A stretch of 64,000 bases of DNA from a virus, in IMG/VR virus record IMGVR_UViG_3300036766_000359, positions 62,001-126,000 of that record. One strand, given 5' to 3'. The translations under genes were made by a program, and so were the position numbers. Shown here piece by piece: positions 1-64,000 of the stretch; the stretch's first letter is position 1, and each line of letters begins with the position of its first letter. The notes under the pieces were generated by a model. It worked only from the letters and a program-made list of their open reading frames with translations. It was not told the origin of the DNA and did no database searches.

Positions 1-2498
1 GGTGCATGCTTTACATAAGCTATACTCGAACGAATATCATTATCCCAATGATTATTACCATTATTATTATTAGCTAACTCAATCAACACTTCTGGAGGCG
101 TATTCGGATTTTCAATTACAAGAACACGTTGACCCGTTTCATAACTAGCTAGTTCACTTAATATTTCTGGTGATGTCTTTGGACTCTTGGCTAAGTATTT
201 AAAAATTTTGCCATCTTTCTTAGCCATTTTTTTCAAGATATCTTGAGACATATTCGGATTACTGATCGCACCATCACGAACCTCCCAACGTTCATCATTA
301 ACTAACTTAGCCAAGGTTTCTGGGGGCGTTCTATGATTATAAGAAATACCCTGACGAACAGTATAGAATTTGTCATCATGTAGTTTAGTCAAGATTTTTA
401 GATTAACATTTGGATTCCTGACTACGTACGAACGAACCTCCCAGTGTTCATCATCAGATAGTTTATCTAGTGTCTCTGATGACGTCATCGGATTATTGGC
501 TACACCTGAACGAACAATGTAATCCCGATCGTTAGCTAATTTATCCAAAGTATCCGCAGGTAATTTTGAATTCTTTGATAAGGAAAAACGAATCCTTGAA
601 TCCTCATCGTTAGCTAGTTTAACAAGTGCTTCTGGAGGCGCACTAGAATTATTAGACACATAACTACGGACGCCATAATTTGCATCATCAGATAACTTAG
701 TCAACACCTCTGGAGGTGTATTACGATTCTTAGCAATCTCAAAACGAATTGAAATATTTTCATCGTCAGATAATATTACTAAAACTTCCACTGGAACGTT
801 ACGATTCTTTAACAAAAACAAACGAACTACATAATCAACGTCATTAGATAACTTAATCAACACCTCTGGAGGTGTGTTAGGATTCTTGGCTATGTTCTGA
901 CGAACAGGGTTATTTTCGTCATTAGATAACTTAGTCAACACTTCTGGAGGTGCATTCTCATTACCGGATATTTCCTTACGAACACGTATATTCGAGTTAT
1001 TAGATAACCCATCAAAGAATTCAGGAGGAGCATAACTTATACCTCTTCCTGACTGTAAACCATTTTTCTCAATCCACTTCCATACATACAAACGATATTT
1101 TTTCGATGGTTCTGAGTTCTTCTTTCCTTTTACTTGTTCAATTTCGCCATCATCGGTAAGTTCGATTGTTATATGTGGTTTGTTATCGGAGTCACGAAGG
1201 CTGAATATCTTGGTGCCATTTTCAACTTGATCTTTGTATGAACCAACGCAATGACCCATTAAAGTACCTTCAGCGTCTAGGTCCTCTACGGGAACGAGAA
1301 CCATCGTGTATCCATCACCAAAGTCATAGTCTACATCATTTGTTTTGTAAGAAACACTTTCATCCGATTCAACAAAACTTTCATGCCATTCGTCTGATAA
1401 CTCTTTAGCTTCTTCAAAATCGAGTTTTTCAAGATCTGGTTCTTGATCTCTAATCCAATCAGATATGTTGGTTAACTCTTCCGATTCTGGAGGTTCTAAA
1501 CCATTCTCGATTTTGGTCGCTAACCACTTAGCAGTGTTTTTTTCTTTAATCTTATAATCTTCAATGATTTGAATAGTTTCAGCACTAAATAGTGGCCCAG
1601 ATTTTGCCAATTCTTGCAAACGTTCATAGTATGAACGAGCATCTTCTGATTTGTCTCGTTTATTTGTCTTCTGAAGTTTTTTTAAATTTAGATCAACCAA
1701 ATAATCTAAACTATTAGCAAGATGAATGTTATCAAGTATATCGAGCACGGACGAAATTCGATCAGAAAATGCCAAATAATCCGTTGATACGACAATACTA
1801 CCACCATCTTGAAGGTCACTTCTATCATAGTCAACATTCTCAAGAAAATCTTCGGATGGGTGACCACTCGGTCCAGATATGTCCTCTGTTTCATGACCAG
1901 ACCAGAAATTGCCGAGAGAATTCAAGAAGTTATCCATCGTGACTTCGTTCTTCGTGACTCCGGGAAGGCTGTCCGACTCTTCAGAAGAATATGAACCGGA
2001 GTCTTCGTCTGCCCATTCATCGCCAGAATAACCCATCTTCATGTGATCGTAGTAGTCAGAACGTGAAGAAGGGTTTTCATGGTCATCAGGCAACTCTGCA
2101 GTTTCAGCAACTGTCGGAATAACTGAGTCAATGTTATCCGTTTTAGGATGACGATGTGTTGTTTCGGCGTCTTGATCACCCGGAAGAAGGCAAGAACTAT
2201 CACGCAATTGATTAACAAGTTCCGTCGAATACGCAACGGCAGTGATAACACGACCATCTTGCGTAATAACACGACGATTAGACGAGAAAGACTGAGGATA
2301 ACTCAGAAGACGGTCCGGACCGAAAGGATCAGTCCCGTGAGTTCCGGGTAAAGCATCGCCATGTGGCGAATTCTCTGACTTCGGATCCTCGTCGTCTTCA
2401 CCACGCGACGTTATACCGTTATCAGAGTCGTAGGTCCCAACGCCAAACTCGTTAACCGCTTTTCCGAGAGCGTTCTCTGTAGGAAGAGATGAAGGCAT
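1..2498 (-). CDS. PcfJ-domain protein with LRV repeats (C-terminus outside window)
   Basis: The ATG directly follows the TAA of the upstream paralogue, and the frame stays open to the left edge, so the C-terminus is missing. Residues ~1-215 are acidic, Ser/Asp-rich and low-complexity. Residues ~240-400 form a helical region shared with the neighbour (NKRDKSED, NTAKWLAT). Around 410-450 is the PcfJ signature (HCVGSY, then IFSLRDSDNKPHITIE). About 13 repeats of ~26 residues follow, consensus NPNTPPEVLTKLSNDxxxxVR, typical of leucine-rich-repeat variants. PcfJ (named from plasmid pCF10) has no settled function; LRV arrays form curved binding surfaces. Role here is unknown; scaffold or virion-associated binding protein is an inference. 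Confidence 0.75.
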   Translation of the reverse strand, partial: MPSSLPTENALGKAVNEFGVGTYDSDNGITSRGEDDEDPKSENSPHGDALPGTHGTDPFGPDRLLSYPQSFSSNRRVITQDGRVITAVAYSTELVNQLRDSSCLLPGDQDAETTHRHPKTDNIDSVIPTVAETAELPDDHENPSSRSDYYDHMKMGYSGDEWADEDSGSYSSEESDSLPGVTKNEVTMDNFLNSLGNFWSGHETEDISGPSGHPSEDFLENVDYDRSDLQDGGSIVVSTDYLAFSDRISSVLDILDNIHLANSLDYLVDLNLKKLQKTNKRDKSEDARSYYERLQELAKSGPLFSAETIQIIEDYKIKEKNTAKWLATKIENGLEPPESEELTNISDWIRDQEPDLEKLDFEEAKELSDEWHESFVESDESVSYKTNDVDYDFGDGYTMVLVPVEDLDAEGTLMGHCVGSYKDQVENGTKIFSLRDSDNKPHITIELTDDGEIEQVKGKKNSEPSKKYRLYVWKWIEKNGLQSGRGISYAPPEFFDGLSNNSNIRVRKEISGNENAPPEVLTKLSNDENNPVRQNIAKNPNTPPEVLIKLSNDVDYVVRLFLLKNRNVPVEVLVILSDDENISIRFEIAKNRNTPPEVLTKLSDDANYGVRSYVSNNSSAPPEALVKLANDEDSRIRFSLSKNSKLPADTLDKLANDRDYIVRSGVANNPMTSSETLDKLSDDEHWEVRSYVVRNPNVNLKILTKLHDDKFYTVRQGISYNHRTPPETLAKLVNDERWEVRDGAISNPNMSQDILKKMAKKDGKIFKYLAKSPKTSPEILSELASYETGQRVLVIENPNTPPEVLIELANNNNGNNHWDNDIRSSIAYVKHA

Positions 2499-4529
2499 TT
2501 AAAATTTTACGTCCCAAAGTCTTTTCGGGTTAATTCTTCTTTTCGGAGCCTTGATCCCAGGTGGCAATTCGGGGGCCGCATTCTGGCGCATCCAATCAAC
2601 TTCTGAGTCAGACAGGCCAAGTTCGTAGTAGTTTAAATTTCTCTCGTTCAATGAACCGGGAAGCCATGAGTAATTATCTTTAATCGGAATTGATGCTACA
2701 CGTGCCGAAACTCGAAGAATACTTAGACTCTTTCCGGCGTAACTACCAGTTTTGAAAACTGTCTGATCACCATCTGTTGGATTATCATCTCCAGTGACGC
2801 CATCCATCACCCAGTCTTCATAGATTGGATTCGACATGTTAGTCCCACTAGAAAGATCTTCCCCAGCAGGATCATCAGACCCAAATGAGTCTCCATAACC
2901 ACCACTCTCAGTGCCAGATTGACCTGGACCGATGTGTTCTACACGTGGTCCAGGGAGAGTAGATACCGGGAGAGAAGAATCTGAAACACGACGAATCTTA
3001 TTCAATTCCGATTTCATAATAACACGACGATCAGACGATGCTATTGTGTTAGATTCCAAACGTTTTCTTGCTTTATCACGAACCTGTTCATCCGTGTCAT
3101 CGGATAACTTGGTCAAGATTTCAAGAGGTGTATTAGGGTTCTTGGCCACACAATAACGAACACCCCTGTCCGCATCACCGGATAACTTGGTCAAAGTTTC
3201 GGGAGGTGTACTAGGGTTCTGGGCCACACAATAACGAACACCCCTGTCCGCATCACCGGATAATTTGGCTAAGATTTCAGGAGGCGTATTATGGTTGTTG
3301 GCTACACCCTGACGAGTAAAGTTACTCGGATCACTGGATAACTTGGTTAAGGTTTCGGGAGGCGTATTTGAGCCCCTGGCAACACTCGAACGAACATCCG
3401 AATCCGCGTCACCAGACAATCGGGTTAAGGTTTCAAGAGGCGTATTGGAGTTCCTGGCCACACATTCACGAACCCATCCATTCGTGTCACCAGATAATTT
3501 GGTTAAGGTTTCGGGAGGAGTGTTTGGGTTAAGAGCCACCTGCTGAAGAACATCATTGTCCGTGTCACGCTTTGCGGAAGTCCCCGGCAAAACGCAGTCG
3601 GCAAGTTTGGTTAATATTTCGGGAGAAGTGTTAGGGTTCTTGGCAACATCCGAACGAATTTCTGGATCCGCATCTCGAGAGAGTTCTTCTAAATATTCTA
3701 GTGGCGCATACGAAATTACGCCTCTATATATGTTTTTAGATGTTGCCCACTCCCATACATATGGACGATATTTCGAAATGGGTTCTACATTCTGTTTACC
3801 CCGAGCCTGTTTTATTCTGTCATCAATAACTTCAATAGTTACATGAGGTTTGTTGTTAGAGTCGCGAAGACTATAAATTTTAGTACCTTTTTCAACTTTA
3901 TTTTTATATGATCCGACGCAATGTTGCATCAGACTACCTTCTACGTCTAGATCCTCAACGGGCACGGATACCATCGTAAAACCATCACCGAAGTCATGGT
4001 CTACATTCTTTGTCTTATATTTACCCGTCTGATCTGTAGAATTGAATCCTTCGTGCCATTCATCTGAAGCCTCGATGGCTTCTTCAAAACCGATTTTTGT
4101 AAGATTAGGTTCTTGATCCTGGATCCAGTCAAACAAATTACTAAGTTCATCCTCAGTAGGAGGATTAATACTGTCATCTTCAATTTGTGTTGCTAACCAT
4201 TTAGCAGTATTTTTATCAATTTTAACTCGATAATTTTTAATTACGAGAAGTGTAGCGTTACTAAATATGGGTCCTTGTTTTGATTGTTCTTGAAGACGCT
4301 CATAAAATTCACGAGAGTCTTCCGATTTATCTCGTTTATTTGTTTTCTGAAGTTGTTTTAAATTTAAACTAATCAAATAATCATATACGTTGTCAGCAGC
4401 AACATGAATGTTGTCCAACATCTTAAGTGCATAAGAAATACGTGAAGAAAAATCAGAAAAACGACGAATCTTATTCAATTCCGAAATAACGGTATTGATA
4501 CGATCAGAAAAATCAATAGGATCTCTCAT
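2499..4529 (-). CDS. PcfJ-domain protein with LRV repeats
   Basis: 676 residues, paralogue of the gene just downstream. An N-terminal helical region (1-195) precedes a PcfJ motif at ~201-250 (MQHCVGSY, IYSLRDSNNKPHVTIE, QARGKQN). Eight or so LRV repeats of ~26 residues span ~280-495 (NPNTPPETLTKLSGDADRGV). The C-terminal ~170 residues are unrelated to the repeats, Gly/Asp-rich, and end basic. The motif SELNKIRR occurs at residue 16 and again at ~507, suggesting an internal duplication or fusion. Two adjacent repeats are nearly identical at DNA level, so the array is still changing. Function unknown; LRV surfaces usually bind protein or nucleic acid. Confidence 0.8.
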   Translation of the reverse strand: MRDPIDFSDRINTVISELNKIRRFSDFSSRISYALKMLDNIHVAADNVYDYLISLNLKQLQKTNKRDKSEDSREFYERLQEQSKQGPIFSNATLLVIKNYRVKIDKNTAKWLATQIEDDSINPPTEDELSNLFDWIQDQEPNLTKIGFEEAIEASDEWHEGFNSTDQTGKYKTKNVDHDFGDGFTMVSVPVEDLDVEGSLMQHCVGSYKNKVEKGTKIYSLRDSNNKPHVTIEVIDDRIKQARGKQNVEPISKYRPYVWEWATSKNIYRGVISYAPLEYLEELSRDADPEIRSDVAKNPNTSPEILTKLADCVLPGTSAKRDTDNDVLQQVALNPNTPPETLTKLSGDTNGWVRECVARNSNTPLETLTRLSGDADSDVRSSVARGSNTPPETLTKLSSDPSNFTRQGVANNHNTPPEILAKLSGDADRGVRYCVAQNPSTPPETLTKLSGDADRGVRYCVAKNPNTPLEILTKLSDDTDEQVRDKARKRLESNTIASSDRRVIMKSELNKIRRVSDSSLPVSTLPGPRVEHIGPGQSGTESGGYGDSFGSDDPAGEDLSSGTNMSNPIYEDWVMDGVTGDDNPTDGDQTVFKTGSYAGKSLSILRVSARVASIPIKDNYSWLPGSLNERNLNYYELGLSDSEVDWMRQNAAPELPPGIKAPKRRINPKRLWDVKF
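3144..3263. repeat. Recently duplicated LRV unit inside the PcfJ-LRV gene
   Basis: A 42-base block at 3144-3185 recurs exactly at 3222-3263, offset 78 bases (one 26-residue repeat). The other repeats in the array have diverged, so this pair reflects recent duplication or recombination between units. Confidence 0.8.
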
Positions 4530-4547
4530 AACAAGTCATACCGGTGA

Positions 4548-5240
4548 TCAGTATCCGTCTTCGTCGTCTTCGTCGTCTTCTTCTTCGATCTCATCCTCGT
4601 CAGGAACGAAACCTTCATCAAAATCATCAGGAGAAGGATTAGTTATCGGTTCATCTTCATCCGAATCTTCATACGAATCGAAAGGTCCGGAATCGAAAGG
4701 CTGTTGATCATCAGAAAATTCGTTATCAACAAATTCTTCCGGATTAGATTTCACTTTCTCCACATCACTAACAATTTCAGAAACTTGTTCATCGGATGAC
4801 TGTTTCCAGTGTTCCGCGTTAATTTCATCTTGAATCGTATCAGTGAAACTTGATAAAGTTTCAACCGATGCAGCAAGAGACTGTCTCATGTCTTTAACGG
4901 ATTGAATATAACCACGTCCACCAAGAAGACCATCGGGAGAAAACCCCGATGATGGCATCTTGCTAAATAGACGATAAGACGCGATGGCATAACTATGTGC
5001 TCTCTGAGCGGACCATAGGATTTTTGCCAGATTCTTAAGATTTCCCGACGTCCACTTAAACCCATCAGTACGAACATCGCGTCTTACTGGTCCTGAATCC
5101 TTAACGAATTCAATTTTTCCGCTCGTCCTGAGATTATGCGACGGAATAGCTCTCAAGCCAGCAATCCTAAGAGCTACACTATGGAGAGTTGGTTCGTCCA
5201 TAACATCTAGTTTAGACGATATTTTTGACCGTTTAGTCAT
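4548..5240 (-). CDS. Unknown protein with acidic C-terminal tail
   Basis: 230 residues, not recognised. The middle is helical (around SAQRAHSYAIASYRLFSK) and the last ~60 residues are very acidic, ending in alternating Asp/Glu runs encoded by repeated cgtctt triplets. It sits between the PcfJ-LRV pair and putative virion proteins in the same minus-strand run. The architecture resembles another acidic-tailed protein at 23375-24172, though no sequence identity is obvious. Acidic tails occur in scaffolding and DNA-mimic proteins; neither can be claimed. Confidence 0.6.
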   Translation of the reverse strand: MTKRSKISSKLDVMDEPTLHSVALRIAGLRAIPSHNLRTSGKIEFVKDSGPVRRDVRTDGFKWTSGNLKNLAKILWSAQRAHSYAIASYRLFSKMPSSGFSPDGLLGGRGYIQSVKDMRQSLAASVETLSSFTDTIQDEINAEHWKQSSDEQVSEIVSDVEKVKSNPEEFVDNEFSDDQQPFDSGPFDSYEDSDEDEPITNPSPDDFDEGFVPDEDEIEEEDDEDDEDGY

Positions 5241-5244
5241 TGAC

Positions 5245-5508
5245 TCATGTTCCTAAAACGGGGCCATCACTGTCATCAACAAGACGTTCGATATAGTATC
5301 CCTCATTATCCTGACCTAGTTTCCACATGTCTTGCTGAGAAACTCTAACAAGTTTGTCTCCAGCAATAATTTGGAAGCCGGAAAGTTGAACAAGGCTTGA
5401 CAAACGGGTCTTCCCGATAGAAGCCGTCTTCAAGATAGGAGGGGTACCGAAGAAATCATCTATGGAACTAGATGAAAATCTAAGGTTCTCAATATTGAAC
5501 ATAGACAT
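5245..5508 (-). CDS. Unknown small protein
   Basis: 87 residues, four bases upstream of the acidic-tail gene and so likely cotranscribed. Beta-rich in the second half (SGFQIIAGDKLVRVS). No recognised domain or membrane segment. Confidence 0.55.
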   Translation of the reverse strand: MSMFNIENLRFSSSSIDDFFGTPPILKTASIGKTRLSSLVQLSGFQIIAGDKLVRVSQQDMWKLGQDNEGYYIERLVDDSDGPVLGT

Positions 5509-5544
5509 ATCTATAAGACCTCGATTTTAAACTCAATGAAGGGC

Positions 5545-6450
5545 CTATGGAGACACTATAATGCTAACGACAACGGTCTGGTTACCGTTAGAAGCATTTG
5601 GGGAAGAAATGAGGATGGTTTCAGTATAAGTCCCTGGTGTGGTGGGTACCCCAGGACTTAAAACAGAAAAAGTGACCGGTGAAAACGCCGCAGATGCGAG
5701 AGGACCAACGGACGCTGGAACGAATTGAAGCCACGGGCTCCGATTTTGAACCTTCGCCAAAGTGGCATTTAGGATAGATCCGGCCGGACCAGAGTTCGAA
5801 ACAATGACTTGTTGAGAACCTCCGGAAGTGGCAAGGTTGAGGGAATATGTAAGAACGACTTGTGTTACGTTCGTTGCAATGGCAGGTCTCGGAAGAACTA
5901 TAACGCCAAAATTGAGCGTTATAACCGTAGCCGGTTGACGGTTGTCTTGGAGAACGACGCTTCCGGAATACGGAGATCCTGTTGATAACAAAATCGATGG
6001 GACGACTTTGATAGCAAACTGACCTTGTTCATTTTTGTTAAGACCGGAAACGATCGTCGGACCGACTTGAAGCCATGGAGCGCTCGGAGTAGCCGTAGCG
6101 GTAAGGAAAGAACCGAAAGCTCCGGCATTCTGGAAAACGACTGTGGAAATGAAGGAGGATGGGTCTCCTTCAGTGACCGTAACGTTAACTGGGTTGGGGG
6201 AGGATATTAGAGCCAACAGAGGTGCAAGCTGTTGTTGGACCTGCTGAAGGGTGTCGGCCATGGCCAAAACAACTTCTCCGGGTAGTGGAAGCTCCACGTC
6301 AGAGAAACGCCCGAACGGAGACATTATATCAATAACTCTGTAAACTTGATTGGCACCCTGAATGTTATTCGCATGGACGGTCCAGTACCATTTACCCCCG
6401 ACAGAGTCAAGGTCAAATGAAAATCCGCCCGCTGAAACGCTTGTAGCCAT
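5545..6450 (-). CDS. Putative virion protein with BACON/Ig-like domains
   Basis: 301 residues. After a ~90-residue N-terminal part with a Gln-rich helix, two beta-sandwich repeats follow, each with the BACON-like pattern of an aromatic 'PWLQ' strand then Pro/Gly (APWLQVGPTIVSG near 130; SPWLQFVPASVG near 245) and closing strands (TVVVSIIVSP). Such domains commonly decorate phage capsids or tail fibres and bind glycans. No signal peptide. Virion location is inferred from domain type, not shown. Confidence 0.6.
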   Translation of the reverse strand: MATSVSAGGFSFDLDSVGGKWYWTVHANNIQGANQVYRVIDIMSPFGRFSDVELPLPGEVVLAMADTLQQVQQQLAPLLALISSPNPVNVTVTEGDPSSFISTVVFQNAGAFGSFLTATATPSAPWLQVGPTIVSGLNKNEQGQFAIKVVPSILLSTGSPYSGSVVLQDNRQPATVITLNFGVIVLPRPAIATNVTQVVLTYSLNLATSGGSQQVIVSNSGPAGSILNATLAKVQNRSPWLQFVPASVGPLASAAFSPVTFSVLSPGVPTTPGTYTETILISSPNASNGNQTVVVSIIVSP

Positions 6451-6473
6451 AATCTATGATGTCGAAAAGAAGC

Positions 6474-8324
6474 TCAACTGTCTACAGGTCTACGAAAACA
6501 GAATTTCTTTTTCTCTTTACCAAAAATCTTCACATATCCATGTTCGGAAGCATATTCCGACTCAGTCGAACCATGACGTGAAGCGTGACCATATAAAGTT
6601 TTCTTATGTATGACAAAGCCATCTTGATTTATATAATGATAATCTGAAGGGACAATGTGCATCTCTTCCCAATTGGAAGCGAGATATATAGTTCCAGTAT
6701 GCCCAAAAGTCGAATCAGAAAAACTGATTAAAGTTAAAACCCCTGGGTAATTCGCGAAAACTTTCTTGGAACATCTTGATATCATCCAAGACGCAAAGTT
6801 TTTCTTTTGATAACTTGGATGAATACAAAATCGATCAAGTTCTAATACCTGACTCTGACTGAAACCCATCGAAGTAGCAGATTCCTTCCTGACAGGAGGG
6901 CAAAATTTACAAACAGCAATTAAGTTATTCCCAAAATACGCACCATAAACAGATTTAGCGGCACGACCATATCCAGAATAGTGGAAACTTTGCAAAAACT
7001 CTTCCGGAGGAGAATAATATGAATTAGGTAAAATGTTTCTAATGTCAATTTTTTCAATAACTATATCGTCGAATGAAAAATCATTCTGGTTATCTTCTTC
7101 CTCATTAAAGAGGGCACGAACCAATTTTTGCCGAATGAGACCAGGGTTCAAGAAATCACGTTCCCAAAGGTACATGATTTTTAAATCAGAAAAGTATTTA
7201 TCAATGTACGTAAATTTCGAGGCGTCAGCACTCTTCCGAAGAGAGTGCCAGTATTCACCGTTACATTCGATCAGAAGGTTATGCGACGGAATGAATAAGT
7301 CAAATTCGAAATATCCAAGTACATGGTGACGAATATATTTAATATTAAGAGCATCAAGAAGAGTTTGAGTCGTTCGTTCGAGAATGCTGTCTTTACCATT
7401 GGAAAGAATTTCAGAACGAGCGACGGCTTGTCTCTTCCTATACTCGTCGTCCTGCCAACGAGCTTTACTGGCAACTGATATGGCTTCCCTATATGCAGGA
7501 TTAAGGAAAGCTTTATGTAATCCATCAAGAAGACACTTCCTGGATTTTGGGTCTGCCCACTGACGAGTTGCGTTATCCGACTTTAAGCGAAGAAGATCAG
7601 GGTCTTCGTTTGCTTTCTTTATTTTTTCTCGATATTCAGGGTCTTCCAAAAATGATTTGGCTCTATCGGATGCTTCTTTAATGGCAACGTCATTACCTTT
7701 CCAAAACAAAGCAATGGAATCAATTACACTGCTACGGTATTCATCATTATTCCATCTTTCAATAGCAAGAGTCCGTTGTAGTTCAACGTGTTTATCTGAT
7801 GCTTTAACATCAAGTTGACGTTTCACATACTCAGGGTCTAACCACATAGACTTAGCGCGTTCAGAACGAGCGTCACGTTCGTTCTGATCAACTTTTTGGT
7901 TATCACGAAATTCTTCTGTTTTCCACAGTTCAGTAGTTCTTATGGAGGCTTCATTCCTGATCTGAGGGTTACTCCACGTCTTTGTCGAAGATTCCGTAAT
8001 CTTCTTACGAAATAAATCATTTGCCCATAAATTTTTGGAAATGTCCGACTGTTGAGAGCAACGATCATCGGACCACGATTTTCTGACACCTGCGGATATG
8101 GAGGCAAGATAACCAGGGTCCAGACTTTTCTCTTTCACACCACAAGAAAGACATCTATACTTACCAACACGCTTAATAGTGCGAAGTAAAGATGCGATTT
8201 TTATCTGGACTTCAGCACCACACTCACATAGCGCCGTAACGACTGACTGATTCGTTAACCGACCGTATTCACCTTTAACAAACGACTGGGAGATTTTGAA
8301 TCGTTCAAGGTCAGGATGGGTCAT
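6474..8324 (-). CDS. Vsr/EDxHD-type homing endonuclease fused to Mom-like acetyltransferase domain
   Basis: 616 residues. Order: an N-terminal zinc ribbon (CECGAE, CLSCG); about ten repeats of a NUMOD-like motif (for example AKSMWLDPEYVKRQ, SKARWQDDEYRKRQ) that in homing endonucleases contacts DNA; a Vsr-like nuclease domain with FDLFIPSHNLLIECNGEYWH (D..E.N..YWH catalytic pattern); and a C-terminal GNAT-type domain (SVYGAYFGNNLIAVCKFCPP, ELDRFCIHPSYQKKNFASW, GHTGTIYLASNW) that resembles the Mu Mom DNA-modification family. The nuclease half is probably mobile. Whether the Mom-like half modifies DNA is open. Confidence 0.7.
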   Translation of the reverse strand: MTHPDLERFKISQSFVKGEYGRLTNQSVVTALCECGAEVQIKIASLLRTIKRVGKYRCLSCGVKEKSLDPGYLASISAGVRKSWSDDRCSQQSDISKNLWANDLFRKKITESSTKTWSNPQIRNEASIRTTELWKTEEFRDNQKVDQNERDARSERAKSMWLDPEYVKRQLDVKASDKHVELQRTLAIERWNNDEYRSSVIDSIALFWKGNDVAIKEASDRAKSFLEDPEYREKIKKANEDPDLLRLKSDNATRQWADPKSRKCLLDGLHKAFLNPAYREAISVASKARWQDDEYRKRQAVARSEILSNGKDSILERTTQTLLDALNIKYIRHHVLGYFEFDLFIPSHNLLIECNGEYWHSLRKSADASKFTYIDKYFSDLKIMYLWERDFLNPGLIRQKLVRALFNEEEDNQNDFSFDDIVIEKIDIRNILPNSYYSPPEEFLQSFHYSGYGRAAKSVYGAYFGNNLIAVCKFCPPVRKESATSMGFSQSQVLELDRFCIHPSYQKKNFASWMISRCSKKVFANYPGVLTLISFSDSTFGHTGTIYLASNWEEMHIVPSDYHYINQDGFVIHKKTLYGHASRHGSTESEYASEHGYVKIFGKEKKKFCFRRPVDS

Positions 8325-8373
8325 TCCAGAATTTACATTAGAAATAAGAAATTTATGACAGTAATTTAAATAG

Positions 8374-9147
8374 TCATCCCGATATGGTCAAAATTTGAGC
8401 GTCACCGCGGTCTCTAAACTGGGGGAGTGAAACTTCATGAAGTATGTTGAAATGCCTGTCTGAGATAGCGAAATATACGGTCCAGTATTTTCCATACTTA
8501 GAGTTGTTAATTGCATCATCAAGAGCTTTTTCCGCAATCAGGATTTCGTCTGCGCTACGACCCTGTTTTCGAAGCATTTGGATGTGAACCTGCTTCTCTC
8601 GAGCCTCGTCGGCAATAAGGTCCTTGATTTTCTGAAGAGCGCGAAAGAACCTGTGGCGAACCCGACCCTGGGTTAAATTCATCTGTTTAGCGATTTCCGA
8701 TTGGCAAGTCGTCTCGTGCATTCTCCACAGTATTTCCCGGTCTTGTTCGCAAAATTTCGGACCAAGTTCAAGTTCGAACTGATCACGTTCAAGTTCAGGA
8801 ATAGTACGCAAAAACTGAATGCGCCTAATTCCTCTGTGTAAACGATATGAGACTGCAGCCTGAGTAATTCCGAATAATTTTGCAATTTGCTCTTGCTTCA
8901 TCTTATCTTTATGGTATAAACAGATTAGATCAGCTTCCCGAGAAGGGATCCTTTCCAAATACCTAGATATGGAATCGAAGTCTAGAGGCTGCCCGTCGAT
9001 CGAGATATCTTCTTCATCATCAGGAGCGAGGTTACGCTCAATCAGATTATTGATATCCTCCGATTCTCGGTCGTAACCTAAACGATCTTCGTTGCTAAAC
9101 CTTGATGACAGACTATTCGGATCTTGGATCAGGACATGTGTTGACAT
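8374..9147 (-). CDS. Sigma-70 region 4-like protein with two helix-turn-helix motifs
   Basis: 257 residues. An acidic N-terminus is followed by two consecutive region-4-like HTH units: LICLYHKDKMKQEQIAKLFG then ITQAAVSYRLHRGIRRI, and REILWRMHETTCQSEIAKQM then NLTQGRVRHRFFRALQKI. There is no clear region 2, so it may be a divergent sigma, a co-activator, or a DNA-binding regulator rather than a full sigma factor. The leader (9148-9342) is one of the larger gaps in this part of the genome and contains a terminator, so the gene probably has its own promoter. Confidence 0.65.
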   Translation of the reverse strand: MSTHVLIQDPNSLSSRFSNEDRLGYDRESEDINNLIERNLAPDDEEDISIDGQPLDFDSISRYLERIPSREADLICLYHKDKMKQEQIAKLFGITQAAVSYRLHRGIRRIQFLRTIPELERDQFELELGPKFCEQDREILWRMHETTCQSEIAKQMNLTQGRVRHRFFRALQKIKDLIADEAREKQVHIQMLRKQGRSADEILIAEKALDDAINNSKYGKYWTVYFAISDRHFNILHEVSLPQFRDRGDAQILTISG

Positions 9148-9263
9148 TTACTCTCCAACTAAAACACAGGCAACGCCCATGGTAGTATCCAGTATTTGTA
9201 TTATTTAGCGGAGTTCCGCAGTCTGTATACATATTTGTCTGGGTATTGGAGAGCAGATCAAAA

Positions 9264-9292
9264 ATCTGTCTGGATAACACTACCAGACAGAT
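9264..9292 (-). terminator. Intrinsic terminator-like hairpin
   Basis: Perfect 10-bp inverted repeat (ATCTGTCTGG / CCAGACAGAT) with a 9-base loop. Read on the minus strand the stem is followed by TTTTT, as in a rho-independent terminator. It lies downstream of the DUF3307-like gene, separating that transcript from the sigma-like gene. A smaller hairpin (GCGGA-GT-TCCGC, near 9209-9220) lies beyond it. Confidence 0.7.
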
Positions 9293-9342
9293 ATGTTCTT
9301 TCGCACACAGTCATTTCAAAACAACCAAACTCTGGCTAGTTA

Positions 9343-9828
9343 TTATAACCACTTCAGAGCTACAGCGTTACAACAAACGTGCATTAGATTGTCCACAATG
9401 ATCATAAGCCAGAACGCGAGCCATATGGGACGATCAGGCGGGTAGCCGGTGGCCTGACACTCTGCCCATGGCGGGGTTGGCGCAACAGGATGTGCAAAAT
9501 GACTTTGCAGGTTTCGACACCCCGATGTTTGGATTCCAACCACCGTGACGCTGGCATCAATGCCCGGGCACACAGACCAAGGAGCTAGCCAGTTCTTAGC
9601 CCAGACAACATACCGAGCCAGCCGCCAACGGTCGATAATAAAGTGCGTTCCCGCTATGAACGTTAACGCTTGCCAAGATGGTTGAAGAAAAAAGAATGGC
9701 AATGTGTATACGATGGCATGAACCACCGCCGCTACAGACCGTTTGGTCTTCTCCGTGGCCATCCAATCGCTTTGAGTAACATAATCACCAAAGGCGTGTA
9801 GAATCAGTTGATCAGCAGTCACAAGCAT
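9343..9828 (-). CDS. DUF3307-like membrane protein
   Basis: 161 residues with the DUF3307 hallmark near the N-terminus (DQLILHAFGDYVTQSDWMATEK) and several hydrophobic segments (residues ~30-50, ~56-65 and the C-terminal ~130-150). Function of the family is unknown. Local base composition is visibly more GC-rich than the flanking replication genes, suggesting recent acquisition, perhaps from a host. Ends just upstream of the terminator. Confidence 0.7.
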   Translation of the reverse strand: MLVTADQLILHAFGDYVTQSDWMATEKTKRSVAAVVHAIVYTLPFFFLQPSWQALTFIAGTHFIIDRWRLARYVVWAKNWLAPWSVCPGIDASVTVVGIQTSGCRNLQSHFAHPVAPTPPWAECQATGYPPDRPIWLAFWLMIIVDNLMHVCCNAVALKWL

Positions 9829-9851
9829 AACACGCTTCCTTCTGGAAAGGT

Positions 9852-10907
9852 TCAGTCGATAATGTCAGAAAGCCACGATTCTCTCGGAATCGGTTCCGGA
9901 GACTGTAGGGGAATTGAAACCCCTATCTTGAATGGTAATATGTCTACCGACATAATTCCGAGATCTTGATGCAGAATATCGGTAGCCAACGAAAAACTCG
10001 GTCGACCAGGTTCTCTAATACGAGAGGATAAGTCAATAGACTCATCAAGACCGACCAGGTCATAATTGAGACGAATGCGATCGCGCATGAGAACGGCTTT
10101 GTCTCGTTCAGAAGGAGACATACCGGGGAGACCACTGGCGTATAAATCATCGATGCTCTGATGATGGCACAGAGAAACAGCAACTTTCTTTCGAAGTCGC
10201 TCGACTCCGTGTATTCCGTCAGACGAGTCACCGCAAAGAGCCTTGAACATACGAACGTGTGACGGTAAAACAGCGGGATGGCTACCCTTGTTCATACGAG
10301 CCCAGTGTTTGGCTGATTTTTCAGCGTCAAAAAATCTATCGCCGTCTATTCCGGGGACATAACATGCAACACGCGGATCAACGAGAAGTTGGAAGAAATC
10401 CTTGTCAGCTGATACTATGACTCTAACAGAGTCTCGATTGGATCGGCAAAAACTAGCAATAAGGTCATCAGCTTCTTCATTCGGGTCGTGATAAACGTCA
10501 CATCCGAGAAGAGAGAAAATGTGTGATAAAGTATCAACTTCACTAGAAGAAGAGTATCCGTCGAGGAGTACCTTATTGAGACAGACGGCAGATGAAGAAC
10601 TAGTGAGTTTCAATCCACGATCAGAGTTCAAGTCTCGATTTGATTTATACTCAGGGTCAAGTGTCTTCCTTCGCTTAGAATAACCATCGAAGAAAATCGA
10701 TATTTTAGTGATGTCAGGAATAGAGTAAAGCCAACTTGACAACATGAAGAGAGAGCCATAAATGACACCGGTCGGATATCCTCCAGGACCGGAAAGAAGA
10801 GGTTCTCCGCGTTCATAACGAGAATTGACATAAGCATAGTAAGCACGATGGATAAGATTGTTACCATCAACAAGAACATGACGTTCTAGTCCACCGGGTC
10901 GTCTCAT
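9852..10907 (-). CDS. 5'-3' exonuclease (FEN / PolA N-terminal type)
   Basis: 351 residues with the ordered motifs of the PIN/FEN superfamily: LVDGNNLIHRAYYAY at the N-terminus, FDGYSKRRKTLDPEYKSNR, the acidic EEADDLIASF, SADKDFFQLL, and the helix-hairpin-helix region CGDSSDGIHGVERL. Known homologues remove RNA primers and flaps during replication. Here it is free-standing, not fused to a polymerase. Its ATG overlaps the stop of the NusG-like gene (ATGA), so the two are translationally coupled. Confidence 0.9.
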   Translation of the reverse strand: MRRPGGLERHVLVDGNNLIHRAYYAYVNSRYERGEPLLSGPGGYPTGVIYGSLFMLSSWLYSIPDITKISIFFDGYSKRRKTLDPEYKSNRDLNSDRGLKLTSSSSAVCLNKVLLDGYSSSSEVDTLSHIFSLLGCDVYHDPNEEADDLIASFCRSNRDSVRVIVSADKDFFQLLVDPRVACYVPGIDGDRFFDAEKSAKHWARMNKGSHPAVLPSHVRMFKALCGDSSDGIHGVERLRKKVAVSLCHHQSIDDLYASGLPGMSPSERDKAVLMRDRIRLNYDLVGLDESIDLSSRIREPGRPSFSLATDILHQDLGIMSVDILPFKIGVSIPLQSPEPIPRESWLSDIID

Positions 10908-11533
10908 TCCTCAATCGCCTTTAGATAAGAAACCGGGAAGTCTATGAGGATCGGTTTGCTCCTGAGTTTAACGTGAACCTGAGCACTTTCCCCGCCTTCG
11001 TGTATGTACGAAACCTTAGCCTGAAGATTTTTGAAATTTCCTTTAACAATCTTTACAGACTGACCCTCTTTGAAAGATCCGAGCTTTAGTGTCTGCATGC
11101 CAGCTTTCATCGGAGCAATGTCGTTATCACTTAAAAGTGAAAACGTTCTCTTCCGAACACCGTTTATGGTGGTAGTTTGAATCAGGACCGAGCTAAAATA
11201 CATAGTATCAGAAAGTTTTAGGTATGGGATGCCTTCAACATGACTAACGAAAACATACCCATCCATGTAAAACATAGTTTGGGATTCATCTCTAACTTTT
11301 TGAGATACGGCGGGGATGAATACCTCCAACTGTTTTCCGAGAATGCGGTGAGCAGACCGCACAATCAAGTTTATATTTTTCTCTCTCTCACCGAGAGGGG
11401 TAAGTTGAACAATTACCCATTTCCCGCAGTGAGAAAAAGCAGTTTTTGGCTTCTCGGGAACAACAGGAACAGTCTTGCCATCGGACGCAGAGTTTATTTT
11501 AGGGGTTTTTCCGGATTTAGTTGGGTTAACCAT
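10904..11533 (-). CDS. NusG/RfaH-like transcription elongation factor
   Basis: 209 residues. A Lys-rich ~45-residue lead is followed by an NGN-like domain (KWVIVQLTPLGEREKNI, LEVFIPAVSQKV, MDGYVFVSHVEG) and a C-terminal KOW domain (FKEGQSVKIVKGNFKNLQAK). NusG proteins bind RNA polymerase and modulate pausing, termination and coupling. Sitting between DnaX and the FEN exonuclease in one run, it may act as a phage antiterminator for this long operon; that is inference. Confidence 0.8.
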   Translation of the reverse strand: MVNPTKSGKTPKINSASDGKTVPVVPEKPKTAFSHCGKWVIVQLTPLGEREKNINLIVRSAHRILGKQLEVFIPAVSQKVRDESQTMFYMDGYVFVSHVEGIPYLKLSDTMYFSSVLIQTTTINGVRKRTFSLLSDNDIAPMKAGMQTLKLGSFKEGQSVKIVKGNFKNLQAKVSYIHEGGESAQVHVKLRSKPILIDFPVSYLKAIEE

Positions 11534-11559
11534 GCGTTACTTTACGCATGCAACAACAG

Positions 11560-12990
11560 TCAAGAAGTTGGTGGTTTAAACCTATCGATCAAACCACGTG
11601 AAAATTCTTTTTCAGGAATTGGTATTTTAAGTTTGTCAAAATCCACGTCCGCAGTTAGGGGAGTGGATGTAGGTGGAGGGGTACTAAATCCAACTTTATG
11701 ATCCAAAGATGTTAATTTCTCGTCATGAGTAAAATTCACACCATCAACCATCAATGACCTGGCCGGTAGTTCAACAAGAACCGGTTTTCGAGGGGCTGGA
11801 GGGGCTGGAGGGGCTGGAGGGGCTGGAGGAGGGGCTGAATCGGTAATAACAACAGGAGGGGCTGGAGGAGGGGCTGGAGGGCTCTTCCAGCCAGTAATAA
11901 CGGGTTCGATGACCGAAGGAATAGGAGCGACAGGAATGAAGAGGACAGGTACGTCAAGAACAGTAGTACGGACGACAGCTCTTCCAGTTGAAATTATCGA
12001 AGCTTCTATATCATGAGGGGTAGGTTTGTCGAGAGAACCTAAAGAACGGGCAAGGTCCCCCCATTGAAGTCCACGAAATTGGAAAAAGTTTACCGGAACC
12101 GGATAAGTAGACTTAGCACCGATAGCAACACGAAGAGAACTTGAAATTGCCGCGATTATGTTATCACGAACCCAAGTAGGTCCCTCGTGAGAAAATAGGT
12201 CATCAAGTTTTTCGAAAGCAGTCGCCGGGTCAGAGTCAACATTAGAAAGGATGTCAGCAAGAGTTTTCATGGAATTGTAACGGAACAAATCCGTTACAAT
12301 AGAGACACTGACTCCTCCGAGAGTACAAAGTGTATCGAGAGATGTGAGACAGGTACGAGGACAACATTTGTTGTGATTCGATACGATGCTCAAAGCATCA
12401 AGATCGTACGGAATACCCTCTGCTTTACATATGAGTTCAAGTCTAGCAACAACATCTTTTTCAGGAGGAGGAGATATGGGATATTCTTCAAGCCTTGATC
12501 GGATCGCTTCCCCGATTTTATATGGTTCGGTCGTACATAGAATGACGACAAACCTACGATCTTCTACTGATTTCAATAAAGCGTCTTGAGCAGCTTTGGA
12601 GAGACGTTGAGCCTCATCCAAAATGACAACCCTTGGTTTCCCGCCAACAGATCCATACTCTAGGTCAGAAATGATAGAACGAATACGATCTACGGTCCCT
12701 TGTGTAGCAGCGTCAAATTCATCTACATTCAATGATGATTCGAGAACTATAGATTCACATGAAGTACAAACACCACATGGTTCACCGTCAACGAGGTCAT
12801 CACACGTAACCGCCATGGCAGTAATACGAGCTAAGGACGTTTTTCCACAGCCTTTCGGACCACCAAACATCATGGACCTGCCGGATAAAGTACCGGAGGA
12901 AGACCTACGCAAAAGCAATTTCACGACGCCTTGATTTCCAATGACGTCTCGAAATTTCCTCGGGCGGTATTTTAAATCAATAGGTTCCAA
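11560..12990 (-). CDS. dnaX: DNA polymerase III gamma/tau-like clamp loader subunit
   Basis: 476 residues. AAA+ core: LKYRPRKFRDVIGNQ at the start, Walker A GGPKGCGKTS (43-52), a four-Cys zinc module (C63, C72, C75, C78), Walker B VVILDEAQ (121-128), sensor LCTTEP and an SRLE arginine-finger segment near 165. Residues ~355-412 are a Pro/Ala-rich linker, then a short C-terminal tail. Length lies between gamma and tau. With the delta and delta-prime genes it would make a complete loader. No clear slippery frameshift site was seen. Confidence 0.9.
   Translation of the reverse strand: MEPIDLKYRPRKFRDVIGNQGVVKLLLRRSSSGTLSGRSMMFGGPKGCGKTSLARITAMAVTCDDLVDGEPCGVCTSCESIVLESSLNVDEFDAATQGTVDRIRSIISDLEYGSVGGKPRVVILDEAQRLSKAAQDALLKSVEDRRFVVILCTTEPYKIGEAIRSRLEEYPISPPPEKDVVARLELICKAEGIPYDLDALSIVSNHNKCCPRTCLTSLDTLCTLGGVSVSIVTDLFRYNSMKTLADILSNVDSDPATAFEKLDDLFSHEGPTWVRDNIIAAISSSLRVAIGAKSTYPVPVNFFQFRGLQWGDLARSLGSLDKPTPHDIEASIISTGRAVVRTTVLDVPVLFIPVAPIPSVIEPVITGWKSPPAPPPAPPVVITDSAPPPAPPAPPAPPAPRKPVLVELPARSLMVDGVNFTHDEKLTSLDHKVGFSTPPPTSTPLTADVDFDKLKIPIPEKEFSRGLIDRFKPPTS
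11789..11885. repeat. ggggctgga-type tandem repeats encoding Pro/Ala linker
   Basis: Repeated gga-ggg-gct units in the plus strand, read on the minus strand as Ala-Pro-Pro runs in the DnaX linker. Two blocks are separated by the VVITDS segment. Copy number is likely variable by slippage. Confidence 0.75.
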
Positions 12991-13020
12991 GTTATTAAAC
13001 AGACCTAACGGTGGATATCA

Positions 13021-13560
13021 TCACCGATCCTTCATACAATCAAGCAATTCAGATAATTCGTCATTCCATCTACCATGACGTTCAGCTACTTCCGGAAATT
13101 CTTGAACCTGAGGGGGACGAATGCTGTACCTCATTTCACCACTTTTCTCATCTTCAGTACCAACACATCTTGTGAGTAGGTGGTCAACCAAGGCGACACG
13201 CTGGCCTGCTTGCAAATTATTCCAAACCTCAAGAGCTATAGTAATTATTAGATTTGCTTCTTGATTATCTTCATCATTCTCAGAAAAATAAGAGCGTGAT
13301 ATGTGAGCGTCAGTCGGAGAAGCTTTCTTTACATGTCCAGGAACGAGCCTTCCCGCACTCTTTGCAGCCTTGTTTCTACAAAGGTAAACGATGTTCGCGC
13401 TAATTAGCTCTGGATGATGTTTTGCGATGAGTTTTTTCGCGATTTCTGCAACGGATTCAAAGTCACCAATGATGAGAGGCTCTGGAGCCACTCGTTCCTT
13501 CTTGTTACGAACGGCATCATTTTCTTGTTTAATCGTAGACGCGTTTTGAATGTTTGACAT
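13021..13560 (-). CDS. Putative phage metallopeptidase-domain protein, active site degenerate
   Basis: 179 residues. The body matches the PhageMetallopep pattern I know: VAEIAKKLIAKHHPEL, ANIVYLCRNKAAKSAGRL, LIITIALEVWNNLQAGQR, ALVDHLL, IRPPQVQEFPEVAERHG. In that family the core is usually ALVDHELCHC; here it reads ALVDHLLTRC, so the Glu and second His of the metal site are gone. It is probably not a functional protease and may serve a structural or regulatory role. Lies between DnaX and primase. Confidence 0.65.
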   Translation of the reverse strand: MSNIQNASTIKQENDAVRNKKERVAPEPLIIGDFESVAEIAKKLIAKHHPELISANIVYLCRNKAAKSAGRLVPGHVKKASPTDAHISRSYFSENDEDNQEANLIITIALEVWNNLQAGQRVALVDHLLTRCVGTEDEKSGEMRYSIRPPQVQEFPEVAERHGRWNDELSELLDCMKDR

Positions 13561-13620
13561 GTGATTCCTTCAGTATGATGACAACCCGTTAAGTTACACT
13601 AACGATGAACGTTTTTCCAG

Positions 13621-14406
13621 TCAAGAAAAACATCGAAGCATATGAACACGAAAAGCATCATCGCCAATACGTGACCATATGTCATTACAATCCTTACCAC
13701 TACAGGAATGTTGATATCTGACATTAACGATATCAAAATCAAAACCATAGTGTTTAATGAAATTTTGTACGCCTTCCCTACCGGGTTTATCCAAGTCAAG
13801 GCATAGATATATTTTACGAACAAATCGCTTCAAGAATTTAATTTGTAGAACACTTGCACCGGATGTTGTAAGAGCAACAACGTCCGGACGGACGAGGCGT
13901 TCCATAATAAGTTGGTCTGATGGGCCTTCAACAAGAACAATTTCGCGAGAATTCCAAATTGTTTCCATGTTTGGACCAATTCCGAAAAAATAACCTTCCG
14001 GACGTCTTCTTATAGCGAAGGTGTCATGCTCTTTCCGTTCTAACGACCTTATTTGAAACCCGATCGTGTTACCAGAATATGATGTTATGGGAAAAACAAT
14101 ATTATTTATTATTCGACGACCAACAATTCTTACTTTTTTCTCTTCATTCTCAACAGATTCCCACGTAGAAGACCAGCTCTGATAGTGACAAGAATCACAC
14201 CACAAGTGTTTCTTTTCTCGGTCCATACATACATCACCGTGACCGGGGTCAAGTGATTGGTCTACATCAAATTCTCCACCAACAAAACCAATTTTATGCT
14301 TTGCCCATTGATTCTTCGATATGCCACGACCAAGAAGGTATTCCTGGGCGCGTTCCGAGTCATCAAGTTGGGAGTTAGCCCATGATACGAATTGGTCTAT
14401 GAACAC
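13621..14406 (-). CDS. DnaG-type primase (TOPRIM domain)
   Basis: 261 residues. N-terminal DnaG-like segment SERAQEYLLGRGISKNQW, a Cys cluster C60/C70/C73 (possible small zinc site), a catalytic-core strand region (IINNIVFPITSYSGNTIGFQ), then TOPRIM: IVLVEGPSDQLI with E160 and LCLDLDKPGREG with D203/D205. Shorter than bacterial DnaG (~580), lacking an N-terminal zinc domain and a helicase-binding domain, as in many phage primases. Expected to lay RNA primers for replication. The downstream partner helicase is not identified. Confidence 0.85.
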   Translation of the reverse strand: MFIDQFVSWANSQLDDSERAQEYLLGRGISKNQWAKHKIGFVGGEFDVDQSLDPGHGDVCMDREKKHLWCDSCHYQSWSSTWESVENEEKKVRIVGRRIINNIVFPITSYSGNTIGFQIRSLERKEHDTFAIRRRPEGYFFGIGPNMETIWNSREIVLVEGPSDQLIMERLVRPDVVALTTSGASVLQIKFLKRFVRKIYLCLDLDKPGREGVQNFIKHYGFDFDIVNVRYQHSCSGKDCNDIWSRIGDDAFRVHMLRCFS

Positions 14407-14409
14407 AGT

Positions 14410-15054
14410 TTAATTATCTGAAGGGGCACAAAAGGCCATGCCGAGTTTAACGTTATGAAGGATTATGCTTGTTTTTCCACCTAGGATTTGAGTATACATA
14501 CCAACAAAGTCTGGTCTTGACAAGAAAACAGGAAAGGCTACACCGCATCGATGGACTCGACAAATCTTCTTATAAACTACAACGGCGTCCATAGTAGAGC
14601 CAGAATGAGACGAGACATTCCCACGAGTGATATTTGTTTTTCCAGCCCACTCATCAAATTGTGATTGACTCCATGATGATGGAACAAGAACGCAATGAGG
14701 CTGGGCCTCAGTTCCACTTTGTTTTTGAAGCCAATCGAATGCAGATTTTGCAGTTCGATGTATATTGTCCCATTTCTCCTCTTTTGATAAAGAGTATGCG
14801 GCAGACATGAGATCAGGGATCAGTTCGTCAAGACGATCCTGGTCATGACTAAAAACACCAGATCTTATCAATCCATTCGATATTTTTCTTGATACGGTAA
14901 ACTTTGGAGTTGACAGGCTAACGATGGCGGGAAGAAAAGAAGGCTTTGACGGTATTTCAATCCAAAAAACCGTTCCTTCAACTCCGCGTTTTGATCTATG
15001 AAGATCATGATCAAGTATTTGAAGTAAAATCAAGTTAGTCGTCCCATATATCAT
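14410..15054 (-). CDS. Unknown protein in replication operon
   Basis: 214 residues, not recognised. Mixed alpha/beta with a ~60-residue hydrophobic-patterned C-terminus (VAFPVFLSRPDFVGMYTQIL). Its start lies inside the end of the preceding gene (20-base overlap) and its stop is 3 bases before the primase start, so it is part of the replication operon and may be a primase-associated factor. Confidence 0.55.
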   Translation of the reverse strand: MIYGTTNLILLQILDHDLHRSKRGVEGTVFWIEIPSKPSFLPAIVSLSTPKFTVSRKISNGLIRSGVFSHDQDRLDELIPDLMSAAYSLSKEEKWDNIHRTAKSAFDWLQKQSGTEAQPHCVLVPSSWSQSQFDEWAGKTNITRGNVSSHSGSTMDAVVVYKKICRVHRCGVAFPVFLSRPDFVGMYTQILGGKTSIILHNVKLGMAFCAPSDN

Positions 15055-15598
15055 CAGGAAGATAAACAGTGGCGTCAGGGACTGGGTTTTTCACACCAAT
15101 AAATAATGACTTAAACCAAATATTAAATCGATCAAAAAGTGATAACGACATTTCGTGGACGCGCTCTCCAAGAACCCATTGAAGAGTTGCCATGTCCCTA
15201 TAATTATTGAACACATACTCGTCATCAGCGAGATGTTCGATAAATTCTTTCTTCGATTCTTGAATGCTAGTTCTAGGCTTAAACATGGGGCAAGAAAGAG
15301 AAACTTCATCAGAGTCGCATATAGAACCTTTCCAATTCTTAGAGTCTTCAGATCCGTACATGCAGAGATGGACAGAACCATTATTTTCATTTTGAAAAAC
15401 AACGACGGTAGACTGATCTCTAGGAGCGACTGGCATCTCAATAGATTTAGTTCTAGTGTACGGAAGAACTACTGTTTGATGAACTTCATTGAAAACACAA
15501 TTCAAATGTTTTCTGTCTTGTGAACTACGAATATGCTTTATAGCATATCTAGCCATAAGCTTCTTCAATCTCTTCTCAATATCTTCCTTAGTTTTCAA
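15035..15598 (-). CDS. Unknown protein in replication operon
   Basis: 187 residues, not recognised. Begins with a basic helix (MKTKEDIEKRLKKLMARYAI). Starts in a 4-base overlap with the Rad50-like gene, so coupled to it. No clear catalytic motif. Confidence 0.55.
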   Translation of the reverse strand: MKTKEDIEKRLKKLMARYAIKHIRSSQDRKHLNCVFNEVHQTVVLPYTRTKSIEMPVAPRDQSTVVVFQNENNGSVHLCMYGSEDSKNWKGSICDSDEVSLSCPMFKPRTSIQESKKEFIEHLADDEYVFNNYRDMATLQWVLGERVHEMSLSLFDRFNIWFKSLFIGVKNPVPDATVYLPDDIWDD

Positions 15599-16239
15599 GG
15601 CCCATCTCCAAGACCACCGGATTTAACACGTCTAAGCTTTAAACTTCCGTCTTTATGACCTTCATAGGCCACATGAGCATTAGAAATGAATTCCGGGTTG
15701 TGAGTAACCATCAAGATGTTAATTCCGGTTTGTTCCGATAACTGCCGCATGAACTCGGCACACGACGGTACATAACCATTCCACAATGCAGCCATCGACT
15801 CATCGAGGAGAAGAAGGTTCCCCATGCCCATACGAGCCATAACAGCAAGCCGCAAAACCAAAGAAATGACGACGGCTGCTCCACCACCGAATGAAGCTAA
15901 TGGATCACCTTCATTTCCGTCTTCCTCAACAACAAAACGCATGGCTAGGCGGTTTTTTTGCGGGTCTTGACGTATATGAAAGGAAAGCTCTTGGTCACCG
16001 AGGACGTGCCTAAGGCCCGTAGTAGCAAGCTGGGCAATAGAATCAACGTTCTTAGTGAGGGAGTCTTCTAACCATGTCTTGAAAATTTCGGTACATTTTT
16101 GATGTAAATCTGCGCTATACTTGAATTCTTTCTCAGACGTGTCGGCTTCAGAAGCCTGAAAAACCAAAATATCTCGATAAGACTTAAGTCTAGAAACGCC
16201 ATCCTTTAAATGATCAAATCTTTCAAGTAGGTCATCCAT
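15595..16239 (-). CDS. SbcC/Rad50-type ATPase, C-terminal lobe only
   Basis: 214 residues. A coiled-coil-like N-terminus (~100 residues) leads to the ABC signature region (DPLASFGGGAAVVISLVLRL), Walker B (NLLLLDESMAAL) and the H-loop (ILMVTHNPEF). The Walker A lobe, zinc hook and most of the coiled coil of a normal Rad50/SbcC (~1000 residues or gp46 ~560) are absent. Either the N-lobe is a separate gene outside the window, or it works as a homodimeric half. The Mre11 partner is encoded at 18561-19559 in the same run. Confidence 0.75.
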   Translation of the reverse strand: MDDLLERFDHLKDGVSRLKSYRDILVFQASEADTSEKEFKYSADLHQKCTEIFKTWLEDSLTKNVDSIAQLATTGLRHVLGDQELSFHIRQDPQKNRLAMRFVVEEDGNEGDPLASFGGGAAVVISLVLRLAVMARMGMGNLLLLDESMAALWNGYVPSCAEFMRQLSEQTGINILMVTHNPEFISNAHVAYEGHKDGSLKLRRVKSGGLGDGP

Positions 16240-17365
16240 TTCCCCTCTCTTTCATGGACTGCAAGAAATGACGAGATCTTATTCCGGAACCTTTTTCGTC
16301 AGGACCCAAAAATTCACATAATTCCAGTATTGTCGGTGACACCTTATGTTTGAACCTCATCATTACTTTGTCAGATGAAATATATGGAATTATTTCAGAC
16401 AAAGTATCGATAGGAAAATCAGCAGACATTGAATCACCGGACACAAAGACAACAGGAAGACTTGAAACCTCTTGATTGTTACAGATCATGACCATGGAGT
16501 CATTAGACAGTTTAAACGTAACTCGTCTCGTACCCTCGCGAGCCATATTCGCCCATTGTATGGCTTTGGCTAATTTTGACCTATCAACTTTAAATTCGAT
16601 TTCATACCCGTCTTCAGACAAAACTTGAAGTTCTGGTTTATTACAAGAAACTCGACTAAATGAAGCCACAGACCCAGATTTCGGGTCATAAAGAAACATG
16701 CGAGTTTGATCTTGACCTATAATAATATTACTACCGGTTATTTTAGAACAGAAATTGCGCATGATCGGAAGATCGTCCGATACGATAGAAAGTTCGAGCG
16801 ATAGACCATCCATATATGCTACCGTTGCATATATACGTGCGTTGGATGAACCACACCCATCAAGTGGGTAGAAATGAACTTGATTAACCCTGCGGTCTTC
16901 GTCCGTTTTCGTACCTTTTACTGTAGCAGAACATGAAAGTTGATGGAGAAGTTCTTCAAATTTTTTCGCTGGAACGGAAGAACCAGAAACAGACGGTTTT
17001 GACGGCATCGGGGATCTTCTTGCCGAGTCAATCCTCTTTTTAACAACTGCCTGACGTGTTTGACCATCACCCTCCGCTTTTATCACAAGACCTTTTTCTG
17101 TAGTAGAAAGCGTAACTTGTGTCAGATCACTATCGAAAAGCGCGGCCCTATCCATGGAAAGATAGAAATCACCGGGAGAGTCTTCGTTTAGATCTGGATG
17201 TTGTGAAGATATAATAGAATGAATTTGTCGACGACGATCTGTGGAACTTATCCACAGATCGTTCCCGACAATACGAAGCACATAGTCACCGGATACCGGG
17301 CGAACAAGCTTTGCGATGGCAAAGCCACGACGAAGGTCTTCCGGAATGAAAGAAAGTTTTTTCAC
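16232..17365 (-). CDS. dnaN: DNA polymerase III beta-type sliding clamp
   Basis: 377 residues, the usual length for a three-domain bacterial clamp. Domain III-like repeats include FKVDRSKLAKAIQWANMA and RRVTFKLSNDSMVMI, followed by DFPIDTLSEIIPYISSDKVM, matching DnaN's order of strands and helices. The N-terminal motif IAKLVRPVS and DRAALFDSDLTQVTL fit domain I. Sequence is divergent and the call also rests on the co-occurring DnaX, HolA- and HolB-like genes. Expected to tether a polymerase to DNA. Eight-base overlap with the Rad50-like gene. Confidence 0.7.
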   Translation of the reverse strand: MKKLSFIPEDLRRGFAIAKLVRPVSGDYVLRIVGNDLWISSTDRRRQIHSIISSQHPDLNEDSPGDFYLSMDRAALFDSDLTQVTLSTTEKGLVIKAEGDGQTRQAVVKKRIDSARRSPMPSKPSVSGSSVPAKKFEELLHQLSCSATVKGTKTDEDRRVNQVHFYPLDGCGSSNARIYATVAYMDGLSLELSIVSDDLPIMRNFCSKITGSNIIIGQDQTRMFLYDPKSGSVASFSRVSCNKPELQVLSEDGYEIEFKVDRSKLAKAIQWANMAREGTRRVTFKLSNDSMVMICNNQEVSSLPVVFVSGDSMSADFPIDTLSEIIPYISSDKVMMRFKHKVSPTILELCEFLGPDEKGSGIRSRHFLQSMKERGNG

Positions 17366-17366
17366 G

Positions 17367-17660
17367 TTAACCAGAGATCTCCTTCATCATGGGCTTCAGA
17401 ATGGATTCGGCAACATCAAGGTCAGCTTTATAGTTATCAAGTTTAATCACAAGCACTTCCTTTGAGCGTCGAATGTCTTCTTGGATAGTGTCAGGATTAT
17501 ATCCGAGCTTTTTACACTCTTCTATCAGAGTTTTGAGAGTACGTTTATTCTCAGATTGAGCTGCGTCAATCCTGATTTTGTCCTGTGATAGGTTATTACC
17601 CCTACTCAAAAGCGATTTATACCTTAGTTCAAGTTCTTCGATATCGGGTTCAGTTTCCAT
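17367..17660 (-). CDS. Small coiled-coil protein
   Basis: 97 residues, nearly all helical with heptad-like spacing (IEELELRYKSLLSRGNNLS; VLVIKLDNYKADLDVAE). It lies between the sliding clamp and the Cas4-like nuclease, in the block that also contains Mre11 and the half-Rad50, so it could be a detached coiled-coil arm of that complex. This is a guess from position. Confidence 0.55.
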   Translation of the reverse strand: METEPDIEELELRYKSLLSRGNNLSQDKIRIDAAQSENKRTLKTLIEECKKLGYNPDTIQEDIRRSKEVLVIKLDNYKADLDVAESILKPMMKEISG

Positions 17661-17686
17661 GATTCCTCCGCAAAATGGACATTACA

Positions 17687-18532
17687 CTACGCAGACTCAA
17701 TATCAAATATTGAGTCAATAATGCGTCCACCTGTTTCCACACGTCTGTGAGCGATATACTTTCTACCGTCTTCACATTTTTCTCTGTAATCACATCTGTG
17801 ACACCCACCAGATGGTGTAGAGTTAAACACTTTGAGAGTTATTTTCTTAGCAACACCAAAAACGTTATCGAGAAGAATTCGCATGTGTGATTCATCATAG
17901 TCTATCCATTTTATTGGGTCATCCGGAAACTTCCAAAAAATAAATCCGAGTCGTGTCGGAGCTACATGATATTTAATGTAATGCTGAACAGCATACCAAA
18001 TGAGTTGATCAGAGTCTACATATTTTTCACGGTATTTAGAGCCCTTACCGTCCAAAATCCATACATCTAGTCGGTCTTTTGAATGACAAAAATCAGCACG
18101 ACCACCTAGTTTCAAAGTCATTCCGTATTTTTCATTACCATAAACAACGGTGAGGTCATTCTCTGCATGACTATTTGTTGTCAATAATTGATTTGATTTG
18201 ATAGTTTCGATAGCCCTCGGTAGATATGTCATAACATCCATACGAAGGATGTTAACAAAGGCAGGATCAGAAAATCGATCAAACTTTTCACCCAAAAATA
18301 TTAAGTCAATAGCTTCGTCAATACGACCCATGGCAGATGATATCGGGTCTCGTTCAGACCAGATTTTATCATTGTAAAACCATTCAAGAACCTTCCCAAT
18401 GACGGATCCAAACATTGCAGATCTCGGATCTCTAACAACAGGTTCCTTCTTGATATACCGAAACTCATACATAAGCGGACAGATTTTGTACGTGTTGAAC
18501 CCAGAATAACTTAGGTAGATATCATAATTCAT
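17687..18532 (-). CDS. RecB/Cas4-like PD-(D/E)XK nuclease with Fe-S cluster
   Basis: 281 residues. Opens with SYSGFNTYKICPLMYEFRYI, typical of the PDDEXK_1 family. The nuclease core has GGRADFCHSKDRLDVWILDGKG (catalytic D and D-x-K) then a Gln/Tyr helix (QLIWYAVQHY). One Cys near residue 18 and the C-terminal CHRCDYREKC would bind a 4Fe-4S cluster as in Cas4, AddB and Dna2. Expected to resect or process DNA ends with the neighbouring Mre11/Rad50-like proteins. Not linked to CRISPR genes here. Confidence 0.8.
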   Translation of the reverse strand: MNYDIYLSYSGFNTYKICPLMYEFRYIKKEPVVRDPRSAMFGSVIGKVLEWFYNDKIWSERDPISSAMGRIDEAIDLIFLGEKFDRFSDPAFVNILRMDVMTYLPRAIETIKSNQLLTTNSHAENDLTVVYGNEKYGMTLKLGGRADFCHSKDRLDVWILDGKGSKYREKYVDSDQLIWYAVQHYIKYHVAPTRLGFIFWKFPDDPIKWIDYDESHMRILLDNVFGVAKKITLKVFNSTPSGGCHRCDYREKCEDGRKYIAHRRVETGGRIIDSIFDIESA

Positions 18533-18560
18533 TTATAAAACTTTCGGAAACCGATATTCA

Positions 18561-19559
18561 TCAAGAGTCATCATCAGCGACCCCTGCTTCTGCAGCTTCA
18601 ATAAGTTCAAGAGCAAGGTCTCTAACATCCTGAGGAAATTTGTCAAGTTCTTTCTTACGAAGGTTAACGGAAGCCTCCGACACAAGATCTCTGTTTTCCT
18701 GAAGCTGGGTAATGAATTCATTCAAAGAACGACGTTCGTCATCTATTTTCTTTTTTAGCTCGAGATCAAAGACTTTAGATGAATCTTCGTGTGGGACGAT
18801 ATGTTCCTCAACCGTAATACCATGAGAATCAGCCTTTATGAGACTGACCTTCGGTTTACGATCTAAATTCTCAAATGTTAAAGCGCCACGAGATATGGCA
18901 CCGAGGTTCACGAATTTAACCCCCATATGCTCAACAATACCCTGATCTTTATGGTAGTGTCCAAAAATATACACATCGGGGCATCCTTCGAATATCAAGT
19001 CACGATAATCAAAAATGTTTTCATTGAAAAATGACTGAATGCGCTCTGGAGGAGCCATGGAAGCGAGAGCATGAACGAATGCCACCGTATAGGTATCCCC
19101 GGGGCGTTTCCTTACGATCTCAGCTAGACCTTCAGCAGCGAGGTCTGTCGTGTATTCAACACCGACAACCCTAACATTCATCGTTCCGTCAACAAACGAC
19201 TCGTCTCGAAGTAGTCTGAAAACACCACTTTTTAAGAGAACCCCAAGAGGTTGTCTATGGATAGAGGCAGGGTCGTTATTTGACATGTCATGGTTACCGG
19301 CCATGGCATATGTCGGACATGAATAATGACGATGTATTTCAGCAGCCATCGACGTAGTGGCATACGTCGTTTTGTTTGCGGCTTTTACATGAAAGAAATC
19401 ACCACCACGAAGAACAGCAGAAGCACCGAATTTCCGGGCTATATCCCCTTGCCACTCAAGCTTCTTAAGAATCGATGCGCGGTAGTCATCTTTACGAAAT
19501 CCGGGGTTTAAATCTGCTAAATGTTCATCTGATGATGTAAGGAATCGTATTTCGGACAT
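18561..19559 (-). CDS. Mre11/SbcD-like nuclease (metallophosphoesterase)
   Basis: 332 residues. Calcineurin-type motifs in order: SSDEHLAD, RGGDFFH, MAGNHDMS, and FGHYHKDQ, followed by VNLGAISRG. The C-terminal ~70 residues are helical and probably cap the partner. Known homologues (SbcD, T4 gp47) form a complex with Rad50/SbcC and process double-strand ends. The only partner seen is the truncated Rad50-type gene at 15595-16239. Confidence 0.88.
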   Translation of the reverse strand: MSEIRFLTSSDEHLADLNPGFRKDDYRASILKKLEWQGDIARKFGASAVLRGGDFFHVKAANKTTYATTSMAAEIHRHYSCPTYAMAGNHDMSNNDPASIHRQPLGVLLKSGVFRLLRDESFVDGTMNVRVVGVEYTTDLAAEGLAEIVRKRPGDTYTVAFVHALASMAPPERIQSFFNENIFDYRDLIFEGCPDVYIFGHYHKDQGIVEHMGVKFVNLGAISRGALTFENLDRKPKVSLIKADSHGITVEEHIVPHEDSSKVFDLELKKKIDDERRSLNEFITQLQENRDLVSEASVNLRKKELDKFPQDVRDLALELIEAAEAGVADDDS

Positions 19560-19592
19560 ACAAGACGTTACATTCAGCAGATATCTTAGAAA

Positions 19593-20270
19593 TCATGCAA
19601 CAGATTCATCACCATCATGACGTCCAAACAGGCGCGCACGGTAAAAAGCAAACGGGAACTCGGGACCAGGATCAGTCTTTCGAGTTGGTGCGATATCAGA
19701 GTGCCCGATCAGCTCCACAACATCTGGATAGAAGGCTTTGATCGCCATCATTAGGGCAAGTCCCGTCTCAATCTGGTCATTGGTGTATGACTGATAGTAT
19801 TTACCATCGTCACCCTGAACCACCTGAGAAGAGTCAACTTCCTTGCCTGTTGATGAAATGAATTTACCTGCCTCGTTCTTTTTGAGCTTTCCAAGGTTCA
19901 CGAACTCAATGCCGATGCTATACTTATTGATACCAGTAATGACATTCGCCTGACTAGCAGAGGGAACATGCGGAACTTCAGGCCAGGCGGATTTAGACCA
20001 GCTCGACTCACCTGCGTGCCATGCAATGTCCTTCACACTAACCAACTGACCAAGCTCTCCACTGCGCCCCACAACAAAGTGTGCCGACGCCTTAGCAGCG
20101 GGGTTAGATAACCAAGCCATAGCCCCGTTTGCGGAGTGTCCTCCAGTCCAGTGGGCCACGATGATTCGAACGTTCTCTTTTTTCATAGGCCCACTTTGGT
20201 TCGTTGTCGAACCTCTAGTGAACTTAATCAAGCCGTCGTTGTGTACCCAACCGTCTGTTTCTATTTTCAT
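19593..20270 (-). CDS. N-acetylmuramoyl-L-alanine amidase (endolysin)
   Basis: 225 residues, Amidase_2/PGRP fold. Zinc and catalytic positions are visible in IIVAHWTGGHS, AWHAG and IGHSDIAPTRKTDPGPEFPF. No signal peptide, so export would need a holin, and no holin was identified nearby. It cleaves the amide bond between MurNAc and L-Ala. It is oddly placed inside the replication block and its codons are more GC-rich than the neighbours, suggesting capture. Confidence 0.88.
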   Translation of the reverse strand: MKIETDGWVHNDGLIKFTRGSTTNQSGPMKKENVRIIVAHWTGGHSANGAMAWLSNPAAKASAHFVVGRSGELGQLVSVKDIAWHAGESSWSKSAWPEVPHVPSASQANVITGINKYSIGIEFVNLGKLKKNEAGKFISSTGKEVDSSQVVQGDDGKYYQSYTNDQIETGLALMMAIKAFYPDVVELIGHSDIAPTRKTDPGPEFPFAFYRARLFGRHDGDESVA

Positions 20271-20280
20271 GATAACCTCT

Positions 20281-22515
20281 TCACGCTACTTGTGTTGTCA
20301 CATCATCAGAAATAATGTCACTTACAATATTTCCGAGATTTGAATTTCGGGTCGTATCTCGTTCGTTATGGACGGCAAAAGAAAAAGCTTTGGGATCGCC
20401 AAATAAAAAGACTTTTTTCTTAGCACGAGTAATTGCAGTATAAACTAAATTCTTATACAGCATGATACCATACTGCATCGTCATTGGCATCAAGACAAAG
20501 TCAAATTCTTGTCCTTGAACTTTGTGGGCAGTACAGGCGTATGCAACTTTTAGCATACTTCGGGCTTCTTCGATTTTAAACAAGAAAACTTTGTCGATAT
20601 ATCTCGCGATAATAGAATCGTTATCGAACCAGTCAAAAACCTTAACTTCTACTTCGTCTTGTTTAATCGAAATTCGAGTAACTTTCCCGACGTCACCGTT
20701 GAAAATCATCCGATCATAATCGTTTTTCACGATCATTACGCGATCACCTTCAAACATGTCAACGTTACCATGTTTAAGTTTTGCCGCTTTTTCGGAAACG
20801 AAATCAGGGTTTAAAACCTCTCGAAGACGTTTATTGAGAGTGTCAACACCAAGTTCTCCGTCGTACATCGGAGCTATGACCTGAAAGTTCATACTCCTAT
20901 CTTTCAAGATCGACGACATTTTACATATCTCATCTGCAACTACTTCAATAGGCAGATTAAGAAATACAAATTGTGAAGACGCGTTAGTCTTCGTGTCAAC
21001 CGGTTCACCTTTCAAAATGGAGTGAGCGACGGTTATGATATCAGATTGTTTTTCTTGTCGATATACGCGGGTGAGTGAAACGTGCGGAACGTCAGAACAC
21101 TGCATAAGGTTGTTCAAGACATAACCAGCACCGACAGATGGAAGCTGAGCGGAGTCTCCAACCATAATGACAATGGTGGTAGAAGGCAAAGATGACATGA
21201 GATGATATAGAGTTGATGCGTCAACCATTGACACTTCGTCAACGATTATAGCATCCGAGTGGAAACGATTATCAGAGTTAAATTCCCAACTACCGTCCTT
21301 TTTGAACCCGAGAGCCCTGTGAATGGTGAAAGCAGGTTTCCCAGTTACTTGAGACAAACGCTTTGAAGCGATTCCGGTCGGAGACATGAGAACGTAGTGA
21401 AGACCAGCTTTCTCAAATAAGTTGACAAATGCTGAAACAAGAGTTGTTTTACCAGTTCCAGGATAACCTGAAACCACACAAAATCTTGAACGTTCAAGCA
21501 AAAGAAACGCATCACGTTGTTCAGTTGAGAACGACGTGCCGCTAGATTTTTCAAATTCACTAAGAGTGTCCCTGAGGTCACCCATCGGACGCGGAGGCTG
21601 ACGGATTATTTCAGCAATGCACTCAGCAGCAGTGGATTCATGAACCCAATGACTTGATAGATAAATGTGGTCATCAGCACTAACCACATCATCGGAGTCT
21701 TGTAGAGATTTTAAACCCAAGAAGAAGTGTGAGTCAGACATGTACTCACCATGAGAGAAAGAACTTATGGAGTTCCTTCGAAACATCTTTTTAAGTATGT
21801 ACGTCAGAATTTGATTAGATGTGCAGTATACATGCCCGTCAGATGATGACAGTTCGCGCATCGCAAACAGTATCATGGCTCGAACGCGTCTCAGGTCATC
21901 TACACCGATACCGGTTTTTTGAGCCGCGTTGTCAGCAGTAGCGAAACCGACGCCATTACACTCACATAGCCTGTAAGGGTCTGAACTAAAAATTTCTTTG
22001 GTTTTTACGCCAAATTTTGAAAAAATGTTTCTAATTTGCAAAGCATTGAAACCGAGATCTGTTAGAAAAATTGCTACGGTCCGGTTCTCAGAAGCATTAG
22101 TCCATTCTTTAACTATCGCGTCAGACTGAGTTTTAGTAAGAAAAGGTAACTGTCTGATTTGATTTGGATCATCGTTAAGAACATTAACGAGTTCATCACC
22201 CAAAGCTTCATAAAGTTTAGTGGCGGTTATCATGCCAACAGATGGAACATTGGACATGAGGTACGTAACTATGCCATTTCTACCCTTTTCTAAAATGACC
22301 TCACACCCTGTTGCACTAAACTGCTTCCCATATTTTTCGTGAGTTTCATAACCTCCAGTGAATTTAACCTTGAGGCCAGAAGATATGGAAACTCCGGGAA
22401 AAGTACCACGAACAACCGATTGACGAGCACCATCAAGAATGACCCGTAGTATGTAAAAACCCGTTTGGCGATTCTGGAATTGCACACCAGATATCTTTGC
22501 GGTAATCTGTTCCAT
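20281..22515 (-). CDS. recD2: RecD2-like SF1B helicase
   Basis: 744 residues, close to bacterial RecD2. An N-terminal OB/HhH region (NVPSVGMITATKLYEAL, PYRLCECNGVGFATAD) precedes the helicase motor: motif I GYPGTGKTT, Ia SPTGIASKRL, II IIVDEVSMVDA, III VGDSAQLPSVGAGY, then UvrD-like V-VI (ACTAHKVQGQEFDFVLMPM, LVYTAITRAKKKV). RecD2 unwinds 5'-3' and is used in repair and recombination; here it may replace a Dda-type phage helicase. Start is 17 bases after the LigA C-half stop. Confidence 0.9.
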   Translation of the reverse strand: MEQITAKISGVQFQNRQTGFYILRVILDGARQSVVRGTFPGVSISSGLKVKFTGGYETHEKYGKQFSATGCEVILEKGRNGIVTYLMSNVPSVGMITATKLYEALGDELVNVLNDDPNQIRQLPFLTKTQSDAIVKEWTNASENRTVAIFLTDLGFNALQIRNIFSKFGVKTKEIFSSDPYRLCECNGVGFATADNAAQKTGIGVDDLRRVRAMILFAMRELSSSDGHVYCTSNQILTYILKKMFRRNSISSFSHGEYMSDSHFFLGLKSLQDSDDVVSADDHIYLSSHWVHESTAAECIAEIIRQPPRPMGDLRDTLSEFEKSSGTSFSTEQRDAFLLLERSRFCVVSGYPGTGKTTLVSAFVNLFEKAGLHYVLMSPTGIASKRLSQVTGKPAFTIHRALGFKKDGSWEFNSDNRFHSDAIIVDEVSMVDASTLYHLMSSLPSTTIVIMVGDSAQLPSVGAGYVLNNLMQCSDVPHVSLTRVYRQEKQSDIITVAHSILKGEPVDTKTNASSQFVFLNLPIEVVADEICKMSSILKDRSMNFQVIAPMYDGELGVDTLNKRLREVLNPDFVSEKAAKLKHGNVDMFEGDRVMIVKNDYDRMIFNGDVGKVTRISIKQDEVEVKVFDWFDNDSIIARYIDKVFLFKIEEARSMLKVAYACTAHKVQGQEFDFVLMPMTMQYGIMLYKNLVYTAITRAKKKVFLFGDPKAFSFAVHNERDTTRNSNLGNIVSDIISDDVTTQVA

Positions 22516-22532
22516 GAATAATGAAACTTACA

Positions 22533-23336
22533 TCAAGAAGCGATAGAATTAATCATTTGGTTTAAGTCATTCTCGGAAATTATATGAACACCGTGTTTCT
22601 TAGCATTTTGCATCTTAGAGCTAGTGGTGTCTAAACTATTCGTTACAAGGAATGAAAGGCCGGAACCAACGGAACTCTTAGCAACACCGCCAGCCTCCAT
22701 GATTAGTTTCTCGAGGGCTTTCCTAGGTTTTGAAGTTGAACCAGTTATGCAAAATGACTTACCGGCAAGTGGCCCGCCAGATGGCTTCTGAATATCGAGA
22801 ACCTCAGTCAACTCCAGTATAACACATCGACGTTCCTGGATGCCATCGAATACTTGTCTGGCAGTCACTTCACCAACATTTGGTACCTTTAAAAGGTCTT
22901 CATACGTAAGAGAAAGACATTTCTCAACCGTGTCATATCCCGCCTGGACAATATCGGTAGCTGTAGCAAGTGCAAAATTTGGGATGTTAAGCGAAGCGAG
23001 GAGAAGTTCAAGAGGGATTTTCTTCCCAGCATGAAGAACTTCATAACACTTCTGAGCCATCTTCTGACCTGAAGTACATGGTATCAGGTCATCGATCGTA
23101 AGCCTGTATAGGTCCGCAATCGACTGTATTCGTGGATCGTCCGGATCAGTAAGCTGGTCCACAAGGGCTTCTCCCCAATGAAGAAGCCCGAGTCTTTTGA
23201 TCCAAACTTTCACGGACCCAGCAAGTTTTGCGGGGCAAGATTTACTTCGACACCAAAGAAAGAAGCCTTCAGCGGATGTAGGTCCGTTACATACAGGGCA
23301 GAAATCTGGAATTTTGAAGTTGTCCTGGTTTCCCAT
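22533..23336 (-). CDS. ligA: NAD+-dependent DNA ligase, C-terminal half (zinc finger, HhH, BRCT)
   Basis: 267 residues matching the C-terminal third of LigA: a four-Cys zinc finger (C13, C16, C29, C34; FCPVCNGPT and CRSKSCPAKLAG), HhH repeats (~40-180, including LLKVPNVGEVTARQVFDGI) and a BRCT domain from ~190 (GGPLAGKSFCITGSTSKPRK). It has no adenylation domain. The matching N-terminal half is a separate, oppositely oriented gene at 24262-25377. The break falls exactly where OB fold meets zinc finger. The two would have to assemble in trans. Confidence 0.88.
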   Translation of the reverse strand: MGNQDNFKIPDFCPVCNGPTSAEGFFLWCRSKSCPAKLAGSVKVWIKRLGLLHWGEALVDQLTDPDDPRIQSIADLYRLTIDDLIPCTSGQKMAQKCYEVLHAGKKIPLELLLASLNIPNFALATATDIVQAGYDTVEKCLSLTYEDLLKVPNVGEVTARQVFDGIQERRCVILELTEVLDIQKPSGGPLAGKSFCITGSTSKPRKALEKLIMEAGGVAKSSVGSGLSFLVTNSLDTTSSKMQNAKKHGVHIISENDLNQMINSIAS

Positions 23337-23374
23337 TTAGAAAAGTACAGGACAGGGTGTCAAATTTCCAAGGA

Positions 23375-24172
<798 letters not shown>

Positions 24173-24261
24173 AGGTTACCATACCGTGTTCAAACTACCT
24201 AACATCAAAGAGCAAAAAGGGCTTAGAAATGTAAATTTAGGTTGGAGAGAGTACCAGTAGT
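24173..24261. promoter_or_regulatory. Divergent intergenic region between acidic-tail gene and LigA N-half
   Basis: Eighty-nine bases separate two divergent genes, so promoters for both directions should lie here. A GGAG Shine-Dalgarno at 24244-24247 precedes the ligase ATG by 14 bases. No confident -35/-10 pair was found. Confidence 0.4.
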
Positions 24262-25377
24262 ATGACAAAAGACATTAACGAATTAAAATCAAATCTAAAG
24301 AGATGGCGCGAAGCATATTATAATCTTATACCGATCGTATCTGACCAAGAGTTCGATGCAGCAAAAGACGAACTTTCCAGGTTATCTCCCGACGACGAAG
24401 AGGTGATGGCTATCGGGGCAGCACCATCGCAAATATCAGTTTGGCAAAAAGTCCGTCACGAGATTCCGATGGGGTCACTCGCAAAAGCAAACTCCGAAAA
24501 AGAACTAGATGAGTGGGTGTCAAAGACACAAAATGTTGGGTCATGGGTCATCACCCATAAAATTGACGGGTCATCAATGGAACTCGTCTATCAAGAAGGT
24601 AGGTTAGTAAGATGCGTCACGCGAGGTGACGGAGTAATCGGTGAAGACGTGACGTCGAATATATCGAAAGTACCATCGGTACCAAGCTCTTTAAAAAATC
24701 CGATAAATATGATAGTCCGTGGCGAAATCGTGATGATGAAAGACGTCTTCACGAAAAAGTATGCAGAAGAATATGCCAATCCGCGCAATACAGCGGCTGG
24801 AAAAGTACGAGAGAAGAAAGGCGAGGGAGAAGCATGTAGAGACTTAGAGTTCCTCGCTTATTGGGTTCATTTTGAGAAGTCTGAGCAGCCAGAAACACTG
24901 TTTTTAGCAATGGGACTACTTGATGAAAATGGTTTCAAAACTCCGCCGTTCACGAAAAGTAAAGAAATAGACTCCATAAAGAAAATATATACTCATGAAG
25001 CTTCAAGAAGAGACGAGATTCCATATGAAATAGATGGTATGGTAATCTCAATCGATGATCTTAGCGTCATCGAAGAAATGGGGTCTATTAACGGACGTCC
25101 ACGAGGTCAAATAGCGTGGAAGTTTGACCCGGCAATGCGAGAAACTAGGATAATAGACGTGAAGTGGCAAGTCGGAAATTCAGGCCGGATTACGCCTGTG
25201 GCTGTAGTGGAACCAGTAGATGTAGGAGGCGTTACAATCACGAATGTGTCCCTCCATAATTTGTCGTTATTTCACGATCTTAAACTAAATCAGGGAAATC
25301 GAGTACTCGTGTCACGTCGCAATGACGTAATACCTTACTTGGAACGAGTTTTGAAAGACGACATTTCGGATACTTAA
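24262..25377 (+). CDS. ligA: NAD+-dependent DNA ligase, N-terminal half (adenylation and OB domains)
   Basis: 371 residues. An Ia-like NAD-binding helix region (WREAYYNLIPIVSDQEFD) precedes GSL (71-73), the adenylation motif KIDGSS with nucleophile K100, TRGDGVIGEDVT, VRGEIVM, NPRNTAAGK, YEIDGMVISID and AWKFDP. The OB fold follows (VKWQVGNSGRITPVAVVEPV, VSLHNLSLF) and the protein stops at VLVSRRNDVIPYLERVL, just before the zinc finger would begin. All catalytic residues for NAD+ adenylation are present. The C-terminal half is at 22533-23336 on the other strand. Confidence 0.9.
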   Translation: MTKDINELKSNLKRWREAYYNLIPIVSDQEFDAAKDELSRLSPDDEEVMAIGAAPSQISVWQKVRHEIPMGSLAKANSEKELDEWVSKTQNVGSWVITHKIDGSSMELVYQEGRLVRCVTRGDGVIGEDVTSNISKVPSVPSSLKNPINMIVRGEIVMMKDVFTKKYAEEYANPRNTAAGKVREKKGEGEACRDLEFLAYWVHFEKSEQPETLFLAMGLLDENGFKTPPFTKSKEIDSIKKIYTHEASRRDEIPYEIDGMVISIDDLSVIEEMGSINGRPRGQIAWKFDPAMRETRIIDVKWQVGNSGRITPVAVVEPVDVGGVTITNVSLHNLSLFHDLKLNQGNRVLVSRRNDVIPYLERVLKDDISDT

Positions 25378-25481
25378 TTTTATATGTCATGTATGGGACT
25401 AAGTTAACTGTTGGCTCAATAAAATTCATAAATTTAACCACCTCAGTCTGAGAACGATTCCGTGGAAAATATTGAAAAATA

Positions 25482-25661
25482 ATGAAACCCGAAAATATGG
25501 TAGTTGGACAAATCGTCGGTGAGGTCGAGGACCCGGAGAACTGGGGTAGACCATATGAAATTGAACATCGACTCAAATATCATAAAGAACGAACAGCATC
25601 AGGCAAATACCAGCGTGAAACAACAAGTATTGGAAAACATCCAAAACAGCGGAAAATATGA
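25482..25661 (+). CDS. Small basic protein coupled to macro-domain gene
   Basis: 59 residues (MKPENMVVGQIVGEVEDPEN at the start; Lys/Arg-rich C-terminus ending KHPKQRKI). Its stop overlaps the ATG of the macro-domain gene (ATGA), a strong sign of translation coupling. Function unknown. The 104 bases before it hold AT-rich sequence and no other gene. Confidence 0.55.
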   Translation: MKPENMVVGQIVGEVEDPENWGRPYEIEHRLKYHKERTASGKYQRETTSIGKHPKQRKI

Positions 25662-26125
25662 TTACATACCATAAAGGCGATGCGACTGACCCAGTTGGGT
25701 CGGGTCAAAAATACGTAATCCATATATGTAATGACTCCGGTGGGTGGGGTCGTGGATTCGTTTTAGCAATATCAAATAAATGGAAAGAACCCGAAAAAGC
25801 TTATCGCGAGTGGTATAAAGAAAAATACTCACATTCATGCGGACACTTTAAATTAGGTAGCATACAACTAGTTAAAGTGAGTCAGGACATAGCAGTCATT
25901 AACATGATTGCTCAAGAAGGATATGGGTCGGGAAATCGACCGCCAATTCATTATGACGCTTTAGAACAATGCTTGGAAAAAGTATTCGTATCTGCAAAAG
26001 TTTGTGAAGCTTCGATCCACGGTCCAAGATTTGGAACTGGACTTGCTGGAGGAAGTTGGACTCGAATAGAACCAATTATTGAACGAACAATGAGAGAACT
26101 GTCAGTAACCATTTACGATCTGTAA
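25658..26125 (+). CDS. Macro-domain protein (ADP-ribose-1''-phosphatase-like)
   Basis: 155 residues, a single macro domain. The ligand loops are visible: GDATDP, HICNDSGGWGRGFVLAIS, and the C-terminal IHGPRFGTGLAGGSW. Family members hydrolyse ADP-ribose-1''-phosphate or remove ADP-ribose from proteins or DNA. In a phage this could counter host ADP-ribosylation defences or recycle products of RNA-ligase/NAD chemistry; the ligase N-half just upstream also uses NAD+. The context link is inference. Confidence 0.85.
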   Translation: MITYHKGDATDPVGSGQKYVIHICNDSGGWGRGFVLAISNKWKEPEKAYREWYKEKYSHSCGHFKLGSIQLVKVSQDIAVINMIAQEGYGSGNRPPIHYDALEQCLEKVFVSAKVCEASIHGPRFGTGLAGGSWTRIEPIIERTMRELSVTIYDL

Positions 26126-26134
26126 ATGATTGAT

Positions 26135-26392
26135 CTAGTTTTCGCCATCCGTCTGAGCTTTCTCTATCATTTTTTCGATGACTTCCATCGCGTCAAAAGC
26201 AACACAAGACATGCGAACACGTCTCCCGAGAAGAGAACGTAAAAGTTCCTGACTCGAAAAAGCGGTGCCGTCGTCGTCAACGAGCACGAGTTCACCAGTT
26301 TCATGATCTAGGTGAACGGTCCCATCAACGATGGAACCGGCATCATACCCATGAGTAAATCTGTCTCGTTCGTTATCGTAGCGAAATTTCAT
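26135..26392 (-). CDS. Unknown small acidic protein
   Basis: 85 residues, not recognised. Beta-rich N-terminus (DGTVHLDHETGELVLVDD) and a helical C-terminus. Its ATG overlaps the stop of a homing-endonuclease relic. It converges on the macro-domain gene. Confidence 0.55.
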   Translation of the reverse strand: MKFRYDNERDRFTHGYDAGSIVDGTVHLDHETGELVLVDDDGTAFSSQELLRSLLGRRVRMSCVAFDAMEVIEKMIEKAQTDGEN

Positions 26393-26499
26393 GCAGCTCC
26401 TTGTTCATGCGCTTTAGGGAAATTCAACCGAGCGAACTCCCCAAAACGCTTTCTCGCCGCATCATCATAAACACAAGCAGCATGGATCGTATCAGTTAG
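26389..26499 (-). pseudogene. Relic of an AP2-type HNH homing endonuclease
   Basis: Thirty-six open codons without a start encode HAACVYDDAARKRFGEFARL followed by NFP, the characteristic C-terminal motif of AP2/ERF domains fused to phage HNH homing endonucleases. The stop overlaps the next gene's ATG. The N-terminal HNH part is gone. It lies beside the RNR gene, a frequent homing target in phages. Confidence 0.65.
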
Positions 26500-26516
26500 T
26501 TATGGAATCAATTATC

Positions 26517-29372
26517 CTACGAACATCCTGTCGTCGTACCACAAGATGAACATAGATAACACGAACCATTGCGTTGAGTCATGTTACCACATCGAGTGCA
26601 AGGCGGACCACCAAGATTCTTACGTGCTGGTTTAATCGGGATAGCGGAAGAAGGTGAGGGAATAATTGAACGAAAGACATCAGAATCAGGATCTTTGGAA
26701 ATACTTTCATTAATGTCTTCATGAGAATCATCAACGGTTCGTGTTAAGCCAGAGTACTCACCACCGTAATAATGGACATCGAGAACCTTGAACATGTAAT
26801 CATACAAACTCTTGGCAAACCGAACGTTCTTGTTTGTCGTTATGCCGGAAGGTTCAAATCGAGTATCGATGAAACTAATTATCAATTTTGGAAGCGGAAT
26901 TCCATACTGAATGGCAATAGAACAAAGTTGAGTAAAACCATCAATAAGACCAGAAACGGTGCTTCCTGGTTTACCGAGTTTAAGAAAGATCTCACCAGGA
27001 CGACCATCGGGATACTCACTAACTATGAGATATCCTTTATAACCATCAATTTCAAATTTATGACGCCAACTTTTAACATCTGACGGCATTTTCTCACGAT
27101 AGACGACAGGTACTTCTCGGATTACTTCTTGGATCCTAACTTCAGCCTCTTTCAAAGCTGCTTGTATTACAGGATCTTTAGCTTCCTTCGTAACGAGAGG
27201 CTGAGACGCCTTACACTTGTCACGATATAAGGCAATGCACTTTAATCCGAGACGCCATGATTCTTCATAAATTTTGGCGATCTCGTCTGAAGTGACGCCT
27301 TCAGGAAGATTAACTGTCTTACTCATTGCACATGTGATGAGAGGCTGTATTGCCGCCATCATCTTAATATGTGCCATTGGCGATAAATAACGTCCGGAGT
27401 CACCAGAAGGCATCGCGGTGTCAAAAACTGGAAGGTGTTCATCTTTCAGTCCAGGAGCACCATCAATCGTATCATGAGATTCAACGTACTTACATATCTC
27501 ATCAACTTCATCTTTTGAATAACCGAGATTAACGAGTGCCTCGCGAACTCCAAAGTTCACGAGCTTCATCACGCCGCCACCGACGAGAGACTTATATGAA
27601 ACAAGAGAGAAAGCCGGTTCAATGCCGGTCGTGTTCATACCCATCAAGAACGAGATTGTCCCAAGTGGCGCTTGAAGGGTAGCTTGTGAAACATTATACC
27701 CATACTTCTCACCAAGAGATATAGATTCACGCCAAATATCAGCAGACAAAGATGCTATATCATCACTGATTGGATCTTTTGAAAGATGCCAACGTTCAGT
27801 GATCTTCGTGTCTGCTTCCTGATGCATTCGCATGACACGAAGCATATCATCACGGTTCTTTTCATATTCTGAAAAAGTTCCGATTCGAGCTGCCATTTTT
27901 GACGAAGTTAAATATACGACTCCAGTCATGAGTGATGCCATTCGAGCTGCAATGGCACGACCTTCATCTGAATCGTAACCATAACCAAGATTCATTATTA
28001 GGGCACCAAGGTCACCATAGTTAGACCCGATCGGACGAAGTTTGTGTGAGTTAGAAGTTATCTCATCGGTCGGATAAGAAGCCTTCGCTATGATGGCCAT
28101 TTGTGATGTGCTAAAGATCCTGGTAGCCTGAATGAATCTATCAGCAACAAACTTACGACCGTCAAAAAACTTCGTCAAATTAATCGCGCAAAGATTACAA
28201 GCGGTGTTATCAATATGGAGGAATTCAGCGCACGGATTTGAGGCACGAATGCGACCACTCTTTGGTGTAGTGTGCCATTTGTTTATATTATCAGAAAACT
28301 GGATACCTGGGTCACCACATTTCCAAGCAGCGTCGGCAATTTCATGCCAAAGCATGCGAGCATTGTAGTTGTGAACTATCTTCCCGCCCTTACGTTCGCG
28401 GGTTTGCCAGGTCCCATCATCAAGCATGGATTGCATGAATGCATCAGGAACAGAAACTGAGTGATTAGCATTCTGGTACGGAACGATCTTATACGCACCA
28501 TTCGGGTTGTCGTATTCAGATGAATAACCAATCGATACAAGATCGTGAGCTAACTTTTCCGCCCAAGATTTGCATGAAATAAAACCAGGGCGACCATCAC
28601 GAGTTTCAAGAATGTCAGGATGGTCCATATCCATCACGACCATCTTGGCTGCATTTCTTGTAGCTCCACCAGATTTCATGGAACCGGCATAAGCGTTGTT
28701 ACCTTGCATCCAAGACATCGGGCCGGAAGTGTACGAACCTGCAGAAATTTTTTCATAAGAAGACCTGAGGTTTGATAAATTTGCCCCAGACCCTGATCCA
28801 CCACGAAAAATTGCAAGCTCAGACGCTTGAAAATGCATTATATCGTCAAGAGAGTCTTCAATGCCGGATATGAAACATGCGGAAGCAGTTTGCTCTCGCC
28901 CATCAATTCCGAGATTAAACCAAACAGGAGAATTGAAAGCTCCGTACTGATGCAATAACGCGTAAATGAGCTCTTCTTCAAAAACCTGTTTGTCTTGAAC
29001 AGTATTGAAAAATTTTTGATCAGAAGCCCAGTCACGAATCGTAGAACAAACGCGAGTGAATATCTGTTTTACAGAATTCTCACGTACACCACCAACGACA
29101 CGAAAATACTTATCTGCGACAACATTAACATTATTTTGGGTCCACCAAGCAGGGACCTCGATATCTTTTTGTTCAAAAATTATTTCGCCTTTACCGCTTC
29201 GAATGCAGGCATCAACAATTTTCCATTCAATTTGATCGAATGGATGAATACCTTCAGAGGTAAAAACACGAGGCCAATGTCCGGCTTCACGTGAAACAAT
29301 ATCTTTGCTTGACAACAAAGTCTTGTTAATACTAACAACCTGCGCGTCAGAAGTTACACTAGCGTTCGACAT
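26517..29372 (-). CDS. nrdJ: Ribonucleotide reductase class II, adenosylcobalamin-dependent
   Basis: 951 residues, the length of NrdJ. Visible motifs include SACFISGIEDSLDDIM, SNPCAEFLHIDNTACNLCAI, LGTISFLMGMNTTGIEPAFS, and a C-terminal four-Cys zinc ribbon plus redox cysteines (CTRCGNM, CYLCSSCGTTTGC). It reduces ribonucleotides to deoxyribonucleotides using a B12 cofactor, needing no oxygen and no separate small subunit. No NrdA/B genes are seen. Stop of the HolA-like gene is 10 bases upstream of its ATG. Confidence 0.93.
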   Translation of the reverse strand: MSNASVTSDAQVVSINKTLLSSKDIVSREAGHWPRVFTSEGIHPFDQIEWKIVDACIRSGKGEIIFEQKDIEVPAWWTQNNVNVVADKYFRVVGGVRENSVKQIFTRVCSTIRDWASDQKFFNTVQDKQVFEEELIYALLHQYGAFNSPVWFNLGIDGREQTASACFISGIEDSLDDIMHFQASELAIFRGGSGSGANLSNLRSSYEKISAGSYTSGPMSWMQGNNAYAGSMKSGGATRNAAKMVVMDMDHPDILETRDGRPGFISCKSWAEKLAHDLVSIGYSSEYDNPNGAYKIVPYQNANHSVSVPDAFMQSMLDDGTWQTRERKGGKIVHNYNARMLWHEIADAAWKCGDPGIQFSDNINKWHTTPKSGRIRASNPCAEFLHIDNTACNLCAINLTKFFDGRKFVADRFIQATRIFSTSQMAIIAKASYPTDEITSNSHKLRPIGSNYGDLGALIMNLGYGYDSDEGRAIAARMASLMTGVVYLTSSKMAARIGTFSEYEKNRDDMLRVMRMHQEADTKITERWHLSKDPISDDIASLSADIWRESISLGEKYGYNVSQATLQAPLGTISFLMGMNTTGIEPAFSLVSYKSLVGGGVMKLVNFGVREALVNLGYSKDEVDEICKYVESHDTIDGAPGLKDEHLPVFDTAMPSGDSGRYLSPMAHIKMMAAIQPLITCAMSKTVNLPEGVTSDEIAKIYEESWRLGLKCIALYRDKCKASQPLVTKEAKDPVIQAALKEAEVRIQEVIREVPVVYREKMPSDVKSWRHKFEIDGYKGYLIVSEYPDGRPGEIFLKLGKPGSTVSGLIDGFTQLCSIAIQYGIPLPKLIISFIDTRFEPSGITTNKNVRFAKSLYDYMFKVLDVHYYGGEYSGLTRTVDDSHEDINESISKDPDSDVFRSIIPSPSSAIPIKPARKNLGGPPCTRCGNMTQRNGSCYLCSSCGTTTGCS

Positions 29373-29381
29373 GTTACCCCA

Positions 29382-30296
29382 CTATTTAACATTATTTACC
29401 TCTTCTGACATCCGAATAATTTCAGATTCTAATCCAAAACGAGCTGATCCATCACCACGTTTATGCGCGATATCAAGATCACAAAGAGTACCGAGACTGG
29501 TCATAAGAAACTTCGTTGTCCATAAGTCTAGCCTTGTCAATAACAGTTTCTTAAGAATGAATGGATGAACACCAATAGATTTCGCCACGTCTCCAGTAAG
29601 ATTAAGCTCAAATGACTCACGAAGCTTTAGTTGCTGCACTACGTGACGTTGCATGTAAGCGATAATCCATCCGGTTTCATCAGCTCTTTCTTGAAGTTTA
29701 TCCAAATAAGCAATAGCTTTGTGTGTGTGACCGTCACATATGGCGTCAATAATGTCACGCGGGGTAACCTCTGTAGAAAAAACAATGAGAGATCGGGCTT
29801 CATCAGGAGAAACGATAGTACCAGGGGGAACAGATGCGGCAATTTTTTCGATTTCACGATGAAGCTTTCGCAGACACGTTCCTGAGTTCACAAAAAGAGC
29901 ACCCGCAATTCTGTTTAGATTTATGTTGAAAAAATCACCTTCCCTGATGATCCACTTAACGACATCATTATTATCCTGGAATGATTTCAATTTCGGAAAT
30001 ACAAAAGAACGTTTAGCTCGTTTATCTTGAAGGATGCGCTTTCCTGGAGGAGCAACACAGATAATGGTGTCCAATTCAGATCCAGGCAGAACGGGGATAT
30101 CCTTCACCCCCCATAAGATGAAGACACGGGATTTACCAGACATAAACTGAGTTTGAGAGTCATGTATATAAGACTCAAGATCATCTGGAATGTTATACTC
30201 AAAAGTTTCAGAAGCAAGAGACGAAAGCGCTTCCCGCCTCGCCTCCGTTTCCGATAAAAAGTCTTCTTCCCCGCTGATAAGAATTAACGAAGACAT
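29382..30296 (-). CDS. holA: DNA polymerase III delta subunit-like (clamp loader wrench)
   Basis: 304 residues. HolA-like pattern: LILISGEEDFLSETEARREA at the N-terminus, a Rossmann-like strand FILWGVKDIP, NSGTCLRKLHREIEKIAA, then the helical collar (SIGVHPFILKKLLL, LCDLDIAHKRGDG), as in delta where domain III ends in a helix after 'D...K.G'. It has no Walker motifs, as expected for delta. It sits directly next to the delta-prime-like gene, which supports the assignment. Confidence 0.75.
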   Translation of the reverse strand: MSSLILISGEEDFLSETEARREALSSLASETFEYNIPDDLESYIHDSQTQFMSGKSRVFILWGVKDIPVLPGSELDTIICVAPPGKRILQDKRAKRSFVFPKLKSFQDNNDVVKWIIREGDFFNINLNRIAGALFVNSGTCLRKLHREIEKIAASVPPGTIVSPDEARSLIVFSTEVTPRDIIDAICDGHTHKAIAYLDKLQERADETGWIIAYMQRHVVQQLKLRESFELNLTGDVAKSIGVHPFILKKLLLTRLDLWTTKFLMTSLGTLCDLDIAHKRGDGSARFGLESEIIRMSEEVNNVK

Positions 30297-30306
30297 GAAA
30301 AAGACA

Positions 30307-31116
30307 TTACACTCGAGTATCCGCTATCATTCTTGTCCAGTGAATTTCAGCATTAGCAGAAGTTGAACTAGAAAGAACACTACAAAATTTAAGAATTGGC
30401 AGCGATGCTGAGTGATCATGGAAGAATTGTTTACATGCGTAACGGATAACATGCATTATGGCATCCCTCGTGTCATTATGACCGTTTTCAAGATCGCAAA
30501 TAACCCTAGGTGGTTTAGTCATAATAGATACTTCACGTTTAGCTACGGAAACAATAGAATCATATAACTCGTCAAACCCACCATTTTCTACGATAATACG
30601 GTATAACTCGGGTAATCCCATGGCCATTTTGATGGCCGTGTCGGATACGGGTAAAAGAAGAGAAGATGCATACTCATACATCTCATCTAAGGAAACATGA
30701 TCCCACCTGAGTTCCGATCGAATTCTTGACGCTAGAGCTGGCTGTAAAGCCCCGACATCATAAGCTACGAGAACAATAGAAAGTAAACTCGGAGGGCTTT
30801 CTAGAAGCTTTAAAAGTGCATCCTGTGATGGTTCTGAGAGTCGATCAGCGTTATCAACGAGAATAACTTTCACTGAGCTGCCAACCGGACTCGTCATAGA
30901 AAATTCTACAACCTCACGAGAGCCGTCAACGCCCGGTTCCATTTCAATGAAATCGGCCTCATGAAGTTCATTCCGATATAATTCTACGGCGACCGATTTC
31001 TGACCAAGAAATCGGTCGCCAACAAGAGCAACAACCGTCGATCGGTGTCTAGCTAGTTGGGTCGGAATCGTTAGATCCCGAAGCGAGGATTGGAGTTTCT
31101 GGTTCCCAGGTATCAT
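30307..31116 (-). CDS. holB: DNA polymerase III delta-prime-like clamp loader subunit
   Basis: 269 residues. AAA+ fold: VVALVGDRFLGQKSVAVEL (a non-canonical P-loop), VKVILVDNADRLSEPSQDAL followed by LKLLESPPSLL, and SRIRSELRW (SRC-like arginine-finger region). Such a P-loop is typical of ATP-inactive delta-prime. With DnaX- and HolA-like proteins this completes a loader. The ATG lies inside the end of the upstream zinc-protein gene (68-base overlap). Confidence 0.78.
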   Translation of the reverse strand: MIPGNQKLQSSLRDLTIPTQLARHRSTVVALVGDRFLGQKSVAVELYRNELHEADFIEMEPGVDGSREVVEFSMTSPVGSSVKVILVDNADRLSEPSQDALLKLLESPPSLLSIVLVAYDVGALQPALASRIRSELRWDHVSLDEMYEYASSLLLPVSDTAIKMAMGLPELYRIIVENGGFDELYDSIVSVAKREVSIMTKPPRVICDLENGHNDTRDAIMHVIRYACKQFFHDHSASLPILKFCSVLSSSTSANAEIHWTRMIADTRV

Positions 31117-31249
31117 GTTGAAGTTGAATAGATGTTTTAACGATCGAAATCGTTATTTTGAAAGTACACCTACAACCAACACACACAAATATACCAGGAA
31201 GACCCGTCGACTCCAAGTTAGAACTGTCATCAGGACAGTATAGGATCAA
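31049..31249 (-). CDS. Small zinc-ribbon protein
   Basis: 66 residues with CPDD and CVGC near the two ends of the first half. Starts in an ATGA overlap with the next zinc protein upstream and overlaps the delta-prime-like gene by 68 bases, an unusually long overlap that makes the C-terminus uncertain. Confidence 0.45.
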   Translation of the reverse strand: MILYCPDDSSNLESTGLPGIFVCVGCRCTFKITISIVKTSIQLQHDTWEPETPILASGSNDSDPTS

Positions 31250-31443
31250 GTAGAAAAGCTCCCGCCGATCGGAACTGTCCAGGAATAATTACACAGTGTG
31301 CAACGGAATTGCACATGTTGAGAACCATCCGGCGTGAGTTTGTAAGCTTGCATACCGTTACATGATTGTCCGTGGGTAACAAGGTCACTTCCACGACGAC
31401 ATTTCATGTGGATAATAGGATGATCTGGTTTTTCAGCGGTCAC
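31246..31443 (-). CDS. Small zinc-ribbon protein
   Basis: 65 residues. Four Cys in two pairs (HMKCRRGSD..QSC and FRCTLCNYSW) form a probable zinc ribbon. It overlaps both neighbours by 4 bases (ATGA), so a translationally coupled chain. Possibly a transcription or replication accessory. Confidence 0.6.
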   Translation of the reverse strand: MTAEKPDHPIIHMKCRRGSDLVTHGQSCNGMQAYKLTPDGSQHVQFRCTLCNYSWTVPIGGSFST

Positions 31444-31811
31444 AGTTCACCTCGTCCAGCAAACTCTACCGCAAGATAAGGAGAAATGCGATCCTTCAAG
31501 TCTTGAATAGACTCTGACTGAAAAGCTGAAGCGCGTCCTGGACTAGTTCCCTGCATGAACAACTTCGCTATATTCTGACATATGGTGAAGTCTTCCTCTC
31601 GAAGAACAAATTTTTTCTTAACATACGAATAATGCGTAATGATTATTATATTTTTGGCACCATCAGGACTTAGTGCCAAAATGTAAGAAATATAAAACTG
31701 TCCGGTTATCAGACCAACGATAACATCGGGATAATCTCTAAGTATTACATCAAGAAATGGTGGTCTATCTAGATGGCCGTTTAGAACTCTATCTGCACGA
31801 GTCCCATCCAT
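31440..31811 (-). CDS. Unknown protein
   Basis: 123 residues, not recognised. Alternating hydrophobic strands (DVIVGLITGQFYISYILAL, KNIIIITHYS) suggest an alpha/beta fold. Cotranscribed with the zinc-ribbon and clamp-loader genes; 4 bases separate it from the large gene upstream. Confidence 0.55.
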   Translation of the reverse strand: MDGTRADRVLNGHLDRPPFLDVILRDYPDVIVGLITGQFYISYILALSPDGAKNIIIITHYSYVKKKFVLREEDFTICQNIAKLFMQGTSPGRASAFQSESIQDLKDRISPYLAVEFAGRGEL

Positions 31812-31815
31812 GCCA

Positions 31816-33540
31816 TCACCAGTAGTTAACGGAGGCTATCCTGGATGCTATCGAAAAAACTGAAGCTTGATTATGTGATGGCAAAATCCATTCATGAAAA
31901 TCACTATCACTGATTGTGACCTCATTCCAACCAGGAATTTCATCTGGCGTTGCGTCAACTAGTTTTAAACTATAATAATTCTTATTACCCCTAGTAGGGT
32001 GAACTTTCACCACAATCCAGTTGTTTAAAGTTTTACGGTCTTTAAGAATAGAACCTTCAACAAGCTTTTGAGCTTTCGTTCCACTAAAGAATTGCGATGA
32101 TAAAATAGAAGCCTGTTGACGCTTATCCCTTATGGATTTTGTCGTCTTAGCAGAACCTTCGGGGTTTTCACTTGGTTTAATCGAGTCAACATCAACATCT
32201 TGACCCTTAAGTTTCTTAACAAGAGAGTCATATGACTTCTTATCTTTGTCAGAAATCGTTCCCTGTTCAGTCTCCCACTTAAAGCGAGAAATCTTACGTT
32301 CATCTATACCGCGCTGGTAAGACTCTTTCTCAGATTCCTTGGCCTGTTCAACCTTTTCAATTTCTCCTTCTACACCTTCATCAGTAAAGAAAGCGTCATA
32401 AAGAACTTGCTGCTGTGCAGGAGATAAAACTTCTTCAACGAAATCTGTGATTTTGGCTAAAAGCTTCTTACGAAGGTCACCAACGAAACCAGACCAGCGT
32501 TTTTTATTCTTCTCAACAACTGCCCTTCCAGACTCGGTTTCCATCAGTTTCTCTTCTAACTCTGAAGCCTGACCCATGTTTTCTTTAACATCGGAACCGA
32601 AACTACCTACGTCTTCATAAAATATCAGGTCAAACAGAGCACGTTCAGCGGTATCGAGTGTAGCCTGAAGATTCGGAACTTCTTCATCAAGAAGGTCCAT
32701 GAATTCTTTGATTGCCGCTTTATCGTCAAGGGCACGTCCGAGTTGCGAGTCTGAATCGGTAGGCATGCGACCTTCACCACCGGAAGCATCACCACCATCC
32801 TCTCCCCTCGTTCCGAAGGCCTCATCAATAGTTTTTAAACGCTGTCCCTTTCGACGAGCTTTTTCAGCAGGAATCTTTTTCGGGTCTTGACCATCAGCTT
32901 TTATAAATTTCTCAAGCTCATCCATTTCGGACTGTTCGCTTTCAGTCCATTTATACCGGTCCCTCTCACTTTGTTCCTTTTTCCACTTCAAGTCAGCGTA
33001 CACCTCAATATCAGACGGTTTAACCTTTTTAAACCGCCTCATAGACATCGACATTGCGGTAGTACGAACGTTGTTCAAAATGTTGTTTAGTGCCTGTTTC
33101 CAGTTTGGGGCACCTGGAGCACCTTTTTGCGTCGGAGCTCGAAAATCAAATTCTGGCTTATCTTGATACTTCGGGTGTTTTTTCGGATCCCATGACCCGC
33201 TAGATTTTTGTGTCTCAATATCTTCGAGTTCTTCTTCAGAAAACTTAGAAGTATCCACCCCTTTACGGGGCATAATTTTAAAAACGAATTCTTGAACGGC
33301 ATCGAGAGCTGAGGAATAATCGTTTTGCAACTCTTTCTTGGCCTTGTTGACCATGATGTTGCCAAGTTGAGTACCGGTCATGTCCATTTCAGACACTTGG
33401 TCGGGATACTGCCTCTTGAGAATATCAAGAACGTACCTACCGAGTTGTGTCTCAATGTCGGCAGCAAGCCGAAGCATGGTATATGCGAGACGGATTGAAG
33501 CGGATATATGAATCCGGTCATAAGTGGGCGTCATACCCAA
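31816..33540 (-). CDS. Large charged helical protein, unknown
   Basis: 574 residues, highly charged (Lys/Glu/Asp), largely helical with coiled-coil-like stretches (YQRGIDERKISRFKWETEQG), and a Gly/Asp-rich low-complexity break near 245-265. The N-terminal SIRLAYTMLRLAADIE and the C-terminal SIASRIAS resemble a short basic-amphipathic motif seen in other proteins of this genome. The C-terminal ~90 residues look beta-rich. Function unknown; a structural or scaffold role is possible. Confidence 0.55.
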   Translation of the reverse strand: MGMTPTYDRIHISASIRLAYTMLRLAADIETQLGRYVLDILKRQYPDQVSEMDMTGTQLGNIMVNKAKKELQNDYSSALDAVQEFVFKIMPRKGVDTSKFSEEELEDIETQKSSGSWDPKKHPKYQDKPEFDFRAPTQKGAPGAPNWKQALNNILNNVRTTAMSMSMRRFKKVKPSDIEVYADLKWKKEQSERDRYKWTESEQSEMDELEKFIKADGQDPKKIPAEKARRKGQRLKTIDEAFGTRGEDGGDASGGEGRMPTDSDSQLGRALDDKAAIKEFMDLLDEEVPNLQATLDTAERALFDLIFYEDVGSFGSDVKENMGQASELEEKLMETESGRAVVEKNKKRWSGFVGDLRKKLLAKITDFVEEVLSPAQQQVLYDAFFTDEGVEGEIEKVEQAKESEKESYQRGIDERKISRFKWETEQGTISDKDKKSYDSLVKKLKGQDVDVDSIKPSENPEGSAKTTKSIRDKRQQASILSSQFFSGTKAQKLVEGSILKDRKTLNNWIVVKVHPTRGNKNYYSLKLVDATPDEIPGWNEVTISDSDFHEWILPSHNQASVFSIASRIASVNYW

Positions 33541-33569
33541 GTAAAACGCACAAAGGGCTGAAGCAGTGA

Positions 33570-35054
33570 TTATATACCGGTTTGAATGCCGGTTTGAACG
33601 GCTTCCGAAGTACGATTATATAACGCGGCGCGTTGTATGGACGATGAAACGCGATTTTCCGTCATCATGTGACGGTGCGCGATCTCAGGTATACTAATAC
33701 CAGATTTATGCAACGCGTTGAAATACACCATCCTAGCAATGATGGCCGGTCCTACAAACACTTTTGGCGACAGCATATCGGAAACTGAACATCCATGCAT
33801 ATTTGCCGTTCGAATAGCCAGGGTTGAGTCATCACCACGAAGCTTTCTAAGCGCTGACTTACGGATTCGGTGGATTTTTTGAATCGATTTACCAAATTCG
33901 TCAGAAAAATCACGAATTGATTTATCCCCTAGGTCAATGTCAGTGATTACATTCATCTCGTCGACCGAGATATTGGCAACTTCCATAACACGCTCGAGGT
34001 CATGCTTATGTTCGAAATTAGCGATCTTGTCCATGGAAAAAACATCACGAAAAACTCGTGTTTTTCCTTCCAATGAGTCGTCAATCTCCCATGATACCTG
34101 ATCACTATCCGATAGTTCCGGTGAAATACCTTTGTTAAAGACCGTAAGTTGCATATCATCCATACGAGCCATGCTCTTGAAATTATTTCTAACTTCGTTA
34201 TTTATGATGATCTCTGCATACTTAAGCAAACCGGCGTCAATTCCTTGATTCGGTGATAGTGTAAGACTTCGATCAAATTCATTAACATGCCCGGGACGCA
34301 TGATGTACGATGGAGTTGATTTAACCATGTTCATGCGGTGCCATTCACGCAAGAATGGTTTGAGTTGAGAGTCATTCCACCGTAGTTTTGCCACGGTTTT
34401 AGCAATAGACGGATCACTCCAGTCATGAGCTAAAGAAAGACCACGAGTGTTTAAAATTGCGCGACCACGGACGCATTCTAGACAGTCTTCACCAACACAA
34501 GCGTGTTCTGTAAACTCGGCAGGCAGTATCCGACCTTGCCTATATAAAGATTGCAGTAGTGAGTACTGCGTTTCCGGATAACCAAGAAGACTAAGAAACC
34601 GATTAGAATCAATCGTGTGATTCTGAGGAGAATAATAAAAACGGTCGATGTCGAATTTAGCAAATTCAAGAAGGTCAGAAACTTTCCATAATGAATTTTG
34701 ACAAGAACGGACGCATCCACGTTTTTGTTTATGGCGTTTGACGCATGAAGCATTCAAACACGCGAAGTTTGGAATCTCAGCGTGTGGGATACTTCCAACA
34801 AATGTGACCTGAACACCACCAAGGATGGCTTCAGCTTGACTTTTATCAACTAATTCATGCGACAGGTGTTTAAAAAACCACCTCCCGATGAAGTCTTTAG
34901 AAATGAGACGCAAACGCACATTCTGCGCAACTTCGAATGCACGTTCCTTATCTCTTTTGAAATTTCTTGATACTTTAGCGTGCGTCCAATGATACCATTG
35001 GGCAGTGAAAGAATTGTTCGTAGGGATAACTACGCTGACATATGCAGGTTTCAT
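33570..35054 (-). CDS. Divergent sigma-like transcription factor with zinc-binding cysteines
   Basis: 494 residues. The N-terminal half carries Cys clusters (CLNASCVKRH, CVRSC, CVGEDCLEC) suggesting zinc sites. The C-terminal half has LKYAEIIINNEVRNNFKSMA (region-2-like helix) and a region-4-like HTH (DKSIRDFSDEFGKSIQKIHR, followed by IRKSALRKLRG), plus a second HTH-like segment (GISIPEIAHRHMMTENRVSS). I take it as a phage sigma or sigma-associated factor; no -10-binding signature is clear enough to be sure. Two hairpins sit in its leader. Confidence 0.55.
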   Translation of the reverse strand: MKPAYVSVVIPTNNSFTAQWYHWTHAKVSRNFKRDKERAFEVAQNVRLRLISKDFIGRWFFKHLSHELVDKSQAEAILGGVQVTFVGSIPHAEIPNFACLNASCVKRHKQKRGCVRSCQNSLWKVSDLLEFAKFDIDRFYYSPQNHTIDSNRFLSLLGYPETQYSLLQSLYRQGRILPAEFTEHACVGEDCLECVRGRAILNTRGLSLAHDWSDPSIAKTVAKLRWNDSQLKPFLREWHRMNMVKSTPSYIMRPGHVNEFDRSLTLSPNQGIDAGLLKYAEIIINNEVRNNFKSMARMDDMQLTVFNKGISPELSDSDQVSWEIDDSLEGKTRVFRDVFSMDKIANFEHKHDLERVMEVANISVDEMNVITDIDLGDKSIRDFSDEFGKSIQKIHRIRKSALRKLRGDDSTLAIRTANMHGCSVSDMLSPKVFVGPAIIARMVYFNALHKSGISIPEIAHRHMMTENRVSSSIQRAALYNRTSEAVQTGIQTGI

Positions 35055-35066
35055 CGTTTCTCCATG

Positions 35067-35083
35067 CGTCAGTTGTACTGACG
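35067..35083 (-). promoter_or_regulatory. Leader hairpin next to sigma-like gene start
   Basis: Perfect 7-bp stem (CGTCAGT / ACTGACG) with a TGT loop, 12 bases upstream of the ATG and just beyond the GGAG ribosome-binding site. It could affect initiation of the sigma-like protein. Confidence 0.45.
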
Positions 35084-35105
35084 ACTTGCGGAGTGGTTAC
35101 GAATT

Positions 35106-35130
35106 TTATCAACGGATCTTCCGTTGATAA
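35106..35130 (-). promoter_or_regulatory. Leader hairpin upstream of sigma-like gene
   Basis: Perfect 11-bp stem (TTATCAACGGA / TCCGTTGATAA) with a 3-base loop between the 35177-35458 gene and the sigma-like gene. On the minus strand it is followed by AATTCG rather than a U-tract, so it is not a standard terminator; attenuator or processing site are possible. Confidence 0.5.
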
Positions 35131-35176
35131 GCGAAAGACAGTAACACACGAAAGGAAAAAGCACAATGGCTTCGAA

Positions 35177-35458
35177 TTACTTCTTCGAAGGTTCGAATTC
35201 TAGGTATTGAGTTAACCCATTAAACCTGGATGTTGTACCGAACTTTAAAACACGTCTTTTTACATAATAGGGACCGTCTATAATTTTTGAACGCTGTAGA
35301 ACTGGGTCTTTGATCGTCAAAAATTCAAATATTACTTCAGTCCCAACGTCAAGCAAAGGCATATAACCAAAATTGAGTTCAAGATGAGTGGGGATATCCA
35401 AGAAAATAATGATCGTCCTGGTACCGCCCATCTGACCGATCTGACCTGTCCCAGTCAT
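35177..35458 (-). CDS. Unknown small protein, first gene of the leftward run
   Basis: 93 residues, beta-rich (RTIIIFLDIPTHLELNFGY; EVIFEFLTIKDPV). Not recognised. It is the first gene transcribed leftwards from the strand-switch region, so may be expressed early. Confidence 0.55.
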   Translation of the reverse strand: MTGTGQIGQMGGTRTIIIFLDIPTHLELNFGYMPLLDVGTEVIFEFLTIKDPVLQRSKIIDGPYYVKRRVLKFGTTSRFNGLTQYLEFEPSKK

Positions 35459-35897
35459 AGAAAAATTTACGTGCTAACTCTAACTTCGTCTTCGTAACCT
35501 GTTCCAACTCTAAAAGTAACTTCGCTACGCTACGTTGAGGATAAAAAACAAGAACGAAGATCGAAAAAGAAAAAAGAAAAGATCATAGATCTTTTGATTA
35601 GGAAGCTCGATTACCGAGCGGACTTAAACTCGAGGCATACCCATAAACAAGAGTCTGTAAGGTATACATCATGCTTTTTTCTTGGTCTTCCTGAGCCACG
35701 TCGCTGATCCAGATGGGATTCGGGGAATAACACTTCTTTTGACTCTTGAAGAGTTTTTCCTCGTCAAACATATGTTATACTACAATGTAATTCAATGTAG
35801 TATAACATATGCCTGCAGTCTACGTCCTTGCAAGAACACCTTACAACTGAACTCATTAGACTAAGAAACTTCATCATAACGAATAAAGTTTATAACT
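35459..35897. other. Strand-switch intergenic region (439 bp)
   Basis: No gene seen. Leftward and rightward gene runs diverge here. It is AT-rich, with purine-rich aaaaagaaaaaagaaaag runs near 35560, a short palindrome (AAGATC-ATA-GATCTT near 35578-35592), GCTCG-ATTAC-CGAGC near 35607-35621, and the 16-bp inverted repeat. Likely contains divergent promoters; a replication origin is possible. Confidence 0.6.
35769..35811. repeat. Perfect 16-bp inverted repeat
   Basis: Arms CATATGTTATACTACA and its exact reverse complement flank an 11-base loop. Each arm contains TATACT, close to a -10 box, facing opposite ways. There is no U-tract after it. Best read as an operator or divergent-promoter element, or an origin-associated structure. 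Confidence 0.7.
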
Positions 35898-36629
35898 ATG
35901 AAACCAAGAAAAACGAAAAAAGCTCCCACCACTCCAAGTGACGATGAATTCAAAGAAGCTGTAGATAAATGCGTCAAAAGAATTGCTGGACCGAAAGAAG
36001 CTGAGTACCTACAAGTATGGCTTTTAGAAGTTGTTAAAAATAATGCGATTCCGGTAAGTCTTCTAGAATTCATACCAATGCCAGCAGCAGAAGTTGGAAA
36101 AACCAGATTTGATCAAATCTACGATGCCGCTATGTCATTAGTATTCCCAGGGTATTCTCAATCAACCTCAGAAAAACTTTTAGGTCCTGCACCAAAGAAA
36201 AATATGAAGATATGGAGGATAATACTACCTGAAAAATTCAAGATAACGCACGTACTTATCCGTGCGATTAGTTTTCAACAGGCATTTGCTCTCGGGTGCG
36301 ACTACGCGTGTCGAATGTCTTTGCGTTTATACGGGAAAATTCCTGTTGATATGACTATTAGGGTCATATTCATGACTGAAAGATCTCTCAGAAGATATCT
36401 TAACCTCAGGTGGGCAAATCGAACATCACGACGAAGAAAACTAAAACTCGAGGGGAGAGAAATTTCCCACCGACAGTTAAATGGTGTCCGTTTAGTCGCG
36501 CTAGGATCCCCAAAAAGTCATTTATATAGTGTAGCTCGATATTGTGAGAGGAAAGATTTAGATAGGGTTTTGAAAGGAAAAGGTATTTCCAGAGAATCAC
36601 CCGTAGAAGCCGAGTCAGGCAAAAAGTAA
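35898..36629 (+). CDS. Unknown basic protein, first gene of the rightward run
   Basis: 243 residues, Lys/Arg-rich, especially at the N-terminus (MKPRKTKKAP) and in ANRTSRRRKLKLEGREISHR. Helical middle section. Not recognised. Basicity suggests nucleic-acid binding. It precedes the PurZ gene by 43 bases. Confidence 0.55.
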   Translation: MKPRKTKKAPTTPSDDEFKEAVDKCVKRIAGPKEAEYLQVWLLEVVKNNAIPVSLLEFIPMPAAEVGKTRFDQIYDAAMSLVFPGYSQSTSEKLLGPAPKKNMKIWRIILPEKFKITHVLIRAISFQQAFALGCDYACRMSLRLYGKIPVDMTIRVIFMTERSLRRYLNLRWANRTSRRRKLKLEGREISHRQLNGVRLVALGSPKSHLYSVARYCERKDLDRVLKGKGISRESPVEAESGKK

Positions 36630-36672
36630 CGTGTTCAGGTGTAGGGTTCTACAACAAATTTGGAGGTGACAG

Positions 36673-39135
36673 GTGCAGGAAGGGAAGTTGAATATACTAT
36701 TGGACGCATTCTGGGGTTCATCCGGAAAAGGAAAAACATCGTCTTTCCTTGCTGATAAATTTGGTGTTACACGAGTCTCTAGCTCAAATTTCCCAAATGC
36801 CGGTCACTGTTGTGGAGAAGATACATACATAACGACAAATCGTGGTCTCGAAAGATTAGGCGATGTTGTTCGTGCATCTAAATCTAACACATCCATAGTG
36901 AATATGGATGGTTCCTTTGAGTCCGTTTCACATTTTGTGGCAGATGGTATTCGGAAGGTTAACACAATACTATTAAAAAATGGTATTTCCATTGATTGCA
37001 CTGACGTACACCGGTTTTTAGTTTGGAATTCGGAAAAATCTGATGTTGAATGGGTTCGATCTATAGATCTTGATCCTGAAACTCACAGTTTCCTATTTCC
37101 AAAATCTGTAGCCTTCAATGGCGGTAGCCTCTTACCAACTGAGTGGACTTCTGCCGATAAACCAAACAAAACTAAAATTGGATTGCCTTTTTCAGAAGAG
37201 ATGTTTGCTTCTTATCTAGGTCTTCTCGTCGGTGACGGGTACTACGCTCGGAAAACGAATGTGAGTATTGCGTTCCATACAAGCCAAATTGATGTACTCA
37301 ATAAAATTCGGGCCATGTATTCGGAAATGGGCATAACAAATCAAAGTGTTGTTCAAGTAGGTGATAAAGAATGCTTTGTGCTCGACACATCCCAGTGTTC
37401 TGGTTTGATGGAATTGTTTGAACTCGTTAACCTCAAACTTGCGATAAAATCAGAAAAGCAAACACCGAAAAAAATTTTAACTTCAAACGTCAAAATCATG
37501 GGTGCATATCTTAGTGGTCTTTTTGACTCGGACGGATCCGTTAAGTCAGATAGAGTAACATTAAGCAACTGTTCCGAAAGTGTTGTTCGTGATGCACAAG
37601 CCATGCTTCATGTACTCGGCATATCAGGGTTTATTACATTTTATGACGATGATCGTGATGATACACGAATGCGTCAGTGGTGTTTGTCTATCAGTGGGTC
37701 AAGAAATCTTAGTATTTTTCAAGATAAAGTGGGGATGTTGTCCGAGATAAAACAACAAAAACTTCGTGGACTGGTTCAATCAATAAATCACGTTGGACAA
37801 ATCATAAATATCAACTCATCCGTTCGAGTTGAATTACGTAAACGCGGGTTTAAATCCGATTCAGGAAATAAAGGCGTTCGAGAGTCAACAATAGAAAAGC
37901 TTGCAGAATCCGGGTATTCAGGACCGGTTGTTGAATCACTTCGTAAATACCATATTATTCAGATTAAATCGATCGAATTTGAATCTAAAGAAATTGAAGT
38001 ATTTGACCTAACGGTTCCTGGCACACACAGCTATCTCGCTAATGGCTGCGTAGCTCATAATACGGCTACATTTAAGGACGGCACCAAGTTCATAGCGAAA
38101 GCAATTCCAACAGCCGCCATTCTCAAGAAAGTTAAAGGCGTTGGGATGCAGTGTTGGATAACTCCAGGTTCAGGTTTTGCTTGGGCACAGCTTATTAAAG
38201 AATGGGATGAATCTGGGAAACCAGAAATCAATATTCACTCGCGTGCATCAATTGTAACGACAGAGCATAAAGAAAGAGAATCTCAGGGAAACGAGTCAAC
38301 AAAACATATTGCGAGCACGATGCAAGGCTCAGCGGCTGCTATGGTAGACAAAGTCTTACGTAAGGCTGACTGTCAACTCGCAGAAACCACTGAATTGCAT
38401 AAGGTCATTGAGTCATTACGAAATAATGACAAATTGATGAACGAATTTTTCACTAATGATATAACGCAAGAGTTTCTTGAAAAAGTGCATGTAGTTGATG
38501 CTTGGGATTTTAGAAAACTAACTCATCAAGCGTTACATAATGGACATCCGTGGCTCCATGAGGGTTCACAAGGATACGCTTTGTCTATTGATCATGGGTC
38601 CCACTTTCCTTTTTGCACAAGTCGAAACGCTTCGATACAATCTGCGATGGACCATCTAGCCGTACCGCCAAAATTGGTCGGTGACGTTTATTTGAATCTT
38701 CGTACTATGCCGATTCGTGTAGGAAACGTCGTTGAGGACGGAGTTCAAAAGGGATACTCAGGCGATTTTTATCCAGACTGTCATGAAATGACATGGGAAC
38801 AAGTGGCACGAGAAGCAGGAATGCCGGAAGAAGAAGCAAAAAAGCTATCGGAAAGAGAACGAACAACGGTTACTAAAAGAGTTCGTAGAGTGTGTACTTT
38901 TTCGTTTAGTGGATTGAAAGATGCTGTTGCTACAAATGGAGCAACAAAACTCATTGTGAATTTCATTCAGTATATAAACTGGCAAGATGCGGGGCTCATG
39001 GGAGAACAAGACGCTTTCTTGAAGCTATCCAAAAAAAGCCGATCATTTATAGACCAGGTAGAAGAAGTTGCTGGAGTTCCTGTGGTACTTATTGGAACTG
39101 GTGCTTTACATGAGGAAATGATATCGAGAATGTGA
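36673..39135 (+). CDS. purZ: PurZ-like (2-amino)adenylosuccinate synthetase containing an intein
   Basis: GTG start with a strong GGAGGTGA Shine-Dalgarno. Exteins are residues 1-45 and 464-820, giving a 402-residue mature enzyme of the PurA superfamily. The P-loop reads WGSSGKGK (14-21); PurA has WGDEGKGK with catalytic Asp, and phage PurZ has Ser there. NFPNAGH|T, STMQGSAAAMVDKVLR and EGSQGYALSIDHGSHF plus CTSRN also fit PurZ better than PurA. Known PurZ joins dGMP and aspartate to make the precursor of 2-aminoadenine (Z), which replaces adenine in some phage DNA. Substrate here is inferred from the Ser and the TSRN motif. Confidence 0.85.
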   Translation: MQEGKLNILLDAFWGSSGKGKTSSFLADKFGVTRVSSSNFPNAGHCCGEDTYITTNRGLERLGDVVRASKSNTSIVNMDGSFESVSHFVADGIRKVNTILLKNGISIDCTDVHRFLVWNSEKSDVEWVRSIDLDPETHSFLFPKSVAFNGGSLLPTEWTSADKPNKTKIGLPFSEEMFASYLGLLVGDGYYARKTNVSIAFHTSQIDVLNKIRAMYSEMGITNQSVVQVGDKECFVLDTSQCSGLMELFELVNLKLAIKSEKQTPKKILTSNVKIMGAYLSGLFDSDGSVKSDRVTLSNCSESVVRDAQAMLHVLGISGFITFYDDDRDDTRMRQWCLSISGSRNLSIFQDKVGMLSEIKQQKLRGLVQSINHVGQIININSSVRVELRKRGFKSDSGNKGVRESTIEKLAESGYSGPVVESLRKYHIIQIKSIEFESKEIEVFDLTVPGTHSYLANGCVAHNTATFKDGTKFIAKAIPTAAILKKVKGVGMQCWITPGSGFAWAQLIKEWDESGKPEINIHSRASIVTTEHKERESQGNESTKHIASTMQGSAAAMVDKVLRKADCQLAETTELHKVIESLRNNDKLMNEFFTNDITQEFLEKVHVVDAWDFRKLTHQALHNGHPWLHEGSQGYALSIDHGSHFPFCTSRNASIQSAMDHLAVPPKLVGDVYLNLRTMPIRVGNVVEDGVQKGYSGDFYPDCHEMTWEQVAREAGMPEEEAKKLSERERTTVTKRVRRVCTFSFSGLKDAVATNGATKLIVNFIQYINWQDAGLMGEQDAFLKLSKKSRSFIDQVEEVAGVPVVLIGTGALHEEMISRM
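36808..38061 (+). mobile_element. LAGLIDADG intein in the PurZ-like gene
   Basis: 418 residues beginning at Cys46 (CCGEDTYI, splicing block A) and ending ANGCVAHN before Thr+1. Block B contains CTDVHRFLV. Two LAGLIDADG helices are recognisable (YLGLLVGDGYY and YLSGLFDSDGSV) with both acidic residues, so the homing endonuclease looks intact. Block F is EVFDLTVPGTHSYLANG. It interrupts the conserved NAGHT substrate loop; splicing restores NAGHT. C46 rather than C47 is chosen because it gives the standard C-x3-D-T spacing and restores NAGHT. Confidence 0.9.
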
Positions 39136-39144
39136 CCGCAAGAT

Positions 39145-39396
39145 ATGTCAACAAGTAAACTACCAAAGGTGTTTGGCGCTGGTGATGTTACCATATGTGC
39201 AAACCTAGATGGTTTGCGAGTTTATATAGGACATACTGAAATTGAGTACATCAGACGAATAGAAATGAAACTCGAAGATGGAAAAATGTTTTTAGAAGTG
39301 TCATTCTTAATGAGCCATGACCCATCTGTTTCTAAGTCAATAGAAGAAGTGGTAAGAACTGCTAAAACTATTCCTTGGATCAAGATAGTACCTTAG
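39145..39396 (+). CDS. Unknown small protein
   Basis: 83 residues starting 9 bases after the PurZ stop, so likely cotranscribed. Beta-rich (DVTICANLDGLRVYIGHTEI). Not recognised. Its end overlaps the convergent downstream gene by 4 bases. Confidence 0.55.
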   Translation: MSTSKLPKVFGAGDVTICANLDGLRVYIGHTEIEYIRRIEMKLEDGKMFLEVSFLMSHDPSVSKSIEEVVRTAKTIPWIKIVP

Positions 39397-39959
39397 CGAG
39401 ATCTCTTACGCTTCAAATGTATGCCGATTTGATCCGGGTTTTTGTTCATGAACTCATAACATGATTGAAAATACCCAATAATTGGCATGGCAGCATCTCT
39501 CTCAACGAGAGATTCGAAAATACTTTTTCCCTCAGTTTCAGACCACATCCACTCTTCTGTAATTGGAGAGTTTGGGGCCATTTGGCTCCATACGTTTCCA
39601 TATGGAAACATCATTAAAATGAATTCTTTTTTGTCAAAGTGTGGATGTGGTAAAGCAGAAAACTCTTCTCTTCTCTTTATCGATAGATAAGTACCGTCAG
39701 GAAGATAAACACCCTCTGGCGTCTTTGTTACCCACCGTTTGATCGACATCCATTTCACTTCAGGGGTTTTAAGACCCATTCTTTTACGACAAGCAAGTGA
39801 ACAGTCGTAAAGTGCCGACGGTGACAATCCGGACTCCCACGGTTTGAATTCTTCGGGGACCCCGCTAAATGAATGAAGAGCCTTAATAAAGGGTACTTTT
39901 ATTAAGGAAACCTGTTGTTGTACTTTTCCTAAGGTCTCTGCATCCATCGAGAACTCCAT
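39393..39959 (-). CDS. Unknown protein next to PurZ
   Basis: 188 residues, not recognised. Rich in Trp/Phe with conserved-looking segments (SLACRKRMGLKTPEVKWMS, HFDKKEFILMMFPYGNVWS). It is not an HD-domain (DatZ) or MazG-type (MazZ) protein by motif. Convergent with the PurZ run. Confidence 0.5.
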   Translation of the reverse strand: MEFSMDAETLGKVQQQVSLIKVPFIKALHSFSGVPEEFKPWESGLSPSALYDCSLACRKRMGLKTPEVKWMSIKRWVTKTPEGVYLPDGTYLSIKRREEFSALPHPHFDKKEFILMMFPYGNVWSQMAPNSPITEEWMWSETEGKSIFESLVERDAAMPIIGYFQSCYEFMNKNPDQIGIHLKRKRSR

Positions 39960-39984
39960 CTAGTAATTAACTACACTACGTATG

Positions 39985-40008
39985 AACATTTACAATACTG
40001 TGAATGTT
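39985..40008 (+). promoter_or_regulatory. Hairpin in the thyX leader
   Basis: AACATTTACA and TGTGAATGTT pair over 10 positions (one T-G wobble) around a 4-base loop, 28 bases upstream of the ThyX ATG. Could be a leader control element or an upstream terminator without a U-tract. Confidence 0.35.
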
Positions 40009-40036
40009 TGCACTTCGAGTATGACACGGAGAAATC

Positions 40037-41371
40037 ATGACTGAACCGAAAGTTTTTTGTCTAGTCGATGAAAATGGTCGACTACTCCCACCGGCAGTTC
40101 AAGCCACGGTTTTAGCTAAATATTCACGGTCCCCGGAATCGGCCCATGAGATTATCAAAAATCTATCTGAAGAAGATGCCGATAAATTCCAGGGAAAATA
40201 TGTTATTGAGTATAACCACTCAAGCGTAGCCGAATTAGCGACAGTCCCAGTATGCTTCGAAGGTGTATCAATCATTGCGTCAAAATTTCTCGAATCCTTT
40301 CAAAGAATGGGGTACTCTGAAAAAAGTACCAGGTATCAAGTTTTCAACCGACATTCATTCATAACTCCTCCGGGAGCTCCGCCAACAATGAAAGAATTTG
40401 CGGCTAGGTTTTATGATGCGTATGAAAAATTATATCCCCGGGTACTCAAACGATGCGCCGAGCTTATGGGGAAAGACCCCAATAAGGAAGACAGAACTGT
40501 AAAAGCTAGAGCATTTGATAACATCCGATATTTGTTACCTTCTGGAACCGGGACTAATCTGGCAGCAGTTGGGTTTTTACGTGATTTTCGTTATATGATT
40601 CAAGAATCAAGAGGACACTCAAATCCAGAAATTAGGTCAATAGGTGACTCCACTCATGCAGCAATATCAGAAATATGTCCCGTGTTGGTTCGAAGCTCGG
40701 AAGCAGATTCTTTTGAACCACGAGTTAAATCGCTCGGGAATTTATCACCAAAATTTAAAATCGATAACCCGTCGTGGTACGTAGATTTATATAAACCTCA
40801 GACACTTGGAAATCCGAATACCATTCAGGAAACTTTTTGCGCTACCATAGCTGATCAATACGGAATGAGTTGGTCTGCTTTCAACAAACTCATGGAAGAA
40901 CGGGGAAAAAGAGCAGTACCGAAAATTTTCCGTTCTGTAAAAATTTCTCTAGATGTCATGATGGACTATGGTGCTTATCGTGATTTGCAGAGACATAGAC
41001 GATGTGAACAGTATTCTGAACCGTTGACTTCAAATTACGGGTACCTAGTCCCGGATGATATTGCTGGAACCGAAATGGAACCAGAGTACAGAACTGCGAT
41101 GGAACAAATTCATTTATATGACGACAATCGCGTGTCGTGTGATTCGGATTTGATGCAATATCTGATACCTCTAGGATACCTACACAGGTCCGTTTTCGAT
41201 ATGGACCTTCAAGAATTATATTATATCTCGGAGTTACGGACACAACCTCAGGGTCATATCTCGTATAGAAGAGTTGCTTACGAGATGGCAAAGGTTGGGT
41301 CGGCTCTATACCCGAATTTGATGAGTTGGTGTAGAGCTACGAATCCTGAAAGTATAGGGGTTCACACTTAA
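40037..41371 (+). CDS. thyX: Flavin-dependent thymidylate synthase, tandem-domain ThyX
   Basis: 444 residues, about twice the usual ThyX. The first half has AKYSRSPESAHEII, EYNHSSVAELATVPVCFEG and SEKSTRY but lacks the RHR triad (ESFQRMGYSEKS in its place). The second half has the signature LQRHRRCEQYSEPLTSNYGY. This suggests an internally duplicated enzyme with the RHR motif retained once. ThyX makes dTMP from dUMP with FAD and methylene-THF. With RNR and dNMP kinase it supplies dNTPs for the phage. Confidence 0.88.
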   Translation: MTEPKVFCLVDENGRLLPPAVQATVLAKYSRSPESAHEIIKNLSEEDADKFQGKYVIEYNHSSVAELATVPVCFEGVSIIASKFLESFQRMGYSEKSTRYQVFNRHSFITPPGAPPTMKEFAARFYDAYEKLYPRVLKRCAELMGKDPNKEDRTVKARAFDNIRYLLPSGTGTNLAAVGFLRDFRYMIQESRGHSNPEIRSIGDSTHAAISEICPVLVRSSEADSFEPRVKSLGNLSPKFKIDNPSWYVDLYKPQTLGNPNTIQETFCATIADQYGMSWSAFNKLMEERGKRAVPKIFRSVKISLDVMMDYGAYRDLQRHRRCEQYSEPLTSNYGYLVPDDIAGTEMEPEYRTAMEQIHLYDDNRVSCDSDLMQYLIPLGYLHRSVFDMDLQELYYISELRTQPQGHISYRRVAYEMAKVGSALYPNLMSWCRATNPESIGVHT

Positions 41372-41559
41372 TCAGTATCATCGTCTGAAAACGGAAAAAG
41401 CGCCACAGCACCGTTTAAGTCTAAACAAACGCCCGGACCTAGTTCTGGACGTGTAACCACGGGAAGATCCGATCCCACCAATTTGTTTTCATGTGGTTGA
41501 ATCGCAGTTTCAGCATTTCCATGTTCATGTTTTTCAGTCATACTATTCATACCATACAT
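41368..41559 (-). CDS. Unknown small acidic protein
   Basis: 63 residues, convergent with thyX (4-base overlap at the stops). Three in-frame Met codons in the first seven residues leave the start open. No recognised motif. Confidence 0.4.
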   Translation of the reverse strand: MYGMNSMTEKHEHGNAETAIQPHENKLVGSDLPVVTRPELGPGVCLDLNGAVALFPFSDDDTD

Positions 41560-41608
41560 GATTAAACGATAACCTGTGACTTAAGTCTCCTATGTACCAT
41601 AGTGGCGT

Positions 41609-42349
41609 ATGCGAACAATCATTGCATCAGTTTCAACTGAAGATCTTACTAATTATTTTAAAGGCGGTACGTGGAAGTCATCCATTATAGATGGAGTTTT
41701 CCGTGCAAAATCTCGAGAGTTTAAAGTAAAACTCACGCCTAAAGGCGCTGTATATGATGTCCATGTCAGTAGCGTTGATGATCCATCTGACTCTGATGAA
41801 ATGATGACGGATGACCCTGCTAAATTCATTGCTAGTTTCTTGGAAACGGGAACTCCAGGAGATGAATTTTTTAAGAAAAGGTCGTCTTTAGGCCCGGATG
41901 ATGTTCGAGATGCCCTCCTTCGACTTTCCAGTGACATCGAAAATGGTCAGATCGGGCCAGTCCGACTTGCTAAAATTCTTCGTCGCATAGTGGTGAAATC
42001 TGGTCCGACATATAGGAACACCCCCGTGGCCGCCAGAGTGGCCATGAATTATGACGATTTTGAGGTCCTAGAGTTATCAAAGCTCAGATCAAAAATGGCG
42101 GATAATGGTTGGAGAGCAAAAGTAGAATCGGGTACCAATAGTCATCCGATCTTAAAAATAGATATTGGCGAAGTTTATGAAGCCACCATTTCGGTTAACC
42201 ATCAATCTTGGGATTTCCGCTTCGAAACTAACTTCTCAGACGACCTGGACGACGGCGCAACTGACGACCCGATTTTTGTCTTTCAGAAGTTCCAAAAAGA
42301 GGCATATAACCGACCGACAGAGCCTCAGACGACGACAGAGCCTACTTGA
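41609..42349 (+). CDS. Unknown protein with LRR-type helical module
   Basis: 246 residues. Contains an internal pair of helices (VRDALLRLSSDIENGQIGPV, then RLAKILRRIVV; ~93-125) that resembles the N-termini of the genes at 57448 and 58004. The flanking regions are beta-rich with Asp runs (ending TTTEPT). Not otherwise recognised. Confidence 0.55.
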   Translation: MRTIIASVSTEDLTNYFKGGTWKSSIIDGVFRAKSREFKVKLTPKGAVYDVHVSSVDDPSDSDEMMTDDPAKFIASFLETGTPGDEFFKKRSSLGPDDVRDALLRLSSDIENGQIGPVRLAKILRRIVVKSGPTYRNTPVAARVAMNYDDFEVLELSKLRSKMADNGWRAKVESGTNSHPILKIDIGEVYEATISVNHQSWDFRFETNFSDDLDDGATDDPIFVFQKFQKEAYNRPTEPQTTTEPT

Positions 42350-42352
42350 CTT

Positions 42353-42381
42353 ACCGGGTGTCGTAAATCACCGGGTGTCGT
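42353..42381. repeat. Two 12-bp direct repeats
   Basis: ACCGGGTGTCGT at 42353-42364 and 42370-42381, 5 bases apart, just upstream of the next ATG. Could be a protein-binding site or part of a leader. Confidence 0.5.
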
Positions 42382-42394
42382 TCGTATACCCTTC

Positions 42395-42757
42395 ATGACC
42401 ATATATTCTGTCAAGAACGGCCTTCTTGAAATGACCGTTGACGAGTTCAAAGCCTTGAACCTTGTTGACTTACTATGTTCTTATATTCGAAGTAAATCAT
42501 GGCCGAACGCCACCGGGCCTGAGTTACAGTCAATCCACAGGGCGTCAAGAATGTGCTACGAGCTGAAAGTCAACAATTGTCTGACGATGGTGGACCGAAC
42601 AGACGCACAGATTCTGTATGACCTTCCGATCACACTTGATATGAGTTGGCTAAACAGTACGTTGAATAAAGTCATGGTAAATCTTCGAGATACGGGAGAC
42701 GTTTTGACCATGGCAGATCATTTTGCAAAATCTGTTCACTTAACAATGTCTGACTAG
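42395..42757 (+). CDS. Unknown protein
   Basis: 120 residues, largely helical, not recognised. Preceded by the 12-bp direct repeats. No catalytic motif seen. Confidence 0.5.
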   Translation: MTIYSVKNGLLEMTVDEFKALNLVDLLCSYIRSKSWPNATGPELQSIHRASRMCYELKVNNCLTMVDRTDAQILYDLPITLDMSWLNSTLNKVMVNLRDTGDVLTMADHFAKSVHLTMSD

Positions 42758-42777
42758 TAGTGAATGAGCATCAATCT

Positions 42778-42963
42778 ATGACTCCGAATCAACGTCATTG
42801 TGTAGCCAGGAACCAAAACACTCCTCCCGAAATCTTAACCAAATTATCTGGTGATACGAATCCAGGGTTCGTCAGTTTGTGGCCTCAAATCCCAACACTT
42901 CTCCCGAAACCCTAGTCCAATTTGATGCACTTGAAGCCGCTTATTCGGTGATGGATAGTTAAA
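42778..42963 (+). pseudogene. Decayed LRV-repeat fragment
   Basis: From an ATG, reads QNTPPEILTKLSGDTNPGFV, then a frameshift; the next frame gives VASNPNTSPETLVQFDAL and runs to a TAA. Both parts match the LRV consensus of the large PcfJ-LRV proteins ~40 kb away. With the shift, the ATG frame stops at 42913-42915 (45 residues). Best explained as a remnant of a third LRV gene. Confidence 0.7.
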
Positions 42964-42997
42964 ATGCATATTCAGGAAATAATATTAGGGGAGCCAA

Positions 42998-43225
42998 ATG
43001 AACTGGTCTAAACTATTAGAATATTCCGTGCTACTAGAATATTTCATATTATCCATTCCTGGAGTGGCTTTGGTAGCCGCCGGAGCTGCGTTGGGCGGGT
43101 TGAATGCCGCTTTCATTTTTCTGGTTCCGCTATTTGGTATTTATCTTTTAGGTCGAAATCATGGAGCAGAGGCATTGATGAAAGCTATAAAGGCTTCGAT
43201 GAAGGAACCAGTGGACCCGACCTGA
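42998..43225 (+). CDS. Small membrane protein with two transmembrane segments
   Basis: 75 residues; hydrophobic stretches at ~14-36 (FILSIPGVALVAAGAALGG) and ~37-52 (FIFLVPLFGIYLLG), with a charged C-terminal tail. A holin-like topology, but nothing specific identifies it as one. The nearest lysis-like genes are several kb away. Good GGGGAG ribosome-binding site. Confidence 0.6.
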   Translation: MNWSKLLEYSVLLEYFILSIPGVALVAAGAALGGLNAAFIFLVPLFGIYLLGRNHGAEALMKAIKASMKEPVDPT

Positions 43226-43262
43226 TTTATTTTATCATGAACTTGTTGAAAAATCGCAAAGT

Positions 43263-44147
43263 TTAGTGCGAATGTAACGTCTGAATCAGCCACTGGATTA
43301 GTGCAGCGATGGCAGCAATCGCTCCAACCGGGATGGTAATTTTCCTTGTGAGATTCTTCCCAGATTTTTCAGCCTGATTTTGAATTGCCAGAATTGCTCT
43401 GTTAGTAGTTTCCTTCATATGGTTTTCAAAAATCTGTATACGTTTATCATGAATGGTATCCGTCGTAATCAACATGAGAATCTCTGTCGTGTGATTTGAA
43501 AGTTCTCGTATTATTTCATTTTTAAACATATTAATCATTTGAACATTTTCAAGAGCCAGATCGGCAGCCCTGTTTGCCGCCGACAAACAAGATCTCATCT
43601 GAAGTTTTATGTTATCAATTGAGTCACGTGTTTCGGTAATTTCACCCCCGAGTCGGACTACGTGTTCCTCAGTCCAAAATCGAAGATCTGCCATCTTATG
43701 GAACAGATCGTTAAAATTATTTGTTGCTTCCATGGTAGCAGACATGGAGGTATACTCAGGACCCGATTCCGTAGTCGTATTCATATGCCCCATTTTAAAC
43801 CAGTAAAACGGATGATTAGTATCAAACAACTCCGAATACCACCAAATGAGTTTACCGTCCGAATTTTTCCACGGCCATATGAATAATTTGTGAATTTTTC
43901 CTTTTGTCTGGTCGGATATCATATCCCTTACCCAGTCATGGAACTTTTCCGGAATGACGCTAAATATAGTCATTCCTTGTAGTTGTTCGAGTTTGAACCC
44001 ATATGTGTTCAATACGAATTCATTCGCCCACACAATTTCCCCAGAGATGAGATTTACTTCTATAAATCCACGGTCGTTAAGGGACCTTCCATAGTCTCGG
44101 ATAACTTCGATCTCGTTGCTGGTTATTTGCATATGTAAAGACTTCAA
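43263..44147 (-). CDS. PAS-domain protein with C-terminal membrane anchor
   Basis: 294 residues. Residues ~20-130 read as a PAS domain (GFIEVNLISGEIVWANEFVL, YGFKLEQLQGMTIFSVIP, and WPWKNSDGKLIWWYSELFD). The middle is helical with coiled-coil character and the C-terminus carries one transmembrane segment (VGAIAAIAALIQWLIQTL). No kinase, HTH or cyclase output domain. PAS domains sense small ligands, redox or light; a tail-anchored PAS in a phage is unusual. Confidence 0.75.
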   Translation of the reverse strand: MKSLHMQITSNEIEVIRDYGRSLNDRGFIEVNLISGEIVWANEFVLNTYGFKLEQLQGMTIFSVIPEKFHDWVRDMISDQTKGKIHKLFIWPWKNSDGKLIWWYSELFDTNHPFYWFKMGHMNTTTESGPEYTSMSATMEATNNFNDLFHKMADLRFWTEEHVVRLGGEITETRDSIDNIKLQMRSCLSAANRAADLALENVQMINMFKNEIIRELSNHTTEILMLITTDTIHDKRIQIFENHMKETTNRAILAIQNQAEKSGKNLTRKITIPVGAIAAIAALIQWLIQTLHSH

Positions 44148-44204
44148 ACCTTGTTACAATGAAGTTGGACAAGGATTTCATTACAACCCGTGGTAGGGTA
44201 TGTA

Positions 44205-44549
44205 ATGGTAAACTTTTTACAAGTAGAATGCTCAAAATGCAAAGTGGCAAAATCCTGCCCACATTTCGGGTCTAGTCCACTGCGCATACCTGGGTATATG
44301 CCAGAGTATTGCAAAATCATAGGTGGATATGGGAGGAAACCAGTAGACCCGGCGATTCTCTCGCCGGAAAGTCTTAGTATTTCGACTCCAGGTTCGTGTC
44401 TTACGATCGCTTATATCCCGGTCGTCGACAAAGAGACAGGGCAAATCATAATGAAACTTACAAAAATTTTCGCCCCTCCTGTTCTACATGAGAGGGAAAA
44501 AATTCCGTGGAATATTGAAGAAATGTACCCTAAACCCCACAAGATTTAG
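44205..44549 (+). CDS. Small Cys-motif protein
   Basis: ATG at 44205 is preferred to an upstream GTG. A CSKCKVAKSCPHFG cluster near the N-terminus could bind metal. The remainder is beta-rich, ending in Pro/Lys. Convergent with the next gene and overlapping it by 20 bases. Function unknown. Confidence 0.5.
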   Translation: MVNFLQVECSKCKVAKSCPHFGSSPLRIPGYMPEYCKIIGGYGRKPVDPAILSPESLSISTPGSCLTIAYIPVVDKETGQIIMKLTKIFAPPVLHEREKIPWNIEEMYPKPHKI

Positions 44550-44790
44550 AAGTGCGGGACCTACGTTTCATTCGTCGAATTAGTTTATTAGTTTCCAGTA
44601 TTATTTCTTGATCAGAAATACCACATCGTATTGCTTCTTTAACGGCACCGTTAACGTCACGTTCTACTCTCTTACGAGTAGTTTCTCGACTCCAATTTCT
44701 TATCCATTCTGCAAATCTTATACGATTTTCAGGAGTTACGTTAATCACTGACCGCAACTTTCTGAACCGTCTTTTTGGTTCGAAATCCAT
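44530..44790 (-). CDS. Unknown basic protein, overlapping frame
   Basis: From Met at 44790, a basic, helical ~86-residue protein (RIRFAEWIRNWSRETTRKR, EIILETNKLIRRMKRRSRTS). An in-frame ATG farther upstream (44877) exists but would overlap the zinc gene by 137 bases. Possibly expressed as a frameshift extension of that gene. Confidence 0.45.
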   Translation of the reverse strand: MDFEPKRRFRKLRSVINVTPENRIRFAEWIRNWSRETTRKRVERDVNGAVKEAIRCGISDQEIILETNKLIRRMKRRSRTSKSCGV

Positions 44791-45022
44791 GCCAACCGGA
44801 TTTTTTAGAATTTCGAATGGCGCACCTTTGACAGTTAGAAGGTGGTATGCTACGCCATCTAGATAAGAGTATATCAAATTCTTTGTTACACTGACAACGC
44901 ACTCGAGCCCAACGTTCAGTATATGATTTTCCCGTTTTCGCGACTAAACGAACACGTTCCATAACATTTATCAGTTCGAGATTGCCAGAACTTTTACGTA
45001 AAGAATTCGGGTCAAATGTCAT
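44741..45022 (-). CDS. Small phage zinc-binding protein
   Basis: 93 residues with VRLVAKTGKSYTERWARVRC and QCNKEF, then CQRC, in a layout I know from phage 'C.C.C' zinc proteins that often precede a DNA-binding domain. The end of the frame overlaps the basic gene downstream, raising the chance of a -1/+1 frameshift fusion. Confidence 0.55.
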   Translation of the reverse strand: MTFDPNSLRKSSGNLELINVMERVRLVAKTGKSYTERWARVRCQCNKEFDILLSRWRSIPPSNCQRCAIRNSKKSGWHGFRTKKTVQKVAVSD

Positions 45023-45027
45023 AATGC

Positions 45028-45264
45028 CTACTTACGACTAGTACGAATCGCTGATTCATACATCTTGGGTAAATTTTTTACAACATTGTCCATCAGATCA
45101 TGAACGCTCATTTTTGAACCAGTAGCTCGAAATGCAATTAAAGTTTCGGCTGCAAGGATTACTTCTAGTGTGTCGTACTCTTTACTTTGATCAATTAGAA
45201 CGTGAGCCAAACTATTAGCTTTTTTCATGAAAGCTCGACGTTCTTTTGCTGTCATACTAGCCAT
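45028..45264 (-). CDS. Unknown small helical protein
   Basis: 78 residues, all helical in appearance (MTAKERRAFMKKANSLAHVL). Five bases from the zinc gene and cotranscribed. No recognised domain. Confidence 0.5.
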   Translation of the reverse strand: MASMTAKERRAFMKKANSLAHVLIDQSKEYDTLEVILAAETLIAFRATGSKMSVHDLMDNVVKNLPKMYESAIRTSRK

Positions 45265-45273
45265 TAAATTTCA

Positions 45274-46221
45274 TCAAGGGTGGTATTTATCAGAAGTATC
45301 CGACAAAACGTATTCATCCTTCCATTGTTTCCCATTCCAATTAGGGTCAGAGCATATTTTAACTATATCATCCATAGTTCGATATAAGTCATAGAGCGTT
45401 GAGTCATTTTCTATTACGAAGTCATACGCAGAGTCCTTGATCCTAGTTTGTTCGGTTTCTGACCGATGGTTAAACGGAGGTTTCGCAACAATAGGACGTT
45501 TAATCCGTATGATTACAGGAACCAGGTTTTCATCAGCGGCTTCACGTGCAAGTTTATGTTCATGAATATGACGAAAATCTGAAAAACACGTAATGAATTG
45601 AGAAATGGGGTCTACGGATTGTACAGGAAACAGTCCTTTTTCTTTCGAATACGCATAACCCGAGGCAATGAGGCGGTGATCTTGTATCCCTTTTCGAATC
45701 CAAGTGTCTGAGTACAAAGTATTCATTAATTCCATGTACTGCTGAAGAGACTCACGCGGAGATAACCAAAAATCAGGGTCACCTTCACGAACAAAATACC
45801 TAACAAGCCCATCTTTAGTCAGTTTATTCGGTTTTTGTGTTAAATAAGATTGAGAGTTATTTATGTCATCGTATGAATCATACAAATACCAAAGGTCTTT
45901 TTTTGCCCCTCCGATATACTGATTCCCGTTTTTGTCAACAATATCAAAAACATCATCAGGAATATTTTCTGGATGAACATTCCATCTTTGAAGATTAACA
46001 AGTTTAGTAATTTGCTTCGGGTATCTAACATCACCAGCGTTTCGAAATTCTGAAGGCCCCCACAATTGATTAGTCGTAAATCCGTAAGCGTCTTGCATAT
46101 GGCGCTTACCCGGATCAGCTAGACCAGTACGAGTTGCATTATGAAATGTAACAAGCCTGTTAGCGCATTCGTCTTTGCCTGCACTACTAAATCCCGATAT
46201 GCAAATCATTAAATGAGTCAT
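45274..46221 (-). CDS. Deoxynucleoside monophosphate kinase (T4 gp1-like)
   Basis: Start at the second Met, behind a GAGGAAG Shine-Dalgarno. P-loop GFSSAGKDECANRL, then GLADPGKRHMQDAYGFTTNQ and LWG, which fit phage dNMP kinases. The C-terminal part has RIKRPIVAKPPF and a closing DFVIEN lid-like segment. It would phosphorylate dNMPs to dNDPs, extending the RNR/ThyX pathway. If the genome contains Z, this enzyme might accept dZMP; no evidence here. Confidence 0.72.
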   Translation of the reverse strand: MTHLMICISGFSSAGKDECANRLVTFHNATRTGLADPGKRHMQDAYGFTTNQLWGPSEFRNAGDVRYPKQITKLVNLQRWNVHPENIPDDVFDIVDKNGNQYIGGAKKDLWYLYDSYDDINNSQSYLTQKPNKLTKDGLVRYFVREGDPDFWLSPRESLQQYMELMNTLYSDTWIRKGIQDHRLIASGYAYSKEKGLFPVQSVDPISQFITCFSDFRHIHEHKLAREAADENLVPVIIRIKRPIVAKPPFNHRSETEQTRIKDSAYDFVIENDSTLYDLYRTMDDIVKICSDPNWNGKQWKDEYVLSDTSDKYHP

Positions 46222-47209
46222 TTCTTCCTCGTGTGTTCGTGTGTACAATGCAATAACTGTAAGTTCCTTTAGCCATATTACAGTTATGGCACAATACCTG
46301 AAATTTTGATTTTCTACGAAATTTCTCGATAAATGTGGATTTTTTGATAGTTATCCATTTATATAATGATGGACCACTTCTCGGTCCTTCATTATCAGTT
46401 TTATATGATATTTTATGATCAATGCATAGTCTATTTAATGCAGTTTCTCCACAACCGTTACAAGAACATTTGACAACCCCGTTACATACAGTTTCTAAAG
46501 CAGCCTTTTTCAGATTTTGTGATTCTATACACAGGTGTTTTAGGTAATCTTCTTTATTACAACAAATACATAAAACTTCATATTTTGACTTATCTGAATT
46601 TAACAAAATATCACGGTATAACCCGCGTGGATTGAAGTGTATACGATGTTCTTTTCCGTCATTGTTAATATGCTGAACTGTTAAAAACTTAATTTCGGTT
46701 ATATTACAACGAACACATTTTACTCCTCCAAGAGCATTGAAAACAGCCACTCGTTCAGAAACATACCTATTATTATCACATTCTTTACATGCGGAATTCA
46801 AACCGTCACTTTTCCCATTATATCGAAAAAATTCATTTGATTTCTTAATCTTTTTGCAATGCCAACATTTTTTAACGTAAGGAACAACTACATTTTGTCT
46901 TATCTTATTTTTATTGAGCAATGAATTTTTCTGGGTATTATCACAGCTTTTGCAACACCAGTTTAAACCATCTTTCCCAGAAAGATTTTTAGCAAATTGA
47001 TCACTTGACTTTGTTAGTCCGCATTTTCCACATGAGTTTTGACCTGGTAGCTCGTTTTCTTTATTTAACTTTTTACGATTTGTTCTAGAAATTAAATTGG
47101 AAGTTTTAGTACACTCTTTACAAAATCGTTGAAGACCGTCTTTTCTCGATGAACTTTTATAAAATAAATCAAAAGATTTTGTTTTCCTACATCTGCTACA
47201 TATTTTCAT
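46187..47209 (-). CDS. HNH homing endonuclease with three zinc-ribbon repeats
   Basis: Start taken at MKICSRCRK. Three ~45-residue repeats of the pattern CSRCRKTKSFDLFYKSSSRK then CKECTK are followed by two HNH-type regions (CVRCNITEIKFLTVQHINND; CSCNGCGETALNRLCIDHKI then CHNCNMAKGT). The gene is strikingly AT-rich compared with its neighbours, and its end overlaps the start of the dNMP kinase gene, consistent with a mobile insertion. Confidence 0.8.
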   Translation of the reverse strand: MKICSRCRKTKSFDLFYKSSSRKDGLQRFCKECTKTSNLISRTNRKKLNKENELPGQNSCGKCGLTKSSDQFAKNLSGKDGLNWCCKSCDNTQKNSLLNKNKIRQNVVVPYVKKCWHCKKIKKSNEFFRYNGKSDGLNSACKECDNNRYVSERVAVFNALGGVKCVRCNITEIKFLTVQHINNDGKEHRIHFNPRGLYRDILLNSDKSKYEVLCICCNKEDYLKHLCIESQNLKKAALETVCNGVVKCSCNGCGETALNRLCIDHKISYKTDNEGPRSGPSLYKWITIKKSTFIEKFRRKSKFQVLCHNCNMAKGTYSYCIVHTNTRGRNDSFNDLHIGI

Positions 47210-47297
47210 ATTTATGCATGTGAACAAAAAATTTATAGAGTATGTTACCAGTTCCTGCCCATCCAACTTCATTCTTCAGGCGATCCTCTATAAAATC

Positions 47298-47984
47298 CTA
47301 TCTAGTACCGGGTTTTCTAATTTCCATCGTACCGAATGTACTACTGCAGTACCATAAAGCGAGGTCCACTATTCCGAGAGGTACTTGATCATCACCACGC
47401 ATTGATTTACACATATCTTCACAGTCTTCAAATCCCCAATGTTCAGCCATACGAACGAGGTGTAGATCTGGTTTCACACATTCAAGTAGTCCGATATTTC
47501 TCCCGAGATGATACCTAGTAACTGGACCGATGTACGAAAGTTCTCCTATCTTCTCAACATCCGAAAGATTCAAAGATCGCCATTTTTCCCACCCAAGCGT
47601 TTTAAGTTCATCAACCATCCTTTTGGCGGTTGAGTGGATGGCACGAGCTTTCTGTGGGTTATTGCATACCAGCCGGACTCTTTCCATAACATGGTCAAAA
47701 TTTTCAGTGCCACATTTATCCCAGCTCCCGTAAGCCGTAAGAAGTTTCGGCATGAACTTCCCGACGGCCTTTGCTGAGAAACCAGTGGCATGGACAACAA
47801 AAATATATTCACGAAAGAAGTACTCCGGTGTCACATTTTCTAGTTTGACTGATGAAATTTGATCAATAACGTCTTGATAAAACTTCGTAGCAAATTTATA
47901 TGCTTTTTCAAAGTATGGTCCAGGACCATCATTGAAATCCGGTTCATACTCTGATATATCACCTAGGTCTTTATGTGGTTCCAT
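47298..47984 (-). CDS. HhH-GPD-type DNA glycosylase-like protein
   Basis: 228 residues. Helical fold with a helix-hairpin-helix (LSYIGPVTRYHLGRNIG) followed by the GPD Asp region (VKPDLHLVRMAEHWGF). The hairpin has no Lys at the EndoIII lyase position, so a monofunctional glycosylase is more likely than a lyase. N-terminal HATGFSAKAVGKFMPK is a phage-typical element. Which base it removes is unknown. Confidence 0.65.
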   Translation of the reverse strand: MEPHKDLGDISEYEPDFNDGPGPYFEKAYKFATKFYQDVIDQISSVKLENVTPEYFFREYIFVVHATGFSAKAVGKFMPKLLTAYGSWDKCGTENFDHVMERVRLVCNNPQKARAIHSTAKRMVDELKTLGWEKWRSLNLSDVEKIGELSYIGPVTRYHLGRNIGLLECVKPDLHLVRMAEHWGFEDCEDMCKSMRGDDQVPLGIVDLALWYCSSTFGTMEIRKPGTR

Positions 47985-48131
47985 ACTAAATTCCTTGATG
48001 TGTTACAAGAACATGGCACCATACACATAATAATCTACATTTTGACATTTCTTCTTGTAAACGATTTAAGTTTACATTTAATCGTATTCCGTAGATATTG
48101 AGATATTTCGGGTCATATTTCCCCGATGGCA

Positions 48132-48383
48132 TCAGTGCCAGAATTGAGCTCCTGAGGTTCCATATTCATACTCCAGACGGAGAATTATTTTTTCATTCCA
48201 ACTGTCGGATATCTCTTGCTTCCAGTATCCGTGTAAAACATTACACTCGTCACTTACGAATCCATTCCAACAATGAACGCAAAAATTGGTACAATGTCCA
48301 TATGCCGTAAATTTGCGTATATTTTCATGTATGATTCCACATTGCTGGCAATGCCCCCTTTCAGGATTCCAAAGAATGTGCAT
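48132..48383 (-). CDS. Small zinc-binding protein
   Basis: Start at MHILWNPERGHCQQCG. Two Cys pairs (CQQC, and CTNFCVHC) suggest a zinc ribbon; the rest is aromatic-rich. The preceding 47985-48131 gap holds only a 7-bp hairpin (TGTAAAC/GTTTACA at 48056-48076). Confidence 0.5.
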   Translation of the reverse strand: MHILWNPERGHCQQCGIIHENIRKFTAYGHCTNFCVHCWNGFVSDECNVLHGYWKQEISDSWNEKIILRLEYEYGTSGAQFWH

Positions 48384-48479
48384 AATCGTTTCTTTAACGT
48401 CAAAATAGAGAATAAGTGTAAGTTCGTTTGAACTTGTTATGCGACTAAGTTTTCCGGTCAATCACATTTAGGAGTATTC

Positions 48480-49022
48480 ATGAAGTCACGAAAATCAGGC
48501 ATGAAAACATTGAAGATCCCATATAGTAATGGGAGAATTTGTTATATAACCGATCATAATAGTGAATGTGAAGTCACAATTGAGTGTTATGCGTTAAAAA
48601 AAGCATTTCATTTTCCGTACAGTCACGACTCCAATTTGTCTGTTGGAGATTGGGTTAAATTTTGTGGGACTACAAGAGTTAATACAAAAATCCAAAAAAA
48701 CGGTAAAAATGAAGAAAAAATTCGTTATTACCACAAGCCATACGATGGGAGTTCAGTGAGTGGATGGGTATTTTTTGAACTTCAAAACGTAGAAATCAAG
48801 GTGATAGCGCATCCTGATATAAATTGTAATTTGGAAAAATCAGGTATTCGGATTCAACGCCACCTAGAATCTTGGGTTACAAGTCTAAAACCCGTAGAAA
48901 TTAAAGAGACAATCAGTTCACTTGAAAACACGATTAATTCATTAAAACAGGTACTCATAAAACAAGAAATACTAAACGCGGACAGAGAACACAAAATGCT
49001 GATCATTGATATCGCAGTTTAG
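48480..49022 (+). CDS. Unknown protein
   Basis: 180 residues with an AGGAG ribosome-binding site. Beta-rich N-terminal 110 residues (SVGDWVKFCGTTRV, VSGWVFFELQNVEIKV) and a coiled-coil C-terminus (TISSLENTINSLKQVLI). An OB-like N-domain is possible but not supported by motif. Unknown. Confidence 0.55.
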   Translation: MKSRKSGMKTLKIPYSNGRICYITDHNSECEVTIECYALKKAFHFPYSHDSNLSVGDWVKFCGTTRVNTKIQKNGKNEEKIRYYHKPYDGSSVSGWVFFELQNVEIKVIAHPDINCNLEKSGIRIQRHLESWVTSLKPVEIKETISSLENTINSLKQVLIKQEILNADREHKMLIIDIAV

Positions 49023-49235
49023 TCATTTGATTTGATTTCCGAGGTTAGCGAGAGCTTCAATAACCATCTTCAAATTTGCTTGAGGAGACTGGTTCACAGT
49101 ATCGTGAATACTCGGAGCGAGAAGACCATTTCTCCTTTTCAATTCTTCAGATGCACAGTCAAGAACATCAAAAAGCTCGTTATCGCTTATCGAGTTAATT
49201 TCCAACTTAACTTTTGCAAAAAGTTCTCCTTCCAT
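49023..49235 (-). CDS. Unknown small helical protein
   Basis: Start taken at MEGELFAKVKLEINSI behind an AAGGAAAAG site. 70 residues, helical (DNELFDVLDCASEELKRRNG). Divergent from the secreted protein gene. No recognised domain. Confidence 0.5.
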   Translation of the reverse strand: MEGELFAKVKLEINSISDNELFDVLDCASEELKRRNGLLAPSIHDTVNQSPQANLKMVIEALANLGNQIK

Positions 49236-49376
49236 ACTTTTCCTTTCTATATTGTGGTAACGTACAGTAAACAAATTTATAGTGTAAATTTTACTATGAT
49301 TACTATACAATTGTAGTAAAATTTTATTTTACTATACTATACAGTTTACAGTAAAGTTACGAAAGAAAGTTTGATT
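49236..49376. promoter_or_regulatory. AT-rich divergent promoter/operator region
   Basis: Very AT-rich, with a 9-bp palindrome TAGTAAAAT-TTT-ATTTTACTA (49314-49334) and repeated TACTATAC and ACAGTAAA motifs on both sides. Sits between two divergent genes, so it is a likely operator. Confidence 0.55.
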
Positions 49377-50183
49377 ATGAAACAAAAGAATGTTTTTGTC
49401 TTTTTCGTTTTTTTCGTTTCTGTTGCAATTACATACTTCAGTTTAGCTCAAGAAAATGTCAGTAAAACCCCTTCAAATTCATTGATTAAACAACACGCGT
49501 TTTTAATTTCACCTGCAGTCATACCAGTCATTTCGGAGTCAAAAGTAATTTCGGAGACTGTAGTTCGAAAAGTTGAACGATCATCTAAGCTAGAAGCCGA
49601 AATTTTTTCAAAAATTTCGGTTTCAGAGGGCGGATTTTCTCACATAGAATCAAAAGCGATTTTACAAGCTTTAGAAGACATGAGGTCAGGGAGATCTCTT
49701 CTTGAAACAATGTATGGACAAAGTCCTCACGTTTCTAAAAGAAAACCATTTACAGATCCAAGACAAGTTTGGGTGAGTAATTTACCAATGCACGGGTCAG
49801 AAGTTCCAACTGGTTGGATAGAATGCATTGTTGAGAATGGACAAAAATCGCCAAAGGGTTGTTCAGGTAACTGGAAGAGTACGTCAAAATCGTGGGAAGC
49901 ATTCAGAAGTTATGCCACAGGTTTATACTGGAGTGGGGAAATCCCGAACGTTGTTGATGGAGTTATTGCACAGTGGGGAGGAGATATGGACTATTGGCGC
50001 GGTGCAGGCAGAAACCTATGTCCGCTAAAATCCACTGAAACCAAAAATACTTATTGGGGTTTCCCTCAGAAAAATGTTGGGAAATGTTTAGAGATTGACC
50101 AGAAGAAAGTAGAAAAGAGCCGCGTTCTAACTGCACAAGTTGCGGCAGGTCGTGCAGCTCGTCGTCATCTAATTTTGAATTAA
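49377..50183 (+). CDS. Secreted protein, possible cell-wall hydrolase
   Basis: 268 residues. N-terminal signal peptide (MKQKNVFVFFVFFVSVAITY, cleavage near SLAQ). The domain from ~80 (SKISVSEGGFSHIESKAILQ, with Glu and a basic helix) weakly resembles SleB/transglycosylase-type wall hydrolases. Later WSGEIPNVVDGV and three Cys. Export suggests action on the envelope. Hydrolase role is uncertain. Confidence 0.5.
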   Translation: MKQKNVFVFFVFFVSVAITYFSLAQENVSKTPSNSLIKQHAFLISPAVIPVISESKVISETVVRKVERSSKLEAEIFSKISVSEGGFSHIESKAILQALEDMRSGRSLLETMYGQSPHVSKRKPFTDPRQVWVSNLPMHGSEVPTGWIECIVENGQKSPKGCSGNWKSTSKSWEAFRSYATGLYWSGEIPNVVDGVIAQWGGDMDYWRGAGRNLCPLKSTETKNTYWGFPQKNVGKCLEIDQKKVEKSRVLTAQVAAGRAARRHLILN

Positions 50184-50599
50184 TCTCGGGGGCATTTCGA
50201 AATATCAGCACATGATGTGACTTTAGTTGCGCAGGTCAAATCATACATGATGATATTTACGGATCTCATATTTTCACAAACACTTTCGCATGTCGCCCCG
50301 TCATTGGTGGGGTTACCTTCTTTACACGACATGGACCTGAAATTAGAACAAGCCGTCGTACAAGACGGAACTACCGCGATCGGAGCGGGTGTTGGCCTAG
50401 GGGGTATTACGATCGGAGCGGGTGTTGGCCTAGGGGGTATTACGATCGGCGTAGGCGTAGGCGTAGGCGGGCACAACCCCATGCGTTCGCCACCACTTGT
50501 GTGTTCCGCATCGGGGCTAGTACTAGAATTTACACACTGGTCGCAACCGTAGTTACAACCTACGATAAGAAGAATCAGTGTGGTTAGATAAATTCTCAT
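50180..50599 (-). CDS. Cys-rich lipoprotein with Pro/Thr repeats
   Basis: 139 residues. Lipobox-like LLIVGC at the end of a hydrophobic signal (MRIYLTTLILLIVGCN). A Pro-Thr-Ala repeat linker (RPTPAPIVIPP, 11-residue units) leads to a Cys-rich C-domain (eight or so Cys: CTTACSNFRSMSCKEG). Outer-membrane anchoring resembles o-spanins, but spanins are usually shorter and Cys-poor. Overlaps the papain gene by 4 bases, so both are coupled. Confidence 0.6.
   Translation of the reverse strand: MRIYLTTLILLIVGCNYGCDQCVNSSTSPDAEHTSGGERMGLCPPTPTPTPIVIPPRPTPAPIVIPPRPTPAPIAVVPSCTTACSNFRSMSCKEGNPTNDGATCESVCENMRSVNIIMYDLTCATKVTSCADISKCPRD
50378..50443. repeat. Two identical 33-bp tandem repeats
   Basis: Exact 33-base units at 50378-50410 and 50411-50443 encode the 11-residue Pro-rich unit of the lipoprotein. 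A partial third copy follows. In-frame expansion is likely. Confidence 0.85.
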
Positions 50600-51366
50600 T
50601 TCGTCCCCGAATCATGTGGTGCGTCAATGACCCAAAGGTCACTAGCCAGCGCACTGGCTACCGCAGACTGTTTAATTCGATATCGACCGTGTTCACCCCA
50701 CCCAGGCCCCCACGAGTTTTGACCCCAGAAAAATTCATCTTTGTAATGACCGTACAAAAACATAGCATGGCCACCTATAATAACCTTGGACTCATCAAGA
50801 AGTCCACCTTTGTAATCAAACCATTTGGCATCAATTTCTAAGCCGTACACTATAGGGTGGTTTGCGGCGAGAGCGCGTTTGATGTCTAGAATTCGTGCTG
50901 CGCCGACTGAATTGATGCGATAATAGCCCTTCAAGCTACGTTGGTCATAGGCTGCTCTGAAAGTAGCCCAGTCGGGTCGTTCGTTGACTTTAGCTTCTAC
51001 AAACGGCCACACGGTGGCCGGGGCGACTCCCAAGACTTTAGCAGCCTTAAAGACGTCACGAATATATGTTCCTTCGTCTACGGTTTCGGTGTTAGTGACT
51101 GCCCGACCAATGTCATAAAGCCAAAGTTGAGAAGGGATTCGACGGTCCTTGATGCCTTGAGCTCCCCAAGAGGTGTATATTGCCCCACTGGACGATTGTC
51201 CAGTACATGAGCTAGTCCCCACTTGATTATATGGAGCCGGTAAATGGGCTTCCATATTAGTTTGTTCAGGGATAGTCGTGACTGCCTGAACAGCCCCCAT
51301 CATGGAGAGTGGCTTGTCATTCGGGTCGTGAAGATCTTTCTTCCAACCTGTCCCGGGGTTAGACAT
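50596..51366 (-). CDS. Papain-like (C1A) cysteine protease
   Basis: 256 residues with the full C1A triad order: NQVGTSSCTGQSSSG (Gln oxyanion and catalytic Cys), VIIGGHAMFLYGHYKD (catalytic His) and FFWGQNSWGPGWGEHGRYRI (catalytic Asn). No signal or long propeptide is obvious. A C1 papain in a phage is unusual; roles could include virion maturation or attack on host proteins. Neighbouring lipoprotein may be linked. Confidence 0.88.
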   Translation of the reverse strand: MSNPGTGWKKDLHDPNDKPLSMMGAVQAVTTIPEQTNMEAHLPAPYNQVGTSSCTGQSSSGAIYTSWGAQGIKDRRIPSQLWLYDIGRAVTNTETVDEGTYIRDVFKAAKVLGVAPATVWPFVEAKVNERPDWATFRAAYDQRSLKGYYRINSVGAARILDIKRALAANHPIVYGLEIDAKWFDYKGGLLDESKVIIGGHAMFLYGHYKDEFFWGQNSWGPGWGEHGRYRIKQSAVASALASDLWVIDAPHDSGTK

Positions 51367-51432
51367 TAGACAACCATGGTTTGGTTATATGGTTCATATT
51401 CATGAACTGGTAATAAAAGTTCTGTTCGTAGT
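51367..51432. promoter_or_regulatory. Divergent intergenic region with palindromes
   Basis: Between divergent genes; contains AACCATGGTT (51372-51381, a perfect palindrome) and GTTCAT-ATTC-ATGAAC (51392-51407). Candidate operator or divergent promoter. Confidence 0.4.
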
Positions 51433-51957
51433 ATGAAAGAGAAACCAAAAATTGATTTTCATTTTGGGGAAGTGATTGAAATCCCGATACCAGGACCTGC
51501 AGATTCAGATCCTCCGGTATGGCCTAAAAGCCGTGGAGAGAAACTTAAGCCGTGGATAAATGCCATATCCATAATTGCAGCACTTGCAACTTCCATAACA
51601 GCAGCACTTAAACCAAATGACCCTATAAACAAAGCTTCATACGAGGAACTCAAGAAAGCAGTTGAGCAACTCAATAAAAATGATACTAGAAACCATGAAG
51701 ACATCATGGCCATACATAGTTATTTAGAATCGTATGCATGGAACGCTGCAGCCGCGTCTGCCGCAGCCGCACAGCCACCGCCAGTTCCACCGCGTGGACG
51801 CTTGAGAAATAAAATAGTTAAAAAGAAGTCATCCAAGTCTGAGAAGTTAGAAACTCCGCAAACTCCGGTTCTTCCTGAAATTCATGGAAAACCTCCGGTA
51901 CAAAATCTACCGGAGTTTGATGAACTAATTGAAGACCCGGATGAACTACTTAAATGA
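51433..51957 (+). CDS. Small membrane protein with acidic tail
   Basis: 174 residues; one candidate transmembrane or hydrophobic segment (INAISIIAALATSITAAL) in the first third, then a helical portion and Ala/Pro and Lys-rich low-complexity, ending acidic (DELIEDPDELLK). A spanin- or holin-like job would be a guess. Confidence 0.5.
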   Translation: MKEKPKIDFHFGEVIEIPIPGPADSDPPVWPKSRGEKLKPWINAISIIAALATSITAALKPNDPINKASYEELKKAVEQLNKNDTRNHEDIMAIHSYLESYAWNAAAASAAAAQPPPVPPRGRLRNKIVKKKSSKSEKLETPQTPVLPEIHGKPPVQNLPEFDELIEDPDELLK

Positions 51958-54540
51958 CTCATCTGGGATGGTGACAGATATGAAATTAGACGACGGGTCA
52001 TAAATCATATCAGAAGATTGATCACCCAAGTAATTTACTTGAACTACATACTGTCCAGTTTCTCTGGATAATTCATCAGATTGAAAATAACCGGCTTGAT
52101 CAACATCGTATGGACCGAAAGTCGTTCCGTCCAGTGACATGACTACTTTCCCAAGTGGGGCTGGACGATTTAGATAATCTACGACATGACCATCAATACG
52201 AAATTGTTCAGCGGATATCGGGACAGAGTCTAATAACACTGAAGTCATACTGTGAAATAGTGAAACTTCCAAAGTATATGGATCAGACGTACTTTGTTCA
52301 AAACACGAGTCACCTTCATATGTTGCGATGAACTGATATGTTTGAATGTTAAGCGATTCGATGGTTAAAATCGCATGACTCGATAGCGCATCATTCACGA
52401 GATTTGATTTACCTAACGGAGTCCAGTTCGGGCCGGGTAAACATATGAAAAAATCAACCAAACCGGTTGGAGACCCGGTGAGAGAGTTAGATGATACTGT
52501 CACAACAAGTTGAACTGGTGACTTGTTATCTACTGGGTTAATGGATGATAAAACCGCAGTGGTGACAGCTCTACGAACAACATACTGAATTTCCGAAGAT
52601 ATTATTTCTTCAGTATCAGGTTCTGAATAACTACAGTATAACGTTTGGTTTCCTGGTGGTAAACCATAAGTTCGAAGTGTCGCGATTCCACTAGAAGAAA
52701 ACACTGATGAACTACCAAGTAACGTTGGCTCTGATGAATTATAAGTATCAACTTGATTAGGACCAATATCAGGCCGTGTTAATCTTGGAGCAGATGATCT
52801 TTGAATACACGGTTCATCTCTTCCTTGAACCGTATTAGAAACGCGCATGTCAACGGCTTTGTTTGATTCTTTACCGGAAAATCTAATTAGACCACGAGTG
52901 TCTGTCCCATCATCCATACACGCGTCTGACTTGACAACTGCCCAAACTGATGTCCCGTCCCAGACTAAACCTGACAAGTCTTCAGCATAGACAGTTGGAA
53001 TTTGGACTATTTCACTTGAAAAATCTGTCCGGTATACGGAGCCATACATTGATCCAGGGTTGGCTGATCCGCATGTCCATAACGTACGTCCATCCCAAAC
53101 AGCACCAAGATATCCTTGTCGTGAAGAACTACCGGGTATTATTTGATATTTGATGCTAGATGGGTTTCCCAAAGACTCAATTCGAGCTATAAAATTATGC
53201 AAATCTAACGAGTCATCTTCATATATGCCGGTAAAAGCTATGGACTTAGAAATTCCATACGAACCGGGGATAACTGCGATGGAAAAAGCAGAGACGGGAG
53301 AAAAGTTTGGTTCTTTAGTGAGTAGTATTTTTTCTATCGTGAAATATTCAGGATCGATTTTCAGGATAAGTGCGGGAGCAGATGAAGAATCATTAGTTCT
53401 AACACTTTTACATGTAGCCCATAAAAATCGACCGTCGCATGAAATGTCATATAAATCAGGCATCCATGATGAATATTGATCGTTTTTTATTACGATCGAC
53501 ATTATCGACTTTGCAAGAACAGATTTTGGAAACCCGGAGATCATGTCCGATAGAACGAAGCTATAGATATGATCTGGTTCAGATGAATCAGACGCCGGGA
53601 CGATACAAAACGCCATTCCAGCACCGTCAAATGTTATGCGTCGAGCTTGATTGGGAAGACTCGATCTACCAACGACTCGACGAGTCTCCGGATCAATCAA
53701 AATTAAAGATTTTCCAACCCAACAAACAAGTCGAGTAAAAGGGTCGTACGCGATATGAAGTGCCCCGGTCTCACCGAATGGACTCAGATCAATAGACTGG
53801 AACTGTGTGGAAGTACCGAGAAAAGAAAAACTCGATAACTTAGGAGTCTTAGAATCCGATACCCACATCGAATTCCCATCCCATGCAGCAGAAGTCGGTT
53901 CAATGAAGCGTAAATTTTCTGGTGACTGAACAGGGTCTGGTTTAGATAGACGACTATAAAACGAGACAGGACCTACTGGTGGATTGATACTACCCTGAAG
54001 GGAAACTAATTGTCCGTAACTAGCTGAATCTGGAGAGATAGAAAGACGTAAATAACCAGGTTCAGCGGCCCGAGCAGCAAATAGTTGTTCTGGCGGTTCA
54101 ACAGCTTCCAGGATTTCTTGAAAGAAACGAACAGCCGGTGGAAGAATCGCCGGGGGGCTAGACCAAATTGAAGAAAACTGACCACTATACTGAAGTCCTA
54201 CCCCTCCAAATTTCCATGGAAGAACACCAAGAGAATTAAACTGCTTGGCTTTGTCGAAGGCTCCTCGTTCAGATTCAGACTCAATTGATTGCGAAGCACC
54301 TATGCTAATATGCGATGTAAGGCTAACTTGAAATTGATACGGGCTGGATTTAACCGCCCAAATGTTGGATAGTGGGCCAGTATAGGCACCGATATGCTGG
54401 CCCGCATATTCCCATCGAACTTGCGAACGTGAATGACTAGATCTGGCTTGTTTTTCGGCGTCTTCACGAGAGACAGCGGAAACAGACAAAGAGCCAGAAA
54501 CGTCAACCTCGGACAATAGAGATACGTTGAAAAGAGTCAT
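51946..54540 (-). CDS. Large putative virion adhesin with beta-propeller and Ig-like domains
   Basis: 864 residues. N-terminal ~190 residues include two similar halves of a small repeat (REDAEKQARSSHSRSQVRWE / ERGAFDKAKQFNSLGVLPWK). The central ~210-540 has propeller-like blades (TSAAWDGNSMWVSDSKTPKL, LGAVWDGRTLWTCGSANPGS, GLVWDGTSVWAVVKSD). The C-terminus has Ig-like domains (SPVQLVVTVSSNSLTGSPTG, VVDYLNRPAPLGKV). Typical of receptor-binding or fibre proteins. Host receptor unknown. Confidence 0.65.
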   Translation of the reverse strand: MTLFNVSLLSEVDVSGSLSVSAVSREDAEKQARSSHSRSQVRWEYAGQHIGAYTGPLSNIWAVKSSPYQFQVSLTSHISIGASQSIESESERGAFDKAKQFNSLGVLPWKFGGVGLQYSGQFSSIWSSPPAILPPAVRFFQEILEAVEPPEQLFAARAAEPGYLRLSISPDSASYGQLVSLQGSINPPVGPVSFYSRLSKPDPVQSPENLRFIEPTSAAWDGNSMWVSDSKTPKLSSFSFLGTSTQFQSIDLSPFGETGALHIAYDPFTRLVCWVGKSLILIDPETRRVVGRSSLPNQARRITFDGAGMAFCIVPASDSSEPDHIYSFVLSDMISGFPKSVLAKSIMSIVIKNDQYSSWMPDLYDISCDGRFLWATCKSVRTNDSSSAPALILKIDPEYFTIEKILLTKEPNFSPVSAFSIAVIPGSYGISKSIAFTGIYEDDSLDLHNFIARIESLGNPSSIKYQIIPGSSSRQGYLGAVWDGRTLWTCGSANPGSMYGSVYRTDFSSEIVQIPTVYAEDLSGLVWDGTSVWAVVKSDACMDDGTDTRGLIRFSGKESNKAVDMRVSNTVQGRDEPCIQRSSAPRLTRPDIGPNQVDTYNSSEPTLLGSSSVFSSSGIATLRTYGLPPGNQTLYCSYSEPDTEEIISSEIQYVVRRAVTTAVLSSINPVDNKSPVQLVVTVSSNSLTGSPTGLVDFFICLPGPNWTPLGKSNLVNDALSSHAILTIESLNIQTYQFIATYEGDSCFEQSTSDPYTLEVSLFHSMTSVLLDSVPISAEQFRIDGHVVDYLNRPAPLGKVVMSLDGTTFGPYDVDQAGYFQSDELSRETGQYVVQVNYLGDQSSDMIYDPSSNFISVTIPDESFK

Positions 54541-54603
54541 CTAGCCCACCTGATCACAAGGGACTTATTGACCTTACCTTTTCAGTTAGTCATTTATTTA
54601 GGT

Positions 54604-54626
54604 GGTCTTCGACTTTTTTGAAGACC
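54604..54626. repeat. Inverted repeat, 7-bp stem
   Basis: GGTCTTC / GAAGACC around a 9-base T-rich loop, in the 190-bp gap before the virion gene. No U-tract on the minus strand. Confidence 0.4.
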
Positions 54627-54676
54627 CAAACAAATAGTTGGATAGATCTCTCAAGCGCCAGGTCAAGAATTTTCTT

Positions 54677-54723
54677 CCGCATACTGACATGATTTAACAA
54701 AATTATATTATATCAGTATGCGG
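54677..54723 (-). terminator. Hairpin downstream of DUF gene
   Basis: Perfect 11-bp stem (CCGCATACTGA / TCAGTATGCGG) with a 25-base AT-rich loop, 7 bases after the stop of the 54731 gene. Loop length and lack of a U-tract make it a weak terminator; a protein-binding site is also possible. Confidence 0.4.
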
Positions 54724-54730
54724 ACGACCA

Positions 54731-55861
54731 CTACCATTTTCCGTCACGTACTACAGGTGCGGTTAAATGAGGGTATGTGATCACCGTTTTCTCAATTGTA
54801 GGTGAATCGTTTTGTTGACCAACGAAACCGTGAATCGCATCTTTCTGACCTACGGTTTTCACGCCTTGAAAGTCAACAGGAGCTTTCAAAGTATTAGCGG
54901 AAAAATCGTTTAGTTTGAACCAGTTACCGGCATATTCTTGAGCTGATATAGGCATTGGAGGGCATTTCTCACCCGTAATTAGTTCATACATCTCGGCGTT
55001 GACTATGTGGACAAACAATCGACCTGACGCCTCTTGGTCCCAGGTACCGATGCCATATGGGTCAGGATAAATTTTCTGTGCCATTTGTCCACCGGCAGCT
55101 AGTCCCATTGAAGACGATGCATTCAAAAATGCACTATTTACTCCTGTGTGCGATGACAAACCTCGCATCGCTGTGCAACCAATCTTTGTGCCACCATAAT
55201 TGACTCCACTCGTATACGTATAACCAAACGAACCAGAAGAACCAGTTACACCATCAGCACCATCAGAAACTATTACACCATCAGAAACTTGGTTAAATGA
55301 ACCACCCAAAGTTTTGGATTCTGAGCCTCTTGACATGAGCGGCATAACACCTGATTTTGCCGGGATGACCAATAACTGTAATCCGCCGTATTCCTCTTTA
55401 CCGGTAACTTGGCCTTCCACCGTATAACCCATACCCATGGGCATGGCCACGAATTGTTTAATAACACCATTACCGGAGTTGAAACCATCGAGCCAGTTTT
55501 GCGGGTGAGGTGCCACCATATAGTCTTCGACGCCCGCAACAAGCTCGGGAGTCCATGGTTTACCATTAACCGCGTTAACCTTGCCAGTCGCTGTTTTAAC
55601 CGCCGAAACAGCCCCGGAAAAGCCAAGCCACATAGCTTCGCGTTGATGTAGCGGAATGAACACGCCACCTTGCTCACGCCACGAAGCTGGAACTTTATCC
55701 CGATAATCATCCACCAGCTTCACTGGAAGATGCCCAAGACCAGGCGGTAGCTGATGGGTTCGACCATCTTCGGGGAGTCTGATCGTGCGGTTAAATACCA
55801 CACTGAAGGTTGAACCGAGATGTTCAAAAATGACCGAATTATTGCTTTGTGTGATTTTCAT
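54731..55861 (-). CDS. Conserved protein of unknown function, bacterial-type
   Basis: 376 residues from MKITQSNNSVIF, 4 bases after the RHH gene stop. The central segment AMPMGMGYTVEGQVTGKEEY followed by GGLQLLVIPAK resembles a recurrent bacterial domain of unknown role (MPLGxGYTxEEQxTG... GGLQ). A Gly/Ser-rich stretch (GSSGSFGYTYTSGVNYGG) follows. The last residues VRDGKW match the end of the adjacent RHH protein. Higher GC suggests host origin. Confidence 0.6.
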   Translation of the reverse strand: MKITQSNNSVIFEHLGSTFSVVFNRTIRLPEDGRTHQLPPGLGHLPVKLVDDYRDKVPASWREQGGVFIPLHQREAMWLGFSGAVSAVKTATGKVNAVNGKPWTPELVAGVEDYMVAPHPQNWLDGFNSGNGVIKQFVAMPMGMGYTVEGQVTGKEEYGGLQLLVIPAKSGVMPLMSRGSESKTLGGSFNQVSDGVIVSDGADGVTGSSGSFGYTYTSGVNYGGTKIGCTAMRGLSSHTGVNSAFLNASSSMGLAAGGQMAQKIYPDPYGIGTWDQEASGRLFVHIVNAEMYELITGEKCPPMPISAQEYAGNWFKLNDFSANTLKAPVDFQGVKTVGQKDAIHGFVGQQNDSPTIEKTVITYPHLTAPVVRDGKW

Positions 55862-55865
55862 TGAA

Positions 55866-56069
55866 TTACCACTTTCCATCACGAACTGGTTTGGGTGCAA
55901 ACTCAATCACCCGTGTCAATTGTTGCGGAAGCTGAGACCTCCCGGCCGCCGCATTGAGCACAGTGATGATCCAACGATGTCGAGACATACTAGCCTCGGC
56001 AGCCGCTTTATCAAAAGCGGCGATCTCCTCTTCGGAAACCTTCAAGGAGAATACTTTGGATCCTGTCAT
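55866..56069 (-). CDS. Ribbon-helix-helix DNA-binding protein
   Basis: 67 residues from MTGSKVFSLKVSEEEIAAF. Beta-strand then helices (KVFSLKVSEEEIAAFDKAAA, ASMSRHRWIITVLNAAAG) fit an Arc/MetJ-type RHH regulator. Ends in KPVRDGKW. It sits immediately upstream of the DUF gene (operon), perhaps autoregulating it. Confidence 0.65.
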   Translation of the reverse strand: MTGSKVFSLKVSEEEIAAFDKAAAEASMSRHRWIITVLNAAAGRSQLPQQLTRVIEFAPKPVRDGKW

Positions 56070-56116
56070 GCGGGAAAAGGTAACACCGGAGTAACACCTT
56101 GTCAAGTAGTCATGGT

Positions 56117-56434
56117 TTATTCGAGTTTGGTCTGAATATACTGAATGACAAGTTCAGACATTGTAATTCGTCGCCCTTCGAGGTCGGATTGGCGCTTGAC
56201 TTCAAGCTTAAGTCGGTCGACAAGTTCTCGAGGAACGTTATGCACGCCGATCGTTTGGAGGCTAGACAGGACTTCCGGAGAAGATTCAGATGGGGAGTCT
56301 GGAAAGTCTGGAAACTTGGTTTGTCTAACATCCTTCTTGGGTTTTTGCACTTTCTCTACTTTTTCTATCTTCACAGGTCCTCGTTTGGCAATTAATAGTT
56401 GTTCTTTTTTCTCAATTTGATATAGCAATCCCAT
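56117..56434 (-). CDS. Ribbon-helix-helix-like protein with basic N-terminus
   Basis: 105 residues from MGLLYQIEKKEQ behind an AAGGAG site. A Lys-rich linker (VKIEKVEKVQKPKKD) precedes NVPRELVDRLKLEVKRQSDL, then RRITMSELVIQYIQTKLE, which fits a CopG/RHH-type DNA-binding domain. Possibly a regulator of nearby accessory genes. Confidence 0.6.
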   Translation of the reverse strand: MGLLYQIEKKEQLLIAKRGPVKIEKVEKVQKPKKDVRQTKFPDFPDSPSESSPEVLSSLQTIGVHNVPRELVDRLKLEVKRQSDLEGRRITMSELVIQYIQTKLE

Positions 56435-56519
56435 ACGACCTACACTCCTTCGATTGTTCAAGAAATTACATTGCAAGTATTGTTGGTTGTCAATTGTTTC
56501 GGTAGAGTGGTGAACTAAA

Positions 56520-56879
56520 TTGACCGACGATACGACTAATCAAGCACCGTTGATGATTCAGTGTGAACGCGGACTTGGACGTCTCACCGTCTTTGCCTGC
56601 GGAAGACGTTGGAGTATCGCCAATAATGAAGTCAAAGTTGCGCAGTCAGAACGCAACCATACGAATGCAATTCGAAATTCACCGTGTCGTGATTGTGAGT
56701 TCGGTGAGCCTAGATCCGTAGAAAGTTTAAAACGTGAGTCTCCGGTATTCAGTCGGGAAACTCTGCAGAATTTTACATGCAATCATTGTGGCTTAGTGTT
56801 TACACGAGTATGGCTGGGTAGAGGTCAAAAACCATCTGTATGTAATCCGTGTAAACCAAGTAGTCGACGATCGTTATAA
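56520..56879 (+). CDS. Zinc-finger protein
   Basis: Begins at TTG (TTG-ACC-GAC); an ATG further on gives MIQCERG. Three Cys pairs (CGRRW, CRDCEF, CNHCGL and CNPCKPSS) suggest zinc binding. Function unknown. Start choice is uncertain. Confidence 0.5.
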   Translation: MTDDTTNQAPLMIQCERGLGRLTVFACGRRWSIANNEVKVAQSERNHTNAIRNSPCRDCEFGEPRSVESLKRESPVFSRETLQNFTCNHCGLVFTRVWLGRGQKPSVCNPCKPSSRRSL

Positions 56880-57066
56880 CTAAATGTCTATAGTTTGGTT
56901 CAAATCAGTCATATATTCGATTTTTTTCTCGGTTGTGTTAGCACACAACAACCGAAAGAGTAACCAACATACATAAAGAAATCGCCAAAAAGTCAATCGA
57001 AGATTTTACTGAAAAGCTTCGAAACGCACCGTCTGACTCATCTATAGTAATGGCAATCAGCATCTT

Positions 57067-57441
57067 ATGGGTGCTGGAGGGTCAACATGGGCGGGGGCGG
57101 GAGAACTGACGCTAGGTGGTTTCATCTGGTGGACGGCAGACTGCGCTCTTGTCATCACGGGTGTGGTCGGAATTGGCGCAGTAGATTTCTCGGCAAGTGG
57201 AACCGGATTCATGATCGGAGCGATTGAGAGTGAAGTCGTTGGTGCATTCGTTGTTGACCCGTCGACCATTGGCGGCAAGTGTCATTTCACGATTGTAGTT
57301 GCAGCGGTTGAGGACGGGATCGCAACACTAACGTTGTATGGCTCCAATGGAACGTTATACGGAACCTTCGTTGGACCAGCCGAGGGTCTTGCGGCTGGCG
57401 AGACGAGCGGTTCAGGTGAACTAGTAGTCAAGCACACCTGA
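57067..57441 (+). CDS. Unknown Gly-rich beta-barrel-like protein
   Basis: 124 residues, Gly/Ala-rich and beta-patterned (WWTADCALVITGVVGIGAVD, CHFTIVVAAVEDGIATLTLY). Pattern weakly recalls bacterial beta-barrel domains. GC-rich relative to the phage core. No clear ribosome-binding site. The 187-bp gap before it holds no definite gene. Confidence 0.45.
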   Translation: MGAGGSTWAGAGELTLGGFIWWTADCALVITGVVGIGAVDFSASGTGFMIGAIESEVVGAFVVDPSTIGGKCHFTIVVAAVEDGIATLTLYGSNGTLYGTFVGPAEGLAAGETSGSGELVVKHT

Positions 57442-57447
57442 TAGTCT

Positions 57448-57873
57448 TCATGAACCGTATTCACCCATAAGTCTTGCTAATTCCTTTGGAGACCAAAGGT
57501 CACGACCGCTGTAATCTTCCGGTTGATTGAGGCGGATTCTAAGTTCATCACCGACAATACCGATGACATCTTTCGATCCGGGTTCTTCATAACGTGGAGC
57601 CCACTCCTGAGTAAGCGTAACACGAACTCCATCCGGAATTTTCTTAAAGGAAAAGTCCGATCCATAACCACCATGATCTGGTTCCAAGCCGATCAACATA
57701 GCTTTTACTTCCGATAAACTTGGCTTCCGCTCAGCCCCCTGCTGAATAGGGGACGAAATAGTGTATAAAACCTTCTTAAGGTCTCGCGATATTAGATTCC
57801 GATCTGGATTCTTCGAGTTGTCAATCGCAGCAGCGATACGACGAAGTTGACTTGCAAGTTGTGATGGTTTCAT
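57448..57873 (-). CDS. Protein with shared LRR-type N-terminal module
   Basis: 141 residues. The N-terminus (MKPSQLASQLRRIAAAIDNS, then DRNLISRDLKKVL) matches that of the 58004 gene. C-terminal part is unrelated and beta-rich. The shared N-terminus looks like a portable targeting or packaging tag. Function unknown. Confidence 0.55.
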   Translation of the reverse strand: MKPSQLASQLRRIAAAIDNSKNPDRNLISRDLKKVLYTISSPIQQGAERKPSLSEVKAMLIGLEPDHGGYGSDFSFKKIPDGVRVTLTQEWAPRYEEPGSKDVIGIVGDELRIRLNQPEDYSGRDLWSPKELARLMGEYGS

Positions 57874-58003
57874 GCTATTCCTGATTGTATGGCCTACGAA
57901 CGTCTACAACAACAAAGGCTTAAAAACATACATCTCCTGGCTTTGAAGAAGAAAACAAGAAAGGCAGAAGATATCTCTTAGCTATTTCGGTACTTGCCCA
58001 ATT

Positions 58004-58408
58004 TCAATCTATGAACGGGTTCGGACCAGTTTTGATATCTTCTAAAGCTTTGTAAAATTCGTTATACTCAGTGAAGTTTTTGAGGGCGTAGTCAAGACTG
58101 TAACCGATATCGGTTACTCCAACCGAGTCCGCGAGTTCTTCCATTTTGGCGATAACTTCATGATATCCATCTGACGTCGTGTCGCACCAGTCATCTATTC
58201 CGAGTGCCTTAAAGGCATGCCATAAGAGTTGTGATGACCCAGCAGCTTTCTCGGTTATAGGACCGAGACGTTCGTGCATCGAACCCGCAGCAACGTGAAC
58301 CAAAACACCACGAATAGAACTAGAGACTCTGGATCGCGATGGGTGGTTAGACTTTTCGATGCGGTCTGCTACGCGGCGGAGTTCTCGAGCTATTTGTGAT
58401 GGTTTCAT
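58004..58408 (-). CDS. Protein with shared LRR-type N-terminal module
   Basis: 134 residues. N-terminus MKPSQIARELRRVADRIEKS and SRSRVSSSIRGVL matches the 57448 gene position by position (start motif MKPSQ[L/I]A, LRR[I/V]A). The rest is helical and acidic. Not recognised otherwise. Confidence 0.55.
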   Translation of the reverse strand: MKPSQIARELRRVADRIEKSNHPSRSRVSSSIRGVLVHVAAGSMHERLGPITEKAAGSSQLLWHAFKALGIDDWCDTTSDGYHEVIAKMEELADSVGVTDIGYSLDYALKNFTEYNEFYKALEDIKTGPNPFID

Positions 58409-58415
58409 AGTTCAT

Positions 58416-59045
58416 CTATAGTATCAAAAGTTTATTTTTCAGAACACTTTTGGCTAGGTCTAGATCTACCGAGAAAACACTACACATTGCTAATACCTGT
58501 TCCTGACGAAATCGAATCCCCATGTATCCATTATACTTCAGCATTCGTCGTAGGGTCGCGTTTGCGTTAATGATAGCATCAGGACAAATATCTGACACTC
58601 CTGATTCAATTGCTTCCAGGCATGATTCATCAATGTCAAATTCGTCCCATTTGAAGCTGCACTTAACTACTGATAAATCAAACGCCTGATACGGCTTTCC
58701 TGGACTGTAACATACATCTACACCAAATTTTTGCCGCGTCATTATCACAGCCTTGTAATAAGCTATTTGATCACTGAAAAAAATATCTAAGTCTGACGCC
58801 TTATGAGTTTTAAAAATATGACTTAGAGCCGCGCCTCCAGCAATCCATCCACCTGAGTCAAACATTTGATGTAAGTCGCGTACGCTGAATTTTTCACATT
58901 TAGAACTTTTTAACGAATTTCCGTCAGCGAGAAACAAATCTAAATCTTCAGATGAAACCCCGTAGGATAAAAGCTCTTCATGAAACTCCGACCCTCGTTT
59001 CAGGTTCATCAAACGACTTATAACATGACGTATCTCGGTGTGCAC
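58416..59045 (-). CDS. Nucleotidyltransferase-fold protein
   Basis: 209 residues. GGWIAGGAALSHIFKTHKAS followed by DLDIFF is the classic GG...DxD pattern of the pol-beta-like nucleotidyltransferases. Short for a CCA-adding enzyme (~400), so substrate is unknown (RNA, protein or antibiotic). A third acidic residue is expected in the DVCYS/FDLSV region. May be a toxin-antitoxin or RNA-tail enzyme. Confidence 0.65.
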   Translation of the reverse strand: MHTEIRHVISRLMNLKRGSEFHEELLSYGVSSEDLDLFLADGNSLKSSKCEKFSVRDLHQMFDSGGWIAGGAALSHIFKTHKASDLDIFFSDQIAYYKAVIMTRQKFGVDVCYSPGKPYQAFDLSVVKCSFKWDEFDIDESCLEAIESGVSDICPDAIINANATLRRMLKYNGYMGIRFRQEQVLAMCSVFSVDLDLAKSVLKNKLLIL

Positions 59046-59075
59046 AACCTACTCTACTTTGTAAAATAGGTTGTG
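59043..59075. repeat. Inverted repeat upstream of the nucleotidyltransferase gene
   Basis: CACAACCTA / TAGGTTGTG, 9-bp arms with a 15-base spacer, overlapping the gene's first bases and upstream region. Possible operator. Confidence 0.45.
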
Positions 59076-59153
59076 GCTCAACACGTTTCGTATTTTAGCC
59101 TTGACTCGATGGGGAACGATTAATGGATTTGATATCTATTGCACGTAGAATTG

Positions 59154-59528
59154 CTATGTTGGAGTCCACCAAAGAGGACAAGCATACTTCTTGAACAACT
59201 CATCACCACGGTGTAATTCTTTGATAGATACAATATTGATTATTCGGTTGTCAACATCAAATTGAAATTCAACATTTGGATCATCGCTATGGTTGTAAAG
59301 ATTTGCATTTCCTGATGCCATAGCATCGGATTCATCCGTCCATGCGAGACGATGATCTGACAAGATGTCCGGTTGATCGTTTGTAAGTGGAAAGACTACG
59401 CATTCTTCAATGATTTGACCGGGCGTTATTCGAGTCACGTTTAGAAATACACCCCAACCAGAAATTGTACTTTTACTTACACGTGTATACGTTATTAGTG
59501 AACGATTGTCATACATGCTCACCTCCAA
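59154..59528 (-). CDS. SET-domain protein (putative lysine methyltransferase)
   Basis: 124 residues. SKSTISGWGVFLNVTRITPG and QIIEECVV (opening strands), GNANLYNHSDDPNVEF (the NHSxxPN motif that binds SAM) and GDELFKKY (closing Tyr). Minimal SET fold, no pre-SET cysteines. SET enzymes in bacteria and phages methylate proteins; target unknown. Confidence 0.8.
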   Translation of the reverse strand: MEVSMYDNRSLITYTRVSKSTISGWGVFLNVTRITPGQIIEECVVFPLTNDQPDILSDHRLAWTDESDAMASGNANLYNHSDDPNVEFQFDVDNRIINIVSIKELHRGDELFKKYACPLWWTPT

Positions 59529-59614
59529 CTTTATGTGAGTTCTTTAATTGAATCTTTACCCATATGATCTGCGAGTTGATCAAGGGTCAAATCACACAAT
59601 TCATCAGACCGCGT

Positions 59615-59974
59615 TTATTCTATGGGTTGATACTTCAGAATTTTCGTGAACTGGTCAGCTGTTGGATCGTAAATGACTCCAGTCTGCGGATCTCGGCACC
59701 ACCAATGAGAAGCCTCCAACGGAGGCAGAGCCAACAGTTCCGGAGTAGGTGGGACATATTTGAGGAATGTGACACCTTTGTAGGCAGGTATGAGTACTGA
59801 ACCCTGCACTACTTCAAGGTGTAAGAATTCTTTGGCAAGAGCTCGAGCGGCATGTGCGCAACGACCACCAGCACGTGGATGACGTTTACGCCATGTAGCT
59901 ATCCAATCTTCTGGACTCATGCTCAAACTGTCATTCTCCGTGGTACTGCCAGAGGACAGCGTTGCATCGTGCAT
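59615..59974 (-). CDS. Putative Cys-His-Asp hydrolase/deamidase-like protein
   Basis: 119 residues. GRCAHAARALAKEF supplies a candidate Cys, SHWWCRDPQTGVIYDPTADQ a candidate His and Asp in the papain-like 'H.W.....G...DPT..QF' pattern. Start could also be the internal Met at 59920; the first Met gives a 44-base overlap with the HNH gene. Function unproven. Confidence 0.5.
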   Translation of the reverse strand: MHDATLSSGSTTENDSLSMSPEDWIATWRKRHPRAGGRCAHAARALAKEFLHLEVVQGSVLIPAYKGVTFLKYVPPTPELLALPPLEASHWWCRDPQTGVIYDPTADQFTKILKYQPIE

Positions 59975-60218
59975 GAACGGCCCCGATGGTCATCCCGGTG
60001 TTGTGGTTATGGTGCAAATGCACCGGGTTACTTAGGAAGTTTGGCGGAAAAAGCCTCAGGTTGATCGACTCGCTACGGATCTCTACTGATGGTTCCCCGT
60101 CGAGAGGTGCGTGGCAGTGGTGGCATTTGCCGTCCTGCTCCGAGATATATTGTTCGCGCACGACTCTGCGCTCGCGCTGAGTCAGCGCATTATAGTTTAC
60201 GGGGAGTTTTTCAGGCAT
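59931..60218 (-). CDS. HNH endonuclease (endonuclease VII-like)
   Basis: 95 residues with GKCHHCHAPL (zinc knuckle), VHLHHNHNTGMTIGAVHARC and NAVLW: a His-Me finger HNH with a second metal pair. Resembles recombination endonuclease VII or small phage HNH proteins used at packaging. GC-rich. Basic N-terminus (RERRVVREQY). Confidence 0.75.
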   Translation of the reverse strand: MPEKLPVNYNALTQRERRVVREQYISEQDGKCHHCHAPLDGEPSVEIRSESINLRLFPPNFLSNPVHLHHNHNTGMTIGAVHARCNAVLWQYHGE

Positions 60219-60257
60219 GAAAAATTTTATGGTTGAGTTGTAGCACCGAGATACCCG

Positions 60258-61019
60258 TCATGTACGATCGTAAATTGATTCTAGTCTTTCGGTTTGTTTT
60301 TCGCTCAATCTTTGCCCTCGTTTGAGCTTATCACCGATGTCGATTATGAATTTTTCTTCCCATTCGGATAGCTCGAAAGAGTCATCAAGTTTTACGCACG
60401 TTTCAATTGCTTCAATCATGTCTGTGGATGTGGCCATGTCGTCCACTTTACCCGGAACCTCTTGTGTAGTACGCAAAGCATCACGCTCCGCGACCACACG
60501 TGCAAGCGTCGGCAGCAAGAGCGCGGCCTGTGTAGACTGCGTCTTAACCCGACCTGCGGCTAAATCCGTCAAGAACAGCGCAAGGTCGATGTCGTTCAGA
60601 CCAAGACTCGATGGTTGACCTCCGAGCTCGGAATCATCGCGCAGCATCACCAACTTCGCTGTAGCATCTTGCGCACCTATGTCTTTGATCACAGCTATCC
60701 AGTGAAATAGCTTCAACGTCTGCTGATCTTCATTCTTAGCGGTAGCCACATCAGCAGAGATGGCCAGGACCAGTTCGCTGTCATTCATGTTCGAAATTGC
60801 TCCAAGTCCTAACGCATTCATCGCTAATTCCTTAGTGTCATATAAATCAGGGAGAATAGGCCCTGTTGCAGATTTATTGGCTCGCCATCGAGTTTTCTTG
60901 AATTCTTGATTAGACACTACAGAATCCATGAAACCGGCAGCGGAACCATAAACTAATGCTCCGGATTCATGTTCATAATAAAAGTCCTTTTCGACTTCAC
61001 GCCATCCCAGTGGTAACAT
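60258..61019 (-). CDS. Unknown protein, C-terminal helical domain
   Basis: 253 residues. The N-terminal ~50 residues form a mixed domain; the C-terminal ~45 (FELSEWEEKFIIDIGDKLKR, then SEKQTERLESIYDR) matches a small helical domain I know from phage and mobile-element proteins. The central part is helical, Ala-rich. Function unknown. Confidence 0.5.
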   Translation of the reverse strand: MLPLGWREVEKDFYYEHESGALVYGSAAGFMDSVVSNQEFKKTRWRANKSATGPILPDLYDTKELAMNALGLGAISNMNDSELVLAISADVATAKNEDQQTLKLFHWIAVIKDIGAQDATAKLVMLRDDSELGGQPSSLGLNDIDLALFLTDLAAGRVKTQSTQAALLLPTLARVVAERDALRTTQEVPGKVDDMATSTDMIEAIETCVKLDDSFELSEWEEKFIIDIGDKLKRGQRLSEKQTERLESIYDRT

Positions 61020-61026
61020 AATTCAC

Positions 61027-61215
61027 CTACCTCGGTTTGTCCCATGCCGAATCATGCATGTTCTGCCAAGCCATTCTGACTTCTGGTGACCAATTATCTG
61101 GTGGAGACCACCCACTAGCTCCACCAACAAACATACCAGCCGTCATTTGACAATAAATAAGTACAGCACTCTTTAACTTTTCAAAGTCTTCTGGTGTTGC
61201 TGTACGTCTAGCCAT
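61027..61215 (-). CDS. Unknown small protein
   Basis: 62 residues, Trp-rich (GASGWSPPDNWSPEVRMAWQ), 7 bases downstream of the next gene's region. Not recognised. Confidence 0.45.
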   Translation of the reverse strand: MARRTATPEDFEKLKSAVLIYCQMTAGMFVGGASGWSPPDNWSPEVRMAWQNMHDSAWDKPR

Positions 61216-61235
61216 TAGTCCTCTTCGCCAAATAA

Positions 61236-61535
61236 TTATTTAAGAAAGTCCAAAACGAGAGCCATCAAACTAATGAAAAATAAGATCGCACCGAGTTTAA
61301 AACTCCCACGATGGTTATTCCCGAACCAACGAGATCTAAATTCATGATCCACAATTTGTTTACGTAATACTTCTACCGGGAGACCATCAGTGCGAAGATC
61401 AGTACGCCATTCTGACGAAATCGGTTGAGCCGGTACACGTAGCCAACATTTAGTACAGGTTACCTGGATAACATCCTCTCGATACTCTTCTCGATACCCT
61501 CCGATCGTAAAACCTGAACCATGACATAAACTCAT
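61236..61535 (-). CDS. Small protein with Cys pair and C-terminal membrane segment
   Basis: 99 residues. CHGSGF and CTKC near the N-terminus (possible zinc), helical middle, and a C-terminal transmembrane helix (LGAILFFISLMALVLDFL). Unknown role, membrane-tethered. Confidence 0.5.
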   Translation of the reverse strand: MSLCHGSGFTIGGYREEYREDVIQVTCTKCWLRVPAQPISSEWRTDLRTDGLPVEVLRKQIVDHEFRSRWFGNNHRGSFKLGAILFFISLMALVLDFLK

Positions 61536-61563
61536 CAGTGACTCCTAAAGTGGTAAGATAAAT

Positions 61564-61938
61564 TTATTTCATTCCGGCTAGGCTTTTTTGAACATTCGCC
61601 ATGAACCCCAAGCAGACCTTGTTTACTTCGATTACGCGCTGAAGCTCTCGACAGTCTGGTAAATTGCACGGCCGCGCGTTCGTCTCTGCGAGCTGCTTGT
61701 CGAAATAGCACGCATCGAGCCTGTTGTTGGTGTTGAGCAGTTCACCTGAGCACGCCTCGAACACATCAGATCCAGCACTGACTTGCAACTTCAGTTTCTG
61801 GGTCTCCAGTGCATTCTTGGTGTTCTGAGCCTTCGACAATTGGATAGTGACGTCACGATCTTGTCTAATAAGAGACAGCCGGATCACACCGATCACCAGA
61901 CCTAAAAACACCACGGCAACAAGCACTTTATTAGACAT
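61564..61938 (-). CDS. Membrane-anchored coiled-coil protein (spanin-like)
   Basis: Start at MSNKVLVAVVF (ATG). N-terminal transmembrane segment (VAVVFLGLVIGVIRLSL), then a helical, Gln/Lys-rich coiled coil and four Cys. Topology like an inner-membrane spanin (Rz), but no partner o-spanin is adjacent. Alternative: another lysis or periplasmic factor. Confidence 0.45.
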   Translation of the reverse strand: MSNKVLVAVVFLGLVIGVIRLSLIRQDRDVTIQLSKAQNTKNALETQKLKLQVSAGSDVFEACSGELLNTNNRLDACYFDKQLAETNARPCNLPDCRELQRVIEVNKVCLGFMANVQKSLAGMK

Positions 61939-61968
61939 CACAACAATACCCAATCATGGCGTAGGCGA

Positions 61969-62619
61969 TCATCGTGCCGAAGCTCGTAGCTCAGCCAAGA
62001 GGACGTAGGCTTGTGTCAGGCCGATCTCCAGCGCCAGCTGCTTGAAATGCCGGTTACGGGTCGCTGGCACGACAGCATCTGAATCCGGGGCTGGACTTGT
62101 AGCAACATGCCAGCCAGGCCCGTTGGCGTCCTTGGTGAGGCTGGACTTGTAGGTCAGCGCTATCACCTTGGGTTCCTCAAGGCTCAGCGCTAGAGCCGCC
62201 ACCGCTGCCTTCCTACGCGCAGCCCATTCCTTGCCAACATCAGCAGGAACGCGCACCACAACGGACTTAGCCTTAGCCTTAGCCTTAGCCTTAGCCTTAG
62301 CCTTAGCCTTAGGTAGCGGGTTTCCCGCCACGTCAGTCTGGTAGGAGACGATCGTGGACGGAGGAGATAATCGCACCACAGCGGACTTGGCCTTGGCGTT
62401 GCCGCGCCTGCCCATCGCCGTGGCGAAGCTCTTGGCCGCCTCTCTTCGCTGCACCGCGTAAATATATTTCGTGGAGAGTTTGATGCCCGCCTTGGATGCA
62501 AGCGTGACGAGATCCGTTGGCGTCATCGTCGGGTACTGCCGAACGAACGCCAACTTTTCCGTGTTCCAAGCAGTCATCGCATTACTCAATTTCTTCTTTG
62601 TCTTCTTCTTAGTCGCCAT
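61969..62619 (-). CDS. Host-like DNA-binding regulator with Lys-Ala repeats
   Basis: 216 residues. N-terminal FVRQYPTMTPTDLVTLASKA then GIKLSTKYIYAVQRRE is an HTH type I associate with Myxococcota/deltaproteobacterial proteins. A (KA)n basic tract follows and a C-terminal helix (ALEIGLTQAYVLLAELR). GC-rich. Looks captured from a host; DNA-binding regulator is inferred. Confidence 0.6.
   Translation of the reverse strand: MATKKKTKKKLSNAMTAWNTEKLAFVRQYPTMTPTDLVTLASKAGIKLSTKYIYAVQRREAAKSFATAMGRRGNAKAKSAVVRLSPPSTIVSYQTDVAGNPLPKAKAKAKAKAKAKAKSVVVRVPADVGKEWAARRKAAVAALALSLEEPKVIALTYKSSLTKDANGPGWHVATSPAPDSDAVVPATRNRHFKQLALEIGLTQAYVLLAELRASAR
62266..62307. repeat. Seven tandem cttagc hexamers
   Basis: Seven perfect copies (plus a partial eighth) encode the Lys-Ala tract of the regulator. 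In-frame length variation expected. Confidence 0.9.
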
Positions 62620-62666
62620 GTGCTCAACGCCTCTCTATCTCTCATGTAGCTGCGGTCTTCACCAAA

Positions 62667-62951
62667 TCAGACATAACCGACTTCCTGCCTCGATCGCCAG
62701 GTCAACATAGCACCGACAGGGAAGCTTGCTTGAGGACTAACTTCACGACAACGGTAGACTGCACGTTTCGTGATAAGATGATATTCCACCCGACCAATGG
62801 CCAGAGATAAACCACCGGCTAGAACACGACCTCTGCCTTTCTTGCCAGGTGGAAACGCTAAGCGTTCTACCATGCCAGATTTATTCCATTGCACCAAGCC
62901 GTGACGGCTGGCAATTTCTTGGAGTTGTTCGTAAGTCATGCTTTCCTTCAT
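62667..62951 (-). CDS. Unknown small protein
   Basis: Start taken at the ATG MKESMTYEQLQEIA. ~94 residues, basic (KKGRGRVLAGGLSLAIGRVE), beta-rich second half. A TTG farther upstream is also open. Not recognised. Confidence 0.45.
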   Translation of the reverse strand: MKESMTYEQLQEIASRHGLVQWNKSGMVERLAFPPGKKGRGRVLAGGLSLAIGRVEYHLITKRAVYRCREVSPQASFPVGAMLTWRSRQEVGYV

Positions 62952-62990
62952 CAATATACTACAGTGAAATTTAGGCAATTTACGAATCAA

Positions 62991-63404
62991 TTATTCGGAT
63001 ATCAACATTTCTTTAACTTTTAAAAGCATCAGTCGATTTGACCGCTCACCTAATACTTCATGCAACAATCGGGTCGGTTCACCCGAGCGAATAACCAATT
63101 TATGAATTTTTCGATCTGGTAGATTCTTGTTATAACCACGCGAACATTTCATCCGTTCGGTATGGCCGAAGATTTGACATACGAGAGGACGAACCGGATA
63201 GACCTGACAAGTTCCTTTTTGATAAAACGGACACGTAACACCCTGATCTATTGGGATAATGCCTTGTTTCTCTGCATATTGGACAACGCGATCATATTCA
63301 AGGTCTGTAGAAGGGGCTAAACCACAACAGTCCCCGCAACCCTGGTCACATTTCATTACGGGAAGTTTCATAGTATGAAAGGCGGGTTCTTTAGTAATCG
63401 TCAC
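62991..63404 (-). CDS. YkgJ-type Cys-cluster protein
   Basis: 137 residues. CDQGCGDCCGL is the CxxxCxxCC signature; CPFYQKGTCQVYPVRPLVC and CSRG complete the metal cluster. YkgJ-family proteins bind zinc or iron; role unknown. The 63391 gene starts upstream with 14 bases of overlap. Confidence 0.82.
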   Translation of the reverse strand: MTITKEPAFHTMKLPVMKCDQGCGDCCGLAPSTDLEYDRVVQYAEKQGIIPIDQGVTCPFYQKGTCQVYPVRPLVCQIFGHTERMKCSRGYNKNLPDRKIHKLVIRSGEPTRLLHEVLGERSNRLMLLKVKEMLISE

Positions 63405-63720
63405 ACTTGTAAGGGCAACTCATTCGACGCGGAAAAGAATTGCAGGTAGGGCAGGGGGAATCAGCGATCGGAGTAGCTCGGGTGGAACGTCGATTTCTCT
63501 TCCGGGACTTCTGACCAGTCAACGGGACAGTTTTCAACGGGACAATCTGGTTCTCATTCCAAGACGGTTGCATTTTCGCATGGAGAGACTCGAGCGCGTC
63601 ACAAACGGATTTTTGCCATTCAAACACACATTCCTGATGGTCAACAGCTTCGCACTTCTGTTCGTAGTGAATTAACTGACGTGCTCTTTCGAGCAGCTGG
63701 GTAATTGATTGGGTAGGCAT
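63391..63720 (-). CDS. Small protein with Cys motif
   Basis: Start at ATG MPTQSITQLLERARQLIHYE. 110 residues: helical N-terminus, a basic linker (GQKSRKRNRRSTRATP), then CPTCNS and CPYKC. Possible zinc protein. Overlaps both neighbours slightly. Confidence 0.5.
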   Translation of the reverse strand: MPTQSITQLLERARQLIHYEQKCEAVDHQECVFEWQKSVCDALESLHAKMQPSWNENQIVPLKTVPLTGQKSRKRNRRSTRATPIADSPCPTCNSFPRRMSCPYKCDDY

Positions 63721-64000
63721 TAACCGAGCCCCCAACCGCAAATACCCTGATACTCGTCGGGCTGTTCAATACGCGTAACTGTCCACTTATTGGCAAGTAC
63801 GAAATCCTCAACGCGAACGAAGCGGTACCAGCGACGTTCTTCACCGTAGAATGATGGGCAAATTCCGGACTCAGATTTCTCGATGACCGCCAGGTTATTG
63901 GTGCCACCTTCATGAATATCACCATAGTCAGAGACTAGATACTCTTCGGCTTGCTCCAAAGTTTCAAACCACCCCCAACATCTGGAACTTGGGTGTCGGT
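63720..64000 (-). CDS. Unknown protein, N-terminus beyond right edge
   Basis: The frame is open to the window end (…SSRCWGWFETLEQAEEYL), so the start is missing. Aromatic-rich C-terminus (RRWYRFVRVEDFVLANKWTV). TAA overlaps the next ATG (TAATG). Not recognised. Confidence 0.5.
   Translation of the reverse strand, partial: RHPSSRCWGWFETLEQAEEYLVSDYGDIHEGGTNNLAVIEKSESGICPSFYGEERRWYRFVRVEDFVLANKWTVTRIEQPDEYQGICGWGLG

Follow-up and report, generated by a model that had tools for sequence, protein, structure and literature searches.

Does a phage gene that resembles an adenylosuccinate synthetase, with a serine at the position of the catalytic aspartate, encode a PurZ-type enzyme, and would this enzyme serve a genome made with 2-aminoadenine (Z)? 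The question was raised by an open reading frame in a 64,000-nucleotide stretch of viral DNA (the window), which covers bases 62001–126000 of a 192,972-base IMG/VR virus record (G000). The frame lies on the plus strand at 36673..39135, starts with GTG downstream of a Shine-Dalgarno-like GGAGG and encodes 820 amino acids with a match to PF00709 (E 2e-27). A preliminary description had read it as a single PurZ-like frame with Ser at the PurA Asp position in WGSSGKGK, and with CTSRN after EGSQG. We confirmed both residue observations. Ser16 of the window protein aligns with Asp13 of E. coli PurA and Ser23 of S-2L PurZ, and the catalytic Asp is thus not restored; WGSSGKGK is found at 36712–36735, EGSQG at 38560–38574 and CTSRN at 38614–38628. 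The Ser is invariant in every full-length homologue that we read from viral contigs, so neither chance nor a sequencing error accounts for it. Purifying selection acts on the coding sequence, with a pN/pS of about 0.2 and saturated synonymous sites.

The single-frame reading held for the synthetase and overlooked a 418-amino acid intein (CCGEDT...VAHN) that occupies residues 46–463 (36808..38061, plus strand) at the site NAGH^T. The intein scores 49.8 bits with PF14890 and 36.3 bits with TIGR01443 (intein C-terminus), for which the cut-offs are 35.8 and 15.6 bits. The LAGLIDADG homing-endonuclease motifs YLGLLVGDGY and YLSGLFDSDGS were detected at 37213..37539 on the same strand (PF14528 E 3e-15, PF05204 E 2e-7), and PF14890, PF14528 and PF05204 are all above their Pfam cut-offs. 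The splicing blocks are present, with Cys1 in CCGEDT, TxxH as TDVH, and VAHN^T with Thr at +1. The N-extein of 45 amino acids (36673..36807, plus strand) contains GSSGKGK, with the Ser at the PurA Asp13 position, and NAGH with the catalytic His. The C-extein of 357 amino acids (38062..39132, plus strand) contains EGSQG, CTSRN, the TTVTKR loop and the NFxQ nucleotide site. Without the intein the synthetase is 402 amino acids long and continuous across NAGH^T. As the intein breaks this active-site/substrate motif and adjoins the family's catalytic His (His41 in E. coli), the unspliced 820-amino acid precursor should be inactive.

This intein is absent from the PurZ of all relatives read, in which the residue corresponding to +1 is Thr, Ser or Cys and rarely Val. 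A search with its own sequence returned no relative in the viral collection. It has its architecture and splicing blocks in common with other phage inteins that carry a LAGLIDADG endonuclease, such as those of staphylococcal and bacillar phages in helicase, gyrase and terminase genes. Our searches gave no precedent for its host gene and insertion site. In the open-access literature we found no paper that meaningfully joins an intein with adenylosuccinate synthetase. The record is rich in inteins: outside the window, three more were observed in its head genes, of which the head maturation protease has one and the portal protein two (contig 43009–45759, L004:3009–5759, and 50604–55109, the latter being the portal gene).

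To assign the synthetase, we compared it with the residue list of the S-2L pocket (PMC8342488). The window protein keeps G22, S23, N49, A50, S131, T132, R146 and Q190 of S-2L PurZ, as well as the further contact residues C204, T205, R240, V241, T273–T276, R280, N305, F306 and Q308. Within the dGMP pocket and ATP site there are three small exceptions, with Ala for G130, Phe for Y203 and Ala for P336, in addition to Val for R244. At the same S-2L positions PurA has Asp at 23 and, in most proteins, T-K/M-D at 305/306/308. The window protein therefore has the ATP-type N-F-Q where E. coli PurA has the GTP-type T-K-D.

Database searches led to the same family. The best sequence matches in the PDB were phiVC8 PurZ, at the top, and S-2L PurZ. 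A family profile of ten rows, phiVC8 PurZ among them, matched phiVC8 PurZ with E 6e-114, S-2L PurZ with 1e-62 and Pyrococcus PurA with 9e-53. The NCBIfam model NF038379 (PurZ, phiVC8-like) was the best-scoring model, yet the window protein (164 bits) and its orthologue (193 bits) do not reach its curated threshold of 300 bits. We also modelled the intein-free orthologue from G006 (L018:10001–11209) with AlphaFold (pLDDT 94.7, pTM 0.93), and Foldseek placed phiVC8 and S-2L PurZ first by E-value. The TM-score to the target was 0.84 for PurZ and 0.90 for Pyrococcus PurA; as the archaeal PurA scores as well, structure comparison was dropped as a sole discriminator between the two.

The maximum-likelihood tree of 66 proteins separates them. 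All Ser-type proteins split from PurA with support of 100/98, and clustering of the window protein with PurA, named beforehand in the preliminary description as evidence against PurZ, was not seen. The window clade (99/95) groups with phiVC8 and S-2L PurZ and some other viral sequences (97/89), and PurZ0 falls outside this group (100/100). Since PurZ0 and PurZ are both known to serve Z-DNA (PMC12884076; also PMC8342488), the window clade is bracketed by two Z-making groups. Together with the genes that co-occur with it, the tree, the pocket residues and the profile and structure searches strongly support the window protein as a PurZ-type enzyme of a divergent lineage, in line with the PurZ-like identity first proposed for it.

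These data also bear on the rival explanation that the gene is a phage-adapted PurA which works with PurB to convert IMP to AMP and raises adenine nucleotides, the Ser being a tolerated change. Purine biosynthesis genes do occur in huge phages (PMC7162821). Furthermore, an adenylosuccinate lyase (PurB) is encoded on the same contig at 179173–180510, outside the window; it is close to ordinary bacterial PurB, and its motifs TSSD, SHGMHAEP and GSSAMPHKRNP are intact. However, conservation of Asp13 in PurA reaches 99% (PMC12884076), the Ser is invariant here, and both the ATP-type N-F-Q and the tree position speak against a PurA. In addition, the relative G001, which also has a PurB with intact catalytic motifs, encodes IMP dehydrogenase (guaB) and GMP synthase (guaA) behind its HD and MazG-like genes. 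This is the guanylate branch and not the IMP-to-AMP pair alone; the two enzymes would supply guanylate and were absent from the other records tested. We therefore consider the PurA explanation improbable. In earlier work, the enzymes that convert dSMP to dZTP could not be located on the genomes of Z-phages (PMC8342488), and host enzymes carry out this step (PMC12884076). A PurB is also present in L079, and a lyase-family gene in L111 and in the Flavobacterium phage MaF61.

Alternatively, a Ser-type synthetase might aminate another 6-oxopurine nucleotide for a different product, such as a small molecule, a signal or another DNA base, as the apparently chromosomal homologues of Clostridia next to Nudix genes may do. 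Bacterial genomes also encode Ser-type homologues, either adjacent to a Nudix hydrolase or as a fusion with one, and for this reason the Ser alone is not proof of Z-DNA. Nevertheless, the bacterial homologues lie on another branch together with BpsS-140 (98/94), whereas the window clade occurs in phages and is linked to HD and MazG-like genes, which makes this explanation very unlikely for the window protein. The bacterial genes are of interest in their own right. They carry GSCGKGK, were seen in L149–L176 and L182 (e.g. L163:4536–6068 and L158:5001–6068) in genomes of gut Clostridia and Bacilli and in Mollicutes-like ones, and are apparently chromosomal, with the Nudix hydrolase gene as neighbour or fusion partner. 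Canonical PurA is also present in at least two of these genomes. A cellular PurZ-like/Nudix pair, if it is one, would be a finding of its own.

To place the gene in its phage, we compared gene order between related contigs. From about 190 kb to the end of G006, and continuing slightly around that end, the window record is collinear with this contig; collinearity with G001 (307,777 bases) was observed as well. G006 is a contig of 393,220 bases with a 55-base repeat at its ends and is likely a complete genome. Because the collinear part is the half of G006 from about 190 kb to the end, the window record corresponds to about half of a genome of approximately 390 kb. A major head protein and a portal were recognised in it by PHROG, and a terminase is present in relatives. 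Contigs with a window-clade PurZ reach 436 kb. The phage, which is uncultured, is a member of a new huge-phage clade (about 300–436 kb). A sister lineage, which includes the 618,736-base contig G053, has a head protein 78–80% identical to that of the window lineage.

Several other features of the contig were observed. A CRISPR-like array outside the window (L009:1634–2753, contig 186634–187753) has 16 repeats of 36 bases and spacers of mostly 30–40 bases; no cas gene was recognised, and the spacers had no match among the sequences compared here. On the minus strand at window positions 2499–4529, one protein combines many LRV/HEAT-like repeats with a PcfJ-like stretch, and a similar repeat protein adjoins it at contig 61622–64498. 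Four related small genes outside the window (contig 3362–4306, 25608–26519, 27711–28607 and 57758–58600) have a GIY-YIG-like start (WTIYCH..GRRYIG) and are likely homing genes.

Around the synthetase, the window encodes further functions in nucleotide supply. A class II ribonucleotide reductase for dNDP/dNTP supply is located at 26517..29372 on the minus strand (PF02867 E 3e-107, PF08471 E 3e-19). ThyX, the flavin thymidylate synthase in its long form, follows at 40037..41371 on the plus strand (PF02511 E 9e-30) and is a PurZ neighbour in 15 relatives. Directly upstream of PurZ is a conserved gene of 243 amino acids (35898..36629, plus strand), found near PurZ in 18 relatives, without a Pfam or PHROG match. 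A weak match below the curated cut-off (PF21448 E 8e-5) points to a deoxynucleoside monophosphate kinase-like protein at 45274..46248 on the minus strand, present also in relatives. A 616-amino acid protein at 6474–8324 on the minus strand contains a Mom-family domain (PF25680 E 2e-21), and a Mom-like protein directly adjoins PurZ in five relatives (L077, L079, L080, L092 and L115). We considered it as a second adenine-modification system and set it aside: the relatives show a Mom-like domain on a Vsr-like endonuclease, and the protein looks more like the product of a mobile gene.

Next, we asked whether the known partners of PurZ accompany the gene. The preliminary description had proposed a search for datZ, mazZ and dpoZ in the rest of the genome, and none was found in the strict sense. 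Searching the window contig with phiVC8 DatZ, DpoZ and SSB gave no match, and neither did the profiles PF00476, PF07733, PF12917, PF03819, PF00958 and PF00478; no PolA, DnaE, HD or MazG gene was found on it. We propose that these genes are missing because the contig covers only the half of the genome that corresponds to G006 from about 190 kb to the end. Among the larger relatives, a YfbR-like HD phosphohydrolase was detected in six of the seven window-clade contigs above 300 kb (G001, G006, G017, G018, G023 and G025), while no HD gene was detectable in the clade contigs G050 (315 kb) and G030 (251 kb). In 15 of 16 HD loci a MazG-like gene lies beside the HD gene and often overlaps it. Its product matches PF12643 just below the cut-off (E 7e-6 and 6e-5), with a visible ExxE...ExxD motif. 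PolA was found, about 10 kb away, in both contigs above 300 kb (G001 and G006) among the nine records searched.

Scanning the whole of IMG/VR with the HD profile yielded 15 contigs, seven of which also carry PurZ, and 12 of the 15 come from samples that also contain a window-clade PurZ contig. Of the remaining three, two share 3.5 kb of identical sequence with loci in contigs that bear PurZ. Neither PurZ nor HD was found in the sister lineage, which includes G053 (618,736 bases). Of the evidence collected here, this co-occurrence speaks most strongly for a place of the HD and MazG-like proteins in the PurZ route, where they would have the roles suggested below.

The relatives' proteins do not carry the published DatZ and DpoZ signatures. 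The HD protein keeps the metal ligands and catalytic HD residues, and was rejected as a DatZ on account of W20 to Tyr/Phe, I22 to Ser and Q29 to Glu (G001, G006, G017, G018, G025 and G032). The steric-gate residue is Phe in both DpoZ clades (PMC8065100, PMC8599892). PolA of G001 and G006 was rejected as a DpoZ, as it keeps the steric-gate Tyr where phiVC8 has F459, and it also lacks the phiVC8 DpoZ residues. Thus, with a gate Tyr in PolA and different base-facing residues in the HD protein, it is not certain that polymerisation is Z-selective or that the HD protein is specific for dATP. These features would fit a phage that makes dZMP and has Z only as a minor or conditional base, in a mixed A/Z genome copied by a non-discriminating polymerase, with the HD and MazG-like proteins acting in general pool control. 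The S-2L polymerase, however, does not discriminate either, and S-2L replaces all A through removal of dATP (PMC8065100), so an ordinary-gate PolA does not exclude a Z genome. Moreover, the HD and MazG-like pair tracks PurZ across the collection. On balance, a mixed genome appears unlikely, though a better candidate than the two explanations discussed above.

Comparison with known systems defines what is particular to this lineage. In common with phiVC8 and S-2L PurZ (PDB 6fm1, 7odx), the window protein has the Ser, almost all of the dGMP pocket, the TTVT loop, the N-F-(N/Q) ATP site and the major branch of the tree. It differs in an identity of about 35% or less, its 402 amino acids, a longer insertion after PIRVG and the intein. 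The phages differ as well, with about 300–436 kb instead of 38–45 kb, purZ located away from datZ/mazZ, and a PurB of their own. PurZ0 of Arthrobacter and Gordonia phages (PDB 7vf6) is likewise a Ser-type Z synthetase, but it lies outside the branch that unites the window clade with known PurZ and has a T-M-D nucleotide site; its best-defined partners are DutZ/DmtZ (PMC12884076). Like DatZ and MazZ of S-2L and phiVC8, the relatives have an HD phosphohydrolase (YfbR-like, metal ligands kept) whose gene overlaps that of a MazG-like protein. In contrast to those systems, the pair is far from purZ, and the MazG-like protein was not found with confidence by an S-2L MazZ query. MaF61 (PQ858689), a cultured myovirus of 168 kb, is likewise a large phage that encodes both a Ser-type synthetase and a lyase-family protein; its synthetase is 34% identical to the window protein, with longer insertions and no intein. 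The two genes are annotated as adenosuccinate synthetase (L010:11884–13227) and adenosuccinate lyase (L010:23568–24923). The MaF61 paper makes no reference to Z or PurZ (PMC13269007), and the phage has apparently not been recognised as a possible Z-phage.

Taken together, we consider it probable that the window gene encodes a divergent PurZ (2-amino-adenylosuccinate synthetase), released by splicing, which feeds a 2-aminoadenine genome. From the gene, intein, residues, phylogeny and co-occurrence, which were established directly, we infer splicing, dGMP specificity, the roles of the HD and MazG-like proteins and Z in the virion, along the following route. Protein splicing would join the exteins into the 402-amino acid enzyme. 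The MazG-like or the HD protein would convert dGTP to dGMP and/or lower dATP. The spliced PurZ, judging from its residues and phylogeny, would form dSMP from dGMP, Asp and ATP, and the phage PurB, by its family, would remove fumarate to give dZMP. Phage or host kinases would convert dZMP to dZTP, which PolA would place opposite T while dATP is depleted. The resulting genome would have 2-aminoadenine in place of much or all of its adenine, as a protection against host nucleases.

For the lineage as a whole, the evidence tips towards huge phages of about 300–436 kb with 2-aminoadenine genomes and a mostly self-encoded route, consisting of GuaB and GuaA (in one member), HD, MazG-like protein, PurZ, PurB and an ordinary-gate PolA. 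This route may have been assembled independently of the DatZ/MazZ/DpoZ set, and in one member it would depend on splicing. We found neither PurZ nor Z-DNA reported for huge or jumbo phages in the open-access literature searched. New here are a divergent PurZ lineage in huge phages, a convergent accessory set, an own PurB and, in one member, an intein in the active site. Among the known changes of the DNA alphabet, Z-DNA is the most complete, and the published Z-phages are mostly small. If our interpretation is true, Z genomes of 300–436 kb exist, the Z accessory set was built anew from other components, and such phages can do without a polymerase that bears the known Z-selective signature. The lineage would then provide new enzymes for the production of Z-DNA, along with an intein that would control the first step through its splicing.
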